From the NCBI RefSeq assembly GCF_900119085.1, contig NZ_FPIQ01000007.1:1-64000 (forward strand): a DNA stretch of 64,000 nt. Reading direction: 5' to 3'. Below are positions 1-64,000 of this stretch, piece after piece (position 1 is the stretch's first letter; every line of letters starts with the position of its first letter). Below the pieces are notes generated by a model. The model saw nothing but the letters and a program-made list of their open reading frames with translations, ran no database searches and was not told the origin of the DNA. The stretch is from Nitrosovibrio sp. Nv17 (GTDB lineage Bacteria; Pseudomonadota; Gammaproteobacteria; Burkholderiales; Nitrosomonadaceae). Made by a program: the position numbers and the translations under genes.

Positions 1-14
1 AGTGTTGTTGCCAT
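1..14 (-). CDS. 5' end of an unidentified gene (partial)
   Basis: Only the start codon and the first codons (M-A-T-T) lie in the window; the gene reads off the left edge. The start is supported by a strong ribosome binding site, AGAGGAG, six bases upstream. Downstream of parAB in related genomes the ATP synthase operon often follows, so atpB or a similar gene is possible, but four residues cannot show this. Confidence 0.5.
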
Positions 15-557
15 CGATTTCTCCTCTTTCGTTGATCAGACCCGCCAGCAGCCTCTGTCCGCCCGCGGGCCCACTCTCTCTTGCATCACAGCTTGCTGTT
101 CTACTGCCTGTTCCAAATCTCCAAACCTAAACAACCCGTCCTGCTCCTTCGATGCCGCCATGCCGGAAATATCTCGTCACGGCGCTGTCCGGAGCGGATC
201 TTACTCTTTCCTGTACCCTCGTCCACTGCTTTTGCTTTTTTGTATCGACCGGAGCCGAGCCAACCGCCCGTTACCGTCCGGCGACCGACCTCTTACGTCC
301 CGGTCTGCCCAGCCTGACAGATTGATCTGACAGACTGCCATCCGATACACGCCCGCAGTCTTGCAAAGACTATCCCTCTTTCCGTCCTCAAGTCAAGATG
401 TTTTGTCGGGCGAATCGAAGAGGAAAAGACGCCATCAGCCCGATGCACGGGGCTTTTGGGCGGAACGACGGAAGAGGCGCGAGCTATTGCGCGAGGGTCG
501 TCCAGACGCACGGAAGGTAGGGAAATCAGAACCTGTCCGCCACCTGCCTTCGTACCG
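15..557. other. intergenic region between parB and the left-edge gene
   Basis: No convincing gene is seen in these 543 bases. Open frames on both strands have no recognisable family features. The stretch probably carries the promoter of the left-edge gene. A weak hairpin (AGCCC / GGGCT near 436-452) lies beyond the parB stop but lacks a convincing U-tract on the parB strand. Confidence 0.4.
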
Positions 558-1406
558 CTACCATCGGGACAATATTCCATCCAGCTGCTCCAGGCTGCTG
601 TAGTGGATGACTACGCTGCCCTTGCCCTTTTTTCCCGGCTGTATGATCACCCGCGCACCGAGTTTGGCCGACAGCGTTTCCTGAAGGCGCAACAGATCCC
701 GGTCCGGCCTGGGAGCCTGTCGCGATGCTGCCGAATGCTCCATCTGCTGCACCAGCTTTTCCGTCTCGCGCACCGATAGCTGCCTTTGCACCACCAGATT
801 GGCAACGTGCGCCTGCCGGACGGGGGAGAGCGCGAGCAGGGCGCGCCCATGTCCCATGTCGATCTTCCCCTGCATCAGGAGTTGCTGTACCGGCGGCGAC
901 AGGTTGAGTAACCGCAGGAGATTGGACACAGCGCTGCGGGAGCTGCCCAGCGCCTGACTGGCCGTCTGGTGGGTCATGCCGAATTCCTTGATCAGCCTCT
1001 GTATTCCCAGCGCCTCTTCCAGGGGATTGAGATTTTCGCGCTGGATGTTTTCGATCAACGACATGGCCAGCGCCGCTTCATCCGGCACTTCGCGGACCAG
1101 CGCCGGGATTTCTACAAGCCCGGCAATCTGCGCGGCACGCCAGCGCCGCTCACCCGCGATGATCTCGAAGGCATGGGTGGATACGGGCCGCACCAGCACC
1201 GGTTGCATCACGCCCTGGGACTTGATGGAGTCGGCGAGCTCGGCCAGCGACTCCTGGTCCATCCGGGTGCGCGGCTGGTACTTGCCCGGCTGCAACTGGG
1301 TGACTTTCAGGTTGCGCAGCGACTCCTCGCCTCGAAGACTCTCGTCATTTCCCGCCAGCAGCGCGTCCAGCCCCCTGCCCAGCCCTTTTGTCTTTGTTCT
1401 CGTCAT
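558..1406 (-). CDS. parB: Chromosome partitioning protein ParB
   Basis: ParB binds parS centromere sites, spreads on the DNA and works with ParA to segregate the newly copied origin. The protein is 282 residues. It has the typical basic start ending in KGLGRGLDALL, the CTP-binding ParB core with GERRWRA at about residues 85-91, a helix-turn-helix (SSRSAVSNLLRLL) and a C-terminal dimerisation region. The ATG at 1406 was chosen because it begins the conserved N-terminus; an upstream in-frame extension is not ParB-like. It lies 40 bases downstream of parA in the same operon. A perfect parS is at 4986-5001. Confidence 0.96.
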   Translation of the reverse strand: MTRTKTKGLGRGLDALLAGNDESLRGEESLRNLKVTQLQPGKYQPRTRMDQESLAELADSIKSQGVMQPVLVRPVSTHAFEIIAGERRWRAAQIAGLVEIPALVREVPDEAALAMSLIENIQRENLNPLEEALGIQRLIKEFGMTHQTASQALGSSRSAVSNLLRLLNLSPPVQQLLMQGKIDMGHGRALLALSPVRQAHVANLVVQRQLSVRETEKLVQQMEHSAASRQAPRPDRDLLRLQETLSAKLGARVIIQPGKKGKGSVVIHYSSLEQLDGILSRW

Positions 1407-1446
1407 GCCTTGCCCTGTCGCATGTCTTCGTTTTCCTGATCGTGAT

Positions 1447-2232
1447 TCAGCCGGATACGGGAGGATTGCCGGGCTCCCCACCGAGTATCTCGCCCGCCAA
1501 GGCCAGATAGGCCTGCGTGCCCTTCGACAGCCTGTCGTGATAAAGCACCGGCACGCCGAAACTGGGAGCCTCGGCCAGCCGTATGTTGCGGGGGATCACC
1601 GTGCGGTACACCTTCTCGCCGAAATGCTGCTGCAGCTGCTCCGACACCTGCTGCGCCAGGATATTGCGCGGATCGTACATGGTGCGCAGGAGTCCCTCGA
1701 TCTCCAGCACCGGATTCAGGTTGGCTCGCACCTTCCGGATGGTGTTGACCAGGTCGCTCAGGCCCTCCAGCGCATAGTACTCGCACTGCATCGGTATCAT
1801 CACCGTGCGGGCGGCACACAGGCCGTTGAGCGTGATCAGGTTGAGCGCGGGCGGGCAGTCGATGAGGATGAAATCATACTCGTCCGCCACCTCCCGCAAT
1901 CCCTCTCTCAGGCGCATCTCGCGCCTGGGCAGATTCACCATCTCGACCTCGGCCCCGGCCAGGTCGCGATTCGCAGGAATCAGATCGTACTTGCAATCGG
2001 CCGCCGCCACGCGTACCGCCGCGATGGACTCGCTGCCCAGCAGCACATGGTAGACCGTATGGGCCAGGCCGCGCTTGTCCACACCACTGCCCATGGTCGC
2101 GTTTGCCTGCGGATCCAGATCGATCAGCAGCACGCGCCGTCCGGCGGCCGCGAGACTGGCCGCAAGATTGACGCTGGTGGTGGTCTTTCCCACCCCGCCC
2201 TTCTGGTTGGCTACCGCCAGTATGCGCGTCAC
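1447..2232 (-). CDS. parA: Chromosome partitioning ATPase ParA (Soj)
   Basis: ParA is a deviant Walker ATPase that binds DNA non-specifically and moves ParB-parS complexes. The 261-residue protein opens with the family's hallmark ANQKGGVGKTT motif at residues 8-18, followed by LIDLDPQAN (Walker A') and LIDCPP (Walker B), and has the length expected for chromosomal Soj. The GTG start at 2232 matches the conserved N-terminus; a TTG at 2256 is an alternative with no better support. It sits between rsmG and parB, the usual proteobacterial order. Confidence 0.96.
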   Translation of the reverse strand: MTRILAVANQKGGVGKTTTSVNLAASLAAAGRRVLLIDLDPQANATMGSGVDKRGLAHTVYHVLLGSESIAAVRVAAADCKYDLIPANRDLAGAEVEMVNLPRREMRLREGLREVADEYDFILIDCPPALNLITLNGLCAARTVMIPMQCEYYALEGLSDLVNTIRKVRANLNPVLEIEGLLRTMYDPRNILAQQVSEQLQQHFGEKVYRTVIPRNIRLAEAPSFGVPVLYHDRLSKGTQAYLALAGEILGGEPGNPPVSG

Positions 2233-2328
2233 CCCGCGGCCCCCACCGATCGGCAACGCAGATGCGAACTGGGGAAATGGAAGAAAACTCCAGATTTGAA
2301 GCCATTAAAATGTAAGTAAGCACTCACT

Positions 2329-2982
2329 TTATTTTGCCTCGTCGTGCTTACCGGTCGCTGCCGGCGCGGGATGGATCATCACCAGATGCCGCTCCGCATC
2401 AAGACCCGGCACCGTGATCGGGAATACATTTTCGACTACGAAGGACGCCGGTATCTGCGCCAGTTCCTCATGCGGATAGATGCCTTTCATCGCCACCATC
2501 CGTCCATTCTCCGCCACCAGGTGTCCCGCCAGCCTGATGAAGTCGCACAGGTCGGAAAACGCCCTGGAAATGACAGTATCATATCCTTTGCCGGCACGGG
2601 ATGCTTCCACCCGTCCCATCGTCACTTCGGCATTGCCCAGTTCCAGCTCGATGAGCATCTGCCGCAGGAACACGGTCTTCTTGTGGCTGCTCTCGATCAG
2701 CGTCACCTGCCAATCCGGCCGCGCCAACGCCAAGGGAATACCCGGCAGCCCCGCGCCGCTGCCGACATCCGCGACTCGTGGACCCGCGACATGCGGCAGC
2801 ACCGCGAGACTGTCGAACAGATGCCGGACCAGCATCATTTCCGGATCGCGCACCGCGGTGAGGTTGTACACCTGGTTCCACTTCCCGATCAGTGCCAGGT
2901 ACTTCAGCAATCGCCCCCGCACCTCCTTCGGAAACACCCCGTCGAGAATCTCCAGTCCGGCGTCGAGCCGCTTCGCCAGCAT
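2329..2982 (-). CDS. rsmG: 16S rRNA (guanine-N7) methyltransferase RsmG
   Basis: RsmG uses S-adenosylmethionine to methylate N7 of a guanine in the 530 loop of 16S rRNA. The 217-residue protein has the family's WNQVYNLTAVRDP segment and the AdoMet-binding loop VADVGSGAGLPGIPLA. Its ATG overlaps the mnmG stop by one base (TAATG), so translation is probably coupled to mnmG. The mnmG-rsmG-parA-parB order is standard next to proteobacterial origins. Confidence 0.96.
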   Translation of the reverse strand: MLAKRLDAGLEILDGVFPKEVRGRLLKYLALIGKWNQVYNLTAVRDPEMMLVRHLFDSLAVLPHVAGPRVADVGSGAGLPGIPLALARPDWQVTLIESSHKKTVFLRQMLIELELGNAEVTMGRVEASRAGKGYDTVISRAFSDLCDFIRLAGHLVAENGRMVAMKGIYPHEELAQIPASFVVENVFPITVPGLDAERHLVMIHPAPAATGKHDEAK

Positions 2983-4895
2983 TACGCGCTTTTCTTCCGG
3001 TCACGCGGGGAGGGCGCGGATGGAAATCCCCGCTTGGCGTACACCAGCAGCAGCGAAATCGTCGCGGGCGTGATGCCGGGAATGCGTGCCGCCTGGGCCG
3101 CCGTTTCCGGCCTGTGCTGATTCAGCTTCTGGCGCGCCTCGCTGGAAAGACCGGGCACTGCGGCATAGTCGAGATCCTGCGGCAATCTCGCCTCCTCATA
3201 GCGCGCATTGCGCGCCATCTCGTCCCGCTGGCGCGCGATGTAGCCCTGGTACTTGGCCTGGATTTCGACCTGCTCCGCCACCAACGGATCTGCAACTGCC
3301 TCCCCGGCGCCGGGCAAGGCCATGAGATCGGCGTAGGTCACGCCCGGGCGGCGCAGCAGTTCGCTCAAAGAGTATTCACGCCCGATGGCTTTTCCCAGCA
3401 CCCGTTGAACGTCGGCCTGCAGGCCCGACTCTCCCGGATTCAGCCAGATGGCCTTCAGCCGCGCCTGCTCGCGCCCGATGGCTTCGCGCTTGGTCTCGAA
3501 GACGCGCCAGCGGACATCATCCACGACGCCGAGCCGACGCCCGGCCTCCGTCAGGCGCAGGTCCGCATTGTCCTCGCGCAGTTGCAGGCGGTATTCGGCA
3601 CGGCTGGTGAACATGCGGTACGGCTCGGTGACACCGCGCGTGACCAGATCGTCCACCAGCACGCCCAGGTAGGCCTCGTCGCGGCCGGGACACCAGGGAT
3701 CCCGCTCCAGCGTCCGGAGCGCCGCGTTGATGCCGGCCAGCAGGCCCTGTGCAGCCGCTTCCTCGTAGCCGGTGGTACCGTTGATCTGGCCGGCGAAGAA
3801 CAGTCCTTCTATCGCCCTGGTCTCGAGCGAACGCTTCAGGCTGCGAGGATCGAAATAGTCATATTCGATGGCATAGCCGGGACGCGTGACGTGAGCGCCT
3901 TCCAGGCCCCGGATGGAGCGGACCAGCTCCACCTGCAGATCGAGGGGCAGGCTGGTCGAGATTCCGTTCGGGTACACCTCGTGGGTGTCGAGCCCTTCGG
4001 GTTCCAGGAAAACCTGGTGCGATTCCCGTTCGGCGAACCGCACGACCTTGTCCTCGATGGATGGGCAGTAGCGCGGCCCCACCCCTTCGATGACCCCGGT
4101 GTACAGCGGCGAGCGGTCGAGGCCGCCTCGTATGATTTCATGCGTGCGCACATTGGTGTGGGTGATCCAGCACGGCCGCTGGCGCGGATGCGATGTGGCG
4201 CGCCCCATGAACGAAAACACCGGGAGCGGCGAGTCGCTGAGCTGCTCGGCCATCACGGAAAAATCGATGGTGCGGCCGTCCAGCCGTGGCGGGGTACCGG
4301 TCTTCAGCCGTCCCACGGGCAGATTCATCTCCCGCAGGCGGGCAGCGAGAGTGGTGGCAGGCGGATCCCCGGCGCGGCCCGCCCGGAAGCTGGAGGAACC
4401 GACATGCGCCACTCCGCCGAGGAAAGTGCCGGCAGTCAGCACCACGGCGCGCGCGAAGAACCGGGCGCCTGACTGCGTCGCCACGCCTACGGCCCGGTCT
4501 CCCTGCACCAGAATATCGTCGACTGCCTGCTGGAACAGCCGCAAACGGGGCTGGTTCTCCAGGCGGTGCCGGATCGCCTGGCGATACAGGACGCGGTCCG
4601 CCTGGGCGCGCGTCGCGCGCACCGCCGGCCCCTTGCTCGAGTTGAGGATACGAAACTGAATCCCGGCCTCGTCGGCCGCTTCGGCCATGGCGCCCCCCAG
4701 CGCATCCACTTCCTTCACCAGGTGCCCCTTGCCGATCCCCCCGATGGAGGGATTGCAGGACATCTGGCCCAGCGTTTCAATGCTGTGGGACAGCAGGAGG
4801 GTACGGCACCCCATGCGCGCCGCCGCAAGCGCCGCCTCGGTGCCGGCATGGCCGCCGCCGATGACGATGACGTCGAAACTCTCGGAAAAATTCAT
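2982..4895 (-). CDS. mnmG: tRNA U34 carboxymethylaminomethyl modification enzyme MnmG
   Basis: MnmG (GidA) is an FAD protein that, with MnmE, adds the aminomethyl-type group to uridine 34 of certain tRNAs. The 637-residue protein starts with the FAD-binding Rossmann motif [12 protein letters not shown], followed by [18 protein letters not shown] central GTPPR motif and a helical C-terminal tRNA/MnmE-binding region are present, and the length is normal. I chose the ATG at 4895, directly before the conserved N-terminus, rather than 4937. Its partner mnmE is at 52367, and the two genes bracket the replication cluster. Confidence 0.97.
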
Positions 4896-5386
4896 TACCC
4901 ACACTCCCTGCGCCGACCGCGATCGGCACGCAAGCACAGTGCGGCATTCTACGGCAAAAAGGCGGGAAGGGTAAGGAGAAGGCGATGTTTCACGTGAAAC
5001 ATCGCCGGCAGGTGCCGCAGATCATTGTCGCGAGCGGCGCCCATGACTTTGCCGGCTTCTTTCGGAAGACGCGGAAATGGCGCTTGTGCCGGGAACGACA
5101 TCTCAACGGCACCCGCGCGGCCACGGAACCGCCCTGCCTTATCATGCCCACATCGAACCGCTCATGATCCTGAAGGCAGCATGGATTCAGTCCGTGCACA
5201 GGAACGCTCGAGTTGGCCCGTTCCATACAACGACTGCCGATGAAGCCACACGCAGCATCGTCGGCGCGAAATGTTCGGCACGTCGGAAATCGACGTGCCG
5301 AAAAGAACCTCGTTCGCCTTGACGGCTGGATGCCACAGCGGCGGCCAGGACAGTCGACGGGCCTCTTGTTGCGGCCGGGATTCGGG
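4896..5386. other. intergenic region holding parS
   Basis: No gene is supported in this 491-base gap between mnmG and the phosphodiesterase gene. Its clear content is the parS palindrome at 4981-5006. The promoter of the mnmG-rsmG-parA-parB operon should lie in the part next to 4895. Short open frames across the rest show no family features. Confidence 0.6.
4981..5006. promoter_or_regulatory. parS centromere site (ParB-binding palindrome)
   Basis: Positions 4986-5001 read TGTTTCACGTGAAACA, an exact match to the widely conserved bacterial parS. The symmetry extends five more bases on each side, so 4981-5006 is a perfect 26-base palindrome. It lies about 90 bases upstream of mnmG and within 4.5 kb of parB. 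I saw no second copy, though I could not scan exhaustively. Confidence 0.96.
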
Positions 5387-6724
5387 CTATTTCAGGTTCA
5401 TGCAGCTCGCGTAGTAGCTGACTGTCGCCGGCCAGTCCGAAAAGATGCCCAGGATTCCTACCTCCTTAGCCAGCACGTCCAGCGCCTTGTACATGTCGCC
5501 GTCCTTCCTGATCACCGCGCCGGACGGATCGAAATCGTAGTAGAAACCCGCGCCGGACGCTCCCTGGCGCAGGTCCGATCGCTCGAAGGTCCAGGTGATG
5601 ATGTCGAAGCCCAGCGCCTTCAGATCCCGCGCCAGACGCGAAGGCACCACACGATTGCCGCTCACCGCAAGGAGCGCCGGCATGGCGGGAGCGACGATCT
5701 CCACCCTGGCCTTGCGCAGCTCCGCGAGGAACCTGAACTGATCCTCTCTCCTCACCAATTGCCTGCCGGCGATGTCGAAGAGCAGGATGTTGTCCCTGTC
5801 CGCATCGTAATCGATCAGGAAGACCGCCTGCCTGCCGTACGCCGTATTCCGCACCCAGTACAGCACGTCGTTCACGTCGAACGACTGGGGCCACGCGTCA
5901 CGCGGCCTGACACCGGCCGCCCGCAGCTCGTCCGCCAGCTTCTGCGCGTACTGCTCCTGGCCACCGAATACCTGAGCGATCGTGGCGGGATCGCCGCCCT
6001 TCAACTCGGGAGTGTGCCTGACGCCATTCCTCTCGTTGAGCTCGATGCTCTCGCGCAGGGTCATCAGCGTGCCGCGGCCGGTGTAGAGGTCGGTACGCCA
6101 CGATGCCGTGCCGCCCAGGAACTCCTCGGGCGTGCGCGCGGCGGGATTGAATGCGTCCATCTTCCCCCGCAGGCTCCTGAACTCCTCGAGGCTGAGTTCG
6201 GACGTACGGCATTCGGCGCTGGCCGGTGTCAGCAGATTGCCGTCCGCATCGAAGCTCGCCGGCGTGAACGGCTTGATGCAGGTGGCGGCAAGCGGCGTGA
6301 CCAGTATGTCGGTCGTCGTGTGCAGATCGTTCTGCGCGTGCCGGCACACGAAATCGCCGTCCTTGGTGAACGTCACGTCGCATTCGACGATGCCCGCGCC
6401 CATGCGCGCAGCAGCCTGGTAGGATTCCTTCGTGTGCTCGGGAAATTGCAAGGCAGCCCCGCGGTGCCCGATGGAAAAACCGGTACGGCGGAAAGGACCG
6501 TTCGCACACTGCAACAGCCGCTTCTTCAGCGGTCCATTCTCCATGCTCTCCACCAGCTGGAACGGGCGGGGTCCAAGCTGGATCGACTGACTGCCCCCAC
6601 GGTCATGATCCCGATCATGACCGTGGTTCCCGCGATGACCATCATCCCGGTCCGCGAACGCGCAACCGGGAAACAAGGCAAGTGCAGCCACTACTGCGGC
6701 AACCTGTATGACTTCGCGCATCAT
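5387..6724 (-). CDS. Secreted glycerophosphodiester phosphodiesterase family protein
   Basis: GDPD enzymes hydrolyse glycerophosphodiesters to glycerol 3-phosphate and an alcohol. The 445-residue protein begins with a hydrophobic signal peptide (residues 1-25, likely cleavage after AFA). A His/Asp-rich low-complexity stretch follows (about 26-45), which might bind metal. The catalytic core shows the typical HRG (IGHRGAA), the metal-binding ECDVTFTKDGDFVCRHA segment and a terminal FSDWP. The protein is longer than the roughly 250-residue core family because of inserts, and probably acts in the periplasm. It is a single-gene unit with no obvious partner. Confidence 0.85.
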   Translation of the reverse strand: MMREVIQVAAVVAALALFPGCAFADRDDGHRGNHGHDRDHDRGGSQSIQLGPRPFQLVESMENGPLKKRLLQCANGPFRRTGFSIGHRGAALQFPEHTKESYQAAARMGAGIVECDVTFTKDGDFVCRHAQNDLHTTTDILVTPLAATCIKPFTPASFDADGNLLTPASAECRTSELSLEEFRSLRGKMDAFNPAARTPEEFLGGTASWRTDLYTGRGTLMTLRESIELNERNGVRHTPELKGGDPATIAQVFGGQEQYAQKLADELRAAGVRPRDAWPQSFDVNDVLYWVRNTAYGRQAVFLIDYDADRDNILLFDIAGRQLVRREDQFRFLAELRKARVEIVAPAMPALLAVSGNRVVPSRLARDLKALGFDIITWTFERSDLRQGASGAGFYYDFDPSGAVIRKDGDMYKALDVLAKEVGILGIFSDWPATVSYYASCMNLK

Positions 6725-6973
6725 TGGGTCCTCCTCTGCGTTGCGGGCGCGAGTGTGCTCCCGTATCCGTGAACGCTACAGCAGGAACATGATGCGAGAA
6801 TGACATCGCCGTGAACCAATCAGCGCAGGGGAAGCCGGCCTTCATGCGGCTTTTCGCGCCAAGGGAACCGGCCCTGGATTCCGAGACCAGGACGTTCATT
6901 ACCGGGCTGCAATCAGAGGGCGGTATGCATTGCACTCTTGAGTATCTCCCATTTTCATGCCATTATTCATGCC

Positions 6974-7219
6974 ATGAAAATTACCATGGATATTGCCGGG
7001 CGGATTGTGGTGCCCAAGCCGCTGCGGCAGGCGCTCGGCCTGACACCCGGTCAGCCGCTCGAGATACGAGCGGAAAACGGGCGCCTCGAAATCGAAGTGG
7101 TGCCGACACCCATGCGTCTGGAAAAGAAGGGGAAAGGCGTTGTCGCCGTTCCCACCACGAAATTGCCCGCACTCACCGCCGCTCAGGTTCGAGATACGCT
7201 GGAACGCGTGCGGCGTTGA
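6974..7219 (+). CDS. vapB: AbrB/MazE-fold antitoxin (VapB-type)
   Basis: This small protein (81 residues) begins with the swapped-hairpin AbrB DNA-binding signature: DIAGRIVVPKPLRQALGL, then a PGQPLEI strand and a C-terminal toxin-binding tail. It would neutralise the downstream PIN toxin and repress the operon. I chose the ATG at 6974 directly before the AbrB core. Its stop overlaps the toxin's TTG start by four bases (TTGA), a typical coupled antitoxin-toxin arrangement. Confidence 0.88.
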   Translation: MKITMDIAGRIVVPKPLRQALGLTPGQPLEIRAENGRLEIEVVPTPMRLEKKGKGVVAVPTTKLPALTAAQVRDTLERVRR

Positions 7220-7620
7220 TCGCAGTCGACACCAGCCTGGTCGTGGCCGCCTTCGCATCCTGGCACGAAAGCCACGAACCCGCGCGTCGCATACTCGAGA
7301 AAGGCGCACGTCTGATCGACCACTGCGCGCTCGAAACCTACTCCGTACTGACTCGCTTGCCTCCTCCGCATCGTACGCCAGGTATGGTGGTGCGGGATTT
7401 CGTGACGGCACGATTCACTGAACCGCTTCTGCGATTGGATGAAAGAAGCTACAAGAGCTTCATCCTGGAACTGGCGGAGCGCGGGATTACAGGCGGTTCC
7501 GCGTATGACGCGCTGGTGGCTGCCACCGCCGTGGCGCACGGGGCCGAGCTCGTCACATGCGACCGGCGCGCGTTGCCGGTGTATGAACGATACGGCCTTC
7601 GGATACAACTGCTGGAATAA
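7216..7620 (+). CDS. vapC: PIN-domain ribonuclease toxin (VapC-type)
   Basis: VapC toxins are Mg-dependent RNases that usually cut tRNA or rRNA. The 134-residue protein has the PIN acidic residues: an Asp in the opening AVDTSLVVAAF, a Glu in the LETYSVL helix, Asp in SAYDALVAA, and the terminal TCDRRA motif. The start is a TTG at 7216 overlapping the antitoxin stop. A longer in-frame extension to 6811 runs through the antitoxin gene and is not credible. The gene marks the left side of the defence-rich block. Confidence 0.88.
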   Translation: MIAVDTSLVVAAFASWHESHEPARRILEKGARLIDHCALETYSVLTRLPPPHRTPGMVVRDFVTARFTEPLLRLDERSYKSFILELAERGITGGSAYDALVAATAVAHGAELVTCDRRALPVYERYGLRIQLLE

Positions 7621-8225
7621 AATTTCGGCGCGCACCTCCCATCTATAGATGCATCAGGCCGGACGGCCGAACCGTCAAGAACCCACGGCCGGCATCCGAC
7701 AGGCCCCGTCCCACCTGACAAGCCTTCGCACGGCCAAGCCCGGTTCGGCAGACTCAAGCCAAGTAATGATTCTGTCATTCCGCGCGACGAGACGTTCCCC
7801 ATCCTTCTCGATCCGGTCGAGCAAGGTGTTTCCAATTTACCGATAGCCTCGGAGGGCCCCGATCTCATACGGGACAACTTGTCCCTCATGCAGGCCGGAC
7901 AGAAACCGGCTTGCATCATCCTCGCTCCAAAACCCGTCACCAGCGTAAATGCTGACACAATGGGAATGGCGGAGAGGTACCTGTCCTCGCTTCGGCCCCT
8001 CCTGAACCCTCAGTCAGAAAATATGAACGTCCAGCAATTTCCATGGCACGTACCGCGTTACCCAGGGAGATCTCAATCGAGCCTGGATAGCGGCTCCCGG
8101 CATGGCCACAGCCACCAGCATCCTGCATCGCCCGAATCCCTGCCGCCACTATCGCGATTTGCGAGTGGCACCCTGTATCTTTCCATTTGCGTATCACATG
8201 CACATCGCAATGACAGGGGTCCAAC
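7621..8225. other. intergenic region with an unassigned open frame
   Basis: No recognised gene lies in these 605 bases. The plus-strand frame in phase with the VapC gene has no stop from 7621 to 8316. Part of it (about 7741-7990) has a protein-like composition, but it has no good start or family match and runs into the HIRAN gene. It may be a decayed gene or chance openness in high-GC DNA. Confidence 0.35.
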
Positions 8226-8684
8226 ATGGGTATTCCGATCAGATTGCCCGAGATTCACGATGGGAGAACCGATCGCGCGAAACGCCGGTTCCTCGGCAGG
8301 CTCGCGGGGCTGCTGACTGTCGCTCCCTTCGCGCCACGGGCCTCCACGGCATCCCGCGTGGTGCTCATCCAGACCTCCCCAATCGCCGGATTCCAGTATC
8401 ACGACGGCGAAGCGGTGTGGACAGGGTTGCGCGTCGGGCAGGCGCTCACACTGGTGCGCGAGTCGCGCAACCCCCATGACGGCAAGGCCGTGCGTGTCGA
8501 CTGGCTGGGCCACAAACTCGGCTATGTGCCACGAAGCGAAAACCATGCGGTTGCGGAGCTGCTCGACCGCGGTGCCAAACTGTCGGCACGCATCGCCGCG
8601 CTGAGCGAGAAACGCGATGCCCACGGATGGAAGTCGAACTGGGACCGGGTGCGGCTCGAAGTGTTGCTGGCGGCGGAACCTTGA
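8226..8684 (+). CDS. HIRAN-domain protein with Tat-like leader
   Basis: The HIRAN domain is a small beta-rich module, first seen in SWI2/SNF2 helicases, that binds DNA ends or stalled forks. Here it fills residues about 50-130 of a 152-residue protein, with the typical order: a GFQYHDGEAVW strand, LRVGQALTLVRE, NPHDGKAVRV and KLGYVPRSEN. The N-terminus has RRFLG followed by a hydrophobic run and an Ala-rich end, like a twin-arginine export signal. The protein may therefore act outside the cytoplasm. It lies between the VapBC pair and the type I-G cas operon but is not clearly co-transcribed with csb1 (300-base gap). Confidence 0.8.
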   Translation: MGIPIRLPEIHDGRTDRAKRRFLGRLAGLLTVAPFAPRASTASRVVLIQTSPIAGFQYHDGEAVWTGLRVGQALTLVRESRNPHDGKAVRVDWLGHKLGYVPRSENHAVAELLDRGAKLSARIAALSEKRDAHGWKSNWDRVRLEVLLAAEP

Positions 8685-8984
8685 AGCGTGAGCGCATTGC
8701 CTGGCCACTGTTCTGGCTATGGCTGTGGTTTCATGAGTCAGGAGGTAGGGGCTCCCGCATTGCAAGGCTTCATCTTCGGGAGCTGAATGATGGAAAACTG
8801 AGTAACGTGCAGGTACATACAGGGATTGTCAAAGATGGTAGCTACGAAACTATTGATAGCCAACACAATTATTTATTTGCATAATAAACGGATCAGTTTA
8901 TATGCATCGTAATATATTTCCGCGACATCATGCCGCGGCCGCATCGATCAGCATAATAGAACAGCTTGCTTACAGGAGGGTTTC
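8685..8984. other. AT-rich upstream region of the type I-G cas operon
   Basis: No gene is supported here. From about 8790 the sequence is clearly more AT-rich than its surroundings and probably contains the csb1 promoter. It includes an interrupted inverted repeat at 8879-8905 and ends with a strong ribosome binding site, AGGAGGG, at 8974-8980, four bases before the csb1 ATG. No CRISPR repeat unit is visible. Confidence 0.55.
8879..8905. promoter_or_regulatory. Inverted repeat upstream of csb1 (possible operator)
   Basis: The left arm GCATAATAAAC (8879-8889) and right arm GTTTATATGC (8896-8905) are complementary apart from one bulged base, separated by six bases. The position about 80 bases upstream of csb1, inside the AT-rich promoter region, suits an operator or protein-binding site. 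No binding protein is known from this sequence. Confidence 0.4.
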
Positions 8985-10229
8985 ATGATTCCGCTAGCTC
9001 TGAACACACTTGTAGCGTCGACAATTGAGGATGCCGCCCTGCGCCGCCGCCAGGCACTTCAGCCGGTGGGTGGAAAAGGCGACAAGATCTTTCCGCCCAC
9101 CTACCCGGGTGAGGGACGCAATGCCCCGCCCCGCCATGTGTATGAAAAGCGGCGGCTGGAGACGCAGGATACCTGGTGTGTCCTGGTCGACAGCGTCCAA
9201 TCACAGGCCAACCGGTTGGAGGAATGCCTGCTCCAGGCGATGGCAGACGGCATTCCGATCCCGCACGTCGCGGTGGACTTCAGCGACGCCAGGCTGGAAG
9301 GGATTTCCAGCATCACCTCGCTCGACGCTCCGCACCGCGTCTACGACGCGATCCTGCGCGACAGCCTGCTCGGGAAAGAGCCGTTCATGGAAAGCGAGGT
9401 CGGCAGGCGGCTTGCGAAGGCCAAGGCTGAGGACGCCTCGGCGCTGCTGGAGATCTCGCCCACTGCGCTCCTGTTCGGCGCCTGGCACTCGACCGGGGAA
9501 GGGGGCGGGATCGGCGCCAAATTCGCGCGGTGCCTGATATCCGAGATCACCGGGATCGACGTCCCCGTGGAAGAAGTGACGGACCGGAGAACCGGAGAGA
9601 TCGACTTTCGCACGACCGGGCGCCGTACCGGGAGCAGGATGGACCCGCTGGGGATTCTGAGGAAGGTAGAGGTTTTCAAAGGCGAGTACGGCTGGAGCAC
9701 GAGTGACGCTGCAGCGGGAAAGAAGGCGAAGAAGGTCAGGCCATCTGAAATCAACCATGGCAACATCGCGCCGTCCGTGCAACCGCTGGGCGTCACCTGC
9801 GATCATCTGGAACACAGTTTCGTGCTCAGTTTCGCCGCCCTGCGTCGATTGCGCTTTGGCGGTGGCGAAGAACGGGATTCCGCGGCCCGCGCCTTCCTCG
9901 CCGCGCTCGGCCTCCTTGCGCTCGCCGAGCAGGATGCGCGAGGCTATGCGCTGCGTTCGCGCTGCGACCTGGTGTGCGATGGGCGCGCGGCGCTCGAACT
10001 GGTGCATCCCGACGGGACGACCGACGCCGTCTCGATCGATCGTGCAGGCGCGCACAAACTCTACATGGACGCATTTGAAGCGGCCCGGGCCGCAGGCTTC
10101 CAGCTTTCGGGAACCCCCCTGGCCCTGACGCCGCAGGACAAATTGGTCGAAATCGTTCGCAAAAGCCAGGATCTTGCACTTCATGGAGCGGGCGGCGAGG
10201 ATGGAGATTCCGACGATCCATCATCATGA
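8985..10229 (+). CDS. csb1: Type I-G CRISPR Cas7 subunit Csb1
   Basis: Csb1 (GSU0053 family, Cas7u) is the crRNA-coating backbone subunit of type I-G (formerly I-U) Cascade. The 414-residue protein has family features: an opening NTLVASTIEDAALR, a KIFPPTYPG segment with the long Cas7 thumb region after it, a central LLFGAWHSTG, and a C-terminal ALAEQDARGYALRSRCDLV region. It is the first gene of a four-gene cas operon with a strong ribosome binding site, and overlaps csb2 by ATGA. The related Cas7 of other type I systems would be shorter and lack the FPPTYPG segment. Confidence 0.92.
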   Translation: MIPLALNTLVASTIEDAALRRRQALQPVGGKGDKIFPPTYPGEGRNAPPRHVYEKRRLETQDTWCVLVDSVQSQANRLEECLLQAMADGIPIPHVAVDFSDARLEGISSITSLDAPHRVYDAILRDSLLGKEPFMESEVGRRLAKAKAEDASALLEISPTALLFGAWHSTGEGGGIGAKFARCLISEITGIDVPVEEVTDRRTGEIDFRTTGRRTGSRMDPLGILRKVEVFKGEYGWSTSDAAAGKKAKKVRPSEINHGNIAPSVQPLGVTCDHLEHSFVLSFAALRRLRFGGGEERDSAARAFLAALGLLALAEQDARGYALRSRCDLVCDGRAALELVHPDGTTDAVSIDRAGAHKLYMDAFEAARAAGFQLSGTPLALTPQDKLVEIVRKSQDLALHGAGGEDGDSDDPSS

Positions 10230-11704
10230 GCCTCGTCCTCGAAATCGAATACCTGTCCGGCGTCTCGTTCGCAGCGATCGGCCCCGACAGTGCCGCGCCC
10301 GACTGGCCGCCGCAGCCCGACCGCGTTTTCTCGGCCCTCGTCGCGGCATGGGCAGGGCGAGGACAACACAGGCACGAAGCGCAGGCGCTTGAATGGCTGG
10401 AAGGACAGACACCGCCCCGCGTCCTCGCATCTTCCGCCTGCACGCGCACGGGTGCGATTGTTTTCGTGCCGCCGAACGACCCCCGCAGCGACAAGCAGAA
10501 GAACGCACGAGGCGTCTTTCCGCCGTTGCGCGGTCGCCAGCCGCGCCGCTTCCCTGCAGCACGGCCCGCCAAGCCGGTCGCGCGCTTCGCATGGGACGAC
10601 GCAGTCCCGGACGGCACGACGCTCTCCGCATTGCAGCGGTTGGCGCACGACACCGCTTACGTCGGCCATTCGGCCAGCCTCACGCGCTGCCGCTTTTCCA
10701 CCGAGTGCGGCGAATCAAGCTCGGATTCGCAATCGACTGCGCAACGCAATATCTATCCCGGACGTTTCGCGGAATTGCAGCGCGAGTTCGCGGCGGGCCG
10801 CCGGCCCCTGCGCAGCACGGCGTCTGCAACCCCTTCCAGCCCGGTCACGGCCGGCACAAACGCGTTCGGTGACCGCTGGCTGCTCCTGGAGCACGTCGAT
10901 GGGGACATGCCCGATCTGCGCGCGTGCGCCATCGTGGCGAAGACCATTCGCGATGCCCTGCTCAGCGGCTATAAACGCATCGGCCGGGAAAACGCCATTC
11001 CCGAAGCCGTCAGCGGGCATACGCCGGACGGGAAACCGAGCCGCGCACCCCATCTCGCGATTGTCCCGCTGCCGTTTGCCGGCTTTCCTTACGCCGATGG
11101 GCACGTGATGGGCTATGCGCTCATTCCGCCCCGCGACGGCGGGCTTCACGACGGCTCGAATTTCGATCCCGTCTTCCTGAAGGCGCTGAGAACCATCGCG
11201 CCCCTGACCGGCAGCCGGCGCATCCTGACGGTCAAACCCAGAGAGGGGACGGGTCGCCGCCGCGGTTTTTCCATCGACCTCTCGTTGACGCAGGAGCCGT
11301 CCGCGAGCAAGCGCTCGCTCGACCCCGGCCTATACCTGCAGCGATCGCGAACCTTTGCGACCCTAACGCCGATCGCACTCGACCGGCATCTCAAAAAGGA
11401 AGACGGCGCGCGCGAGGATGAAATCAAAGCGCTGATCGCCGCTGCCTGCATCAATATCGGACTGCCGGAACCCAGCAGGATCGCCACCGACAAGCACTCG
11501 GCCCTGGAGGGCGCACCTTCGGCGTATCCCTCCGGAAAGGCGCCCGCATGGATGCGGTGGCATCTGCCTTCCTCCCTTGCCAGCCGACTCCTCGTGCACG
11601 CCGTGATTCAGTTCCCCAGCCCCGTCGATGGACCGGTGATCCTCGGCGCGGGACGTTTCGTCGGACTCGGCCTGTGCAGACCTCTCGACAGGGAGGCACG
11701 ATGA
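10226..11704 (+). CDS. csb2: Type I-G CRISPR Cas5-Cas6 fusion Csb2
   Basis: Csb2 (GSU0054 family, Cas5u6u) combines a Cas5-like RAMP with a Cas6-like pre-crRNA endonuclease. It would process the crRNA and cap its handle in type I-G Cascade. The 492-residue protein starts LVLEIEYLSGVSFAA, followed by PDWPPQPDRVFSALVAAW, both typical of the family, and has a C-terminal RAMP half (LILGAGRFVGLGLCRP glycine-rich loop near the end). Fusion of Cas6 explains why no separate cas6 is seen. It overlaps csb1 and cas3 by ATGA. Confidence 0.92.
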   Translation: MSLVLEIEYLSGVSFAAIGPDSAAPDWPPQPDRVFSALVAAWAGRGQHRHEAQALEWLEGQTPPRVLASSACTRTGAIVFVPPNDPRSDKQKNARGVFPPLRGRQPRRFPAARPAKPVARFAWDDAVPDGTTLSALQRLAHDTAYVGHSASLTRCRFSTECGESSSDSQSTAQRNIYPGRFAELQREFAAGRRPLRSTASATPSSPVTAGTNAFGDRWLLLEHVDGDMPDLRACAIVAKTIRDALLSGYKRIGRENAIPEAVSGHTPDGKPSRAPHLAIVPLPFAGFPYADGHVMGYALIPPRDGGLHDGSNFDPVFLKALRTIAPLTGSRRILTVKPREGTGRRRGFSIDLSLTQEPSASKRSLDPGLYLQRSRTFATLTPIALDRHLKKEDGAREDEIKALIAAACINIGLPEPSRIATDKHSALEGAPSAYPSGKAPAWMRWHLPSSLASRLLVHAVIQFPSPVDGPVILGAGRFVGLGLCRPLDREAR

Positions 11705-14703
11705 CTCTGTCGCTCGATGACTTCAGCGCATTCTTCCAGGAAATCCACGGCTATGAGCCGTTCCCCTGGCAGAAACGCCTGCTCGAATATGTCGCCGCGC
11801 AGGGAACATGGCCGCGGATACTCGATTTACCTACGGGTTCGGGCAAGACCGCCGCGATCGACGTCGCCGTGTTCCACCTCGCCCTGGAAGCGGATCGCGG
11901 GAGCAGGCGCAGCGCGCCGGTACGCATCGCCTTCGTGGTGGACCGGCGCCTCGTGGTGGATGACGCCTTTGCACGCGCGCAGACCCTGGCCGGGGCCCTC
12001 GCATCGCCAGGCGGACCGGTCACCCGCCGCGCCGCCGAGCGGCTTCTTTCCCTTGCATGCGACGAGTCCAGGGGCCGCCGTCCGCTGATCGCGCGCCGCC
12101 TGCGTGGCGGCCTGCCGAGGGAGGACGATTGGGCGCGCACCCCGTCGCAGCCGACCATACTTTGTTCGACGGTTGACCAGATCGGCTCGCGTCTTCTGTT
12201 TCGCGGCTACGGCGTGTCGGACTCGATGAAACCCGTGCACGCCGGCCTGATCGGATCCGATTGCCTGATCCTCCTGGACGAGGCGCACCTCGCGGAGCCG
12301 TTCCATCAGACGCTGAACTGGGTGGAGCGCTATCGAGGCGAAGGCTGGAGGGAAGAAAAGCATGCCCCGCCCTGGGGCATGGCCCTTCTCACCGCCACGC
12401 CCGGCGAGGAAATCCCGGCAACTTTCGCGCTCGATGACGACGACAGGCACCACCCGGTTCTGGAGAAACGTCTGAATGCCGGCAAACCGGCGCGCCTCGC
12501 GGAACTGGGAAAAACAAAGAAGGAAATGGCCGAAGACGGCAGCGAAACCGAAGATGGCGACAAAATCTTGATCCGGCGCGTGTCCGCAATCGTCGAGGAA
12601 GTCGAGCGCGCGTTCCGGCATTTCGAGACGGCCCCCCATGGCGTGCCCGTTCCCGCCATCGGCGTGGTCGTCAACCGCGTCGCACGTGCGCGCGCCGTGT
12701 TCTCGAGGCTGAAAAAAGAACTCGAGCCGAAGATTCCGTCCGCCGAGATCACCCTGATGATAGGGCCGGCACGGCCCGTGGAAAGGGACGAACTCGCCGA
12801 CACGCTCCGGTCCATTCGTACGAAACCATGGAAGGATGGTGAGAATCGCATCCTGCCCAGACCCGTCGTCCTTGTCGCAACGCAGTGCATCGAGGCCGGC
12901 GTGGATATCGATCTCGACGCGCTCATCACCGAAGCGGCCGCGCTGGACGCACTGCGCCAGCGTTTCGGCCGGCTCAACCGCGCGGGGCGCGATATCGTTC
13001 CCTATGCCGCGATCGTGGCAGCCAGGGATGACCTGTCGCCGAGAAACGTCGACCCGGTCTACGGCAAGGCGATAAAGCATGCCTGGGATGGCCTGATCCA
13101 GGCCGCTGCGAAGGAAGGCTCGGCATCCATCGTGGATTTCGGGCTTGCCCGCTTCAACGTCGAGATAGTGCCGGAGGCGCTGTCGCCCAAGCCGGATGCG
13201 CCCGTGCTCATGCCCGGCCATCTGGATCTGCTGAGCCAGACCTCGCCCATACCGGCCGCCGATCCGGAGGTTGCGCTCTATCTCCACGGACCCGATCGCC
13301 AGCCGGATTCGATATCGGTCGTCTGGCGCGCCGACATCGATCCCGGCGAAATGGCCGACGGCGACGTCCAACGAATCCGCCGCCGCCTGACGCTCGTTCC
13401 GCCGCGATCGGGAGAGGCCGTCGAGCTGCCGTTATGGGCCGTCCGCCGCTGGCTGGACGACGCCGGCGCCACGGACGTGCTCGCGGATGCTGCAACGGAA
13501 GCGCCGGAGGAAGATCGTGTGAATTCTCCCGGAAAAAAAGGCTGTGTATTCGTCTGGAAAGGCAACGACGAGCGCTCGCGATGGATTTACTCCCATGAGA
13601 TTCGCGCAGGCGACGCCATCGTGGTCCCCGCCCGCTACGGCGGGATCGACAGATTCGGATGGGCGCCGAAATCCACCGAGGCCGCGAGCGACGTTGCACA
13701 CAAGACGGCGGCACTGTTCAAGGGATGCCGGTTTGCGATCCGCATCACACCCGGCCTCATCGACCCTGCACTCGACGAACCGCTGGCGGACACCCTGGCT
13801 AGCACCGAGTCCCAAGGTTGGAAGGAGGTGGCCACGGCGCTCCTGCAACTGCCATTGCCAGCGGAGATCCGGCAGGATCTCGATTCGCTGCGCGAAGCCA
13901 AAAAACCAGCCAGCGTCACGGCCTACCTGGATCTGTACGGCACGACGGAAGACGGCCGCCCTCGCGGCGTCGTCTTTATCGCGCCGTTCGGGATCAGGAA
14001 CCAGCCCATGGACGAGGAGGGTTCGCCCAACGCAACCGAGGACGACACCAGCGGCTCCCTGCTGGGACTGCCGTTGGCGCTTGATCGGCACAGCGAGGAC
14101 GTGGAGCACAAGGCGGATCTGTTCGCCAGGGCGGCGGGGCTTCCCGAGGCGCGGGTGCAAGACCTGAGGCTCGCCGGTTTTCTGCATGACTTCGGCAAGG
14201 CCGATCCCCGCTTCCAGAAATGGCTTCATCACGGAGATCCGTTGGGGTGGGATCCGGACGAAGCGGCGGACATTCTCGCCAAGTCGGGGCGCCCGCTGCC
14301 GCCTGCCGCCCGCATGATGTCGGGCCTGCCGGACAACTGGCGGCATGAGGCATTGTCCGTGCGGCTGGCCTTGCACGTTTCACGGTTCAGCGAGGCCAGG
14401 GATCCCGAGCTGGTACTCTGGCTCGTGGGAATCCACCACGGGCATGGCCGTCCGTTTTTCCCGCACATGGACCCTCTGGACGCCACGCCCCGCGAACTGC
14501 CGGACGTGCTCGGCCTTCCGCAGCAGCTACCTTCCGGAGCAGGCCCCCAGTCGATCGCCTTCGACTGGAACGGTCTCGACTGGCCGAAACTGTTCGAGCG
14601 CGTCAAGGCCCGCTACGGCCCATGGGGGCTCGCGCACATGGAAGCGATCCTCCGGCTCGCCGATCACCGCGCTTCGGAAGACGCCAAGGAGAACATACAA
14701 TGA
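11701..14703 (+). CDS. cas3: Type I-G Cas3 helicase-nuclease with C-terminal HD domain
   Basis: Cas3 unwinds and degrades DNA recognised by Cascade. The 1000-residue protein has Walker A DLPTGSGKT at about residues 42-50, the DEAH box at 193-196, and an RFGRLNRAG helicase motif VI region. The HD nuclease motif FLHDFGKAD is at the C-terminal side (His829-Asp830), with EHKADLF upstream and HHGHGRP downstream. An HD domain after the helicase, rather than before it, is characteristic of type I-G. The start at 11701 gives an ATGA overlap with csb2; an in-frame extension to 11548 lies inside csb2 and is not used. Confidence 0.93.
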   Translation: MTLSLDDFSAFFQEIHGYEPFPWQKRLLEYVAAQGTWPRILDLPTGSGKTAAIDVAVFHLALEADRGSRRSAPVRIAFVVDRRLVVDDAFARAQTLAGALASPGGPVTRRAAERLLSLACDESRGRRPLIARRLRGGLPREDDWARTPSQPTILCSTVDQIGSRLLFRGYGVSDSMKPVHAGLIGSDCLILLDEAHLAEPFHQTLNWVERYRGEGWREEKHAPPWGMALLTATPGEEIPATFALDDDDRHHPVLEKRLNAGKPARLAELGKTKKEMAEDGSETEDGDKILIRRVSAIVEEVERAFRHFETAPHGVPVPAIGVVVNRVARARAVFSRLKKELEPKIPSAEITLMIGPARPVERDELADTLRSIRTKPWKDGENRILPRPVVLVATQCIEAGVDIDLDALITEAAALDALRQRFGRLNRAGRDIVPYAAIVAARDDLSPRNVDPVYGKAIKHAWDGLIQAAAKEGSASIVDFGLARFNVEIVPEALSPKPDAPVLMPGHLDLLSQTSPIPAADPEVALYLHGPDRQPDSISVVWRADIDPGEMADGDVQRIRRRLTLVPPRSGEAVELPLWAVRRWLDDAGATDVLADAATEAPEEDRVNSPGKKGCVFVWKGNDERSRWIYSHEIRAGDAIVVPARYGGIDRFGWAPKSTEAASDVAHKTAALFKGCRFAIRITPGLIDPALDEPLADTLASTESQGWKEVATALLQLPLPAEIRQDLDSLREAKKPASVTAYLDLYGTTEDGRPRGVVFIAPFGIRNQPMDEEGSPNATEDDTSGSLLGLPLALDRHSEDVEHKADLFARAAGLPEARVQDLRLAGFLHDFGKADPRFQKWLHHGDPLGWDPDEAADILAKSGRPLPPAARMMSGLPDNWRHEALSVRLALHVSRFSEARDPELVLWLVGIHHGHGRPFFPHMDPLDATPRELPDVLGLPQQLPSGAGPQSIAFDWNGLDWPKLFERVKARYGPWGLAHMEAILRLADHRASEDAKENIQ

Positions 14704-15695
14704 CGGCCACCGCCTCCCATCGGCTCGAAGGGCTGGAACCGGACAACCTGCTTGCCTTTCTTGCGCTGCTGGGCTTGCTGCGCGCGATCGAGTGCGCGGA
14801 CGAACGCCATGCAAAAGGCGAAAAACTTCTGCCACGCGTGGCGTGGGACATCGGTGCCCCACCTCTGCGGCCCCGGCTGCTCCTTGCGCGCACCGTGCCG
14901 CCGGACGACGTTTGCGGATACATCGCGCACGGCCTGGCGACCCTGTACGCCACGCATGACTTCGCCGGCAGGAAGGATCCGAATTATGCGCAGGAAGAGT
15001 GCCGCGCGCTGCTGACGCACGCGGCGGAATCCGCCCAGCCGGGGCAACGCGCGCGCGCCGACCTGCTGACCGCATTGATGACAGATGCCGCCGTCAAGGA
15101 CGACAAGGAAGCGTGCATCAACCCGACCCCGCTTTGCCTGCTTTTCGGGCAGGGCCATCAGCATTTCCTGCAGCGGCTGGCGGCGGTGCCTCGGGAACCG
15201 GCCCCCCCGCCACGCGGCAAGGGCAAGAAAGCGGTCACGCTGTCGGAAGCCGAATGCCTGGCCGAGGCATTGTTCCAGCCCTGGCATCGAACCGACCCGA
15301 TGTCCTCCTTCCGATGGGATCCGGAGGAAGACGTTCGCTACGCCCTGATGGCCGGCGACCCCACCGACTCGGCGTACAAGAGCGGCACCCAGCACGGCGC
15401 CAACCGCCTGGCCGCGGTGGGGCTGGCCGCCCTGACCCTCGTCCCCGAGCAGCGCACCGGGCGCGTACGCCCAAGCATCATCGGCGGGCACTTCAATGTG
15501 GACGGCTTCTCCTTCTCATGGCCGATCTGGCGCGAACCCGCCACACTCTCCTCCATTCGAGCGCTCATCGGGCACCCGCGCCTGCGGCAGCCCGAAGCAC
15601 TCGGATACCTGGGCGTCCATCAGGTCATGACCGCAAAACGCATATCGGTCGGCAAGTTCATGAACTTCGCACGAGCGGTTGCATTGGCGAATTGA
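14700..15695 (+). CDS. Type I-G small Cas8-like/Cas3-extension protein
   Basis: This 331-residue protein overlaps cas3 by ATGA and is the last gene of the type I-G operon. It begins LEGLEPDNLLAFLALLGLLRAIE and ends with a QVMTAKRISVGKFMNFARA segment. I recognise this pattern from the GSU0052-like or 'Cas3-extension' proteins of type I-G loci, which have been proposed to act as a small Cas8-like subunit. It is much shorter than Csx17-type large subunits. The exact role (PAM recognition, large-subunit substitute or Cas3 recruitment) is not visible from the sequence. Confidence 0.7.
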   Translation: MTATASHRLEGLEPDNLLAFLALLGLLRAIECADERHAKGEKLLPRVAWDIGAPPLRPRLLLARTVPPDDVCGYIAHGLATLYATHDFAGRKDPNYAQEECRALLTHAAESAQPGQRARADLLTALMTDAAVKDDKEACINPTPLCLLFGQGHQHFLQRLAAVPREPAPPPRGKGKKAVTLSEAECLAEALFQPWHRTDPMSSFRWDPEEDVRYALMAGDPTDSAYKSGTQHGANRLAAVGLAALTLVPEQRTGRVRPSIIGGHFNVDGFSFSWPIWREPATLSSIRALIGHPRLRQPEALGYLGVHQVMTAKRISVGKFMNFARAVALAN

Positions 15696-15742
15696 TCGAG
15701 ATTTAATGACATATCACTGAACCGGTAGCTCAGTATCATCCA

Positions 15743-16036
15743 TCATGCTTCGGACAGATCGAGCCTTGCAATTCCCCGCAGATCAACCTGCTGTCGGATC
15801 TTCCAGAGATCGTGTGCATCCTGCATCGCAAGCCAGCTCTCTGCAGACCTGCCAAGCGCCTTCGAAAGCCTGAGCGCCATCTCCGGAGTGACTCGACTGC
15901 TACCCTTGAGCACGCGACTCAACGTCGATGCCGCCACGCCCAGCGTCTGGGCGAGCTCTCGTCCGCTAAGCCCGTGGGGCTCAAGATAGATCTCCGAGAT
16001 GAACTCGCCCGGATGTGGTGGGTTGTACATGGTCAT
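15743..16036 (-). CDS. higA: HigA-family antitoxin (XRE-type)
   Basis: HigA antitoxins repress their operon and neutralise the HigB RNase. The 97-residue protein has the family start NPPHPGEFISE and a helix-turn-helix (GRELAQTLGVAASTLSRVLKG). Two closely spaced start codons exist (16036 and 16030). Its start overlaps the stop of the preceding higB remnant by one base, the reverse-order higBA layout. With the toxin broken, this is an orphan antitoxin that could still act as a regulator. Confidence 0.88.
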   Translation of the reverse strand: MTMYNPPHPGEFISEIYLEPHGLSGRELAQTLGVAASTLSRVLKGSSRVTPEMALRLSKALGRSAESWLAMQDAHDLWKIRQQVDLRGIARLDLSEA

Positions 16037-16188
16037 CAGTGGTAATCCTCGTATTCCAGAACGTAGACATTTCCCTGGATGAATTCGAAAGTCAGACGCC
16101 AGTTTCCGTTGACGAAGATGGACCAGCGACCCTTCATTTCATCTTTCAATGGATGAAGCCAGAAGGCTGGGGTATCATTTTTCTCACA
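16036..16188 (-). pseudogene. higB: N-terminally truncated HigB toxin remnant
   Basis: In-frame translation gives about 50 residues: FWLHPLKDEMKGRWSIF, VNGNWRLTFEF and a final EYEDYH. This matches the C-terminal half of HigB (RelE-fold) toxins. The frame is closed by TGA at 16189-16191, and the upstream half, normally about 45 residues, is missing; the DNA beyond is AT-rich and unrelated. The toxin is probably inactive. Confidence 0.75.
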
Positions 16189-16316
16189 TCATATAGTCAT
16201 ATCACGCCGATCTGGCTTTGCCTTGATTATTGACGCAAAGAAGTTCGGCACTCGACGGGAGATTTTTATGGAAGAAATATACATTGAAAAATTATTACGT
16301 TATAGAGCGCTGCCTT

Positions 16317-18599
16317 CTATCCCTTCGTCGTCCGCTCGAACCGACACTTGATACCAGTGCGCTTGCTTTGCTCGGTGATATAGAACTCAGCGTTCGTACC
16401 GTCGACGCAGCTCGGGTCAATCTTCTGGGAATTGATGACCTCTGCTTCGCGGGCATCACCGTCGAATACCGCTACCCATGCCGTCCCGCTGCGCTTGAGC
16501 GTTCCCGGACGAGTCTGTCCCTTCTGGATCGACTTCGGCGCCGCGGGTGCTGACGGTGCCGGACGTGGCGGAACATTCATGTCGTGAGCACTAGTAGACC
16601 GCGAGCGGTCTCCGTCGGGACGGCGCATCACCGCACCGCTGCCTCTGCCCCCACCGCCTGGCCGCGGAGGATCGACAGGCCACGGCGGTTCACCTGCTCC
16701 CGCAATGGCGTGCGGAGTGGGCAGGACCGGCCGATCGCGAAAGCGAGCAAGTTCCATGTACGCGGTCGACGGGTTCTTTGGGCGCCCCTCCCATTCGAGA
16801 AGCCGAAAGAGCGCGTCGAGTCGCGCGAGCTTTTGAAGCCCTTCCTGGCCGTCCAGCGTTGCCTCGCCGTGTTGCTGCGCGTGCCCGAGGATTGCCTTCT
16901 CAAACGCGTCGCAAAAATCGTTACCGTCGCTCGCCTGGAGGCCGGCTGCGTGCCAGCTCCGGTAGCGGGCGAAGGAGTCGAAAAGCTGCAAGCGCGCGCC
17001 GATTCGAATGCTCCCGAGGCCTAGCGGCTTGCCCATGCCGAGTCGGTGGGCGCAGCCGTCCGGGAGATCCAGAGCGTGGAGCAGCGCACCCAACTCGATT
17101 GGCGTCAGGTTCTCAAACCGGATCTTGCCAGCAAGGGTGACCCCCTTCTTCACGGGCTGGATGATCGTATGTTGCGTGTCGCCGGGATTCGCGCTCCAGA
17201 GATCGCGCAGCAGGCCATCGTGATTCTGGGCTTCCTTGATCTGTGCGAGGCCACTGCCGTCATCACGGTGCCAGTAGAGCTTGTGGCCGCGAATCGTCGT
17301 GTGGTCTCTGTCGATGTACGTCGTGAGCTGATCTCTCCCCTTCGTGCCGTCTTGCGTGATGTAGTGCTGGAACGTGGTCGGCTTGGGTGCGGACAGGATG
17401 TGCGGCACCAGTACAGCCTCGCACCAAGGCGGACCACCTGAAGTCGCGACGGCATCGGAGAAGTGAACGCGTCCTTTGATCGCTTCTCCACCAGAGACCT
17501 TGCCGAACATCGCTTCAGCGAGGTCCAGCGGGCTCTCGCGAAGTGAGGCAGGCACGAGATCGCGCGGCGTCCGGTCATAAGGGAATCGGAACATGCCGGC
17601 ACGCCCGAAAAAGACGAGACCATCCGGATTGTCCTCAGACTTTTCAGCCTCCGAGAGCACGAAGAAGACGGGCTCACCTTGTCGCAGGCGACCGGCCGCC
17701 GCTCGCCCCGCACGCTGGGGACGATCGCGAGGGAAGGCCCGCTCCTGCCAACTCGTGATCTGGTCGTCGTCATGGAAACGAGCCAAAAGGCTATCGGGAA
17801 TACGAACCGGCGTGGCTCCGTCACCCTCTGGATCGAGAAACACAAACTCGCGTTTCTTCCTTGGCGCGTTCCCGGTCAGCACCAGCGTCGCCGCACGCCA
17901 ACCTGTGCCCACCGGCTGCTGGTCCTGAAGCCTGATGTCGCTGACGTCTGAAGCATCCATCACCCTGACCCAGCAGCGGCCATGCTGCGGAGGCCACGGT
18001 GGCGTGTAGTTCGGGTCACGGGGGTCGAACTGGATACTGGTCAGCGCGTCGCGCTGCACACGCCTAACCTCGCGCGGTTGAATGCTCGCGCCCGAGCCGT
18101 CCAGATGAAGAATGCCACCACGCGGCTTCTGGCCGTCGACTGTCATGCGGCTGCGATACGTACGCCCGATCCGGTCGTCAGCGACTGTCCGGAAGAATGG
18201 CTTCGCATCGCTGATGGGTTGCATCTTCGAGAACGAGAGGATCTCGACGAGGGTTCGCACCATCCCGCGAAGGCTCGATCCGGGGATGGCCGGCCGCCCG
18301 TCCGGCGTCATGTACGGTTCGGGGCGACGCCTTGAATCGCGGTCGTCCCAGCTTCCGTCCCGCTTCTTTCGGACCGCGCCGCGGACGAAGAGTGGTGTCA
18401 GCGTCTCGATCGTAAGATCAATGTGGCCGCTGAAGGTGCCGGCGACGAAGCAATCATGCATCTCCCACGGCTTGATCTGCTTGCCGTCGACTTCAATCCC
18501 GTCCGCGACATCGAAGATGCGTTCGGGCAGCGGCACGAAGTTGTAGGGTGCGGTCGCGGGACGATCCGCACTCGTGGGGTTCACATGTCGAGGCATCAT
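16317..18599 (-). CDS. Large type III-D RAMP (TIGR03986-type, Cas7 with insertion)
   Basis: This is the last gene of the type III operon. The 760-residue protein matches the TIGR03986-type CRISPR RAMP family. It has a Cas7-like start (TIETLTPLFVRG, residues 62-74) and GSSLRGM at 107-113. After a very long middle region comes the RAMP glycine-rich loop GMGKPLGLG at about 521-529. A Pro/Gly/Arg-rich linker (about 635-690) leads to a small C-terminal domain that looks like an OB/cold-shock fold. A Cas7 with a large insertion is also part of type III-Dv complexes, where it takes part in target RNA cleavage. The start at 18599 gives an ATGA overlap with csx19; the in-frame extension to 18827 is rejected. 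Confidence 0.83.
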   Translation of the reverse strand: MMPRHVNPTSADRPATAPYNFVPLPERIFDVADGIEVDGKQIKPWEMHDCFVAGTFSGHIDLTIETLTPLFVRGAVRKKRDGSWDDRDSRRRPEPYMTPDGRPAIPGSSLRGMVRTLVEILSFSKMQPISDAKPFFRTVADDRIGRTYRSRMTVDGQKPRGGILHLDGSGASIQPREVRRVQRDALTSIQFDPRDPNYTPPWPPQHGRCWVRVMDASDVSDIRLQDQQPVGTGWRAATLVLTGNAPRKKREFVFLDPEGDGATPVRIPDSLLARFHDDDQITSWQERAFPRDRPQRAGRAAAGRLRQGEPVFFVLSEAEKSEDNPDGLVFFGRAGMFRFPYDRTPRDLVPASLRESPLDLAEAMFGKVSGGEAIKGRVHFSDAVATSGGPPWCEAVLVPHILSAPKPTTFQHYITQDGTKGRDQLTTYIDRDHTTIRGHKLYWHRDDGSGLAQIKEAQNHDGLLRDLWSANPGDTQHTIIQPVKKGVTLAGKIRFENLTPIELGALLHALDLPDGCAHRLGMGKPLGLGSIRIGARLQLFDSFARYRSWHAAGLQASDGNDFCDAFEKAILGHAQQHGEATLDGQEGLQKLARLDALFRLLEWEGRPKNPSTAYMELARFRDRPVLPTPHAIAGAGEPPWPVDPPRPGGGGRGSGAVMRRPDGDRSRSTSAHDMNVPPRPAPSAPAAPKSIQKGQTRPGTLKRSGTAWVAVFDGDAREAEVINSQKIDPSCVDGTNAEFYITEQSKRTGIKCRFERTTKG

Positions 18600-19174
18600 G
18601 TCACTTCCATGAGGCGCGTAACCGCCACCCGAACGCCGCCGGTTTCGATATCGCGCGTGAAGTAATGGCGGACGCGAAGCCGGGGCCACGAATGGGGCGG
18701 ACCTTCCGTGACGCGAACCGGCAGAGCCTGCTCCGCGCCCGTGCCATCGCCGATACGTGTGAAGCCGTCCCGATGCTCGCCAACGCGTCCGGCGAGCAGA
18801 AGGCGCTGTTCGTCGTGCGGAGCGCACGGGTCGTCGTCCACGGGCTGCGCCGACTCGCGCAAGATTCGACCTGACGGTCCGTCAGCCTCTCGCCAGATCA
18901 GGATCTCGCCCTTCCGTGAGAAGATGCGTAGCTCTTGAAGGGTCGTGACCAACGGAGGTGGGCAGAGGTCCGGGAATACTGTCGACCCTAGCTGCCATCC
19001 GCTGCCGTCGATCAAACCCCACGTAACGCCGTCATCACAGTGGCACAGGAGCCAAGCGGGCGGCTCGATCAACTCGGACACAGGGGCTGCGGAGCGGCCC
19101 AACACGTGGTCCAGCCATGCGCGGCACGACGGGCCATCGAGTCGGTTGATCTGACATCGTTCGACGAGACTCAC
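18596..19174 (-). CDS. csx19: Type III-D accessory subunit Csx19
   Basis: The 192-residue protein resembles the TIGR03984/Csx19 family found with Csx10 in type III-D loci. Visible features are LLCHCDDGVTWGLID, the PPPLVTTLQELRIFSRKGEILIWRE region and a C-terminal PRLRVRHYFTRDIETGGVRVAVTRL. In the III-Dv complex Csx19 is a structural subunit. It overlaps both neighbours by ATGA, fixing its start and stop in a translationally coupled operon. No enzymatic motif is visible. Confidence 0.8.
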   Translation of the reverse strand: MSLVERCQINRLDGPSCRAWLDHVLGRSAAPVSELIEPPAWLLCHCDDGVTWGLIDGSGWQLGSTVFPDLCPPPLVTTLQELRIFSRKGEILIWREADGPSGRILRESAQPVDDDPCAPHDEQRLLLAGRVGEHRDGFTRIGDGTGAEQALPVRVTEGPPHSWPRLRVRHYFTRDIETGGVRVAVTRLMEVT

Positions 19175-20592
19175 TGCTCACCTCCAAGGGCAGCTGTCGA
19201 CCAGAACTGCCCGATGGCTTCATCCACGATCGGATCCGCCGATCTCGCGGGATCCAAGGCCACTCGCCGTCCGTCATCAAGGCATAACGTGGCCGTTCCC
19301 GCGAACACGCCGCGTCCGACCGAGGAGGAACCGCCAACGGCGATATCGCCCGTGAGGAGATCCTTCAGTGCGAGAAGGCAAAGGCCCAACTCGCCCGGAA
19401 CCGGATCGCACAGCTCGAGGCGGAGCCGAGCACGCCCGCCATGCTCCGGCTCCTCGTCGAACAGCGCCCCCGGCACGACGCCCTGGGTGAAGCGGTCGAT
19501 CCGAACACGGGATGGCCGCGTACGAATGCCATCCTCGATGAGGCTTTCGTGTACACGTAGCTTGGATGCGTGGAGCTTAGCGACGTCGGCTTCGTCACTC
19601 TGCGTTCGTGGTCCGAAGATTTGGTCGACCCAGTGCTCGGCGTCCCCTTTCCCATCGCGTACGAGGCGTGCAATGCGCAGCGCCCGGGCTCGGAGCACCC
19701 CTGCCATGGATGTCCCGGGAAGAACCGAACGGCCCGCCGACTGGATATGCGCCGCATCGGGAACATCGGGAGCATCTGGTGCGCTTCGAATCAGGAGACC
19801 TGATGTCAACGAGATATCCGCATCGACGATGACCCGCCGTCGCTGATCGGGCAGCTCGGGCAGCACACCCCCACTGAAACCGCGCTTGCATGCCTCGGTG
19901 ATGTCGTTTGTCTCCGCGGTTGGATCGGCGGAGCATAGTTTTTCGCTCAGAAGCCACGCCAGCCAGCCCGCGCGACTCGACAAGTCATGACGTGTCGCCC
20001 GCCACTTGGTGGCGCGCACTGCGCCGAGGCCGCGTGAACGCCGTGCGCCGAGTGCGACATCTCCGGCTGAGAGTCCACCGAGCGCTGCAACGAGGAGACT
20101 CAGCAGAGCGGCCTCTTGGTCGCGCGTCGATATGATCAAGTCGAACCTGAGCGGGAAGCACGCGCCGGCAGGAAGCACTTCAAGGTCGAACTTCTTGTGC
20201 TCCTCCGCGACCCCTCGGGATGCGTCGATCTGCACCCCGTCGCGAATCTCGACGACGGACGGCGAGCTGGCCAGAGCGTCGAAGACGATGAGAGAGCTCT
20301 GAGCACCGAGGTCGTCGCCACGCGTCCCACCGAACAGCCGCGCAACTCGCGGATCCTCCTGGCTTCGATAGCCGCCGAGGACATCGGCAAGATACGAGCG
20401 TACGGCACCAGCGATCGATGTGCCTGGCAGAAGAGGCCAGCCGGTCCGCGCATCTCGTACGAGTACCATATCGGCAGCGTCGCCGACGCCGCTCCCGAAG
20501 TGAGCCGCCGTCTCGAGGACCAGCTCGCCGGTGATGGTCCATCGGCCCACAATCGGCCGCACGCCTCCCGGATCGCTGAGCCCTGCCGTCAT
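19171..20592 (-). CDS. Double Cas7 (Csm3-like) fusion, Cas7-2x
   Basis: The 473-residue protein contains two consecutive Cas7/Csm3-like RAMP units. Each has a GTS[IM]AG turn (57-62 and 293-298) and a glycine-rich loop (GARRSRGLG at 182-190; GGSSSVGRG at 420-428). The second unit has the Csm3-like RIDRFTQGVVPGALFDEE segment at 364-381. Csm3-type subunits coat the crRNA and cut target RNA every six nucleotides. A fused pair like this corresponds to the Cas7-2x protein of III-Dv systems. The start at 20592 gives an ATGA overlap with csx10; the upstream in-frame extension to 20682 is not Cas7-like. Confidence 0.88.
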   Translation of the reverse strand: MTAGLSDPGGVRPIVGRWTITGELVLETAAHFGSGVGDAADMVLVRDARTGWPLLPGTSIAGAVRSYLADVLGGYRSQEDPRVARLFGGTRGDDLGAQSSLIVFDALASSPSVVEIRDGVQIDASRGVAEEHKKFDLEVLPAGACFPLRFDLIISTRDQEAALLSLLVAALGGLSAGDVALGARRSRGLGAVRATKWRATRHDLSSRAGWLAWLLSEKLCSADPTAETNDITEACKRGFSGGVLPELPDQRRRVIVDADISLTSGLLIRSAPDAPDVPDAAHIQSAGRSVLPGTSMAGVLRARALRIARLVRDGKGDAEHWVDQIFGPRTQSDEADVAKLHASKLRVHESLIEDGIRTRPSRVRIDRFTQGVVPGALFDEEPEHGGRARLRLELCDPVPGELGLCLLALKDLLTGDIAVGGSSSVGRGVFAGTATLCLDDGRRVALDPARSADPIVDEAIGQFWSTAALGGEQ

Positions 20593-22241
20593 GGCGACCT
20601 CCGTTGGCGCTGCCTTCGTGCGAGTGACGCGAGCGTAGCGTCGATGAGCCGGGCGCGGATCCAAGGCGCTTGCTGGACCCAATGCGCACGTGCTGTTACC
20701 TCGGAAACCACGTGTGCACGCTGGACCAGGGCGTCGAGCCTGAGGGAGGCCACGAGCACCTGCTCGGTACCGTCGATCATTTTTCGTAGCCAGGCTGCCA
20801 GCCGTTCTCCGTCATCGACCCGGCATCGCTCGAGTTGATCCATGGCAGGGCGCTTCAAACGGCGAGGGCCATCCTGGCCCAGCCACGTGCGGAGCGTCGC
20901 CAACGCGGCGGAGGGCTCCGCGCGCAGCGCCGTGCGCAAGCGTCCAAGCAGGCTCGGCGCAGGCAGCCGTGAGGCGTTTCGAGCGATTCGCGCAGCGTGC
21001 TCCTGGATGGCCCGTTCGAGCGCCGCGTCGACGATGCGCCCCTCGGCGAAGCGCACCAGCTCCGGGACGTCACCACCCTGTGTGGTGGCACCGGATGCCG
21101 ACGGCTTACGCAGCATCAAGCTCTGTGTCGGAGCTTTGATAAAAACGACGCGCCCGAACCCTTCGGCCCGTCGTTCACCGAGGCCGGCGTTCTCGATGGC
21201 GAGCAGATCGCCGAACGGGATCGGTGCGGTGGTCCTGAGCACCAACACTGATCCCGCGGCGCAGGCCAGCGCCTGGGGAATCTCGAGCCGCCACTTTCGG
21301 TTGAAGCCCCCTACCAGTTCGAAGGCCCATCGCCGCGCAATGACCTCCACGCGACCTGCGAAACGCTCTACCAGCTCCGCTACCGTTTGAGTCGGATCGA
21401 TCTGGCCCGTTTCGGGATCGCGAGTGACACACGCCGATGCGAGCAGAGCGCGGAACTCGATGTTCACAGGGAGATCCGTGCTGACGAGCCCGGTGCCCTC
21501 GACTTCGCGAGTACGAACGTTGCTCCACGAAATCGCGGCGTCGCCTCCGTAGCCGGCCCGGCGCGACCGACCCAAAAGCACGGGTCCGGGAAGGGCATTC
21601 TTGATGGTCGCCACGAGCGCGTCGCATTCCGCCTCGTTCTGCGCGTGGAATTGGATCAGCCCGTCAAACTCCTGACCCTCGTCGAGGGACTCGAAGGAGA
21701 AGATGGCGCCGTGAGCTTCTTCGCGTCCCTTGCGTTCCTCCTTCCACGCCCGCCCGCGTGCGCGGTCGCGTTGCTGATGCACGCGGCTCGTGCGAGCCGG
21801 GCTCACGCGAAGCGGCTGTGCGCCACCGATCGATACAAAGGGATCAGGAAGTGGCATGAGCGCGGCTTCAGGCCACGAAGTGCCCGCATCATCTTGCGCG
21901 TTCGAGAACGCCGAGAGATCCCAGGCGCTGATCTCGCCCGCGGGGCCTACCGAACCGTTCTTCTCGGCGTGCAACGACACGGGTGTCGGCAGTGTCCTGC
22001 GTCCGCCCGCGCGTGGATAGGCATTAAGGAAACACACTCCACCGCTGAGGAACACGGCTCGGAACCGCTCCAACCGGTCGGCGTCGCTTCCTGGATCACC
22101 GAGTCCCCGCGCGGCGGCGCCACGAAGCGCGGAACCCGGCACAAAGGGAAGCGTGCGTGAGCTGTTGGGGTCGTCGCCAAGAGACGTCAACACGGCGGGC
22201 GCGCGCAACGACAGCGTGTACGGCAGATAGTGGTAGATCAT
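20589..22241 (-). CDS. csx10: Csx10 (type III-D Cas5) with helical C-terminal extension
   Basis: Csx10 is the Cas5-like subunit that holds the crRNA 5' handle in type III-D complexes. The 550-residue protein has GSALRG at 36-41, an insert rich in Arg/Lys/Glu (150-178), and two glycine-rich loops, LGRSRRAGYGG (223-233) and GLGERRAEGFGR (353-364). After residue 393 the last ~155 residues look entirely helical, consistent with a fused Cas11-like small subunit; no separate Cas11 gene is seen. The start at 22241 gives an ATGA overlap with the upstream cas7. An extension to 22367 is rejected. Confidence 0.85.
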   Translation of the reverse strand: MIYHYLPYTLSLRAPAVLTSLGDDPNSSRTLPFVPGSALRGAAARGLGDPGSDADRLERFRAVFLSGGVCFLNAYPRAGGRRTLPTPVSLHAEKNGSVGPAGEISAWDLSAFSNAQDDAGTSWPEAALMPLPDPFVSIGGAQPLRVSPARTSRVHQQRDRARGRAWKEERKGREEAHGAIFSFESLDEGQEFDGLIQFHAQNEAECDALVATIKNALPGPVLLGRSRRAGYGGDAAISWSNVRTREVEGTGLVSTDLPVNIEFRALLASACVTRDPETGQIDPTQTVAELVERFAGRVEVIARRWAFELVGGFNRKWRLEIPQALACAAGSVLVLRTTAPIPFGDLLAIENAGLGERRAEGFGRVVFIKAPTQSLMLRKPSASGATTQGGDVPELVRFAEGRIVDAALERAIQEHAARIARNASRLPAPSLLGRLRTALRAEPSAALATLRTWLGQDGPRRLKRPAMDQLERCRVDDGERLAAWLRKMIDGTEQVLVASLRLDALVQRAHVVSEVTARAHWVQQAPWIRARLIDATLASLARRQRQRRSP

Positions 22242-22879
22242 GGAGTCCCCCGTGCGAGCGCTCGCGTTCGCTCGAGGCCACCATCGACGGTCAGACGCAG
22301 GTGACCTCGCCCACGGTTGCGTACCAGGCCGCCATGCCTCGTCGCCAGCGCCGCGAGTGCGAGGCACTGTAGGTCGGCCGCCGCCGGTGGTTCGAGCCAG
22401 GAGAGCGGCGCTTCGAGCCTCAATCCGCGCAACGCGACCCGACTGGACCGCAGCGTCGTCCGGGCTGGAGCGCCAGTCGCGCGCTCTTCAGATGTCTGCA
22501 GCCGTACCCCAGTGAGCGCTGACAGAATCATGGTGGGCGCCAGCGGGTGTTGCTCGCGTTCGATGGCAGCAACGAAGAAGGTCCGCGCTGCCTTCTCGAT
22601 CACCGCGTCGCCGATGCGGAGAATGGACGTCTCCGCCAGATCCTCATGCGGACCGAGCACGCGCGGTGCTGCGTCTCGAAGCTCGGGGAAGTGGTCTTGC
22701 ATGGAGAGCCATGAATCCCGCAGCAGCCCTCGTAGCGCCTTGCCGCCGAGCATCGGCAAGCCGTGGGCGTCGTGCTCGACTTCAACGTCAACGGCACCAG
22801 GCATACCCTCGCCGCGACCGAAAGTCGTGTCCGAAAGAAGTTCGATGGTGATGTGGCCGGGTACCGGCGCGATGGTCAT
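22238..22879 (-). CDS. Single Cas7 (Csm3/Csm5-like RAMP) of type III-D
   Basis: This is a 213-residue single-domain RAMP. It starts HITIELLSDTTFGRGEG, has GGKALRGLLRD at about 45-55 and a glycine-rich loop VRNRGRGHLRL near the C-terminus. It would occupy one backbone position next to Cas10 and Csx10. In III-Dv systems the equivalent Cas7 is fused to Cas5 and Cas11, whereas here it is a separate gene joined only by an ATGA overlap to csx10. It also overlaps cas10 by four bases. Confidence 0.83.
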   Translation of the reverse strand: MTIAPVPGHITIELLSDTTFGRGEGMPGAVDVEVEHDAHGLPMLGGKALRGLLRDSWLSMQDHFPELRDAAPRVLGPHEDLAETSILRIGDAVIEKAARTFFVAAIEREQHPLAPTMILSALTGVRLQTSEERATGAPARTTLRSSRVALRGLRLEAPLSWLEPPAAADLQCLALAALATRHGGLVRNRGRGHLRLTVDGGLERTRALARGTP

Positions 22880-24420
22880 GGAGCAACCTCCAGCCCGAGC
22901 GGCAGGTGCACATCCAGGAGCTCGATCGCATCGAGGAGAGGGGTGCGAGTGGCGTCGAAGAAGCCTCCGGTCTGATCGAGCCTATCGGGCCACGGGAGGT
23001 TTGCCGCCGCTGTCCACGATTCGCGGGCGCGCCGAACGCCATCCGCACCCTCCCGCACGACTTGCACGAGCTCCTTGAGCTTATTGCGATGCCGGCTCCA
23101 ACGCTCCCCGCGGAATCCTTCTGGCCCGGTTCCGAGGACAATCCCCGACAACCAGCGCCACGTCTCACGCTCGCGAGTGTCCAGCCCGAGGCGGTACGGT
23201 CTGCACGTGAGGTGGAGCTGCGTGCCGTCGAGTCGTTGCGTGAAACTGCGGGCGCGCAGATCGCCGACACTCTCTCCCCGGCGTGGGGCACCGATGTGCC
23301 AGTCGATCCAGCTCCCGCTGTCGTTTCTCTCGCGGCGGCGGGTCTTGGCGTTCGCTGCGAGCGCCTCGGCGAGATCGTAGGCGCGATCGAACGGCGTGTG
23401 CGCAGGAACGATCGCTACGCCCGCGCAGGCCGTCACCCTGCCGAGCTTCGAAACGTCACTGTCGAACTCGCGGAGTGCAGTTTCCGCTAGATCGAGTGCG
23501 AGCCGGCCATCGCAGAGAAACGTAAGATCGTCGCCCCCAAGCAGGACGGGCCGCAGCGGCAAGATGATCCGGCCATTCGACCGGCGAAGATCAAAGCCTA
23601 GGTCAGGCAGTGTCCCCTCAATGTGAGCCTCGCTGGTGACTGCCCCAGCGACCCGAGCAACGACGCTCTGGAGGCAACGGAGACCGATCTGGTCGATGCC
23701 CGTCGACCATGCGCGGAGATCCTCTTCCACAATGACATCGGGTCGTGCTTGCTCGACGCATTGGGCCAGCCATGACTGGATCTGCTGCCCGATCCCGTTG
23801 CCGTCGATATGGACGACACCGACGAGGCTCGTGTCGCCGCGCGTCCTCCCCATGTCGTCGATCTCCGGGGGGAAGGCGTAGCGCTGTGAGTCCGTAAGCA
23901 GCGCATCCCAGCGGCTCGTTGCAGAGGCACGCACGTCGCCGTCCCGCCACCGGAGCACCATGCTGGAGAGCGGGATACTGGCGTCTTGCGGATCCAGCCT
24001 GGTCGCGGGCAGACCTGTGATACGGCAAGGTGTCGTCACCGAGATGCCGAGCTGTGGCACGGAGGGAATGCGCTCGAGCTTTGCGCGCGCAACATCGACC
24101 TGGAGCTGAGCGAGCGCGGCGGCGAGTCCGCCTTTCTCGTAGTTCCGGTGCGCGACGACCACGTCAAGACCTGGCGCATCGTCGTACAACCGGCGCGTGT
24201 ATCGCGCAGCGAAGGACTTGGCCGCGTCGATGTCCGTGAACCGGACGACTACGTTTCCGCCGCTGGCGAGCAAGACATCGCCCTCACTTCCTCGGAGCGC
24301 ACCATCGGTGGCGGTGACCCAGTGCACCAGCCACGATGCCGAGATCACATCGCGCAGACGGTTCGATGCGAACACGTAGCGCTGGACACCTAGCACGTCC
24401 ATGGCCGTCAGCACTGGCAT
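22876..24420 (-). CDS. cas10: Cas10 without HD domain, with GGDD cyclase motif
   Basis: Cas10 is the type III signature protein; its Palm domains make cyclic oligoadenylates when target RNA is bound. The 514-residue protein starts directly with the Palm region (DVLGVQRYVFASNRLRDVI). It has the first metal-site segment HIDGNGIG with Asp206 and the catalytic GGDD at 295-298. No N-terminal HD nuclease is present, so DNA cleavage by Cas10 is not expected, while cyclase activity should be possible. A four-cysteine zinc finger is not evident. The CARF effector gene is directly upstream, which supports a cyclic oligonucleotide signalling role. Confidence 0.92.
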   Translation of the reverse strand: MPVLTAMDVLGVQRYVFASNRLRDVISASWLVHWVTATDGALRGSEGDVLLASGGNVVVRFTDIDAAKSFAARYTRRLYDDAPGLDVVVAHRNYEKGGLAAALAQLQVDVARAKLERIPSVPQLGISVTTPCRITGLPATRLDPQDASIPLSSMVLRWRDGDVRASATSRWDALLTDSQRYAFPPEIDDMGRTRGDTSLVGVVHIDGNGIGQQIQSWLAQCVEQARPDVIVEEDLRAWSTGIDQIGLRCLQSVVARVAGAVTSEAHIEGTLPDLGFDLRRSNGRIILPLRPVLLGGDDLTFLCDGRLALDLAETALREFDSDVSKLGRVTACAGVAIVPAHTPFDRAYDLAEALAANAKTRRRERNDSGSWIDWHIGAPRRGESVGDLRARSFTQRLDGTQLHLTCRPYRLGLDTRERETWRWLSGIVLGTGPEGFRGERWSRHRNKLKELVQVVREGADGVRRARESWTAAANLPWPDRLDQTGGFFDATRTPLLDAIELLDVHLPLGLEVAP

Positions 24421-24433
24421 GTGGCGCCTCCCA

Positions 24434-25600
24434 TCATGAGTCGAGCCACTCCCTGAGTGAGCTGAGGTTCGGCTCTCCCGACGTGCCCGCCCATTCCCTG
24501 AGGTCGGTCAAGCCGAAGACCCTCGGGATATTGGGGGCGTCCCAGACGCCTGCGATGTCGGCGCGGAGTTGATCTACGTACGTGCCCTTCGCGTCATTAC
24601 CATCGAGCAGGCAGACGAGAGCGCTCCGCGCCAGATCGCCGCCCATCTGGCGCGCTCTCATGGCCACCTCGAAGAGCTTCGACTTGCAGATAACCTTCTT
24701 CTCGTGCTCCGTCGTGCACGAGATGACGTGGAGCCTGTGATCTCGGATCAGCGCGACGTCGATCTCGAACTCCGTAGCGACCGGTTTGCTCCTCTTGCAG
24801 CGAACTCCGATTTCGATTGCCGTCGATCCGTCAAGGCAATGGCGAATAGCGTTCGCTGTCCAATGCTCGAGCCAGCCGCCGCACAGGAAGTCGTCCCAAG
24901 CTTCGTAGCGTGCCTTCGTCCAGTCCGTGTCGGGGATCGCCGCGGCGGTGAGCGCGAAGCCGTGGTCCAACGCCTTCCAAAGAGAGCCCTTCGCTTGCGT
25001 GACGTTCCTCCGCTTCCCATTCGGCCGGAAGTGTTCGAACAGCTTGCGCGAGAGCCCCTGCTCGCTCAGCACTCGTGCGCAGACCGCATCAACGTCGCTC
25101 CCGCTCGGGTCTCCGTCCGTTGCGCTCGCGCTTCCGATGCGCTCTGCTCCGTGGAGCGCCAGCACGAGATCGAGCGTTAGCCCGAGATCGCGGTCGGAAA
25201 GCTTCTCATCGTACCCGTCGTCGTAACGCAGGAGGCCCTTGCGCTCATCGAGATATGAGGCCTGTGACTCGTCTAGGTTGACTGCCGCCCGTGCATGCGC
25301 TGCCATCGGCTTCGTTCCACCGGAGTAATGCAGGTGATCCACCTGGAGCGACTTGCACGCATCGTGGATCTTGCGGACGTCGGTCGCGTCCTCAATGCAG
25401 ACCTCCGATACGACAATGCTCTTCACCGACAAGGCCGCCCGCAGGTGGTCGCGCGGATCAAGCGTTTCCGGCGAGTAGAGCAAGACAACTTCCTTCGGTG
25501 AGAGGACCGCTGCTGCCAGGTAGTTGGGCAGGGGGTTCGAACCGACAAGCAGGGCTACTTTCTGAGGACGCATGTCGATGGATAGTAAAGTACTCATCAC
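24434..25600 (-). CDS. CARF-nuclease effector of the Card1/Can2 type
   Basis: This is the first gene of the type III operon (388 residues). The N-terminal CARF domain has KVALLVGSNPLPNYLAAAVL and a HYSGGTKPM ligand motif at 91-99. The C-terminal half has the layout of the PD-(D/E)XK domain of Card1/Can2 (DUF1887) nucleases: GGWLEHW with Glu245, then EFEIDV with Asp281, then a strand. Where the family normally has E-x-K, this protein reads S-C-T (294-296), so the catalytic centre is unusual. By analogy it would be switched on by cyclic tetra-adenylate made by Cas10 and cut nucleic acid. Alternative starts exist at 25597 and 25573. Confidence 0.8.
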   Translation of the reverse strand: MMSTLLSIDMRPQKVALLVGSNPLPNYLAAAVLSPKEVVLLYSPETLDPRDHLRAALSVKSIVVSEVCIEDATDVRKIHDACKSLQVDHLHYSGGTKPMAAHARAAVNLDESQASYLDERKGLLRYDDGYDEKLSDRDLGLTLDLVLALHGAERIGSASATDGDPSGSDVDAVCARVLSEQGLSRKLFEHFRPNGKRRNVTQAKGSLWKALDHGFALTAAAIPDTDWTKARYEAWDDFLCGGWLEHWTANAIRHCLDGSTAIEIGVRCKRSKPVATEFEIDVALIRDHRLHVISCTTEHEKKVICKSKLFEVAMRARQMGGDLARSALVCLLDGNDAKGTYVDQLRADIAGVWDAPNIPRVFGLTDLREWAGTSGEPNLSSLREWLDS

Positions 25601-26069
25601 TCGGCTCGGTGCACGAGGATAAAAATAGGCAAAAACGCTTCAGGTTTCATACTGTGCAGTTTACTGCCAAGCTGATGCCGGCGTCCAGCTTTATAGCAGC
25701 GCATGCGGGATACGAAGGCAAACCTCGTCTATCGCCTCCTGCGGCCGCGTCAGTCGATCGAATCTGTCAACAAAAGCGTCCAGGCGTACGGTTATCGATA
25801 GCCGACTTCACCGCCAGAAGCAGACCGGACTCGCGCTGCACTTTGCTGAGCGAGCGGTAGCGTCGCTCGCCTTGCACCAGACGTTCGGCCAGGGCGCTTT
25901 TGCCGGTCTGCCGTGACCCGTGACTACGAGCACCCGCATCACCCTCAGCAGGGCCGACGAAGCGAGGCAGAGTCTTAATATCATGAATGGCATTCATTCA
26001 TGACATGAGTTGTCAAGATTGCAACAAAGGAAGGACGGGTTGGAAAGCATGTTCCGCTTTCCCAGGGGA
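25601..26069. other. Region between the type III operon and tRNA-Arg
   Basis: These 469 bases hold the type III operon's upstream region (about 25601-25680), a decayed AAA ATPase (25767-25993) and the short gap before the tRNA. No direct repeats with regular spacing are seen, so no CRISPR array lies here. Confidence 0.6.
25767..25993 (-). pseudogene. Decayed AAA_14/DUF4143-type P-loop ATPase
   Basis: The first frame reads VMRVLVVTG; insertion of one C restores VTGPRQTGKSALAERLV, a complete P-loop, followed by ERRYRSL. The reading then jumps to a VQRESGLLLAVKSAIDNR segment and PGRF, which belongs about 30 residues further on in AAA_14 ATPases. The remnant therefore has a single-base deletion in the P-loop, an internal deletion and an early stop. 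Such ATPases are common solo genes in accessory DNA. It is clearly non-functional. Confidence 0.6.
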
Positions 26070-26145
26070 TGGCGCCCTGAACACGAATCGAACGTGTGAC
26101 CTACCCCTTAGGAGGGGGTCGCTCTATCCACTGAGCTACCAGGGC
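26070..26145 (-). tRNA. tRNA-Arg(CCU)
   Basis: The minus strand folds as a complete 76-base tRNA: acceptor GCCCTGG paired with TCAGGGC, D-stem GCTC/GAGC, anticodon stem ACCCC/GGGGT with loop CTCCTAA (anticodon CCT), T-arm ACACG-TTCGATT-CGTGT, discriminator G and an encoded CCA. It lies at the edge between the CRISPR-rich block and housekeeping genes, a common island boundary. Confidence 0.96.
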
Positions 26146-26175
26146 GCTAGCGGCATTTTACGCTAATATGCCGGC

Positions 26176-27428
26176 ATGCATGAACGCACACGCGCCGCGG
26201 GCGGCGATTCCGCTCCTTCCCGCAGACTGCCGCGCACGGTGGTCGTTCTCGGGCTGGTCAGCTTCTTCAACGATCTCGCCTCGGACATCGTCGTTCCCCT
26301 CATCCCCATCCTGCTGGCGAGCGTGCTCGCCGCGGGGCCGGTGGTGCTGGGGCTCGTCGAGGGAGTGGCCGATGCGGTGGCGAGCCTGCTCAAGCTGTGG
26401 TCGGGACGCCATTCCGACGTCATGCGCGGTCGGCGCAAGGGCCTGGCCGTGGCAGGGTATACGCTTTCCAACATTGCGCGCCCGCTGCTGGGGCTGGCGG
26501 GTTCGTGGCCGATGGTGCTGCTGCTGCGCAGCGTCGACCGCGCCGGCAAGGGCCTGCGCGGCGCCCCGCGCGATGCGCTGGTGGTGGACGTCACGCCCGA
26601 GGCCATGCGCGGCTACGCCTTCGGCTTCCACCGGATGCTGGACAACGCCGGCGCGGTGGCGGGCAGCCTGGTCGCCGCGGCCGCTCTGGCCTGGGCGGGC
26701 CTGAGCCTGACCGAGGTGATACTCTGGTCGGCGGTGCCGGGCTTCGTCGCGGTGCTGCTGCTGGGCGCGGGTGTCCGCGAGCCGCACCCGGTCGCGGCGG
26801 CAGAGGCATCTTCGTTGCCGCCGCTGCGCTGGTCGGCGCTGTCGCCGCCGATGCGGCGCTATCTGCTGGTGCTGGGGCTGTTCACGCTGGCGCGCGCATC
26901 CGAAACCTTCATCCTGCTGCGCGGGCACGAGCTGGGCACGAGTACCGTCGAGCTGCTGCTGTTGTGGGCGGCCCTGAGCCTCGCCAAGTCGGCCACCGCC
27001 ACCCACGGGGGGCTGCTGGCGGACAGCCGCGGACGCGGCATGCCGGTGCTGGTCGGCTGGGTGGCGTTCTCGCTGTCGTTTTTGCTGCTGGGGACGATTA
27101 CTGATAGCATGCAGCTTTGGGTGGTGAGCGTCGCGTACGGGCTGTGCGCGGGCATGGGCGAAGGCGCGGAGCGCGCCCTTATCAGCGACCATGCCCATCC
27201 GCGCGAGCGCGGCACGGCCTTCGGCTGGTATCATCTGGTGACGGGGCTCGCAGCGATTCCGGCGGGACTGCTGTTCGGTTCGCTGTGGCAGTTCCACGGT
27301 GCTGCGACGGCATTCTGCAGCGCCGGCGCGGTGGCTGCCGTGGCAGCGATCCTGCTGCGCGCATGGGCATGGCCGGCGGGGATGGAGCTTACCCGAGGAA
27401 AGACCGAGCAGCCAACGAGGAGGCAGCC

Positions 27429-27432
<4 letters not shown>
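26176..27432 (+). CDS. Major facilitator superfamily transporter
   Basis: This is a 418-residue inner-membrane protein with about 12 hydrophobic segments in two halves. It has an early FFNDLASDIVVPLIPI segment and the GRHSD / RSVDRAGKGLRGAPRDAL loops seen in a family of MFS permeases of unknown substrate. The substrate cannot be read from the sequence. It overlaps the peroxiredoxin gene by ATGA, suggesting a small two-gene operon. Confidence 0.85.
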
Positions 27433-27957
<525 letters not shown>

Positions 27958-27962
<5 letters not shown>

Positions 27963-27989
27963 CGCCCGGGCTACAGTGCCGGCGTCAGG
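27958..27989. terminator. Hairpin spanning convergent stop codons
   Basis: CCTGACGCC (27958-27966) and GGCGTCAGG (27981-27989) form a nine-pair stem around a 14-base loop. The arms contain the stop codons of the peroxiredoxin gene and of the convergent Smr gene. There is no T-run on either side, so it is not a textbook intrinsic terminator but may end or protect both mRNAs. Confidence 0.5.
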
Positions 27990-28563
27990 TCGGCGCCGCA
28001 GCCTTCAGCAGCACCAGCACGGCACCCCCGCCGCCATCCTCCGGCCGCGCCTGGCAGAAGGCCAGCACGTCGCCGCGCTGGGCGAGCCAGCCGCCGATCA
28101 GGTTTTTCAGCACCGGCGCGCGGGAGGGGGAGCTCAACCCCTTGCCGTGGATCAGCTGCACGCAGCGCAGCCCGCGCCGTCCACAGGCATCGAGGAATAC
28201 AACCAACTCGCCCCGCGCGCGGTCGCGGGTCTGGCCGTGCAGGTCGAGCTTGGCCTGGATGCGCCAGTGGCCGCGCCGCAGCCGTCGCAACGTCTGGCGC
28301 GAGACGCCCGGCCGCAGGAACGACCATTCGTCCCCCGCCTCCATTTCCAGCGGCAGATGATCGGAAAGCGCATCGTCAGGCAGCGCATCCGGCTCGGGCG
28401 AACCCGGCAGCGGAATGGGCAGGGGCGGCTCGCCTTCATGAAGCACCCTGCCGGAATCGGGCAGGGGCACCACCTCTCCCACCGCGCTGCGGAACAGCGC
28501 GACGTCGTCGCTGGAAGGCGCCGGTGGGGTACCGTCTGCGGGTTTCCTGCCGCGACGCTTCAT
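27985..28563 (-). CDS. Smr-domain protein
   Basis: This 192-residue protein has a C-terminal Smr (small MutS-related) domain with LDLHGQTRDRARGEL and the IHGKGLSS motif; Smr domains often have endonuclease activity on nucleic acids. The N-terminal half is acidic and proline-rich, and a FLRPGVSRQTLRRLRRG segment precedes the domain, typical of the short proteobacterial YdaL/SmrA-like proteins. It is convergent with the peroxiredoxin gene and lies downstream of trxB. Confidence 0.9.
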   Translation of the reverse strand: MKRRGRKPADGTPPAPSSDDVALFRSAVGEVVPLPDSGRVLHEGEPPLPIPLPGSPEPDALPDDALSDHLPLEMEAGDEWSFLRPGVSRQTLRRLRRGHWRIQAKLDLHGQTRDRARGELVVFLDACGRRGLRCVQLIHGKGLSSPSRAPVLKNLIGGWLAQRGDVLAFCQARPEDGGGGAVLVLLKAAAPT

Positions 28564-28616
28564 CGAAGGCTCCCGCGTGCGGGGAGCCGGACGTCGCGCC
28601 GCACCGGTCGGGCTCC

Positions 28617-29609
<993 letters not shown>

Positions 29610-29657
29610 TCATCGATATGGGGGCACCATGCCGGAAAACAACCCGGACGACGAGCG

Positions 29658-32242
<2,585 letters not shown>

Positions 32243-32246
<4 letters not shown>

Positions 32247-32722
32247 GGCGTGCCTTCCATGCTCGCGCACGCCTCGCCGGCTTGGCGCAACACCTGGCGC
32301 GCCGTGTCTGCCGTGAAGCCGCGCCCGACGAGAAAGCGCATCTGCCGGCCGAATTCCCTGGCGTCCGCAGGCACGGTGCCGAACTTCCGTCGCCACGCCT
32401 CCTGCGCGTGCGCCTGCTCGGCCGCCCGGACCTCGGGCAGGGCGGCCGCGATCAGATCCTCCGCCACGCCTTTTTCGCGCAGCTCGTAGGCGATGCGCCG
32501 GCTGCCGAAGCGGCCCCTGCGCGCATGCACCACCTGCTCCACCAGGCGCTCGGCGGACAGGGCGCCGCTACGCTCGAGCCCGTCCAGCAGGGCGGCGATC
32601 GCCTCCGGCACCGCATGCGGCGCAAGCTTTCTCTCCAGTTCGGCCCGGGAATGCTCGCGCCGTGCCAGATGGCCCAGGGCCCGGGCTTCCAGGTCCGTCC
32701 CGGCGGCGGAGGGCGGCTTCAT
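32243..32722 (-). CDS. recX: Regulatory protein RecX
   Basis: RecX binds RecA filaments and limits RecA activity. The 159-residue protein has the helical repeat pattern of the family: [19 protein letters not shown], then [17 protein letters not shown] and a C-terminal [13 protein letters not shown]. It follows recA by about ten bases and overlaps alaS. The ATG at 32722 starts the conserved region; the same frame continues upstream as an antisense-free shadow of recA and is not part of the gene. Confidence 0.93.
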
Positions 32723-32733
32723 GGCGAGCGAAA

Positions 32734-33756
<1,023 letters not shown>

Positions 33757-33964
33757 GGGTCGTCCTCCCGATCGATGCGGGATTATCGCACAGGTGCCGG
33801 CACGCGGGAAAGCCGCGCCGGAATGACAACGTAGTGCGCATGGCACGCCAGACGCGCGACCCTGGATGGCATCAGCGCAGGCGATACCGTAAACCCGGCA
33901 ATAATCGCGCCTCTCAAAAAGTGTAAAATAGCGGATCGCTCATCCGCACGAAAGCCCGACTCCG

Positions 33965-34597
33965 ATGGAAACCAGCCCCGCCAAAGAACAACCGGCAAAT
34001 CCCTCTTCAGGGAGACCGATCCATCCGCTCGCCTACTTCATCTTCACCACGCGCTGGCTGCAGCTGCCGTTGTACCTGGGGCTGATCCTGGCCCAGTGCG
34101 TGTACGTGTACCACTTCTGGGTCGAGCTGATCGACCTGATCGGCGCGGTGATGGGCGACCGGGCGGCGCTGCAGCATATCCTGGACGCCGTCGCCGTCGA
34201 GGGCGCCCCCAAGCCCGGCAAGATCGGGGAGACCACCATCATGCTGGTCGTGCTGGGCCTGATCGACGTGGTGATGATCTCCAACCTGCTCATCATGGTG
34301 ATCATCGGCGGCTACGAGACCTTCGTCTCGCGCATGAACCTGGAGGGCCATCCCGACCAGCCGGAGTGGCTGTCGCACGTCAACGCCTCGGTGCTGAAGG
34401 TCAAGCTTGCCACCGCGATCATCGGCATCTCGTCCATCCACCTCCTCAAGACCTTCATCAACGCCAACGCCTACGAGGAGAAAGTGATCCTCGCGCAGAC
34501 CGGCATCCACATTGTCTTCCTGCTCTCGGCGATTGCCATCGCCTACAGCGATCGCGTCATGATGGGCACGCATAAGAACGTCCAGGAGTCGCACTGA
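33965..34597 (+). CDS. UPF0114/YqhA family membrane protein
   Basis: This 210-residue inner-membrane protein has four hydrophobic segments and the family pattern RWLQLPLYLGLILAQ near the start, then IDVVMISNLLIMVIIGGYE and a KLATAIIGISSIHLLKTF segment. It belongs to the UPF0114 (TIGR00645, YqhA) family, whose function is not established. It stands alone, divergent from recA and convergent with the pncC gene. Confidence 0.9.
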   Translation: METSPAKEQPANPSSGRPIHPLAYFIFTTRWLQLPLYLGLILAQCVYVYHFWVELIDLIGAVMGDRAALQHILDAVAVEGAPKPGKIGETTIMLVVLGLIDVVMISNLLIMVIIGGYETFVSRMNLEGHPDQPEWLSHVNASVLKVKLATAIIGISSIHLLKTFINANAYEEKVILAQTGIHIVFLLSAIAIAYSDRVMMGTHKNVQESH

Positions 34598-34607
34598 GCA
34601 CCACGCC

Positions 34608-35117
34608 TCAGGCGGTGCCCGGGGGACAGTTCCGCAGCAGGGCGAGGATCCCCTGCAGGGCCCAGGCCACCGACTGGCGCCTGACGGCCTCCCGGCCACC
34701 CGCGAACAGGCGGGTGTCGCGGCTGACGCTGCCGTCCTGCGCCACCCAGGCGAAGCAGACCGTTCCTACCGGCTTCGCCGACGTGCCGCCCCCCGGCCCG
34801 GCGATACCGGTCACGGCCACCGCCACCTGCGCATGGCTGCGCGCCAGGGCGCCTTCGGCCATCTCGCGCGCCACCGCAGCAGACACCGCGCCGTGCTGCC
34901 CGAGCGTCCCGCCGCCCACGCCCAGCAGCTCGCGCTTGGAGGCGTCCGTATAGGTCACGAAACCGCGCTCGAACCAGGCCGAGCTGCCGGCAATGCCGGT
35001 CACGGCCTGCGCCAGCCAGCCGCCGGTGCAGGACTCGGCGGTAGCGAGCATCCACCCCCTGGCGGCAAGCGCCTCGCCTGCCTGCCGGGCAAGATCCTCG
35101 AGCGTCCGATCATCCAT
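34608..35117 (-). CDS. pncC: CinA-family nicotinamide-nucleotide amidohydrolase
   Basis: PncC deamidates nicotinamide mononucleotide to nicotinate mononucleotide in pyridine nucleotide salvage. The 169-residue protein corresponds to the stand-alone C-terminal CinA domain, with LATAESCTGGWLAQAVT at the start and VTGIAGPGGGT in the middle. I chose the ATG at 35117, 18 bases after pgpA; a start at 35168 would overlap pgpA. The thiL-pgpA-pncC order is common in beta- and gammaproteobacteria. Confidence 0.93.
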   Translation of the reverse strand: MDDRTLEDLARQAGEALAARGWMLATAESCTGGWLAQAVTGIAGSSAWFERGFVTYTDASKRELLGVGGGTLGQHGAVSAAVAREMAEGALARSHAQVAVAVTGIAGPGGGTSAKPVGTVCFAWVAQDGSVSRDTRLFAGGREAVRRQSVAWALQGILALLRNCPPGTA

Positions 35118-35134
35118 GTCTTCCTCCCCCGGCC

Positions 35135-35644
35135 TCAATCCACGAATGCCTTCCATGCGGCCAGGCACAGCAGCGTGATGAACGCGGCCAGCAGGTCGTC
35201 GAACATCACGCCGAAACCACCGCGCAGGGCTTTGTCATAGTACCGGATCGGCGGCGGCTTGAGGATGTCGAACAGACGAAACAGGGCGAAGGCGCAGGCC
35301 TGCCAGCCCGGATCGGAGGGCGTGAACGCCAGCACCAGCAGGAAGGCGACGATCTCGTCCCACACCATGCCGCCGTGGTCGGGATTGCCGAGCGCCCTGC
35401 CGGTGACGCCGCAGGCCCAGACGCCAATGAGGAACAGCACGGCGACGAGGCCCAGCAGCGCCGTCGGATCGAACACGAAATCCAGCAGCCAGAACAGGGG
35501 AAACGCAACCAGCGTGCCCACCGTGCCGGGTGCGGTGGCGCTCAGCCCCGCGCCGCCGCCGAAGGCGATGAAGTGCGCGGGATGGCTGCGCACGAACGCC
35601 TTGTCTGGCCTGGGCCGGTAGGGTTCAATCGCGGAAGTGGTCAT
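35135..35644 (-). CDS. pgpA: Phosphatidylglycerophosphatase A
   Basis: PgpA removes the phosphate from phosphatidylglycerol phosphate in phospholipid synthesis. The 169-residue membrane protein has the family signature GGAGLSATAPGTVGTLVAFPL, the acidic VWDEIVAFLLVLAF helix and LFRLFDILKPPPIR. The ATG at 35644 overlaps the thiL 3' end by 20 bases, in the usual nusB-thiL-pgpA string. Confidence 0.95.
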   Translation of the reverse strand: MTTSAIEPYRPRPDKAFVRSHPAHFIAFGGGAGLSATAPGTVGTLVAFPLFWLLDFVFDPTALLGLVAVLFLIGVWACGVTGRALGNPDHGGMVWDEIVAFLLVLAFTPSDPGWQACAFALFRLFDILKPPPIRYYDKALRGGFGVMFDDLLAAFITLLCLAAWKAFVD

Positions 35645-36605
35645 ATCCCCGCTTGCTCGGTGTGATCGCATGGCCCGATGCATCCAGCACGATCAGTTCC
35701 GCGCTTTCATTTCTCTCCAGTATCGTGCCGATGCGGGCCAGCGGCAGCGCCTGCGCGCCCGAGAGCGCCTCGACGCGCCCGCGTTCGGATACCGGCGCGG
35801 TGAAGCACAGTTCGTAATCGTCGCCGCCGGCCAGCAGGCAGTCGAGCGCCAGCGGCTGCGGCAGGCGCCGCCGCATCGCCGCCGAACAGGGAATGTCATC
35901 CAGGTGGAGGCTGGCTGTGACCGCGGAACGATCCAGGATGTGGCCCAGATCCGCCAGCAGACCGTCGGATACGTCGATGGCGCTGGTGGCGAGGCCGAGC
36001 AGCGCCTGCCCCAGCCGGACCCGCGCCACCGGTGTATGCAGGTGCTGCAGGCATGCCGCAGCCTCGTCCGGCTCGAGCGCCAGGCGGCCTTGCAGGTGCG
36101 CCAGGGCCAGCGCGGCATCTCCCAATCGCCCCGAGACCCATACGTCGTCTCCCGGCTTCGCGCCGCTGCGGCGCAGCGCCCGTCCCGACGCCACCTCGCC
36201 GAGGAGAGTCACGCCGATGGCGAGCGGACCCGCGGTGGTATCGCCCCCGACCAGATCCACCTCGTGCTCGCGCGCGAGGGCGAAGAATCCCTCGGCGAAC
36301 GCGGCCAGCCAGTCGTCACCGGCACGCGCCAGGACATCGGGCAGCACCAGGGAAAGCACGGCCCATCGCGGCGTGGCGCCCATCGCGGCCAGGTCGGACA
36401 GGTTGACCGCCAGGCTCTTGCATCCCAGCCCGTACGGAGCCGCATCCTCGAAAAAATGCCGTCCGCTGACCAGCATGTCGGCGGAAACCGCGAGTTCCAT
36501 GCCCTCGCCGGGCCGGATCAGCGCAGCGTCGTCCCCCGCGCCCAGTATTGCGCCCGGTGCCGGGCGGCTGAAGTGACGCCGGATGATGTCGAACTCGCCG
36601 GGCAT
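35625..36605 (-). CDS. thiL: Thiamine-monophosphate kinase
   Basis: ThiL phosphorylates thiamine monophosphate to the active pyrophosphate. The 326-residue protein has the PurM-like ATP-binding fold with GAGDDAALI near the start, DLAAMGATPRW, DLVGGDTTAGPLAIGVT, AIDVSDGLLADLGHI and GGDDYELCFT. It follows nusB closely in the same operon and runs 20 bases into pgpA. Confidence 0.96.
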   Translation of the reverse strand: MPGEFDIIRRHFSRPAPGAILGAGDDAALIRPGEGMELAVSADMLVSGRHFFEDAAPYGLGCKSLAVNLSDLAAMGATPRWAVLSLVLPDVLARAGDDWLAAFAEGFFALAREHEVDLVGGDTTAGPLAIGVTLLGEVASGRALRRSGAKPGDDVWVSGRLGDAALALAHLQGRLALEPDEAAACLQHLHTPVARVRLGQALLGLATSAIDVSDGLLADLGHILDRSAVTASLHLDDIPCSAAMRRRLPQPLALDCLLAGGDDYELCFTAPVSERGRVEALSGAQALPLARIGTILERNESAELIVLDASGHAITPSKRGYDHFRD

Positions 36606-36611
36606 GGTGGT

Positions 36612-37088
36612 TCAGGCACGCGCATCCGCACCGGTCTCGATCACGCGCAGGGTCGAGGCCAGCCTGTCCAGCACGCCGTTCACATACTTGTGCCCGTCGG
36701 TTCCGCCGTAGGTCTTGGCGAGCTCGACGGCTTCGTTGATGACCGCACGATAGGGGATTTCCGGTTGATGGGCGAGTTCGTAGGTACCAAGCAGGAGGAT
36801 GCCGGCTTCCACGGGGCTCAGTTCATTGAACGTCCGGTCGAGGTGGGGCGCGATGCGCTCCTCGAGTTCGGCGGCATGCGCCAGCACGCCACGCAGCAGG
36901 ACGGACAGGTATGCCTCGTCCAGCGAGCCGTCCTCCCGGGCTTCACGCAACTGGGCCTCGATGGTGCCCGCGTTCCCGCCCGCCACCCGCCACTGATAGA
37001 GTCCCCGCAACGCCAGTTCCCGGGAGAGGCGGCGACGGGTCCTGCGTCCGGCGCCGCTCGGTGCGCCGTCCGTCGGATCAGGGTTCAT
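36612..37088 (-). CDS. nusB: Transcription antitermination factor NusB
   Basis: NusB binds boxA RNA with NusE during rRNA transcription. The 158-residue all-helical protein starts with an Arg-rich segment, then [17 protein letters not shown], and has [19 protein letters not shown] and [17 protein letters not shown] near the end. Its ATG overlaps the ribH stop by four bases, fitting the ribH-nusB pair conserved across bacteria. Confidence 0.96.
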
Positions 37089-37567
37089 TGCACGACTTCG
37101 TCGAGCATTTTCAGCAGATTGGCCATCTCCAGCGCGGCCCGTGCGACTTCCGCACCCTTCTGGCTCATGCGGGCCAGCGCCTGGTCATCGGTATCCGCAG
37201 TCAGTATGCCATTTGCAACAGGCACGCCGGTATCCAGCTGTACCGCAGCAACGCCCCCCGCCGACTGGTTGGCAACGACCTCGAAGTGATAGGTCTCGCC
37301 CCGTATCACCGCACCGAGCGCCACCAGCGCATCGAACTGGTCGGTCAGGGCCATGCGTTGCAGCGCGAGCGGAATCTCCAGCGCTCCCGGAACGGTCACC
37401 AGCACCAGCCCCGACTTCTGCACGCCGCGGTTCACCAGTTCCGCTACGCAGGCATCGAGCAGGCCTTCGCTCACATTGATGTTGAAACGTCCCATCACGA
37501 TGCCGATGCGCAGTTCAGTCCCGTCCAGATCCGGCTCGACTTCCAGAATCTCCTCATATCTTGCCAT
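37085..37567 (-). CDS. ribH: Lumazine synthase (riboflavin synthase beta subunit)
   Basis: RibH condenses the pyrimidine intermediate with dihydroxybutanone phosphate to 6,7-dimethyl-8-ribityllumazine. The protein (160 residues from this start) has [19 protein letters not shown], the [14 protein letters not shown] active-site region, [16 protein letters not shown] and PVANGILT. The ATG at 37567 gives a 17-base gap after ribBA. An ATG at 37600, overlapping ribBA and preceded by an AGGA motif, would add 11 residues and is also plausible. Confidence 0.95.
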
Positions 37568-37584
37568 GCGCCCCCCGCCGAAGT

Positions 37585-38703
37585 TCAGTTGATCCCGCAT
37601 TTCTTCCTGTCTTTCGGCTCAAGGTATCCCGTCACCTCCAGACCGAAGCCCGCCATGCTCGGCATCTTGCGGGGAATGGCCAGCAGCCGCATCCTGCCCA
37701 CCCCCAAGTCCCTCAGTATCTGCGCACCGATGCCATAGTCGCGCAGGTCGGTCGCAGAACCGGCTCGGGCTGGAGATCTTTCCGGCATGATGCGCTCGAT
37801 CAGTTCCGTTGGGCTTTCCCTGCGGTGCAGCAATACGATCACGCCAGTCGCCGCGTTCGCGATTATACGGAGGGTATCGTTCACGTTCCAGGAATGGGTG
37901 TCGTCCTGGATGTCGAGCAGGTCGATCACCGAAAGAGGTTCGTGCACCCGTACCAGGGTTTCGGTTCCGGCGTCGAGGGTCCCCTTCACCAACGCAAGAT
38001 GCGTGGCGCCGCTCGCCTTGTCCAGATAGGCGATCAGCCGGAATTCCCCGTACAGCGTCTGGATGGAGCGTTCGGTCACCCGTTTCACCAGACTTTCGGT
38101 ACGGCTGCGGTAGTGGATCAGGTCCGCGATCGTGCCGATCCGGAGACGATGCCTTGCGGCAAACTCGACCAGATCCGGCAGGCGTGCCATGCTGCCGTCT
38201 TCCGTGAGGATTTCGCATATCACGGACGCGGGGGACAGCCCCGCCAGGCCCGCCAGGTCGCAGCCGGCCTCGGTATGACCCGCCCGCACCAGCACGCCGC
38301 CGGTCTGCGCCATCAGCGGAAAGATGTGCCCCGGCTGGACGATGTCCTCGGGTCTGGCGTCGTGTCGCACCGCTGCCTGGACGGTGCGTGCACGATCGGC
38401 GGCGGAGATGCCGGTGGTGACGCCTCTCGCGGCCTCGATGGAGACCGTGAAATTGGTGCCCAGCGGCGAACGGTTGGTGGAAACCATCAGGGGAAGATTG
38501 AGCTGCCGGCAGCGTTCCTCGGTCAGCGTCAGACAAATCAGCCCGCGGCCATGGGTGGCCATGAAATTGACGGCCGCCGGGGTGACGAAGTCCGCCGCCA
38601 GGATCAAATCGCCTTCGTTTTCGCGGTCTTCCTCGTCCACCAGGATCACCATCCGGCCATCCCTGATGTCGGCGACGATCTCCTGTATCGAACTGATGGT
38701 CAT
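37585..38703 (-). CDS. ribB: 3,4-dihydroxy-2-butanone 4-phosphate synthase with inactive GTP cyclohydrolase II-like domain
   Basis: RibB makes dihydroxybutanone phosphate from ribulose 5-phosphate. The N-terminal half of this 372-residue protein has the catalytic [17 protein letters not shown] and HTEAGCDLA motifs. The C-terminal half resembles GTP cyclohydrolase II but lacks the zinc-binding cysteine cluster normally found after RVHSEC (here RVHEPL, with no CxC). GTP cyclohydrolase II activity is therefore unlikely, and a separate ribA should exist elsewhere. Such RibB-X proteins are known in proteobacteria. The start at 38703 gives an ATGA overlap with ribE. Confidence 0.93.
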
Positions 38704-39323
38704 GGGGTCCTCATGTGCCACGCCTCGTCAGCCTGGCGGACGTCCAGAAGCCGTTCCACGTAGCGGGCCAGCAGATCCACCTCGAGGTTCACTCTCGTAC
38801 CCACCTGCAGCCCGCCCAGCGTGGTGGCGGCCAGCGTGTACGCAATGAGATTCACCTCGAACGCATTCCCCTCCAGCGCATTGACGGTCAGGCTCACGCC
38901 GTCCACCGCGACGGAGCCCTTCAGGGCGATATAGCGCACCAGCGCAGCCGGCGCCTGGACGCGGAGGAGGCGGCTGTCGCCACGGGGCTCGAATGCGACC
39001 ACTTCGCCGATGCCGTCCACGTGCCCGCTCACCAGGTGCCCGCCCAGCCTGTCCGACAGCCGCAGGGCTTGCTCGAGATTGACCGGAGCGCCAGGGATGT
39101 CCGGAATACGTGCGCAATCCAGCGTGGCCTGCGACACGTCCACATGAAACATGCCCTCCTCCAGGGCCGCCACCGTAAGGCATACGCCGTTGACGGCGAT
39201 GCTGTCCCCCACCTGCACGTCGCCGAGATCCAGCGCACCCGGCGCGACCAGCAGACGCAGCCCGCCGTCCGCAGGGACCGTGCGCACCAGTTCACCGACT
39301 GCTTCGACGATCCCCGTGAACAT
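38700..39323 (-). CDS. ribE: Riboflavin synthase alpha subunit
   Basis: RibE dismutates two lumazine molecules to riboflavin. The 207-residue protein has two homologous lumazine-binding barrels: [10 protein letters not shown] with [11 protein letters not shown] in the first and [11 protein letters not shown] with [12 protein letters not shown] in the second. The ATG at 39323 starts the conserved FTGIVE; an ATG at 39344 is less likely. It is the first gene of the ribE-ribB-ribH-nusB-thiL-pgpA-pncC operon. No FMN riboswitch is evident in the 195-base gap upstream. Confidence 0.96.
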
Positions 39324-39518
39324 CCGCCGTTCCCCGTTTTCCAATACAATGAACCCGAACCCTCTAGCCTATCAGACTCGGGGCACAACGGGGATAATAA
39401 TGGGCCCAATGCGGCGACACAGCTGTCTCCATGGAAAACATGATCCCACCAGGACCGGTCCCTGCGGCAATTTGCCGCATGGCCGCGGCACGCGATTTGC
39501 GTTAAGGTTCCAGGCTCG

Positions 39519-40820
39519 GTGACGGGCGGTCAAACGGGAACGGACTATCTCGACATGTTCAGTCGTCTCAATCAGTCGCCGCTGAGCAAGAACCTGCAGC
39601 GCCTGTTCCTGCTCAGGAACATCGTGATCGCCGCACAGTGTCTGACCATCGCCCTGGCCTACTGGGGGCTCGGAATGGAGCTGCAGTGGTCACAGATCAT
39701 CGCTGTGACGGCGCTCCTCACCGTGGTGAATCTGGCCACGTGGCTGCGTCTGTATCGCAACTGGCCGGTGTCGAACATCGAGTTTTTTTCCCAACTCCTG
39801 ATCGACATCTTTGCACTGAGCGCGCTGCTGTACTTCAGCGGAGGATCCACCAACCCGTTCATCTCGCTGTATCTGTTGCCGCTCACCATCGCCGCCGCCG
39901 CGTTGCCATGGACCTACACCTGGCTGGTGGCGGCGATCACGATCAGCTGCTACACGTTGCTGCTGTTTTACTATATACCCTTGCCGCACGATCATGACGA
40001 ACACCTCAGGGAATTCAACTTGCACGTTTCCGGCATGTGGCTGGCTTTCGTGCTGAGCACGGTGCTGATCGCGTGGTTCGTCGTCAAGATGGGGACATCG
40101 ATCCGCGAGCGCGACCGGGATCTGGCGCGGGCACGGGAACAGGCGCTGCGCAACGAGCAGATCATCGCCCTCGGCACGCTGGCGGCCGGAGCGGCGCATG
40201 AACTCGGCACGCCGCTGGCAACGATGGCGATCCTCACCGGAGAGTTGCAGAACGACTACACCGACAACCGCGAATTCCAGAACAGCATCCGCATCCTGCG
40301 CGATCAGATCACGCATTGCAAGCACACGCTGACCCAGATGCTGGCGGACGCGGGGCAGGCGCGTACCGAGGAAGGCAGCGGACAGACTGCGGATCGCTTC
40401 CTGCGTCAGGTTCTGGACAAATGGCAGCTCATGCGGCCTTCGGTCAAATTCACCTATCATGGCGAAGGCGTGCAGCCGGCGCCGCAGATCCTCAATACGC
40501 AGCTGCTGAGCCAATCCATCCTGAATCTGCTGAACAACGCGGCCGATGCATCGCGCAGGCATATCGAGATCGAGGCCCGCTGGAACGAACACGAATTGCG
40601 ACTCGAGATCCTCGACGACGGCGATGGACTGACCGGCGAAGCGGCTCAGCGTGCGGGTGAGGCATTTTTCACCAGCAAGGCGCCGGGTCACGGTTTCGGC
40701 ATCGGTCTATTTCTTGCCAACGCGAACATCGAGCGCTTCGGCGGTAGCGTGCGCCTCACCAATCAGGAAGGCGGCGCCTGCACCCGTGTCGTGCTTCCAC
40801 TGATCAGGCCTTCCGCATGA
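39519..40820 (+). CDS. regB: Redox-sensing histidine kinase of the RegB/PrrB/ActS type
   Basis: RegB-type kinases sense the quinone pool or oxygen and control energy and carbon metabolism through RegA. The protein has about six transmembrane segments (residues 30-190), the quinone-site heptad GGSTNPF (108-114), the H-box LAAGAAHELGTP with His227, and a C-terminal ATPase domain (NLLNNAADAS, DDGDGL, GFGIGLF). Cys267 lies exactly 40 residues after the phosphoaccepting His, as the redox-active cysteine does in Rhodobacter RegB. The start is GTG 39519 or, equally possible, ATG 39555. It overlaps the regulator gene by ATGA. Confidence 0.9.
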   Translation: MTGGQTGTDYLDMFSRLNQSPLSKNLQRLFLLRNIVIAAQCLTIALAYWGLGMELQWSQIIAVTALLTVVNLATWLRLYRNWPVSNIEFFSQLLIDIFALSALLYFSGGSTNPFISLYLLPLTIAAAALPWTYTWLVAAITISCYTLLLFYYIPLPHDHDEHLREFNLHVSGMWLAFVLSTVLIAWFVVKMGTSIRERDRDLARAREQALRNEQIIALGTLAAGAAHELGTPLATMAILTGELQNDYTDNREFQNSIRILRDQITHCKHTLTQMLADAGQARTEEGSGQTADRFLRQVLDKWQLMRPSVKFTYHGEGVQPAPQILNTQLLSQSILNLLNNAADASRRHIEIEARWNEHELRLEILDDGDGLTGEAAQRAGEAFFTSKAPGHGFGIGLFLANANIERFGGSVRLTNQEGGACTRVVLPLIRPSA

Positions 40821-41386
40821 CGGACGCAACCCCTTCCCCAAATCCCGAACCGGACGACCGGCCTGCGCTCCTGATCGTCGACGACGACGCCACGTTCTGC
40901 AGTGTGCTCGCCACCGCCATGACGCGGCGCGGATTCGACAGCACCTGCGCGCATACCGTGGAGCAGGCCCTGGCGTGCGCCGAAACCTGCACTCCGGAGT
41001 ACGCGGTGATCGACCTGAGGTTGCCCGGGACCTCTGGTCTCATCCTGGTCGAGAAGCTGAGGGCACTCGACCCGGGAACCCGCATCGTCATGCTGACAGG
41101 TTATGCCAGCATCGCCACGGCGGTGGAGGCGGTCAAGCTTGGCGCCACCCACTACCTGGCGAAGCCGGTCGACGTCGACGAGATCCTGGCCGCGTTCGAG
41201 CGCACCTCGGGAGATGCGGAAGTGCCGATCAGCGCGCATCCGCTTTCGGTGAACCGGCTCGAGTGGGAGTATATCCAGCGGGTCCTGACCGAGAACAATG
41301 GCAACGTTTCCGTCACCGCCCGAGTGCTCAAGATGCACCGGCGCACCTTGCAGCGAAAGCTCACCAAGTATCCCGCCAAGACCTGA
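40817..41386 (+). CDS. regA: Response regulator of the RegA/PrrA/ActR type
   Basis: This is the partner of the adjacent kinase. The 189-residue protein has a receiver domain (LIVDDDATFC; phosphoacceptor Asp in VIDLRLPGTSG; conserved Lys in YLAKPVD), a short linker and a Fis-like C-terminal helix-turn-helix (GNVSVTARVLKMHRRTLQRKL). Both the length and the very conserved DNA-binding helix are typical of RegA homologues, which regulate redox-responsive genes globally. Confidence 0.92.
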   Translation: MTDATPSPNPEPDDRPALLIVDDDATFCSVLATAMTRRGFDSTCAHTVEQALACAETCTPEYAVIDLRLPGTSGLILVEKLRALDPGTRIVMLTGYASIATAVEAVKLGATHYLAKPVDVDEILAAFERTSGDAEVPISAHPLSVNRLEWEYIQRVLTENNGNVSVTARVLKMHRRTLQRKLTKYPAKT

Positions 41387-41397
41387 CCCGCCCCCCT

Positions 41398-42489
41398 TTA
41401 CGGTTCATCCATGCGGGCCACGATACGGATGTCCGGCCCCACTTGGCGCAGGTCGCGAATCTGCAACGCCCGCCGGCCGGCAAGATCCGTCAGTTCCGGC
41501 AGCCTCGCCATGCCATGGGCCGCATTACCGATCAGGCACGGCGCAAGATAGATCACCACCTCGTCAACCAGTCCAGCCTGGATCAGCCCCCCGTTCAGCC
41601 CGCTGCCCGCCTCGACCAGCACCTCGTTGACCTCGTAATCCGCGAGCGTCCGCATCATGGCGGCCAGGTCCACTTTCCCGCGTCCGTCCGGCAGCACGAC
41701 GGGACGAGCGCCCGCGGCACGCAATGGCGCAAGCCTGGCCTCGTCGGCGGTGGCGGTGAAAATCCATTCGCCACCGCCGCGCAACATCTTCGCCCCGGCC
41801 GGCATGTCCAGCCGGGCGTCCACCACCGCACGCAGCGGCTGCCTGGAGGTTTCCACATGGCGTACATCGAACCGCGGGTCGTCGGCCAGCACGGTGCCGA
41901 TGCCGGTCAGAATGACGCACGCGCGTGCGCGCTGCCGGTGGCCGTCGCGCCGCGCCGCTTCGCTCGTGATCCACTGACTGCGGCCATTGGCGAGGGCGGT
42001 GACGCCGTCCAGGCTGGCGGCGACCTTCACCCTCACCCAGGGACGCCCGCGCACATGGCGCGAGACGAAGCCGGCGTTGAGCGCGGCCGCTTCCGCCTGC
42101 ATCAGGCCGGTCTGCACCGCCAATCCCGCCCGCCGCAGGGCCGCGCAGCCGCTACCCGCCACCTCGGGATTCGGGTCCGTCATGGCGGCCACCACGCGGG
42201 CCACCCCGGCCCGGATGAGCGCCTCCGCACAGGGCGGCGTGCGCCCGTGATGGCTGCACGGTTCGAGCGTGACGTAGGCGGTCGCCCCATGCACTTCCGC
42301 CCCGGCGGCCTGCAGGGCATTGATCTCGGCGTGGGGCTCGCCCGCGCGGGCATGCCAGCCGCTGCCCAGCACCCTGCCATCGCGTACGATGACGCATCCG
42401 ACGCGAGGATTGGGACTGGTGCCGTAGAGCCCTTTTTCGGCAAGCCTCAGCGCCTGCGACATATGGAGATGATCGGCTGCCGAGAACAT
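41398..42489 (-). CDS. ribD: Bifunctional riboflavin deaminase/reductase RibD
   Basis: RibD deaminates and then reduces the pyrimidine intermediate of riboflavin synthesis. The 363-residue protein has the zinc deaminase motifs HAEINAL and PCSHHGRTPPC in the N-terminal domain and a dihydrofolate-reductase-like C-terminal domain (VRVKVAASLDGVTA, ILTGIGTVLADDPRF, NEVLVEAGSGLNG). It is downstream of nrdR on the same strand and separate from the main rib operon. Confidence 0.96.
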   Translation of the reverse strand: MFSAADHLHMSQALRLAEKGLYGTSPNPRVGCVIVRDGRVLGSGWHARAGEPHAEINALQAAGAEVHGATAYVTLEPCSHHGRTPPCAEALIRAGVARVVAAMTDPNPEVAGSGCAALRRAGLAVQTGLMQAEAAALNAGFVSRHVRGRPWVRVKVAASLDGVTALANGRSQWITSEAARRDGHRQRARACVILTGIGTVLADDPRFDVRHVETSRQPLRAVVDARLDMPAGAKMLRGGGEWIFTATADEARLAPLRAAGARPVVLPDGRGKVDLAAMMRTLADYEVNEVLVEAGSGLNGGLIQAGLVDEVVIYLAPCLIGNAAHGMARLPELTDLAGRRALQIRDLRQVGPDIRIVARMDEP

Positions 42490-42572
42490 CGAAAGTCATC
42501 CGCCAGGAGAATGGTACGCTTTCCGGAGAAGCAAGCGGCTTCGCATTCGCGAAAGGCCTGGATTGCAGCGGA

Positions 42573-43052
42573 TCACGAAACCCGGGATCGCCTTTTGCGC
42601 TGCGGTCGCTGTGCCTCTTCGATCGCGCTCTGGAAATCGTCGGCGTCCTGGAAGCTGCGATAGACCGAAGCAAAGCGTATATACGCCACCTTGTCCAGTC
42701 TGTAGAGCTCCTGCATCACCATCTCGCCGATCTTGCGAGTAGGCACCTCGCGCACGCCCATGCTCAGCAGCTTCTGCACGATACGATCCAGCGCCGCATC
42801 CACTTCCCCGGTGGGAACCGGGCGCTTGTGCAGCGCACGCATGAAGCCGGTCAGCAGCTTGTCGCGATTGAATTCGGAGCGGTTGCCATCCTGCTTGATC
42901 ACCTGCGGCAGGCGCAGCTCCACCGTCTCATAGGTGGTGAAGCGCTTGTCGCAGGTCAGGCAGCGGCGGCGGCGGCGTATACGGTTCCCTTCCTCGCTGA
43001 CGCGCGAGTCGATCACGCTCGTGTCGTCGGCATTGCAGAAGGGGCACTTCAT
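42573..43052 (-). CDS. nrdR: Transcriptional repressor NrdR
   Basis: NrdR is a zinc/ATP-cone repressor of ribonucleotide reductase genes. The 159-residue protein has the N-terminal zinc ribbon (CPFC ... CLTC), the R-rich [12 protein letters not shown] segment and an ATP-cone domain ([22 protein letters not shown]). The ATG at 43052 starts at the zinc ribbon. It directly follows glyA and precedes ribD, an order common in beta- and gammaproteobacteria. Confidence 0.97.
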
Positions 43053-43053
43053 C

Positions 43054-44304
43054 CTAACCGCTATAGACGGGAAACCTGACGCACAGGGCACGTGCCTGCT
43101 GCGCCACGCGCGACAGCACCCCGATGTCCGCGGGCGCATCCAGCACATCGGCGATCAGGTTGGCCAGCTGCTCCGCCTCGATCTCCTTGAAACCGCGCGT
43201 GGTGATCGCCGGCGAGCCGATGCGTATGCCGCTGGTGACGAACGGCTTCTGGGGATCGTTGGGAATGGCGTTCTTGTTGACGGTGATGTGCGCCATCTCC
43301 AGGGATTCCGCCGCCTGCCTGCCCGTCAGATTCTTGGCGCGCAGGTCCACCAGGAACATATGGCAGTCGGTGCGTCCGGAGACGATGCGCAGGCCGCGCT
43401 CCTGCAGCACCTTTGCCATGACGCGGGCATTGTCGATGACCTGCTTCTGGTATTCCTTGAATTCCCGGGTTGCGGCTTCCTTGAAGGTGACCGCCTTGGC
43501 GGCGATCACGTGCATCAGCGGCCCACCCTGGGTCTGCGGGAAGATCGCGGAATTGAGCGCCTTCTCGTGCTCCGGACGAGCCATGATGATGCCGCCGCGC
43601 GGGCCGCGCAGGGTCTTGTGGGTTGTACTGGTGACGAAGTCGGCGATGCCGACCGGATTGGGATAGAATCCGGCGGCGACCAGGCCGGCATAGTGGGCCA
43701 TGTCCACGAACAGGTAGGCGCCGATCTCGTCCGCGATCTTGCGAAAACGTTTCCAGTCTATGACGAGAGAATAGGCGGAGGCGCCAGCGACGATCAGCTT
43801 GGGCTTATGCTCGTGCGCCAGGCGCGCAACCTCGTCGTAGTCCAGTTCCTCGGTGTCCGCGGTGAGCCCATAGGACACGGCGTTGAATATCTTCCCGCTG
43901 AGATTGACCGAGGCGCCGTGGGTCAGGTGTCCGCCGTGGGCCAGCGACATTCCGAGCAGCGTATCGCCGGGTTTCAGCGTGGTCAGATAAACCGCCGCAT
44001 TGGCCTGCGATCCGGAGTGCGGCTGGACGTTGACGTATTCAGCGCCGAACAGATCCTTGAGGCGATCGATCGCGAGCTGCTCGACGATGTCCACGTACTC
44101 GCAGCCGCCATAGTAGCGCTTGCCGGGGTAACCCTCGGCATACTTGTTGGTCAACACGGAGCCCTGTGCCTGCATCACCGCCGGGCTGGCGTAATTTTCC
44201 GACGCGATCAGTTCAATATACTCCTCCTGGCGTCGTACCTCGCCATTGATCGCTTTCCATATTTCCGGATCTACGCTGCTGAGGGTCGGATTGGGGAAGG
44301 GCAT
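43054..44304 (-). CDS. glyA: Serine hydroxymethyltransferase
   Basis: GlyA is the PLP enzyme that interconverts serine and glycine with transfer of a one-carbon unit to tetrahydrofolate. The 416-residue protein has HGGHLTHG, the PLP-lysine segment [15 protein letters not shown] and a C-terminal [15 protein letters not shown]. Length is standard. It sits 60 bases downstream of gyrB and just upstream of nrdR. Confidence 0.97.
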
Positions 44305-44364
44305 GACTCATACCTCGGACAGATAAAAAACGCTGCATTCTACCATCACACGCTGGCGGAAAAG

Positions 44365-46860
<2,496 letters not shown>

Positions 46861-47970
46861 TCATATTCTCATCGGCATGACGACGTACTTGAAGTGATTG
46901 TCGCCGGGAATCGTGATGAGTGCGCTGCTATTGGCATCGCCGAACGCACACCGCACCGTCTCGCTGGTCAGGTTGTTCAAGACCTCCACCAGGTAGGTAA
47001 CGTTGAATCCGATGTCGAGAGGCTCGCCATCGTATTCGACATCCAGTTCTTCCTCCGCTTCCTCCTGCTCCGCGTTGGTGCAGACGATGCGCAGGTTTCC
47101 AGGCGTGAGGATGAGGCGTACTCCGCGGTACTTTTCGTTCGACAGGATGGCGGCACGCTGGAGGGTCTGCAACAGGAGCAGGCGGTCGACATCTATCAGC
47201 TTGCGATGGTCGATCGGAATGACGCGGTTGTAGTCCGGAAACTTCCCGTCCACGACCTTGGAGATCAGCTCGACACTGGAAAAGGAAAAGCGCACCTGAT
47301 TCTGCAGAATCTCGATGTCGACCGGCTCGTCGCTGTCGCTCAGCTGGCGGGTGAGCTCGAGTACTACCTTGCGCGGCAGGATGACTTCCCGCCTTTCCTG
47401 GGACGCCGGCAACGCCAGCAACGCGAACGCCAGGCGGTGGCCGTCGGTGGCGACCACCTTGAGGCTCTCCCCCTCGAGCAGCAGCAGCAGCCCATTCAGG
47501 TAGTAGCGGATATCCTGTTGCGCCATGGCGTACTGCACCAGGGACAGGAGCCGCTTCAGTTCGCTCTGCTTGATCGTCACCCGCGCCAGGGATTCGGTAT
47601 TTTCAGGAAACTTGGGAAAGTCCTCGGCAGGCAGAGTCTGCAGACTGAAGCGGCTTTTCCCAGCCTGGCCCAGGAGCCGGTTCTCGCTGGATTTCAATAC
47701 CACCCTGGTATTGTCCGGCAAGGCCCGCAGGATATCCTGCAGCTTCTTCGCCGCAACCGTGATCGCATGGCTTTCAGTGGCTGCCTGTTCGTCCTGCGCG
47801 GTGGTCGCGATCTGGATTTCGAGGTCGGTCGTGACGAAGGAAATTTCGTTGTTGCGCCGTTCGATATGCACATTGGAAAGGATGGGGAGGGTGTGGCGCC
47901 GTTCGACGATGCCGATGACCATCTGCAGGGGTTTGAGCAGAGTATCCTTGTCAGCCTGTATCAGTTTCAT
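46861..47970 (-). CDS. dnaN: DNA polymerase III sliding clamp (beta subunit)
   Basis: DnaN is the ring-shaped clamp that keeps polymerase III on DNA. The 369-residue protein shows the three-domain clamp pattern, with RHTLPILSNVHI near the start, QQDIRYYLNGLLL in the middle and the typical final VVMPMRI. It lies between dnaA and gyrB on the same strand. Confidence 0.98.
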   Translation of the reverse strand: MKLIQADKDTLLKPLQMVIGIVERRHTLPILSNVHIERRNNEISFVTTDLEIQIATTAQDEQAATESHAITVAAKKLQDILRALPDNTRVVLKSSENRLLGQAGKSRFSLQTLPAEDFPKFPENTESLARVTIKQSELKRLLSLVQYAMAQQDIRYYLNGLLLLLEGESLKVVATDGHRLAFALLALPASQERREVILPRKVVLELTRQLSDSDEPVDIEILQNQVRFSFSSVELISKVVDGKFPDYNRVIPIDHRKLIDVDRLLLLQTLQRAAILSNEKYRGVRLILTPGNLRIVCTNAEQEEAEEELDVEYDGEPLDIGFNVTYLVEVLNNLTSETVRCAFGDANSSALITIPGDNHFKYVVMPMRI

Positions 47971-48204
47971 TTATCTAAAATCCAGATAATAGTTAATAAA
48001 AGTCGGTCAAGTCCGGTATGAGTGTCTGAAATCGATTTCAATCAGTCAGTTGCAGGATTCCAAGAGCGTGTATCGAAACGGTATGGCCTGTGGATGATTT
48101 GTGCACGAAAATTTCAGCCGGGTGAAAGAAGCAGGTTATCCCCAAACTGTCCACCTGATTTCTCGCTGCATTTCTCGCCGCTTGCCGCCTGTCGGCTCGA
48201 CGGC
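47971..48204. other. Candidate oriC between dnaA and dnaN
   Basis: This 234-base gap starts with an AT-rich stretch (47971-48002). It holds near-matches to the DnaA box TTATCCACA: TGTGGATGA at 48089-48097 (complement TCATCCACA, one mismatch) and TTATCCCCA at 48136-48144 (one mismatch). This fits a replication origin next to dnaA. The dnaA-rpmH gap, with one perfect box, is an alternative or additional part. Confidence 0.5.
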
Positions 48205-49587
48205 CTATCCGCGCAGGATGTGCAGCAAGGTATTGAAGTCGCGATTGATCGAAGGGTCCGATGCCCGCAGTTCGGTGATTTTACGATAGCCGTGCAATAC
48301 CGTGGTGTGGTCCCGGCCACCGAACGCTTCCCCGATGTCGGGCAGGCTCAAGGGGGTGAGTTCCTTGGATATCGCCATGGCCATCTGCCGGGGCCGGGCG
48401 ACGATGCGGGACCGTTTCTTGGAATACATTTCGGTTACCTTGATCTTGTAGTAGTCGGCCACGGTCTTCTGGATGTTCTCGATGGAAATCTGGCGGTTCT
48501 GCACTGCGAGCAGATCCTTGAGCGCTTCCCGCGCCAGGTCCAGCGACAGCGGGTGGCCGGTGAAGCGGGAATAGGCCAGCACCCGCTTGAGCGCGCCTTC
48601 CAGTTCACGTACATTGGAGCGTATGTGCTTGGCGATGAAAAAGGCGATGTTCTCGTCCAGGGCGACCTTTTCCACCAGGGCTTTCTTGAGCAGGATGGCT
48701 ACGCGCATTTCCAGCTCCGGTGGTTCCACCGCGACCGTCAGGCCCCAGCCGAAGCGGGAGATGAGCCGTTCCTCCATGCCGGAGATTTCCTTCGGATAGG
48801 AATCGCAGGTGATGATGACCTGCTTGTGGGCTTCGATCAGCGCATTGAAGGCATAGAAGAATTCTTCCTGCGTGCGGCTCTTGCCGCCGAAGAACTGGAT
48901 GTCGTCCACCAGCAAAAAATCCAGGGAGTGATAATACCACTTGAAGTCGTCGAATGCCTTGTGTTGGTAAGCCCTCACTACGTCGGAAACGTACTGTTCC
49001 GCATGAATGTATCGGATTTTTGCGGAGCTGTTGTGCTTCAGGGCCGCATTGCCGATCGCCTGGATCAGATGGGTTTTCCCGAGGCCGACACCGCCGTAGA
49101 TGAAGAACGGATTGTAGGCGATGCCGGGATGTTCCACGACCTGCATGGCGCCTGCGCGGGCTAGCTGGTTGGCCTTGCCGGTGACGAAGCTGTTGAAGGT
49201 GAAAGAGGGATTGAGGCGACTCGAATTCTTCTCCTTCTTGAGTGACGGCTTCGGGGACGAGCGCGAGGGACTCTCCGCGGCGACCGATGCGGGAGATGTG
49301 GCCGGTGCGTTGTTTTTCGTGGGCACGGCTTCCTTGGCGTCATTCTGGTTGGCGAGCCGGATCTGGAAGTGTACGCTGTGCGAGAAATGGTTCTCCGCCA
49401 TCTGCTCGATGCGCGGCAGGAAGTGCTCCTTGATCCACTGCATGACGAAGCGGTTGGGCGCGATGAGTATGGGTTCGTCCGCCTTGTGGGAGAGATCCAG
49501 GTGCAGGGGTTTGATCCAGGTGTTGAATTGCTGGGTGCTGAGTTCCTTCTCGAAATATCCCAGACAGGCGAGCCAGAAATTTTGCAT
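48205..49587 (-). CDS. dnaA: Chromosomal replication initiator DnaA
   Basis: DnaA binds DnaA boxes and melts oriC. The 460-residue protein starts [17 protein letters not shown], has a poorly conserved linker, then the AAA+ domain with Walker [11 protein letters not shown] and Walker [10 protein letters not shown], and the C-terminal DNA-binding motif [15 protein letters not shown] chose the ATG at 49587 because MQNFW is the conserved start. An ATG at 49599 (four more residues) has an AGGTG element upstream and is also possible. Confidence 0.98.
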
Positions 49588-49679
49588 TGCGGATATCATT
49601 TGAGGTGCACCTGAACGGAAAAAGAAGAGCAAGGTTCGGGGCAGTGCGGGGTACCCTATTCTAGACACTTCCCACTCAG

Positions 49680-49688
49680 TTATCCACA
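49680..49688. promoter_or_regulatory. DnaA box
   Basis: The sequence is TTATCCACA, a perfect consensus DnaA box, in the 194-base gap between dnaA and rpmH. It may serve dnaA autoregulation or be part of the origin. Confidence 0.8.
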
Positions 49689-49708
49689 GGGCCGGGAAAA
49701 AATATAGG

Positions 49709-49738
49709 TTGACACAGACATCCGTAAAGAGTTGTAAT
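49709..49738 (+). promoter_or_regulatory. Probable sigma-70 promoter of rpmH
   Basis: A consensus -35 box TTGACA (49709-49714) is followed after 18 bases by TGTAAT (49733-49738), one mismatch from TATAAT. It is about 45 bases upstream of the rpmH ATG and points towards it. Confidence 0.65.
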
Positions 49739-49781
49739 GCGGGGTTTTATTTATTGATCTCAAGGGGAAAAAGGGGCAGCG

Positions 49782-49916
49782 ATGAAACGTACCTACCAGC
49801 CTTCCGTGACCCGGAGGAAGCGCACCCATGGCTTTCGGGTCCGCATGAAAACCGTGGGCGGGGCCGCCGTCATCCGGGCGCGTCGCGCCAAGGGGCGCGC
49901 CCGTCTGGGAGTGTAG
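49782..49916 (+). CDS. rpmH: 50S ribosomal protein L34
   Basis: This 44-residue basic protein begins MKRTYQPS and has [12 protein letters not shown] and a terminal [12 protein letters not shown], diagnostic of L34. It is the first gene of the rpmH-rnpA-yidD-yidC-mnmE cluster, divergent from dnaA. Confidence 0.98.
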
Positions 49917-49965
49917 TCCGCGCGGGACTGGACGCAAAATCACAGGGGATCGCACGATTCGTTTT

Positions 49966-50301
49966 TTGAAGAGTTGCCGGCTGCATCGGGCGGATGAATT
50001 CTCATCGGTGATTCGGTTCAGGTGTTCTGTCAGCGGGAAATTTCTGCAGGTGTTCGCCAGCCCCAACGAGCTTGCGCATTCCCGTCTGGGAATGGTGATT
50101 CCAGGGAGAATCGAGCGTCTGGCGGTTTCGCGCAACCGGGTAAAACGGCTGTTGCGCGAAACGTTTCGTGCGCGGCAGAGTGAACTGGCAGGACTGGATC
50201 TGGTGGTGCGCCTGCGTTGCAAGGTTCTCCGGCAGGACACGCAGCAACTGGTGGAGGAGGCTGAAATGCTCATGCTTCGGGTGCAACGATGTCGAGGGTG
50301 A
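49966..50301 (+). CDS. rnpA: Ribonuclease P protein component
   Basis: RnpA is the protein subunit of RNase P, which trims tRNA 5' ends. The protein is 111 residues from the TTG at 49966. It has CRLHRADEFSSVIRF and the RNR signature in VSRNRVKRLLRETFR. No ATG is available near the conserved start; the ribosome binding site-like AGGGGAT at 49943-49949 would suit a slightly earlier non-ATG start such as ATT at 49957. It overlaps yidD by 13 bases. Confidence 0.95.
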   Translation: MKSCRLHRADEFSSVIRFRCSVSGKFLQVFASPNELAHSRLGMVIPGRIERLAVSRNRVKRLLRETFRARQSELAGLDLVVRLRCKVLRQDTQQLVEEAEMLMLRVQRCRG

Positions 50302-50498
50302 TCATCGGGCTGATCCGGCTCTATCAGTATTGCCTGAGCCCACTGCTGGGATCGTCCTGCAGGTTCAGCCCTTCCTGCTCGCACTATGCCTGCGAGGCGC
50401 TGGCCAGGCATGGGCTGCTGCGCGGCGCGCGCCTCGGTGCGTGGCGGATACTGCGCTGCAACCCGTGGAATCACGGCGGGCACGATCCGGTTCCCTAG
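50289..50498 (+). CDS. yidD: Membrane protein insertion efficiency factor YidD
   Basis: YidD is a small membrane-associated protein that helps YidC/Sec insertion. The 69-residue protein has the family pattern IRLYQYCLSPLLGSSCRFSPSCSHYACEAL and ends with ILRCNPWNHGGHDPVP. It overlaps rnpA and lies 71 bases upstream of yidC. Confidence 0.96.
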   Translation: MSRVIIGLIRLYQYCLSPLLGSSCRFSPSCSHYACEALARHGLLRGARLGAWRILRCNPWNHGGHDPVP

Positions 50499-50569
50499 GG
50501 GGGATGTGACGGACAAGCGGTACCGATATGTTGTATGCATGTCGTGAGAAAATAACGTAGCGGAGCAAG

Positions 50570-52285
50570 ATGGACATACAAAAATTCGTACTTTTCCTGA
50601 TTTTCTCCACTTCGATGCTGTTTCTGTGGGACGCGTGGCAAAAGGAGCAGATGCCTTCCCCGCCGGGGACCACGACCCAGGGTCCCGGCGCACAGGGTCC
50701 CGGCACCGGGACCTCGCCCCGGGCCGGCGAAGACACGCCCACTCCGGGAGAAGCCCTCATATCGTCGCGCCCGGGGAACGGGAGCGCCAACGATGCGAAT
50801 GTTGCGCCATCGCCATCCGGCAAGCTGGAATCGGGAGAGAAGGTCGTGGTCAAGACCGACCTGGTGGTGGCCGAGATCGACACCGCCGGCGGCGACCTGC
50901 GCCAACTCGAACTGCTGGACCACCCGGACAAGGAAGATCGCAGCAAGCCCTTCGCACTGCTGCAAAGCCAGCACGGCCACGTCTACGTGGCACAGTCGGG
51001 GCTGATCGGGGAAGGACTGCCCACCCACAAGACGCGCTACACCACCGACACGCTTGCCTACCAGCTGGCGGACGGCCAGGACCGCATCGAGGTCCGCCTC
51101 GCGGCGCCCGAGGTCAACGGCGTGCAGGTGAACAAGGTCTATACCTTTCACCGCCACAGCTACCTCGTCGACGTGAGCTTCGAGATCGTCAACCAGGGCG
51201 AGGCGGCGATCCAGCCGTTTTCCTACTTCCAGATGCTGCGCGACAGCCAGCCGCCGGCCGGCTCCTTCTTCATGATCCCGACCTACACAGGTGCCGCGCT
51301 CTATACCGAGGAAGAGAAGTTCAAGAAGATCGAATTCTCGGCGCTGGACAAAGGCAGCGCCAGCTATCCGAAGAATGCGGACAACGGCTGGATCGCCATG
51401 CTGCAGCACTACTTCCTGGCTGCCTGGCTGCCGAAGGACAAGTCGCCGCGCGAATACTATGCCAAGCGCCTGGGAGAGAACGAGTACGCCGCTGGGGTGA
51501 TCGTGCCCGTGGGGCAGGTCGAAGCCGGCGGCACGGCGACCGTCACCGTGCCGCTCTACGCCGGGCCGGAAGAACAGAGCAAGCTCGCGGCCGTGGCGCC
51601 GGGGCTGGACCTCACGGTAGACTACGGCTGGCTGACCGTGATCGGCGCGCCGCTGTTCTGGCTGCTGTCGTTCTACCATTCGTGGACGGGCAACTGGGGG
51701 GTGGCGATCATCCTCCTGACCATGTCCGTCAAGCTCGCTTTCTTCCCCCTGTCCGCCGCCGGCTACCGCTCCATGGCCAAGCTGCGCGTGGTCACTCCCA
51801 AGCTGCAGCGGCTGCGCGAGCAGCACGGCCACGACCGCCAGCGCCTGAACCAGGCGATGATGGAATTCTACAAGGCGGAGAAGATCAACCCCATGGGCGG
51901 CTGTCTGCCGATCCTGGTGCAGATCCCGGTGTTCATCTCGCTTTACTGGGTGCTACTCGCCAGCGTCGAGCTGCGCTACGCGCCCTTCGCACTGTGGATC
52001 GAGGATTTGTCGTCGCCGGATCCCTACTACGTGCTGCCGGTCATCATGGGGATCTCCATGTTCGTGCAGTCCAGGCTCAGTCCGCCCGCGGCGGACCCGA
52101 TCCAGGCGCGGGTGATGCAGATCATGCCATTTGCATTCAGCGTCTTTTTCTTCTTCTTCCCGGCAGGCCTGGTGCTGTATTCCCTGGTAAACAACGTATT
52201 GTCCATCGCCCAGCAGTGGCAGATCACACGCATGATCGAAGGCAGCGCCGACAAGACCGTCGCCGCACCGGCCAAGAAGAAATAG
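50570..52285 (+). CDS. yidC: Membrane protein insertase YidC
   Basis: YidC inserts and folds inner-membrane proteins. The 571-residue protein has an N-terminal transmembrane helix (residues 5-20), a Pro/Gly/Thr-rich linker, the large periplasmic P1 domain, and the conserved C-terminal membrane core (WGVAIILLTMSVKLAFFPLS, NPMGGCLPILVQIPVFISLYWVL). It ends in a Lys-rich tail. The operon position before mnmE is standard. Confidence 0.97.
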   Translation: MDIQKFVLFLIFSTSMLFLWDAWQKEQMPSPPGTTTQGPGAQGPGTGTSPRAGEDTPTPGEALISSRPGNGSANDANVAPSPSGKLESGEKVVVKTDLVVAEIDTAGGDLRQLELLDHPDKEDRSKPFALLQSQHGHVYVAQSGLIGEGLPTHKTRYTTDTLAYQLADGQDRIEVRLAAPEVNGVQVNKVYTFHRHSYLVDVSFEIVNQGEAAIQPFSYFQMLRDSQPPAGSFFMIPTYTGAALYTEEEKFKKIEFSALDKGSASYPKNADNGWIAMLQHYFLAAWLPKDKSPREYYAKRLGENEYAAGVIVPVGQVEAGGTATVTVPLYAGPEEQSKLAAVAPGLDLTVDYGWLTVIGAPLFWLLSFYHSWTGNWGVAIILLTMSVKLAFFPLSAAGYRSMAKLRVVTPKLQRLREQHGHDRQRLNQAMMEFYKAEKINPMGGCLPILVQIPVFISLYWVLLASVELRYAPFALWIEDLSSPDPYYVLPVIMGISMFVQSRLSPPAADPIQARVMQIMPFAFSVFFFFFPAGLVLYSLVNNVLSIAQQWQITRMIEGSADKTVAAPAKKK

Positions 52286-52366
52286 CCCGTACTGCCGTGC
52301 CGCCGTGCAACATTGAGCGGCGGCCGCAGCGGCGTGGTACGGATGTTCCCGGGAACCTGAGCCTGC

Positions 52367-53719
52367 ATGGGTGACACCGATCTCATCGCGGCGATCGCCA
52401 CGCCGCCTGGCCGCGGCGGCATCGGCGTGGTGCGCGTGTCCGGCAGGAACCTGGCCACGCTCGCCGTGGCGCTGGTTGGCCGGGTTCCACCACCGCGCCA
52501 GGCCACCCTCTGCACCTTCCTCGACGCGGATGGGTCGGTCATCGACCAGGGGCTTGCCCTCTACTTTCCGGCGCCACACTCCTATACCGGCGAGGATGTG
52601 CTGGAACTGCAGGGCCACGGCGGCCCGGCAGTCATGCGCCTGCTGCTGGCGCGCTGCCTGACTGCTGGCGCGCGCGTCGCCGCGCCGGGCGAATTCACCC
52701 TGCGCGCATTCCTCAATGGCAAACTGGATCTCGCCCAGGCGGAAAGCGTCGCCGACCTCGTCGACGCCACCACCGCCCAGGCGGCGCGCTGCGCCGCACG
52801 CTCGCTGCAGGGTGCATTTTCAGAGGCTGTCCACAGCCTGGTGAGAGGGCTGGTCGACCTGCGCATGGAGGTGGAGGCCGCGCTGGATTTTCCCGAGGAC
52901 GATCTTCCCGCACCGCGGCAGGCCGGCGTCCGCGCCGCGCTGGACAGCCTTCGCGCGCGGCTGGATGCAGTGTTCCGCGCGGCCCGCCAGGGCAGCCTGC
53001 TGCGTGAAGGCGTGTCCGTGGTACTAATCGGCCGCCCCAACGTCGGCAAGTCCAGCCTGATGAACGCGCTGGTGGGCCGGGAGGCGGCAATCGTCACCGA
53101 GATCCCTGGGACCACCCGCGATGCCATCCGCGACACCATTGACTTGGAAGGCATTCCCTTCCATCTGATAGACACTGCGGGGCTGCGGGAAACGGACGAT
53201 CCGGTCGAGAAGATCGGCATCGCGCGCACGCGTGCGGCCGTCGCCGCGGCGGATCTGGCGCTGCTGCTGCTCGACTGCCGTAGGGGGGAGACGCCGGAGG
53301 ATCGCGCCATCGTGGAGAGTCTGCCGCCGGCGCTGCCGGTCGTGCGCCTGTACAACAAGATCGATCTGCTGGATGAGGCTCCCGCCATTCATGACGACGG
53401 GATCGGCACGTCGGTGCGCTTGTCGGCCAAAACCGGTGCCGGAGTGGACCTGCTGCGCGAAAAACTGCTGGAGCTTGCCGGTTGGAGTGACCTGGAATCC
53501 GACGGCCTTTTTCTCGCGCGCCAGCGCCACCTGGAAGCGCTGGCGATGGCGGAAGATTACTTGCATAGTGCGGCAGCCTTGACCGACGAAGAATCGCAGC
53601 TTGATCTGCTGGCGGAGGACCTGCGTGCTGCCCAACAGGCGCTGTCGTCCATCACCGGCGAATTCACCGCGGACGACCTGCTAGGAGAGATTTTTTCGAG
53701 GTTCTGCATCGGCAAATGA
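52367..53719 (+). CDS. mnmE: tRNA modification GTPase MnmE
   Basis: MnmE works with MnmG to modify uridine 34 of tRNAs. The 450-residue protein has the N-terminal folate-binding domain (DLIAAIATPPGRGGIGVVRVSG), a central G domain (G1 GRPNVGKSSL, G3 DTAGLRE, G4 NKID) and the C-terminal catalytic-cysteine motif FCIGK. Its last 18 bases, TTCTGCATCGGCAAATGA (53702-53719), correspond to the att site used by SGI1-type islands at mnmE/trmE. An integrase remnant starts 180 bases further on. Confidence 0.97.
   Translation: MGDTDLIAAIATPPGRGGIGVVRVSGRNLATLAVALVGRVPPPRQATLCTFLDADGSVIDQGLALYFPAPHSYTGEDVLELQGHGGPAVMRLLLARCLTAGARVAAPGEFTLRAFLNGKLDLAQAESVADLVDATTAQAARCAARSLQGAFSEAVHSLVRGLVDLRMEVEAALDFPEDDLPAPRQAGVRAALDSLRARLDAVFRAARQGSLLREGVSVVLIGRPNVGKSSLMNALVGREAAIVTEIPGTTRDAIRDTIDLEGIPFHLIDTAGLRETDDPVEKIGIARTRAAVAAADLALLLLDCRRGETPEDRAIVESLPPALPVVRLYNKIDLLDEAPAIHDDGIGTSVRLSAKTGAGVDLLREKLLELAGWSDLESDGLFLARQRHLEALAMAEDYLHSAAALTDEESQLDLLAEDLRAAQQALSSITGEFTADDLLGEIFSRFCIGK
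53702..53719. other. Probable island attachment site at the mnmE 3' end
   Basis: The final 18 bases of mnmE encode FCIGK-stop, the same location where Salmonella genomic island 1 inserts (3' end of trmE/mnmE). A tyrosine integrase gene follows immediately in accessory DNA. The matching second copy (attR) would lie beyond the right edge, so the call rests on position and family knowledge. Confidence 0.55.
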
Positions 53720-53831
53720 GTCGAGTTCCATAGACGTCCAAGGAAGTCTGCTAAACATATAAAAACTATTATAAATAAAGGAATTTTTGTATTTTAAGTG
53801 CTTCGCTGATACAGTCAGAGCCATTCACTTA

Positions 53832-53891
53832 TATGTCCAAGTTTGGGTCCAAGTAGCCAGAGATTTTCTTTATATTCTGTACTTGGACATA
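53832..53891. promoter_or_regulatory. Inverted repeat upstream of the integrase
   Basis: TATGTCCAAGT (53832-53842) and ACTTGGACATA (53881-53891) form a perfect 11-base inverted repeat 38 bases apart. A further partial copy, GGTCCAAGTA, lies at 53847-53856. The right arm ends just before the AGGAGG-like ribosome binding site of the integrase. Candidate roles are a recombinase arm site or an operator. Confidence 0.55.
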
Positions 53892-53899
53892 CGGAGGAT

Positions 53900-54459
53900 A
53901 TGATGGCTCTGACCGACACTGCCCTCAAGGCGCTCAAGCCCAGGGACAAGACCTATATCGTCACCGACGACCGTGGCCTGTACGTGGAGGTGTTCCCGAC
54001 CGGGGGCGTCGTCTAACGTTACCGCTACCGGCTGAACGACAAGTACGAGAAGTTGACCTTGGGCAAGTATCCGGCGCTGACCCTGAAGAATGCCCGTATG
54101 AAACGGGACGAAGCCGCCCAGCAGGTCGCATTGGGTGAGTCTCCGGCGAAGAAGAAGCAGTTGGCCAAGGTGGCGGGGTTGGAAGACACCACAGTCGCCG
54201 AGTTCGCCGAACGCTTCCTCAAGGACATCCAGTCACGCGACCGCAAGGACGTGACAATGCCTCGCCGCTACCTGGAGAAGGACATCCTGCCGCACATCGG
54301 CAGCAAGCCGGTCCGGGACATTACCGCCGAGGACGTGCGCAGCGTCATCTGGCGCAAGAAGGCGCAAGGTTTCGACTCCGCCGCCGGCCAGGTGCGGGGC
54401 CTGCTCAAGCGCATGTTCGACTATGCGTTGACCTGCGGCCTGATCCAGGCCAACCCGGT
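53900..54459 (+). pseudogene. Tyrosine integrase (P4/DUF4102 type), 5' part
   Basis: The reading starts MALTDTALKALKPRDK, the DUF4102 integrase N-terminus, followed by LTLGKYPALTLKNAR and the SAM-like core-binding domain (TVAEFAERFLKDI). An in-frame TAA at 54014-54016 interrupts it after GGVV. An IS21-type element is inserted at 54460. Before decay this enzyme would have moved the island that starts at mnmE. Confidence 0.9.
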
Positions 54460-54527
54460 GTCAAGCGCAAATGAAAATTGAGCCAGATTGGGCGATATTG
54501 CGCAAAGTAAATCTGAGCCATTGCTTA

Positions 54528-56237
<1,710 letters not shown>

Positions 56238-56330
56238 CGTCGGCCTTCGCGCAAAAAAAGCTGACTTTACAGAAAAGTGGCTCAGTTTTACTTCGCACAA
56301 AGTGGCTCATTATTACTTTGCGCGCAACAG

Positions 56331-56941
56331 CGGTCATGGCTTTGCCAATGCGGCACGCCTACCGCGCTGCCGCTCGCGAACGGGCGCTGACGCCGGACGA
56401 AATCCGGCAGTTCCTGCGCGCCATGCAGGCCTCCAACATCCGCCACCAGATCAAGATCGAGTTCCAGTTGATCCTGATGACCCTGGTGCGCAAGTCTGAG
56501 CTGATGCTGGCGCAGTGGAAGGACGTGCATCTGGACGAAGGCGAATGGCACATCCCGGTCGAGAATTCCAAGACCGGCAAGCCGCACATCGTCTACCTGT
56601 CCACCCAGGCGTAGACGCTGTTCAAGGAACTCAAGCCGCTGGCCAGCAGCAGCGACTGGGTGCTGCCGGGGCGTGGCACCCTGGCTAAGCCCTTCGCCAG
56701 CAATGCGCTGAACCAGGCGCTGAAGGTGTCATTGCAGGGGCAGGAGATCCCCGCCTTCACTATCCACGATTTGCGGCGCACCGCCTCAACGCTGCTGCAC
56801 GAACAGGGCTGGCCTTCGGACGTGGTAGAGAAGGCGCTGAACCACACCATCGGCGGCGTGCGCGGTGTCTACAACCGGGCCGCGTACGCCGAGCAGCGGC
56901 GGGAGATGTTGCAGCGTGGTCGATCTACATCAACAGACTAG
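56331..56941 (+). pseudogene. Tyrosine integrase (P4/DUF4102 type), 3' part
   Basis: The reading resumes in frame after the IS element: MALPMRHAYRAAARERALTPDEI, then the catalytic domain with VRKSELMLAQWKDVHLD, HDLRRTASTLLHE (the H-x-x-R box) and LNHTIGGVRGVYNRA with the nucleophilic Tyr. A second stop (TAG, 56612-56614, probably from CAG) lies after LSTQA. Joining it to the 5' part at the CGGT repeat gives an otherwise complete integrase. Confidence 0.9.
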
Positions 56942-57121
56942 CACCATCAGCTAATTGGTGGTGTGAGTCCGTCTGAGGCGCAGATGGCCTTTTCCTTTTT
57001 TGGGTAGGGCCGTTGTTCCTTGAGCCCCATTCCCTTTACAACCTTTATGGATTTACGGATTCATTTTCAAAGGAATAGTTTTGATAACAATGATTTCTCC
57101 AGCACAAAAAAATGTCTCACT

Positions 57122-59218
57122 CTACTGTGAGCGAAAAATATCCACCTTTGTCTCCAGGCATTTGCGCAAACTCAGATCGTTTGCGCCAACCTCGAACCAT
57201 CCCCCTGGCTTCTGATAGAAGTCGAGGCCGCGTCCAATCTTGATCACCCATCCGTTATCCAGGCGGATTTCACGGTCATGAATGTTCGGATTGAGCTTCA
57301 CCTCTAGCTCCACATCCAACTCCAGCAGGCTTTGCTTCAACTCATCGAGCTTTTCGGCAATGTCGGCCAGTTGGGTTCTGACGTCATACCCCGTGATCAG
57401 GTCGATTTTCTTCACCGTGCCAGCCTTCAGCACCGTCTCGCAGAAGCGCACGAAATTCTGAATTTGATGCTGGAGCCGGATGTAAGGATCTTCAATGACA
57501 ACGGCTTTCGCGCCTTGTAGATAGGGTCCGATGATCGACTCATAGCTATAGCCGGTGTCTCCATAGAGGATCGTGAAGTGCTGTTCCTTCAGTTCTGCCG
57601 GGGCCGGTGCTGTAGCAGTAGGTGTCGGTGTAATCGGAGGTGGAGCGACGGAAGGTACCGCTTCGCCGGTTGGCGAGGGTTGAACGCCTAGCTGCACAGC
57701 AGCTACTTCGCCGGGCTGCTGATCCGGCCGAGTCAGTCTGCGACGGGCCGGCTTCTGCGTCGCCGGTGCATCCTTCGACTCCGGGCAGAACACCACCACC
57801 TCATCACCACCGGCCTTGAAGTAGGACAGGTTGATCCGGGCGAACTCGTCATCCGGCTTGCGCTTGTTCATCTGCTCCTTGACGCGGCGGCGGCATTCCG
57901 TCGCATAGGCCACGTATTCCTCGAACTCCTCGTCCGTTGGCGGCCCGTTCGGATGCAGCACCTTCAAGAATGCGCAGACGGTTTTCTTGATGCCTTTCTC
58001 GTCGCGCCCTTCAATCGATTTTCCGAGTCGAATGCGCTTGCTCACTTCCTCATACCGATTCGTGTGCTTGAACTGGTAGTGGAAAGCTTCGGCCAAGTAA
58101 TCGGTGATGAATCCGTAGTTTCTGGTCAGGAACTCGCTGCTGTTCTTGGGCATCTCCCAACCTGGGATGTACGCAGCGAATCGGTCCATCACTGCCAAGT
58201 CAAGCTCTGGCGGCAAGGGCTGAAACAGGTCGTGTTCGTTGGAATTGACCACTTGCTGTACTGACACGTCGATGTTGCCAACAAAGCTCAAGCTGGCATC
58301 CGCGATGACTTCGGCTCCGCGCGAGAAGCGCCCATTGGCCATGAAGTCCTTCATGATCTGGATGGTGTCCGGGTCGCGCACCTTGATCCCGCCAACTTCG
58401 TCGAACGCAACAGTGTCCCAAAAGCCAACCAGTCCCACCTTGCGACGTGCGTTGTTGTAGAACAGCGTGGCTTTGGTGGCCTGGCCACCCGAGATCAAGG
58501 TGGCGTAAGGCGAAAACTCGCTGAAGAAGTAGGACTTGCCCGTGCCGCGTGGCCCCAACTCGATGTAGTTGTAGTTGGGCTCCACCAAAGCGGCCAACCT
58601 AGCGATGAAGTGCATCTGCACGCGCTTCGAGAGCTTGCTTGGCTCCAGGCCTACTGAGCGCAATACCGCAGCGATCCACTCATCACGCGTGAAGGCTGAT
58701 CGGCCTTCTGCGTAGCGTTCAAAATCGAATCGCGTCAGTTGGATCGGTCGCAAGTCCTCAATAGAAAACGCATAATCGTCTTCATCAATGTCGTTGTGCG
58801 CCAGGGTGACCTCGGCCCAAATTCCGCCTTCCAGCAGACGATCGTTATCCTGGTAGAACTTCTCGGCAATGGCGATGCGTTGCGAGTTGAAGTTTTCCAG
58901 GGAAGCCCAATGGCGCTTCTCCTTCTCGACATAGCGCACATGCACTTTGTCGATGAAGCGGTGCCTGCCTTTTGTGGCCACCTTGGACTGCGCGGCATTG
59001 GCCTCATCTGGCCGCACATAGTTCTCCTGCAGCGACGAGAGCACTGCTTCCATGCCGGCGTCCATCTCAGCCTGGTCATTGCTGGCGCAGTACTTGGCAA
59101 GCAGGAACTCCAGGACGAACGTCGGGACGTTGGTGCCTTTCTTGATCCGGTGCAGCAAGTCCTTGCGCAGCACCTTGCCATCGAAAGTGGCGTTCAGTTT
59201 TTGGTCGAGTTCGTCCAT
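57122..59218 (-). CDS. brxL: BREX AAA+ protein BrxL with a MITD1-like C-terminal domain
   Basis: BrxL is an AAA+ protein of BREX phage-defence systems that forms ring-shaped DNA-bound assemblies. The 698-residue protein has the BrxL N-terminal region (start LDQKLNATFDGKVLRKDLL), Walker A LGPRGTGKS (221-229), AFDEVGGIK (271-279) and the DRFAAYIPGWE segment. After a Pro/Thr/Ala-rich linker (about 480-545) the usual Lon-like protease region is not seen. Residues 546-698 instead match the phospholipase-D-like C-terminal domain of MITD1: IEDPYIR at 575-581, HDREIR at 647-652, NGWVIKIGRGLD at 655-666. The start at 59218 is four bases after the pglZ stop; 59245 is an alternative. Confidence 0.88.
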   Translation of the reverse strand: MDELDQKLNATFDGKVLRKDLLHRIKKGTNVPTFVLEFLLAKYCASNDQAEMDAGMEAVLSSLQENYVRPDEANAAQSKVATKGRHRFIDKVHVRYVEKEKRHWASLENFNSQRIAIAEKFYQDNDRLLEGGIWAEVTLAHNDIDEDDYAFSIEDLRPIQLTRFDFERYAEGRSAFTRDEWIAAVLRSVGLEPSKLSKRVQMHFIARLAALVEPNYNYIELGPRGTGKSYFFSEFSPYATLISGGQATKATLFYNNARRKVGLVGFWDTVAFDEVGGIKVRDPDTIQIMKDFMANGRFSRGAEVIADASLSFVGNIDVSVQQVVNSNEHDLFQPLPPELDLAVMDRFAAYIPGWEMPKNSSEFLTRNYGFITDYLAEAFHYQFKHTNRYEEVSKRIRLGKSIEGRDEKGIKKTVCAFLKVLHPNGPPTDEEFEEYVAYATECRRRVKEQMNKRKPDDEFARINLSYFKAGGDEVVVFCPESKDAPATQKPARRRLTRPDQQPGEVAAVQLGVQPSPTGEAVPSVAPPPITPTPTATAPAPAELKEQHFTILYGDTGYSYESIIGPYLQGAKAVVIEDPYIRLQHQIQNFVRFCETVLKAGTVKKIDLITGYDVRTQLADIAEKLDELKQSLLELDVELEVKLNPNIHDREIRLDNGWVIKIGRGLDFYQKPGGWFEVGANDLSLRKCLETKVDIFRSQ

Positions 59219-59222
59219 GGGC

Positions 59223-61748
59223 TTACTCCGTATAGTCCGTTTCAAGCGCCAGATTGCTGTAGGCCGCCAAGGTCGTCGGGTTCAACGCCACAACCTTGAA
59301 CTTGCCCCTGAAATCCTCATCCATTCGCAATGCAATCTGTTTGCGCTGGTTCGGCATCAGGGTCACCGTTCTCGTCGCAGGGTTCACATCACCACCGGGG
59401 CGCGGCTCTCCCACGACATTACCCTTGCTGTCCTGGGCCTCAAGCAAGATTTCCACGCTCATGTCCTGCATGAACATGTCATCGGATATCAAGGCCACTT
59501 CAATCACGGGCAGCAGGGTGGTGATGCGCTTGGCGCCGTTCTTGTAGCTCAGCTCCACCAGCACCTTGCGTGGTTCCGCATTGGCACCATGGTCAAGACG
59601 AGCAACCAGAACGGGAACGACCGCCTCCGCCAAAGACGCACCACCATGAAAATAAAGATGGCCAGCGCGGTACGGAGCCATGCTGCGTGGCAACGCCACC
59701 TCGGTGAAATCGCCGCGAATACCAACCTTGTCTGCGCTGACGACCAGGCTGTGGCTGTCCGCTGTGCCGTTGCCCAGCATCATGCGGTCATGAGCATTCA
59801 GCCATTTCCCCTGCGGTTTCACGCACACATCGCCAGCCTCTGCCTGCGCGTTCAGGAAGAAACCGTGATCGGTCACGATGACAGCCTCTTTAAAGCCCAT
59901 GCCACGCAGCTTGTGCAGTGCCACGCGGATCAGCTTGAGCGTGCCGGGGATCAGCCCCAAGGTTGTCTCGGGATTGTTTTCCAGTTGACTGTCTATTTCC
60001 GTAGAGCGCAGCACCAGTAGATCGACGGTCTCGGCGATCTTCGGTTTGCCACGCACAAATTCGCCCAGCGGCATTTCCTCGAAGCGATCGCCATACCGCT
60101 TGGCCAGCACACCGATGCGCTGCGCCACGCTTCCCACAGGTTCACCGTCTAACTTGGGCACCAGCGAATCGTTCTCCAGCGCCAGGGCCAGCCCGGTGCG
60201 GGCATTGGGCAACAGGCTGGCCATGCCGACCAAGGTGATGGAGGGCAACTGCGCATACGCCACCTGTAACTCAACAGGGCCATCTTCGGTCAGCAGCTTT
60301 TCAAGCGCCACGCCCAATTCGTAGCGCAAGGCATCTACCATCAAATACGCCACCTTGCGGCCACGCTCCTTGAGGCGGTCAGCCACAAGGCGATCGAAAA
60401 CATCGGCGTTGGCCAGTCGACCAGTGGGCGGCCAGCCTGCCGTCTCGATGTGCTTGACGAAGATGCCTTGCACCTTTTCCGCCAGGTGGCGATAGCGCGC
60501 ACGTGCCTGGTTGATGACCTCGTGCATCAGCCCATGCTGATCGAGAAAATCCCCTGCGGCCTGCTCAAACTCACGCTGCAGACGATCTGCCTCGCGCAAA
60601 CTGTTCAGATAGAAGTCGATCAACTCCGCCTGCGATCGCGCATGACCAGGCAACTGGCGTTCGAAGTCGTCGCAGGCTTCCACCAAGCTCAGGCCCGAGC
60701 GCACCAGTTCCCACTGTGCCTGGCTTTCTCCTTTACCCAGCCAGACAGAGCCCTTGTGTCTGGCCAGCACTCGGCGTGTGGCATCCGTGTCGTCCGTGAC
60801 GATGCCCTTGATGGCGGCGCGCAGGAACGTCCGCTCCTCAAAGGGAAAGGTATCCCGCTCGCCCAGGTCTTCCAGAGAACCGCACAGCTCAACGAGATTG
60901 AGTTCCTTCTCTATGGTCTCTGCCCGGTCGATGTAGGCCGCACGTGCTTTGGGATCATTGCGCAATTGATCGCACACCCCTTCGACGATAGGCCTGGCCT
61001 CCGGCGGCGCGTGCGGCACGCCATTCAGGGCATCGGGCAAGGCCAGGGGAAAATCAAAAACGAACTCACTGAACAGCACATAGCGCCACAGTTCGTCCGC
61101 CAGTGCGCCCCAAGTCTTGCCACGCGTTTTCACGCTCAATCCTAGGGTCGCTCGCAGGAAGTCGCGTGCCTCCTGTACCCATCCTTCCTGGACCTTCAAT
61201 GCGTCGATCTGCTTGGCGCTGGGTACCAGAAGAGCGGCCAAAATCTCGCGGCCCGATTCCACCTGCAATGTGGCTCGCAACTGGGGCCAGCTTACGCCGC
61301 CGCCAATCGCGTCGATGACTGCAAAAGTCGGCCCGGAGGGCGACGTCGCAAACACCTGGCGGATCTCAGTGGTGTGGTCCGGCCTCGCACGCAAGCACAA
61401 GCTCAAGTAATCGTCACCATCATCTTGCGGGAACACCGCACCGCATTCTGCATACAGGGCAAATGGATCTACTTGCTTCTGTTCGTCGGTTTCCGGGCGC
61501 TTGGCAGGCACATAGATCAGCACAGCCCCCAGCGGCGCCTTGGGTTGGCCCACATCGCGCAGTGCCAACAAAGCCGCTTCGCGGCTTTCGATGCTGCTCT
61601 CGGACGCATCCACCACCCGCACCTTGTCAGCCGCCAGATCTAAACACTGCTCACGGTAGCGCTTGTCGGCGTCGTACACGACCAAGGCGCCAGCTTTCAT
61701 CAGACGTGGCCGCAGTACGCCTTCTCGGATAAATTCTGCAATCGTCAT
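59223..61748 (-). CDS. pglZ: BREX alkaline-phosphatase-like protein PglZ
   Basis: PglZ is the hallmark protein of BREX and Pgl defence. The 841-residue protein has an N-terminal TIAEFIREGVLRPRL and VVYDADKRYREQCL, and in the C-terminal half the alkaline-phosphatase-like PglZ core: VAYLMVDALRYELG with a metal-site Asp at about 472, and IVTDHGFF. The start at 61748 gives an ATGA overlap with the DUF262 gene; the extension to 61829 lies inside that gene. Its long N-terminal region helps identify it as a BREX type-1-like form. Confidence 0.9.
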   Translation of the reverse strand: MTIAEFIREGVLRPRLMKAGALVVYDADKRYREQCLDLAADKVRVVDASESSIESREAALLALRDVGQPKAPLGAVLIYVPAKRPETDEQKQVDPFALYAECGAVFPQDDGDDYLSLCLRARPDHTTEIRQVFATSPSGPTFAVIDAIGGGVSWPQLRATLQVESGREILAALLVPSAKQIDALKVQEGWVQEARDFLRATLGLSVKTRGKTWGALADELWRYVLFSEFVFDFPLALPDALNGVPHAPPEARPIVEGVCDQLRNDPKARAAYIDRAETIEKELNLVELCGSLEDLGERDTFPFEERTFLRAAIKGIVTDDTDATRRVLARHKGSVWLGKGESQAQWELVRSGLSLVEACDDFERQLPGHARSQAELIDFYLNSLREADRLQREFEQAAGDFLDQHGLMHEVINQARARYRHLAEKVQGIFVKHIETAGWPPTGRLANADVFDRLVADRLKERGRKVAYLMVDALRYELGVALEKLLTEDGPVELQVAYAQLPSITLVGMASLLPNARTGLALALENDSLVPKLDGEPVGSVAQRIGVLAKRYGDRFEEMPLGEFVRGKPKIAETVDLLVLRSTEIDSQLENNPETTLGLIPGTLKLIRVALHKLRGMGFKEAVIVTDHGFFLNAQAEAGDVCVKPQGKWLNAHDRMMLGNGTADSHSLVVSADKVGIRGDFTEVALPRSMAPYRAGHLYFHGGASLAEAVVPVLVARLDHGANAEPRKVLVELSYKNGAKRITTLLPVIEVALISDDMFMQDMSVEILLEAQDSKGNVVGEPRPGGDVNPATRTVTLMPNQRKQIALRMDEDFRGKFKVVALNPTTLAAYSNLALETDYTE

Positions 61749-63553
61749 TTGTCCTCCCGCAGGCTCAGGATGGACATCACCTCCTTGAGCATCTCGTCTG
61801 TGCGCGCCGTAATGGCGGCCTCGTTCCAATCATCTCGGCTGGCCAAGTCGGCATTCAGGTACAAGCCGTTGCGGTAACCGATGAAGTCGCCCTGCTCGTT
61901 CTTGCGATCCCGCTTTTTCAAGAATTCCATCGTGCCGAGCTTGGAGTTGTAGCCACTCAGTGTCAGATTGCCGAGCTGGTGAGCACAGCGCTCGCGAATG
62001 GCAGCCGCAGTGCCTGTCTGATCCCCTTCGAGCATCGTCACCCAGCCCGGCCCCAAGTTTTCGGTCTTCGGCAGGATGTGTTCAACAGTGAATACGGGGC
62101 GATCATTGGCGTCATGCGCCCACAGGTCGCGTTTGGTCTCGCGGGTTTGGTGTGTCTCTTCCAGCTTGCAAAGCATGAACCGCGTGGCGTCGTAATTCTC
62201 TAGGTACACGTCGCCCTTGAGGCGCGACTCGCAAACATCCTGCGGGGCTGCCCGTGCCAGCAACCAATCACTGGCTTGCTGGATGAAGCCGTCCAGCGTC
62301 GTGACCTCGCCACTGCGAATCCGCGTCAGCAAGTAGCCGACCAGTTCCATGAACATCGGGTCGAGTTCGCGGGTGGGCGGCATATCGGTGAGGTTGCGCC
62401 AAAAGAACCACTTGGTGAGCAAAGTGGCCAGACGGCTCACTACATCACCCTCAGTCCATTTCTTGCTCTGCGCCACCTGGCTGGCCCACAGCAAGAATGC
62501 GTAAGCCGGCGCGGCTCCCAGGCGCTGCAGGTCTTGCAAGGCCGCGGCGGTAGCGTCGCCCCATTCCGCGCGTGCAACCATGGGATTGAGCAGCGCCGAG
62601 TAGGTCTTGCCCTTGGCCTGAAGCGCGCCGAACAGCCAGACCGGACGCTTGCGCAGCAGGGTGTCGTAGATGGAGATAAGGTTCGAGCGCGTGGCGCGTG
62701 TGCAGCCTTTGACCTCGACCCGCTTGAGGTACTTGAACATGTTGTACAGCTGGCGCAGGAAGCGCTCCTGCACTGCTGGGTCGGGCAACAGGTCAATCAG
62801 GTCTTTCCATTCGTCAAACGCCCGATCAATGCCATAGTCCGGGCGTTTATCCAACTCGGCTAGCAGGTTGTTCTTGATGATGTCGATGGCCGAGAGCGGG
62901 ATGCCCCGGTTGTTGATCGTCTCGAAAAGCACAAAGGCATCCGAGTGGCTAGGCACCTCGATCTTGACCAGGATTGCCGCCTTCAGCTTATCCAGCAGCG
63001 CCAATGTTTGCTCGATACTCAGCGGCTGCAGGCGCTCGCGGAAATAGCTATACGCTTTGGCGATACGGCGGTTGCCGAAATAGCTCAGGCCCTTGGGCGC
63101 GGAGACTAGCTTCGGGAAGAGGTCACTCAGTACCTTCTGGAAGTCGGCCTTGTTCTGCGCCTGCTCGCTGGGCTCAAAACGCCACTGATTGGTCGACTTG
63201 ATAAAGAGCCGGTTCTTGAGGTTCACGATCTCGACATTGAAGTCGTCATCCGGGTCTGGATGGGCCTTCAGCCGGTCGTAGAGTGCGCAGAACAGCAGGC
63301 TGATGGTGGTGAAACGCTGCTGACCATCGATCAATTCCAAACGTCCTCCCGCCATCGAATCCTTCTGGTTGTTCACGCAGATGATTGAGCCTAGGAAATG
63401 TCCCTTGGGGGAATCTTCCAGATCATTGAACAGCGCCTCCCAGTCCCTCGGTTTCCACACGTACTCGCGCTGATACTTTGGGATAAAGAACCGCTGCGCA
63501 GCGTCCGGATTGAAGTAGTGGCTGACCGGGTAATCCTGAACACTGCTGATCAT
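61745..63553 (-). CDS. DUF262-DUF1524 (GmrSD/BrxU-like) restriction protein
   Basis: GmrSD-type proteins are type IV restriction enzymes that use nucleotide hydrolysis to cut modified DNA. The 602-residue protein has the DUF262 signature YQREYVWKPRDWEALFNDL and IDGQQRFTTISLL (about 75-87), and FETINNRGIPLSAIDIIKN. Its C-terminal DUF1524 HNH-type nuclease reads VEHILPKT ... HQLGNLTLSGYNSKLG. It is embedded between pglX and pglZ with ATGA overlaps on both sides, so it belongs to the BREX operon, like BrxU in the E. fergusonii BREX locus but in another position. Confidence 0.9.
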   Translation of the reverse strand: MISSVQDYPVSHYFNPDAAQRFFIPKYQREYVWKPRDWEALFNDLEDSPKGHFLGSIICVNNQKDSMAGGRLELIDGQQRFTTISLLFCALYDRLKAHPDPDDDFNVEIVNLKNRLFIKSTNQWRFEPSEQAQNKADFQKVLSDLFPKLVSAPKGLSYFGNRRIAKAYSYFRERLQPLSIEQTLALLDKLKAAILVKIEVPSHSDAFVLFETINNRGIPLSAIDIIKNNLLAELDKRPDYGIDRAFDEWKDLIDLLPDPAVQERFLRQLYNMFKYLKRVEVKGCTRATRSNLISIYDTLLRKRPVWLFGALQAKGKTYSALLNPMVARAEWGDATAAALQDLQRLGAAPAYAFLLWASQVAQSKKWTEGDVVSRLATLLTKWFFWRNLTDMPPTRELDPMFMELVGYLLTRIRSGEVTTLDGFIQQASDWLLARAAPQDVCESRLKGDVYLENYDATRFMLCKLEETHQTRETKRDLWAHDANDRPVFTVEHILPKTENLGPGWVTMLEGDQTGTAAAIRERCAHQLGNLTLSGYNSKLGTMEFLKKRDRKNEQGDFIGYRNGLYLNADLASRDDWNEAAITARTDEMLKEVMSILSLREDK

Positions 63554-64000
63554 TCGTCGCCCCCAGCCTTCTTCTTACGTGCCTTTTTCGGAGCGGCCTC
63601 CGGCTCGATGTACAAATCCTCCAGGCCGTGCGCGATGGCGAGCGACTTGTCGGTGTTGCACTTCTCGCGCACGCGCTCGGGCCAGTAGTTCATGGCCAGG
63701 TGTGCCCAGTCGTAGTCGCCTTTTTGCAGCTTGGCCCAGGTGTCCTTAAGCACCTTCTGCCAGGGCTTGTGGCGGAACAGCGGCCACAGCGGCGCGGCGC
63801 TGATTTGCACGCCATCGTCGTGGTTGGGTTTATAGGTGGGCGTGAGCTTGAGTAGGGTGTCGCGCAGCTCGATCAGCTCCAGCTCAAAGGCTTGCAATGC
63901 CTCGAACTGTTTTTCGTCGTCGCGAGTGCGTGCCGAACCCTTGTTGCGCAACGCCGTCACATCAGCACCGACTTGTTTGAGCTTGGGTTCGACGAAGTCA
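63550..64000 (-). CDS. pglX: BREX adenine methyltransferase PglX, C-terminal part (runs off the edge)
   Basis: PglX methylates host DNA in BREX and is needed for defence. Only the last ~150 residues lie in the window; the frame is open to the right edge. The visible part has TPTYKPNHDDGVQISAAPLW, FRHKPWQKVLKDTWAKL, the DYDWAHLAMNYWPERVREKC segment and a Lys-rich tail, which I recognise as the PglX C-terminus. The catalytic NPPY motif would lie outside. Its stop overlaps the DUF262 start by ATGA. Confidence 0.85.
   Translation of the reverse strand, partial: DFVEPKLKQVGADVTALRNKGSARTRDDEKQFEALQAFELELIELRDTLLKLTPTYKPNHDDGVQISAAPLWPLFRHKPWQKVLKDTWAKLQKGDYDWAHLAMNYWPERVREKCNTDKSLAIAHGLEDLYIEPEAAPKKARKKKAGGDE

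What the first reader, a model, noticed from the sequence alone, without database searches (positions are those of the whole stretch)
57122..57630. BREX BrxL carries a MITD1-like (ESCRT-associated) C-terminal domain in place of the Lon-like region
Residues 546-698 of this BrxL contain SYES, IEDPYIR, the HQ-x-x-NF-x-RFCE pattern, HDREIR, NGW-x-IKIGRGLD and ET-x-VDIF in the same order and spacing as the C-terminal phospholipase-D-like domain of eukaryotic MITD1, as I remember that sequence. In MITD1 this domain binds phosphoinositide membranes during abscission. In BrxL it sits after a Pro-rich linker where the Lon-like domain is expected. This suggests BrxL variants swap effector domains, and that this one may bind membrane or nucleic acid ends.
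Basis: partly seen in the sequence, partly recalled or inferred. Interest (0 to 1): 0.85.

Follow-up and report, generated by a model that had tools for sequence, protein, structure and literature searches.

The report
Anti-phage BrxL with MITD1-type PLD domain
A bacterial anti-phage protein (BrxL of a BREX system) ends in a domain that is a true relative, about half identical in sequence, of the membrane-binding end of a human cell-division protein called MITD1; the domain swap itself was already reported as a putative DNA-cutting domain, but the MITD1 kinship makes its real job an open and testable question.

Summary
Window 57122-59218(-) encodes BrxL (698 aa from the ATG); its last ~150 residues are Pfam MIT_C (PF16565, E 3.9e-51), 71 of 145 aligned residues (49%) identical to human MITD1. 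The AlphaFold2 model (pLDDT 93.4) matches the MITD1 crystal structure at Z 23.9. No Lon match was found; 9 of 9 Lon-type BrxL tails did match Lon_C. The domain follows a low-confidence Pro-rich linker.

The swap is in print: Rakesh & Krishnan 2026 (PMC12839542) count 1030 of 2913 BrxL with an 'HKD-endoDNase' (presumably this domain) in place of the Lon-like one. That main text does not name MITD1. New here: human MITD1 lies nearer the window's BrxL clade than that clade lies to other bacterial MIT_C; H and R of the HxR motif are each kept in 130 of 131 prokaryotic domains, but the D is N or S in 11, and N in human. MIT_C also occurs with dynamin, Sel1 and IF2_N partners and in Type-4-like BREX loci. 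I favour a DNA-phosphate-binding, perhaps cleaving, paired PLD module over a membrane anchor; nothing here settles it.

The parts
57122..59218 (-). brxL, 698 aa from ATG 59218 (707 aa from the TTG at 59245)
   Evidence: Pfam BrxL_N, BrxL_ATPase, MIT_C
58799..59188 (-). BrxL_N domain (residues 20-149 of the 707-aa ORF)
   Evidence: E 1.1e-43
57830..58768 (-). BrxL AAA+ ATPase domain (residues 160-472 of the ORF); Walker A GPRGTGKS and Walker B FDEV present
   Evidence: E 1.2e-119; aligned to BrxL structure 8emc E 1.5e-125
57605..57751 (-). linker, residues 490-538 of the 698-aa protein, pLDDT under 50 (Pro/Ala-rich: 15 P and 11 A in ORF residues 481-560)
57131..57553 (-). MIT_C / PLD-like domain PF16565 (ORF residues 565-705), relative of the human MITD1 C-terminal domain
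57257..57280 (-). H-x-R-x4-D motif (HDREIRLD; H656, R658, D663 of the ORF numbering; H647, R649, D654 from the ATG)
59223..61829 (-). pglZ, directly upstream of brxL
61745..63553 (-). GmrSD-type (GmrSD_N and GmrSD_C) gene between pglX and pglZ
63550..63999 (-). C-terminal end of pglX, continuing beyond the window

Best explanation
The gene is the brxL of a BREX operon (BrxA, BrxB, BrxC, UvrD-like helicase, PglX, GmrSD, PglZ, BrxL). Its BrxL_N and AAA+ parts should form the DNA-encircling ring known for Acinetobacter BrxL. In place of the Lon-like domain that joins two such rings tail to tail, it carries a flexibly tethered PLD-fold domain of the MITD1 family. Most likely mechanism (inferred): the PLD domains pair with one another, within or between rings. 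Each pair forms a pocket around the conserved H, R, Q, N and R residues that grips, and possibly hydrolyses, the phosphodiester of the DNA that the ring has loaded onto, so that the domain acts as the restricting end of BrxL. Shown here: homology, fold, replacement of Lon, conservation of these residues, BREX context. Inferred: that these residues line one pocket, ring assembly, pairing, DNA as the ligand, and any cleavage.
For: MIT_C match and MITD1 homology. After MITD1 (Z 23.9) the model's best matches are mostly PLD-superfamily proteins, many acting on DNA: yeast Tdp1 9.8, SauUSI 9.4, NgoAVII R protein 9.1, NucT 8.6, Nuc 8.4, BfiI 7.8. Across 131 distinct prokaryotic domains (as little as 27% identical to the window's) H656 is kept in 130, R658 in 130, Q594 in 131, R590 in 130, N597 in 129, D675 in 130 and R694 in 130. 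PglZ is present in 66 and adjacent in 63 of 68 scorable clade-A loci (76 examined, 8 without enough upstream DNA). A non-BrxL MIT_C protein (L188) sits beside an Eco57I-type methylase and an Mrr_cat restriction gene. BrxL rings encircle dsDNA and the Lon-like domain joins rings tail to tail: PMC10164562 (passages seen). Endonuclease proposal: PMC12839542 (section 19 read).
Against: The catalytic Lys of HKD enzymes is Arg here, and the following G-S/G-x-N element reads GRGLD (canonical motif recalled). The D of the motif is N in 10 and S in 1 of 131 domains, 9 of the 11 being BrxL fusions. Human MITD1, which keeps H and R but has N, is reported to bind membranes (title of Hadders 2012 seen in reference lists, and passages); I saw no report that it cuts DNA. 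One BrxL lacks the H (L144) and one the R (L114). No PLD nuclease reached E 10 in the PDB profile search; among the 25 of 40 families shown the only PLD family was PLDc_2, in 1 of 66 members, E 0.046. Z values of 7-10 may reflect only a common arrangement; the archaeal regulators TrmB/TrmBL2, not PLD proteins, reach 6.9-7.2. The net charge of the domain is negative (window -4, BrxL median -4), which does not favour loose DNA binding. Dimerisation was not tested here.
Confidence: 0.48

Rival explanations
1. Non-catalytic structural replacement: the PLD domain only pairs BrxL rings (the job of the Lon-like domain), and the conserved pocket binds a phosphate for stability or sensing; restriction is done by PglZ or others.
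For: The Lon-like domain it replaces lacks a protease dyad and mediates ring-ring contacts (PMC10164562, PMC12839542). Lys replaced by Arg and D lost in 11 of 131. PglZ is kept beside it (63 of 68 scorable loci).
Against: Near-invariance of H, R, Q, N, D675 and R694 across deep divergence is more than a mere pairing surface needs. The linker of low pLDDT suits a tethered domain better than a rigid coupler.
Confidence: 0.3
2. Membrane anchor: as in MITD1, the domain binds lipid and holds the BREX ring, or captured phage DNA, at the cell membrane where DNA enters.
For: 49% identity to MITD1, which binds membranes (references and passages). MITD1's domain is as acidic overall (net charge -5) as the window's (-4), so net charge does not speak against membrane binding. 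The same domain is fused to a dynamin-family GTPase in Thiodictyon (Dynamin_N E 2.8e-20, MIT_C E 2.7e-21).
Against: The lipid named for MITD1 (PI(4,5)P2, table row in PMC9776629) is not a normal bacterial lipid (general knowledge). No membrane-linked gene in the operon was noticed by eye (no transmembrane search was run). MITD1's lipid-binding residues could not be checked (Hadders 2012 not held).
Confidence: 0.17
3. The C-terminal region is an inactive Lon-like domain as in other BrxL, and the MITD1 resemblance is spurious.
For: NCBIfam names the family Lon protease-like BrxL.
Against: PF16565 E 3.9e-51 and no Lon match, while 9 of 9 Lon-type tails match Lon_C; model matches MITD1 at Z 23.9.
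Confidence: 0.01

Closest known systems
BrxL with C-terminal 'HKD-endoDNase' (Rakesh & Krishnan 2026, PMC12839542)
   Same: Same described architecture: BrxL N-terminal and AAA+ parts, PLD-type domain with an HRD motif in place of Lon; 1030 of 2913 Type-1 taxa in that paper.
   Different: The paper infers an active endonuclease and, in the held main text, does not mention MITD1 (0 occurrences). Its alignments are in supplements that I could not open, so identity with this domain is presumed from the description.
PADLOC BrxL model PDLC02508
   Same: Full-length match 1-695 of 698 positions, E 5.8e-292.
   Different: Only a name; no function for the C-terminal part.
Human MITD1 C-terminal domain (PDB 4a5z, 2ymb)
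   Same: 71 of 145 residues identical, Z 23.9, same motifs in order.
   Different: No MIT domain in BrxL; the motif D is N in MITD1; attached to an AAA+ protein, not to an ESCRT-III binder.
Acinetobacter BrxL (8emc/8emh)
   Same: N-terminal and AAA+ parts align over 11-476, E 1.5e-125.
   Different: Its C-terminal domain is Lon-like (PMC10164562, passages).
PLD-superfamily nucleases (Nuc, NucT, BfiI, NgoAVII, SauUSI)
   Same: Fold level, Z 7.8-9.4; H-x-[KR]-x4-D layout.
   Different: Arg for Lys, altered GSxN element, no sequence match to them in the PDB up to E 10.

Membership tests
BrxL of a Type-1-like BREX system | BrxL_N plus BrxL_ATPase domains | tested here: met
   E 1.1e-43 and 1.2e-119
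BrxL of a Type-1-like BREX system | operon with BrxA, BrxB, BrxC, PglX, PglZ | tested here: met
   PADLOC: BrxA E 1e-123, BrxB 4.9e-113, BrxC E 0; PglZ E 0 and PglX 6.1e-69 for its C-terminal part. NCBIfam PglZ and PglX type models match only below their cut-offs, so the exact subtype is not fixed
BrxL of a Type-1-like BREX system | Lon-like C-terminal domain | tested here: not met
   no Lon family at E up to 1; published as a variant in 1030 of 2913 Type-1 BrxL taxa
Pfam MIT_C (PF16565) | profile score over the curated cut-off of 25 bits | tested here: met
   173.1 bits, whole profile
MITD1 protein | N-terminal MIT domain | tested here: not met
   no MIT domain in the Pfam scan to E 1
MITD1 protein | membrane and ESCRT-III binding | not testable with these tools
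   bench work
HKD (PLD) nuclease | PLD fold | tested here: met
   strongly through MITD1, then Z 7-10 to other PLD proteins
HKD (PLD) nuclease | H-x-K-x4-D with catalytic Lys, followed by G-S/G-x-N (recalled definition) | tested here: not met
   H-x-R in all but 2 of 131, D in 120 of 131, GRGLD instead of GSxN in the window
HKD (PLD) nuclease | DNA hydrolysis | not testable with these tools
   bench work
Lon protease domain | Lon_C profile match | tested here: not met
   positive control 9 of 9 Lon-type tails

The most novel reading that the evidence does not exclude
MIT_C is a mobile bacterial defence module, and the membrane-binding domain of the eukaryotic ESCRT cofactor MITD1 shares its closest ancestry with the BrxL domain of BREX: an abscission domain taken over from bacterial anti-phage immunity (or, less likely, the reverse). 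Its family membership then also puts the published 'BrxL endoDNase' label in doubt.
Probability: 0.5. Interest if true: 0.7.

Novelty: new member of a known kind. Interest (0 to 1): 0.5.

Why it matters
BREX restriction has no agreed effector. About a third of Type-1 BrxL are reported to carry a putative nuclease domain (PMC12839542). Showing that such a tail belongs to the same family as human MITD1, whose reported property is membrane binding, turns a naming question into a direct test (cut DNA, grip DNA, or bind membrane), and it offers a case in which a eukaryotic cell-division domain and a bacterial immune domain may have a specific common origin.

Tried and rejected
Lon-like fold: rejected.

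L101, a viral-contig ORF joining PglZ and the BrxL linker plus MIT_C on a contig with phage genes: looks like a chimera and was dropped before counting. The partial hits L008-L011 and similar (E about 1e-4, positions about 57-127) were not counted: in the two read, L008 and L009, the 361-aa and 380-aa ORFs overlapping the match look like ABC-transporter ATPases by eye.

A viral-contig scan with the dynamin-type domain found no relative, and no phage record matched the window's domain. The full-length BrxL model has a poor AAA core (residues 219-341 under pLDDT 50), so only its linker and C-terminal domain are used. Contacts between domains, dimers and residue-by-residue overlay with Nuc or BfiI could not be computed, because model coordinates are not in the Python box. 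The profile search of the PDB found no PLD nuclease up to E 10. In the tree the support first noted (98/92) belongs to the split of clade A from human plus the rest; the split of human plus clade A from the rest was then read off as 100/100. Papers not held: Hadders 2012 and the Menshen paper cited as first report; I know them only as cited references. Whether MITD1 or the bacterial domain is ancestral cannot be decided from an unrooted tree with one eukaryotic row. Archaea were not sampled for PF16565, apart from any among the 14 control genomes.

Full report
What is there. Window 57122-59218(-) is brxL, the last gene of a BREX operon. Upstream, in L094 (the same contig beyond the window; ORFs), lie BrxA (10483-11277), BrxB (9927-10502) and BrxC (6257-9961), each a near full-length PADLOC match, and a UvrD-like helicase (3540-6254; Pfam). 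PglX spans the window edge (about 1290 aa). Then come a GmrSD-type gene, PglZ and BrxL. The ATG of brxL at 59218 follows the PglZ stop. BrxL_ATPase was found in none of the 22 other genomes of the same genus that were searched, so the operon is patchy there.

The C-terminal domain. Pfam gives BrxL_N, BrxL_ATPase and MIT_C and nothing else at E up to 1. phmmer against the PDB gives the BrxL structures for residues 11-476 and human MITD1 for the rest. AlphaFold2 on 51 aligned sequences gave pLDDT 93.4. Foldseek and VIA-align place it on MITD1 (47% identity, Z 23.9; TM-score 0.88 over the model), then mostly on the PLD superfamily at Z 7-10, where archaeal TrmB-type regulators also appear at about 7. 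In the full-length model the residues 490-538 before it are under pLDDT 50; the AAA core of that model is poor and is not used.

Lon control. Among 37 BrxL loci from viral contigs, 26 carry MIT_C, 9 a 209-210-aa tail, and 2 neither (one short, one truncated). All 9 tails match Lon_C over its cut-off. The query alignment was made of MIT_C-type BrxL, so these are not frequencies; the published count is 1030 of 2913 (PMC12839542, section 19). On a tree of 86 BrxL N+ATPase parts (quick method), MIT_C-type proteins fall into three separate groups (42 B, 30 A, 3 C rows) and the 9 Lon-type rows into two sets; with the two 'short' rows left out (one is the broken L109), Lon versus MIT_C needs at least 2 changes. 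So more than one exchange of the C-terminal domain is suggested, but branches are long, one of the separating forks is weakly supported, and the root is unknown.

Conservation. 158 ORFs matched the domain at E below 1e-10. After removing duplicates, the chimera and rows with undetermined letters, 131 distinct prokaryotic rows remained, the window's included: 124 BrxL and 7 others. The 7 others are L044, L081 and L133 (short or contig-edge ORFs), L109 (a broken BrxL), L149 (with Sel1), L112 (with IF2_N) and L110 (with dynamin). In ORF numbering (subtract 9 for the ATG), H656 and R658 are each kept in 130 of 131; D663 in 120, N in 10, S in 1; Q594 in 131; R590, D675 and R694 in 130 each; N597 in 129. 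Human MITD1 has all of these but N for D663. The exceptions are listed. So these residues are under strong constraint, shared by bacterial and human members, and depart from canonical HKD enzymes in Lys (Arg) and in the GSxN element (GRGLD). The paper's statement that the K-to-R change 'likely preserves' activity is given there without a test in the section I read.

Kinship with MITD1. Human MITD1 is 40-52% identical (median 47.6) to the 87 rows that are 45% or more identical to the window (window included), but 28-37% (median 33) to the other 44; the window is 27-39% (median 32) identical to those 44. On the domain tree the human row sits on the branch between the window's clade and the rest: the split of human plus clade A from the rest has support 100/94 (67 rows) and 100/100 (62 rows, five long or odd ones dropped); the split of clade A from human plus the rest has 99/85 and 98/92. 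In the 62-row tree the median path from human to clade A is 2.3, and to the other rows 4.5, as it is from the window to those. So MITD1 is nearer to clade-A BrxL than clade A is to clade B BrxL. With a midpoint root this nests MITD1 in the bacterial diversity; if the root lay on the human branch it would not. One eukaryotic sequence and no outgroup: direction not shown.

Spread of MIT_C. The genome scan kept the best 80 of 109 relatives; in 78 of 80 the ORF with the domain also holds BrxL N/ATPase sequence, and the two others are a 177-aa ORF and a contig-edge piece. PF16565 over its cut-off: 7 of 398 genomes of the window's own phylum, and 3 of 251, 20 of 345, 5 of 346, 10 of 194 and 4 of 199 genomes in five other phyla; a few of these matches are partial, and each set includes the genome on which it was centred. 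Plasmids: 24 records of 72,556 at E 1e-5; phages: none of 50,697 at E 0.01. Partners other than BrxL: Dynamin_N (Thiodictyon plasmid), 17 Sel1 stretches beside Eco57I and Mrr_cat genes (L188), IF2_N (Paenarthrobacter plasmid). In L230 and L231 a third BrxL-MIT_C lineage lies with SspB-like and SspC-like genes, the Type-4 kind, together with an Eco57I/MmeI-type methylase; a PglZ match was found in L230 (weak) and in L229, but the gene in that place in L231 gave none. A PAPS reductase was not searched for. The paper describes Type-4 BrxL as lacking C-terminal extensions, so these Type-4-like loci are an exception or a hybrid.

Mechanism. The Acinetobacter BrxL ring encircles DNA, and its Lon-like domain joins two rings (PMC10164562, passages). 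A PLD domain that pairs, as I recall for single-HKD enzymes and for MITD1, could take over that joining and put a phosphodiester-handling pocket next to the DNA. I put this ahead of a purely structural role and of a membrane role, at about even odds overall. The dynamin and MITD1 partners keep the membrane reading alive.

Known or new. The architecture is published and is in PADLOC. My ten paper searches (terms around BrxL, MIT_C, MITD1, PF16565, phospholipase D, HKD, horizontal gene transfer, prokaryotes) gave one paper that lists PF16565 with BREX as a Pfam label (PMC12715929, passage); in the listings and passages I saw, none draws the MITD1 connection. The library lacks most subscription papers, and NCBI already labels such proteins 'MIT C-terminal domain-containing', so the link may well be known to database users.

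Noticed in passing
window 54053-56950: An integrase-like start (54053-54481,+) is followed by IS21-type istB/istA-like genes (54528-56300,-) and then integrase-like sequence read on the + strand; by eye it looks like an integrase split by an insertion element at the edge of the BREX island.
   Followed up: partly
L230 2-12067; L231 7970-19812: BrxL-MIT_C in Type-4-like BREX loci (SspB-like and SspC-like genes in both) that also hold an Eco57I/MmeI-type methylase; a PAPS reductase was not searched for.
   Followed up: partly
L110 3640-6483: Dynamin-family GTPase with a C-terminal MIT_C domain on a Thiodictyon plasmid: a likely membrane-remodelling enzyme with the MITD1-type domain.
   Followed up: partly
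L188 1-8310: MIT_C protein with 17 Sel1 stretches beside an Eco57I-type methylase and an Mrr_cat gene, a possible separate defence system.
   Followed up: partly
L112 3470-4519: IF2_N plus MIT_C protein on a Paenarthrobacter plasmid, with N for the motif D as in MITD1.
   Followed up: no
window 61745-63553: GmrSD-type gene between pglX and pglZ; a similar gene occurs in 9 of 60 clade-A loci with enough upstream DNA.
   Followed up: partly
L109 4439-6480: BrxL of a Hymenobacter plasmid annotated in several pieces with a separate MIT_C ORF: probably a decayed BREX locus.
   Followed up: no
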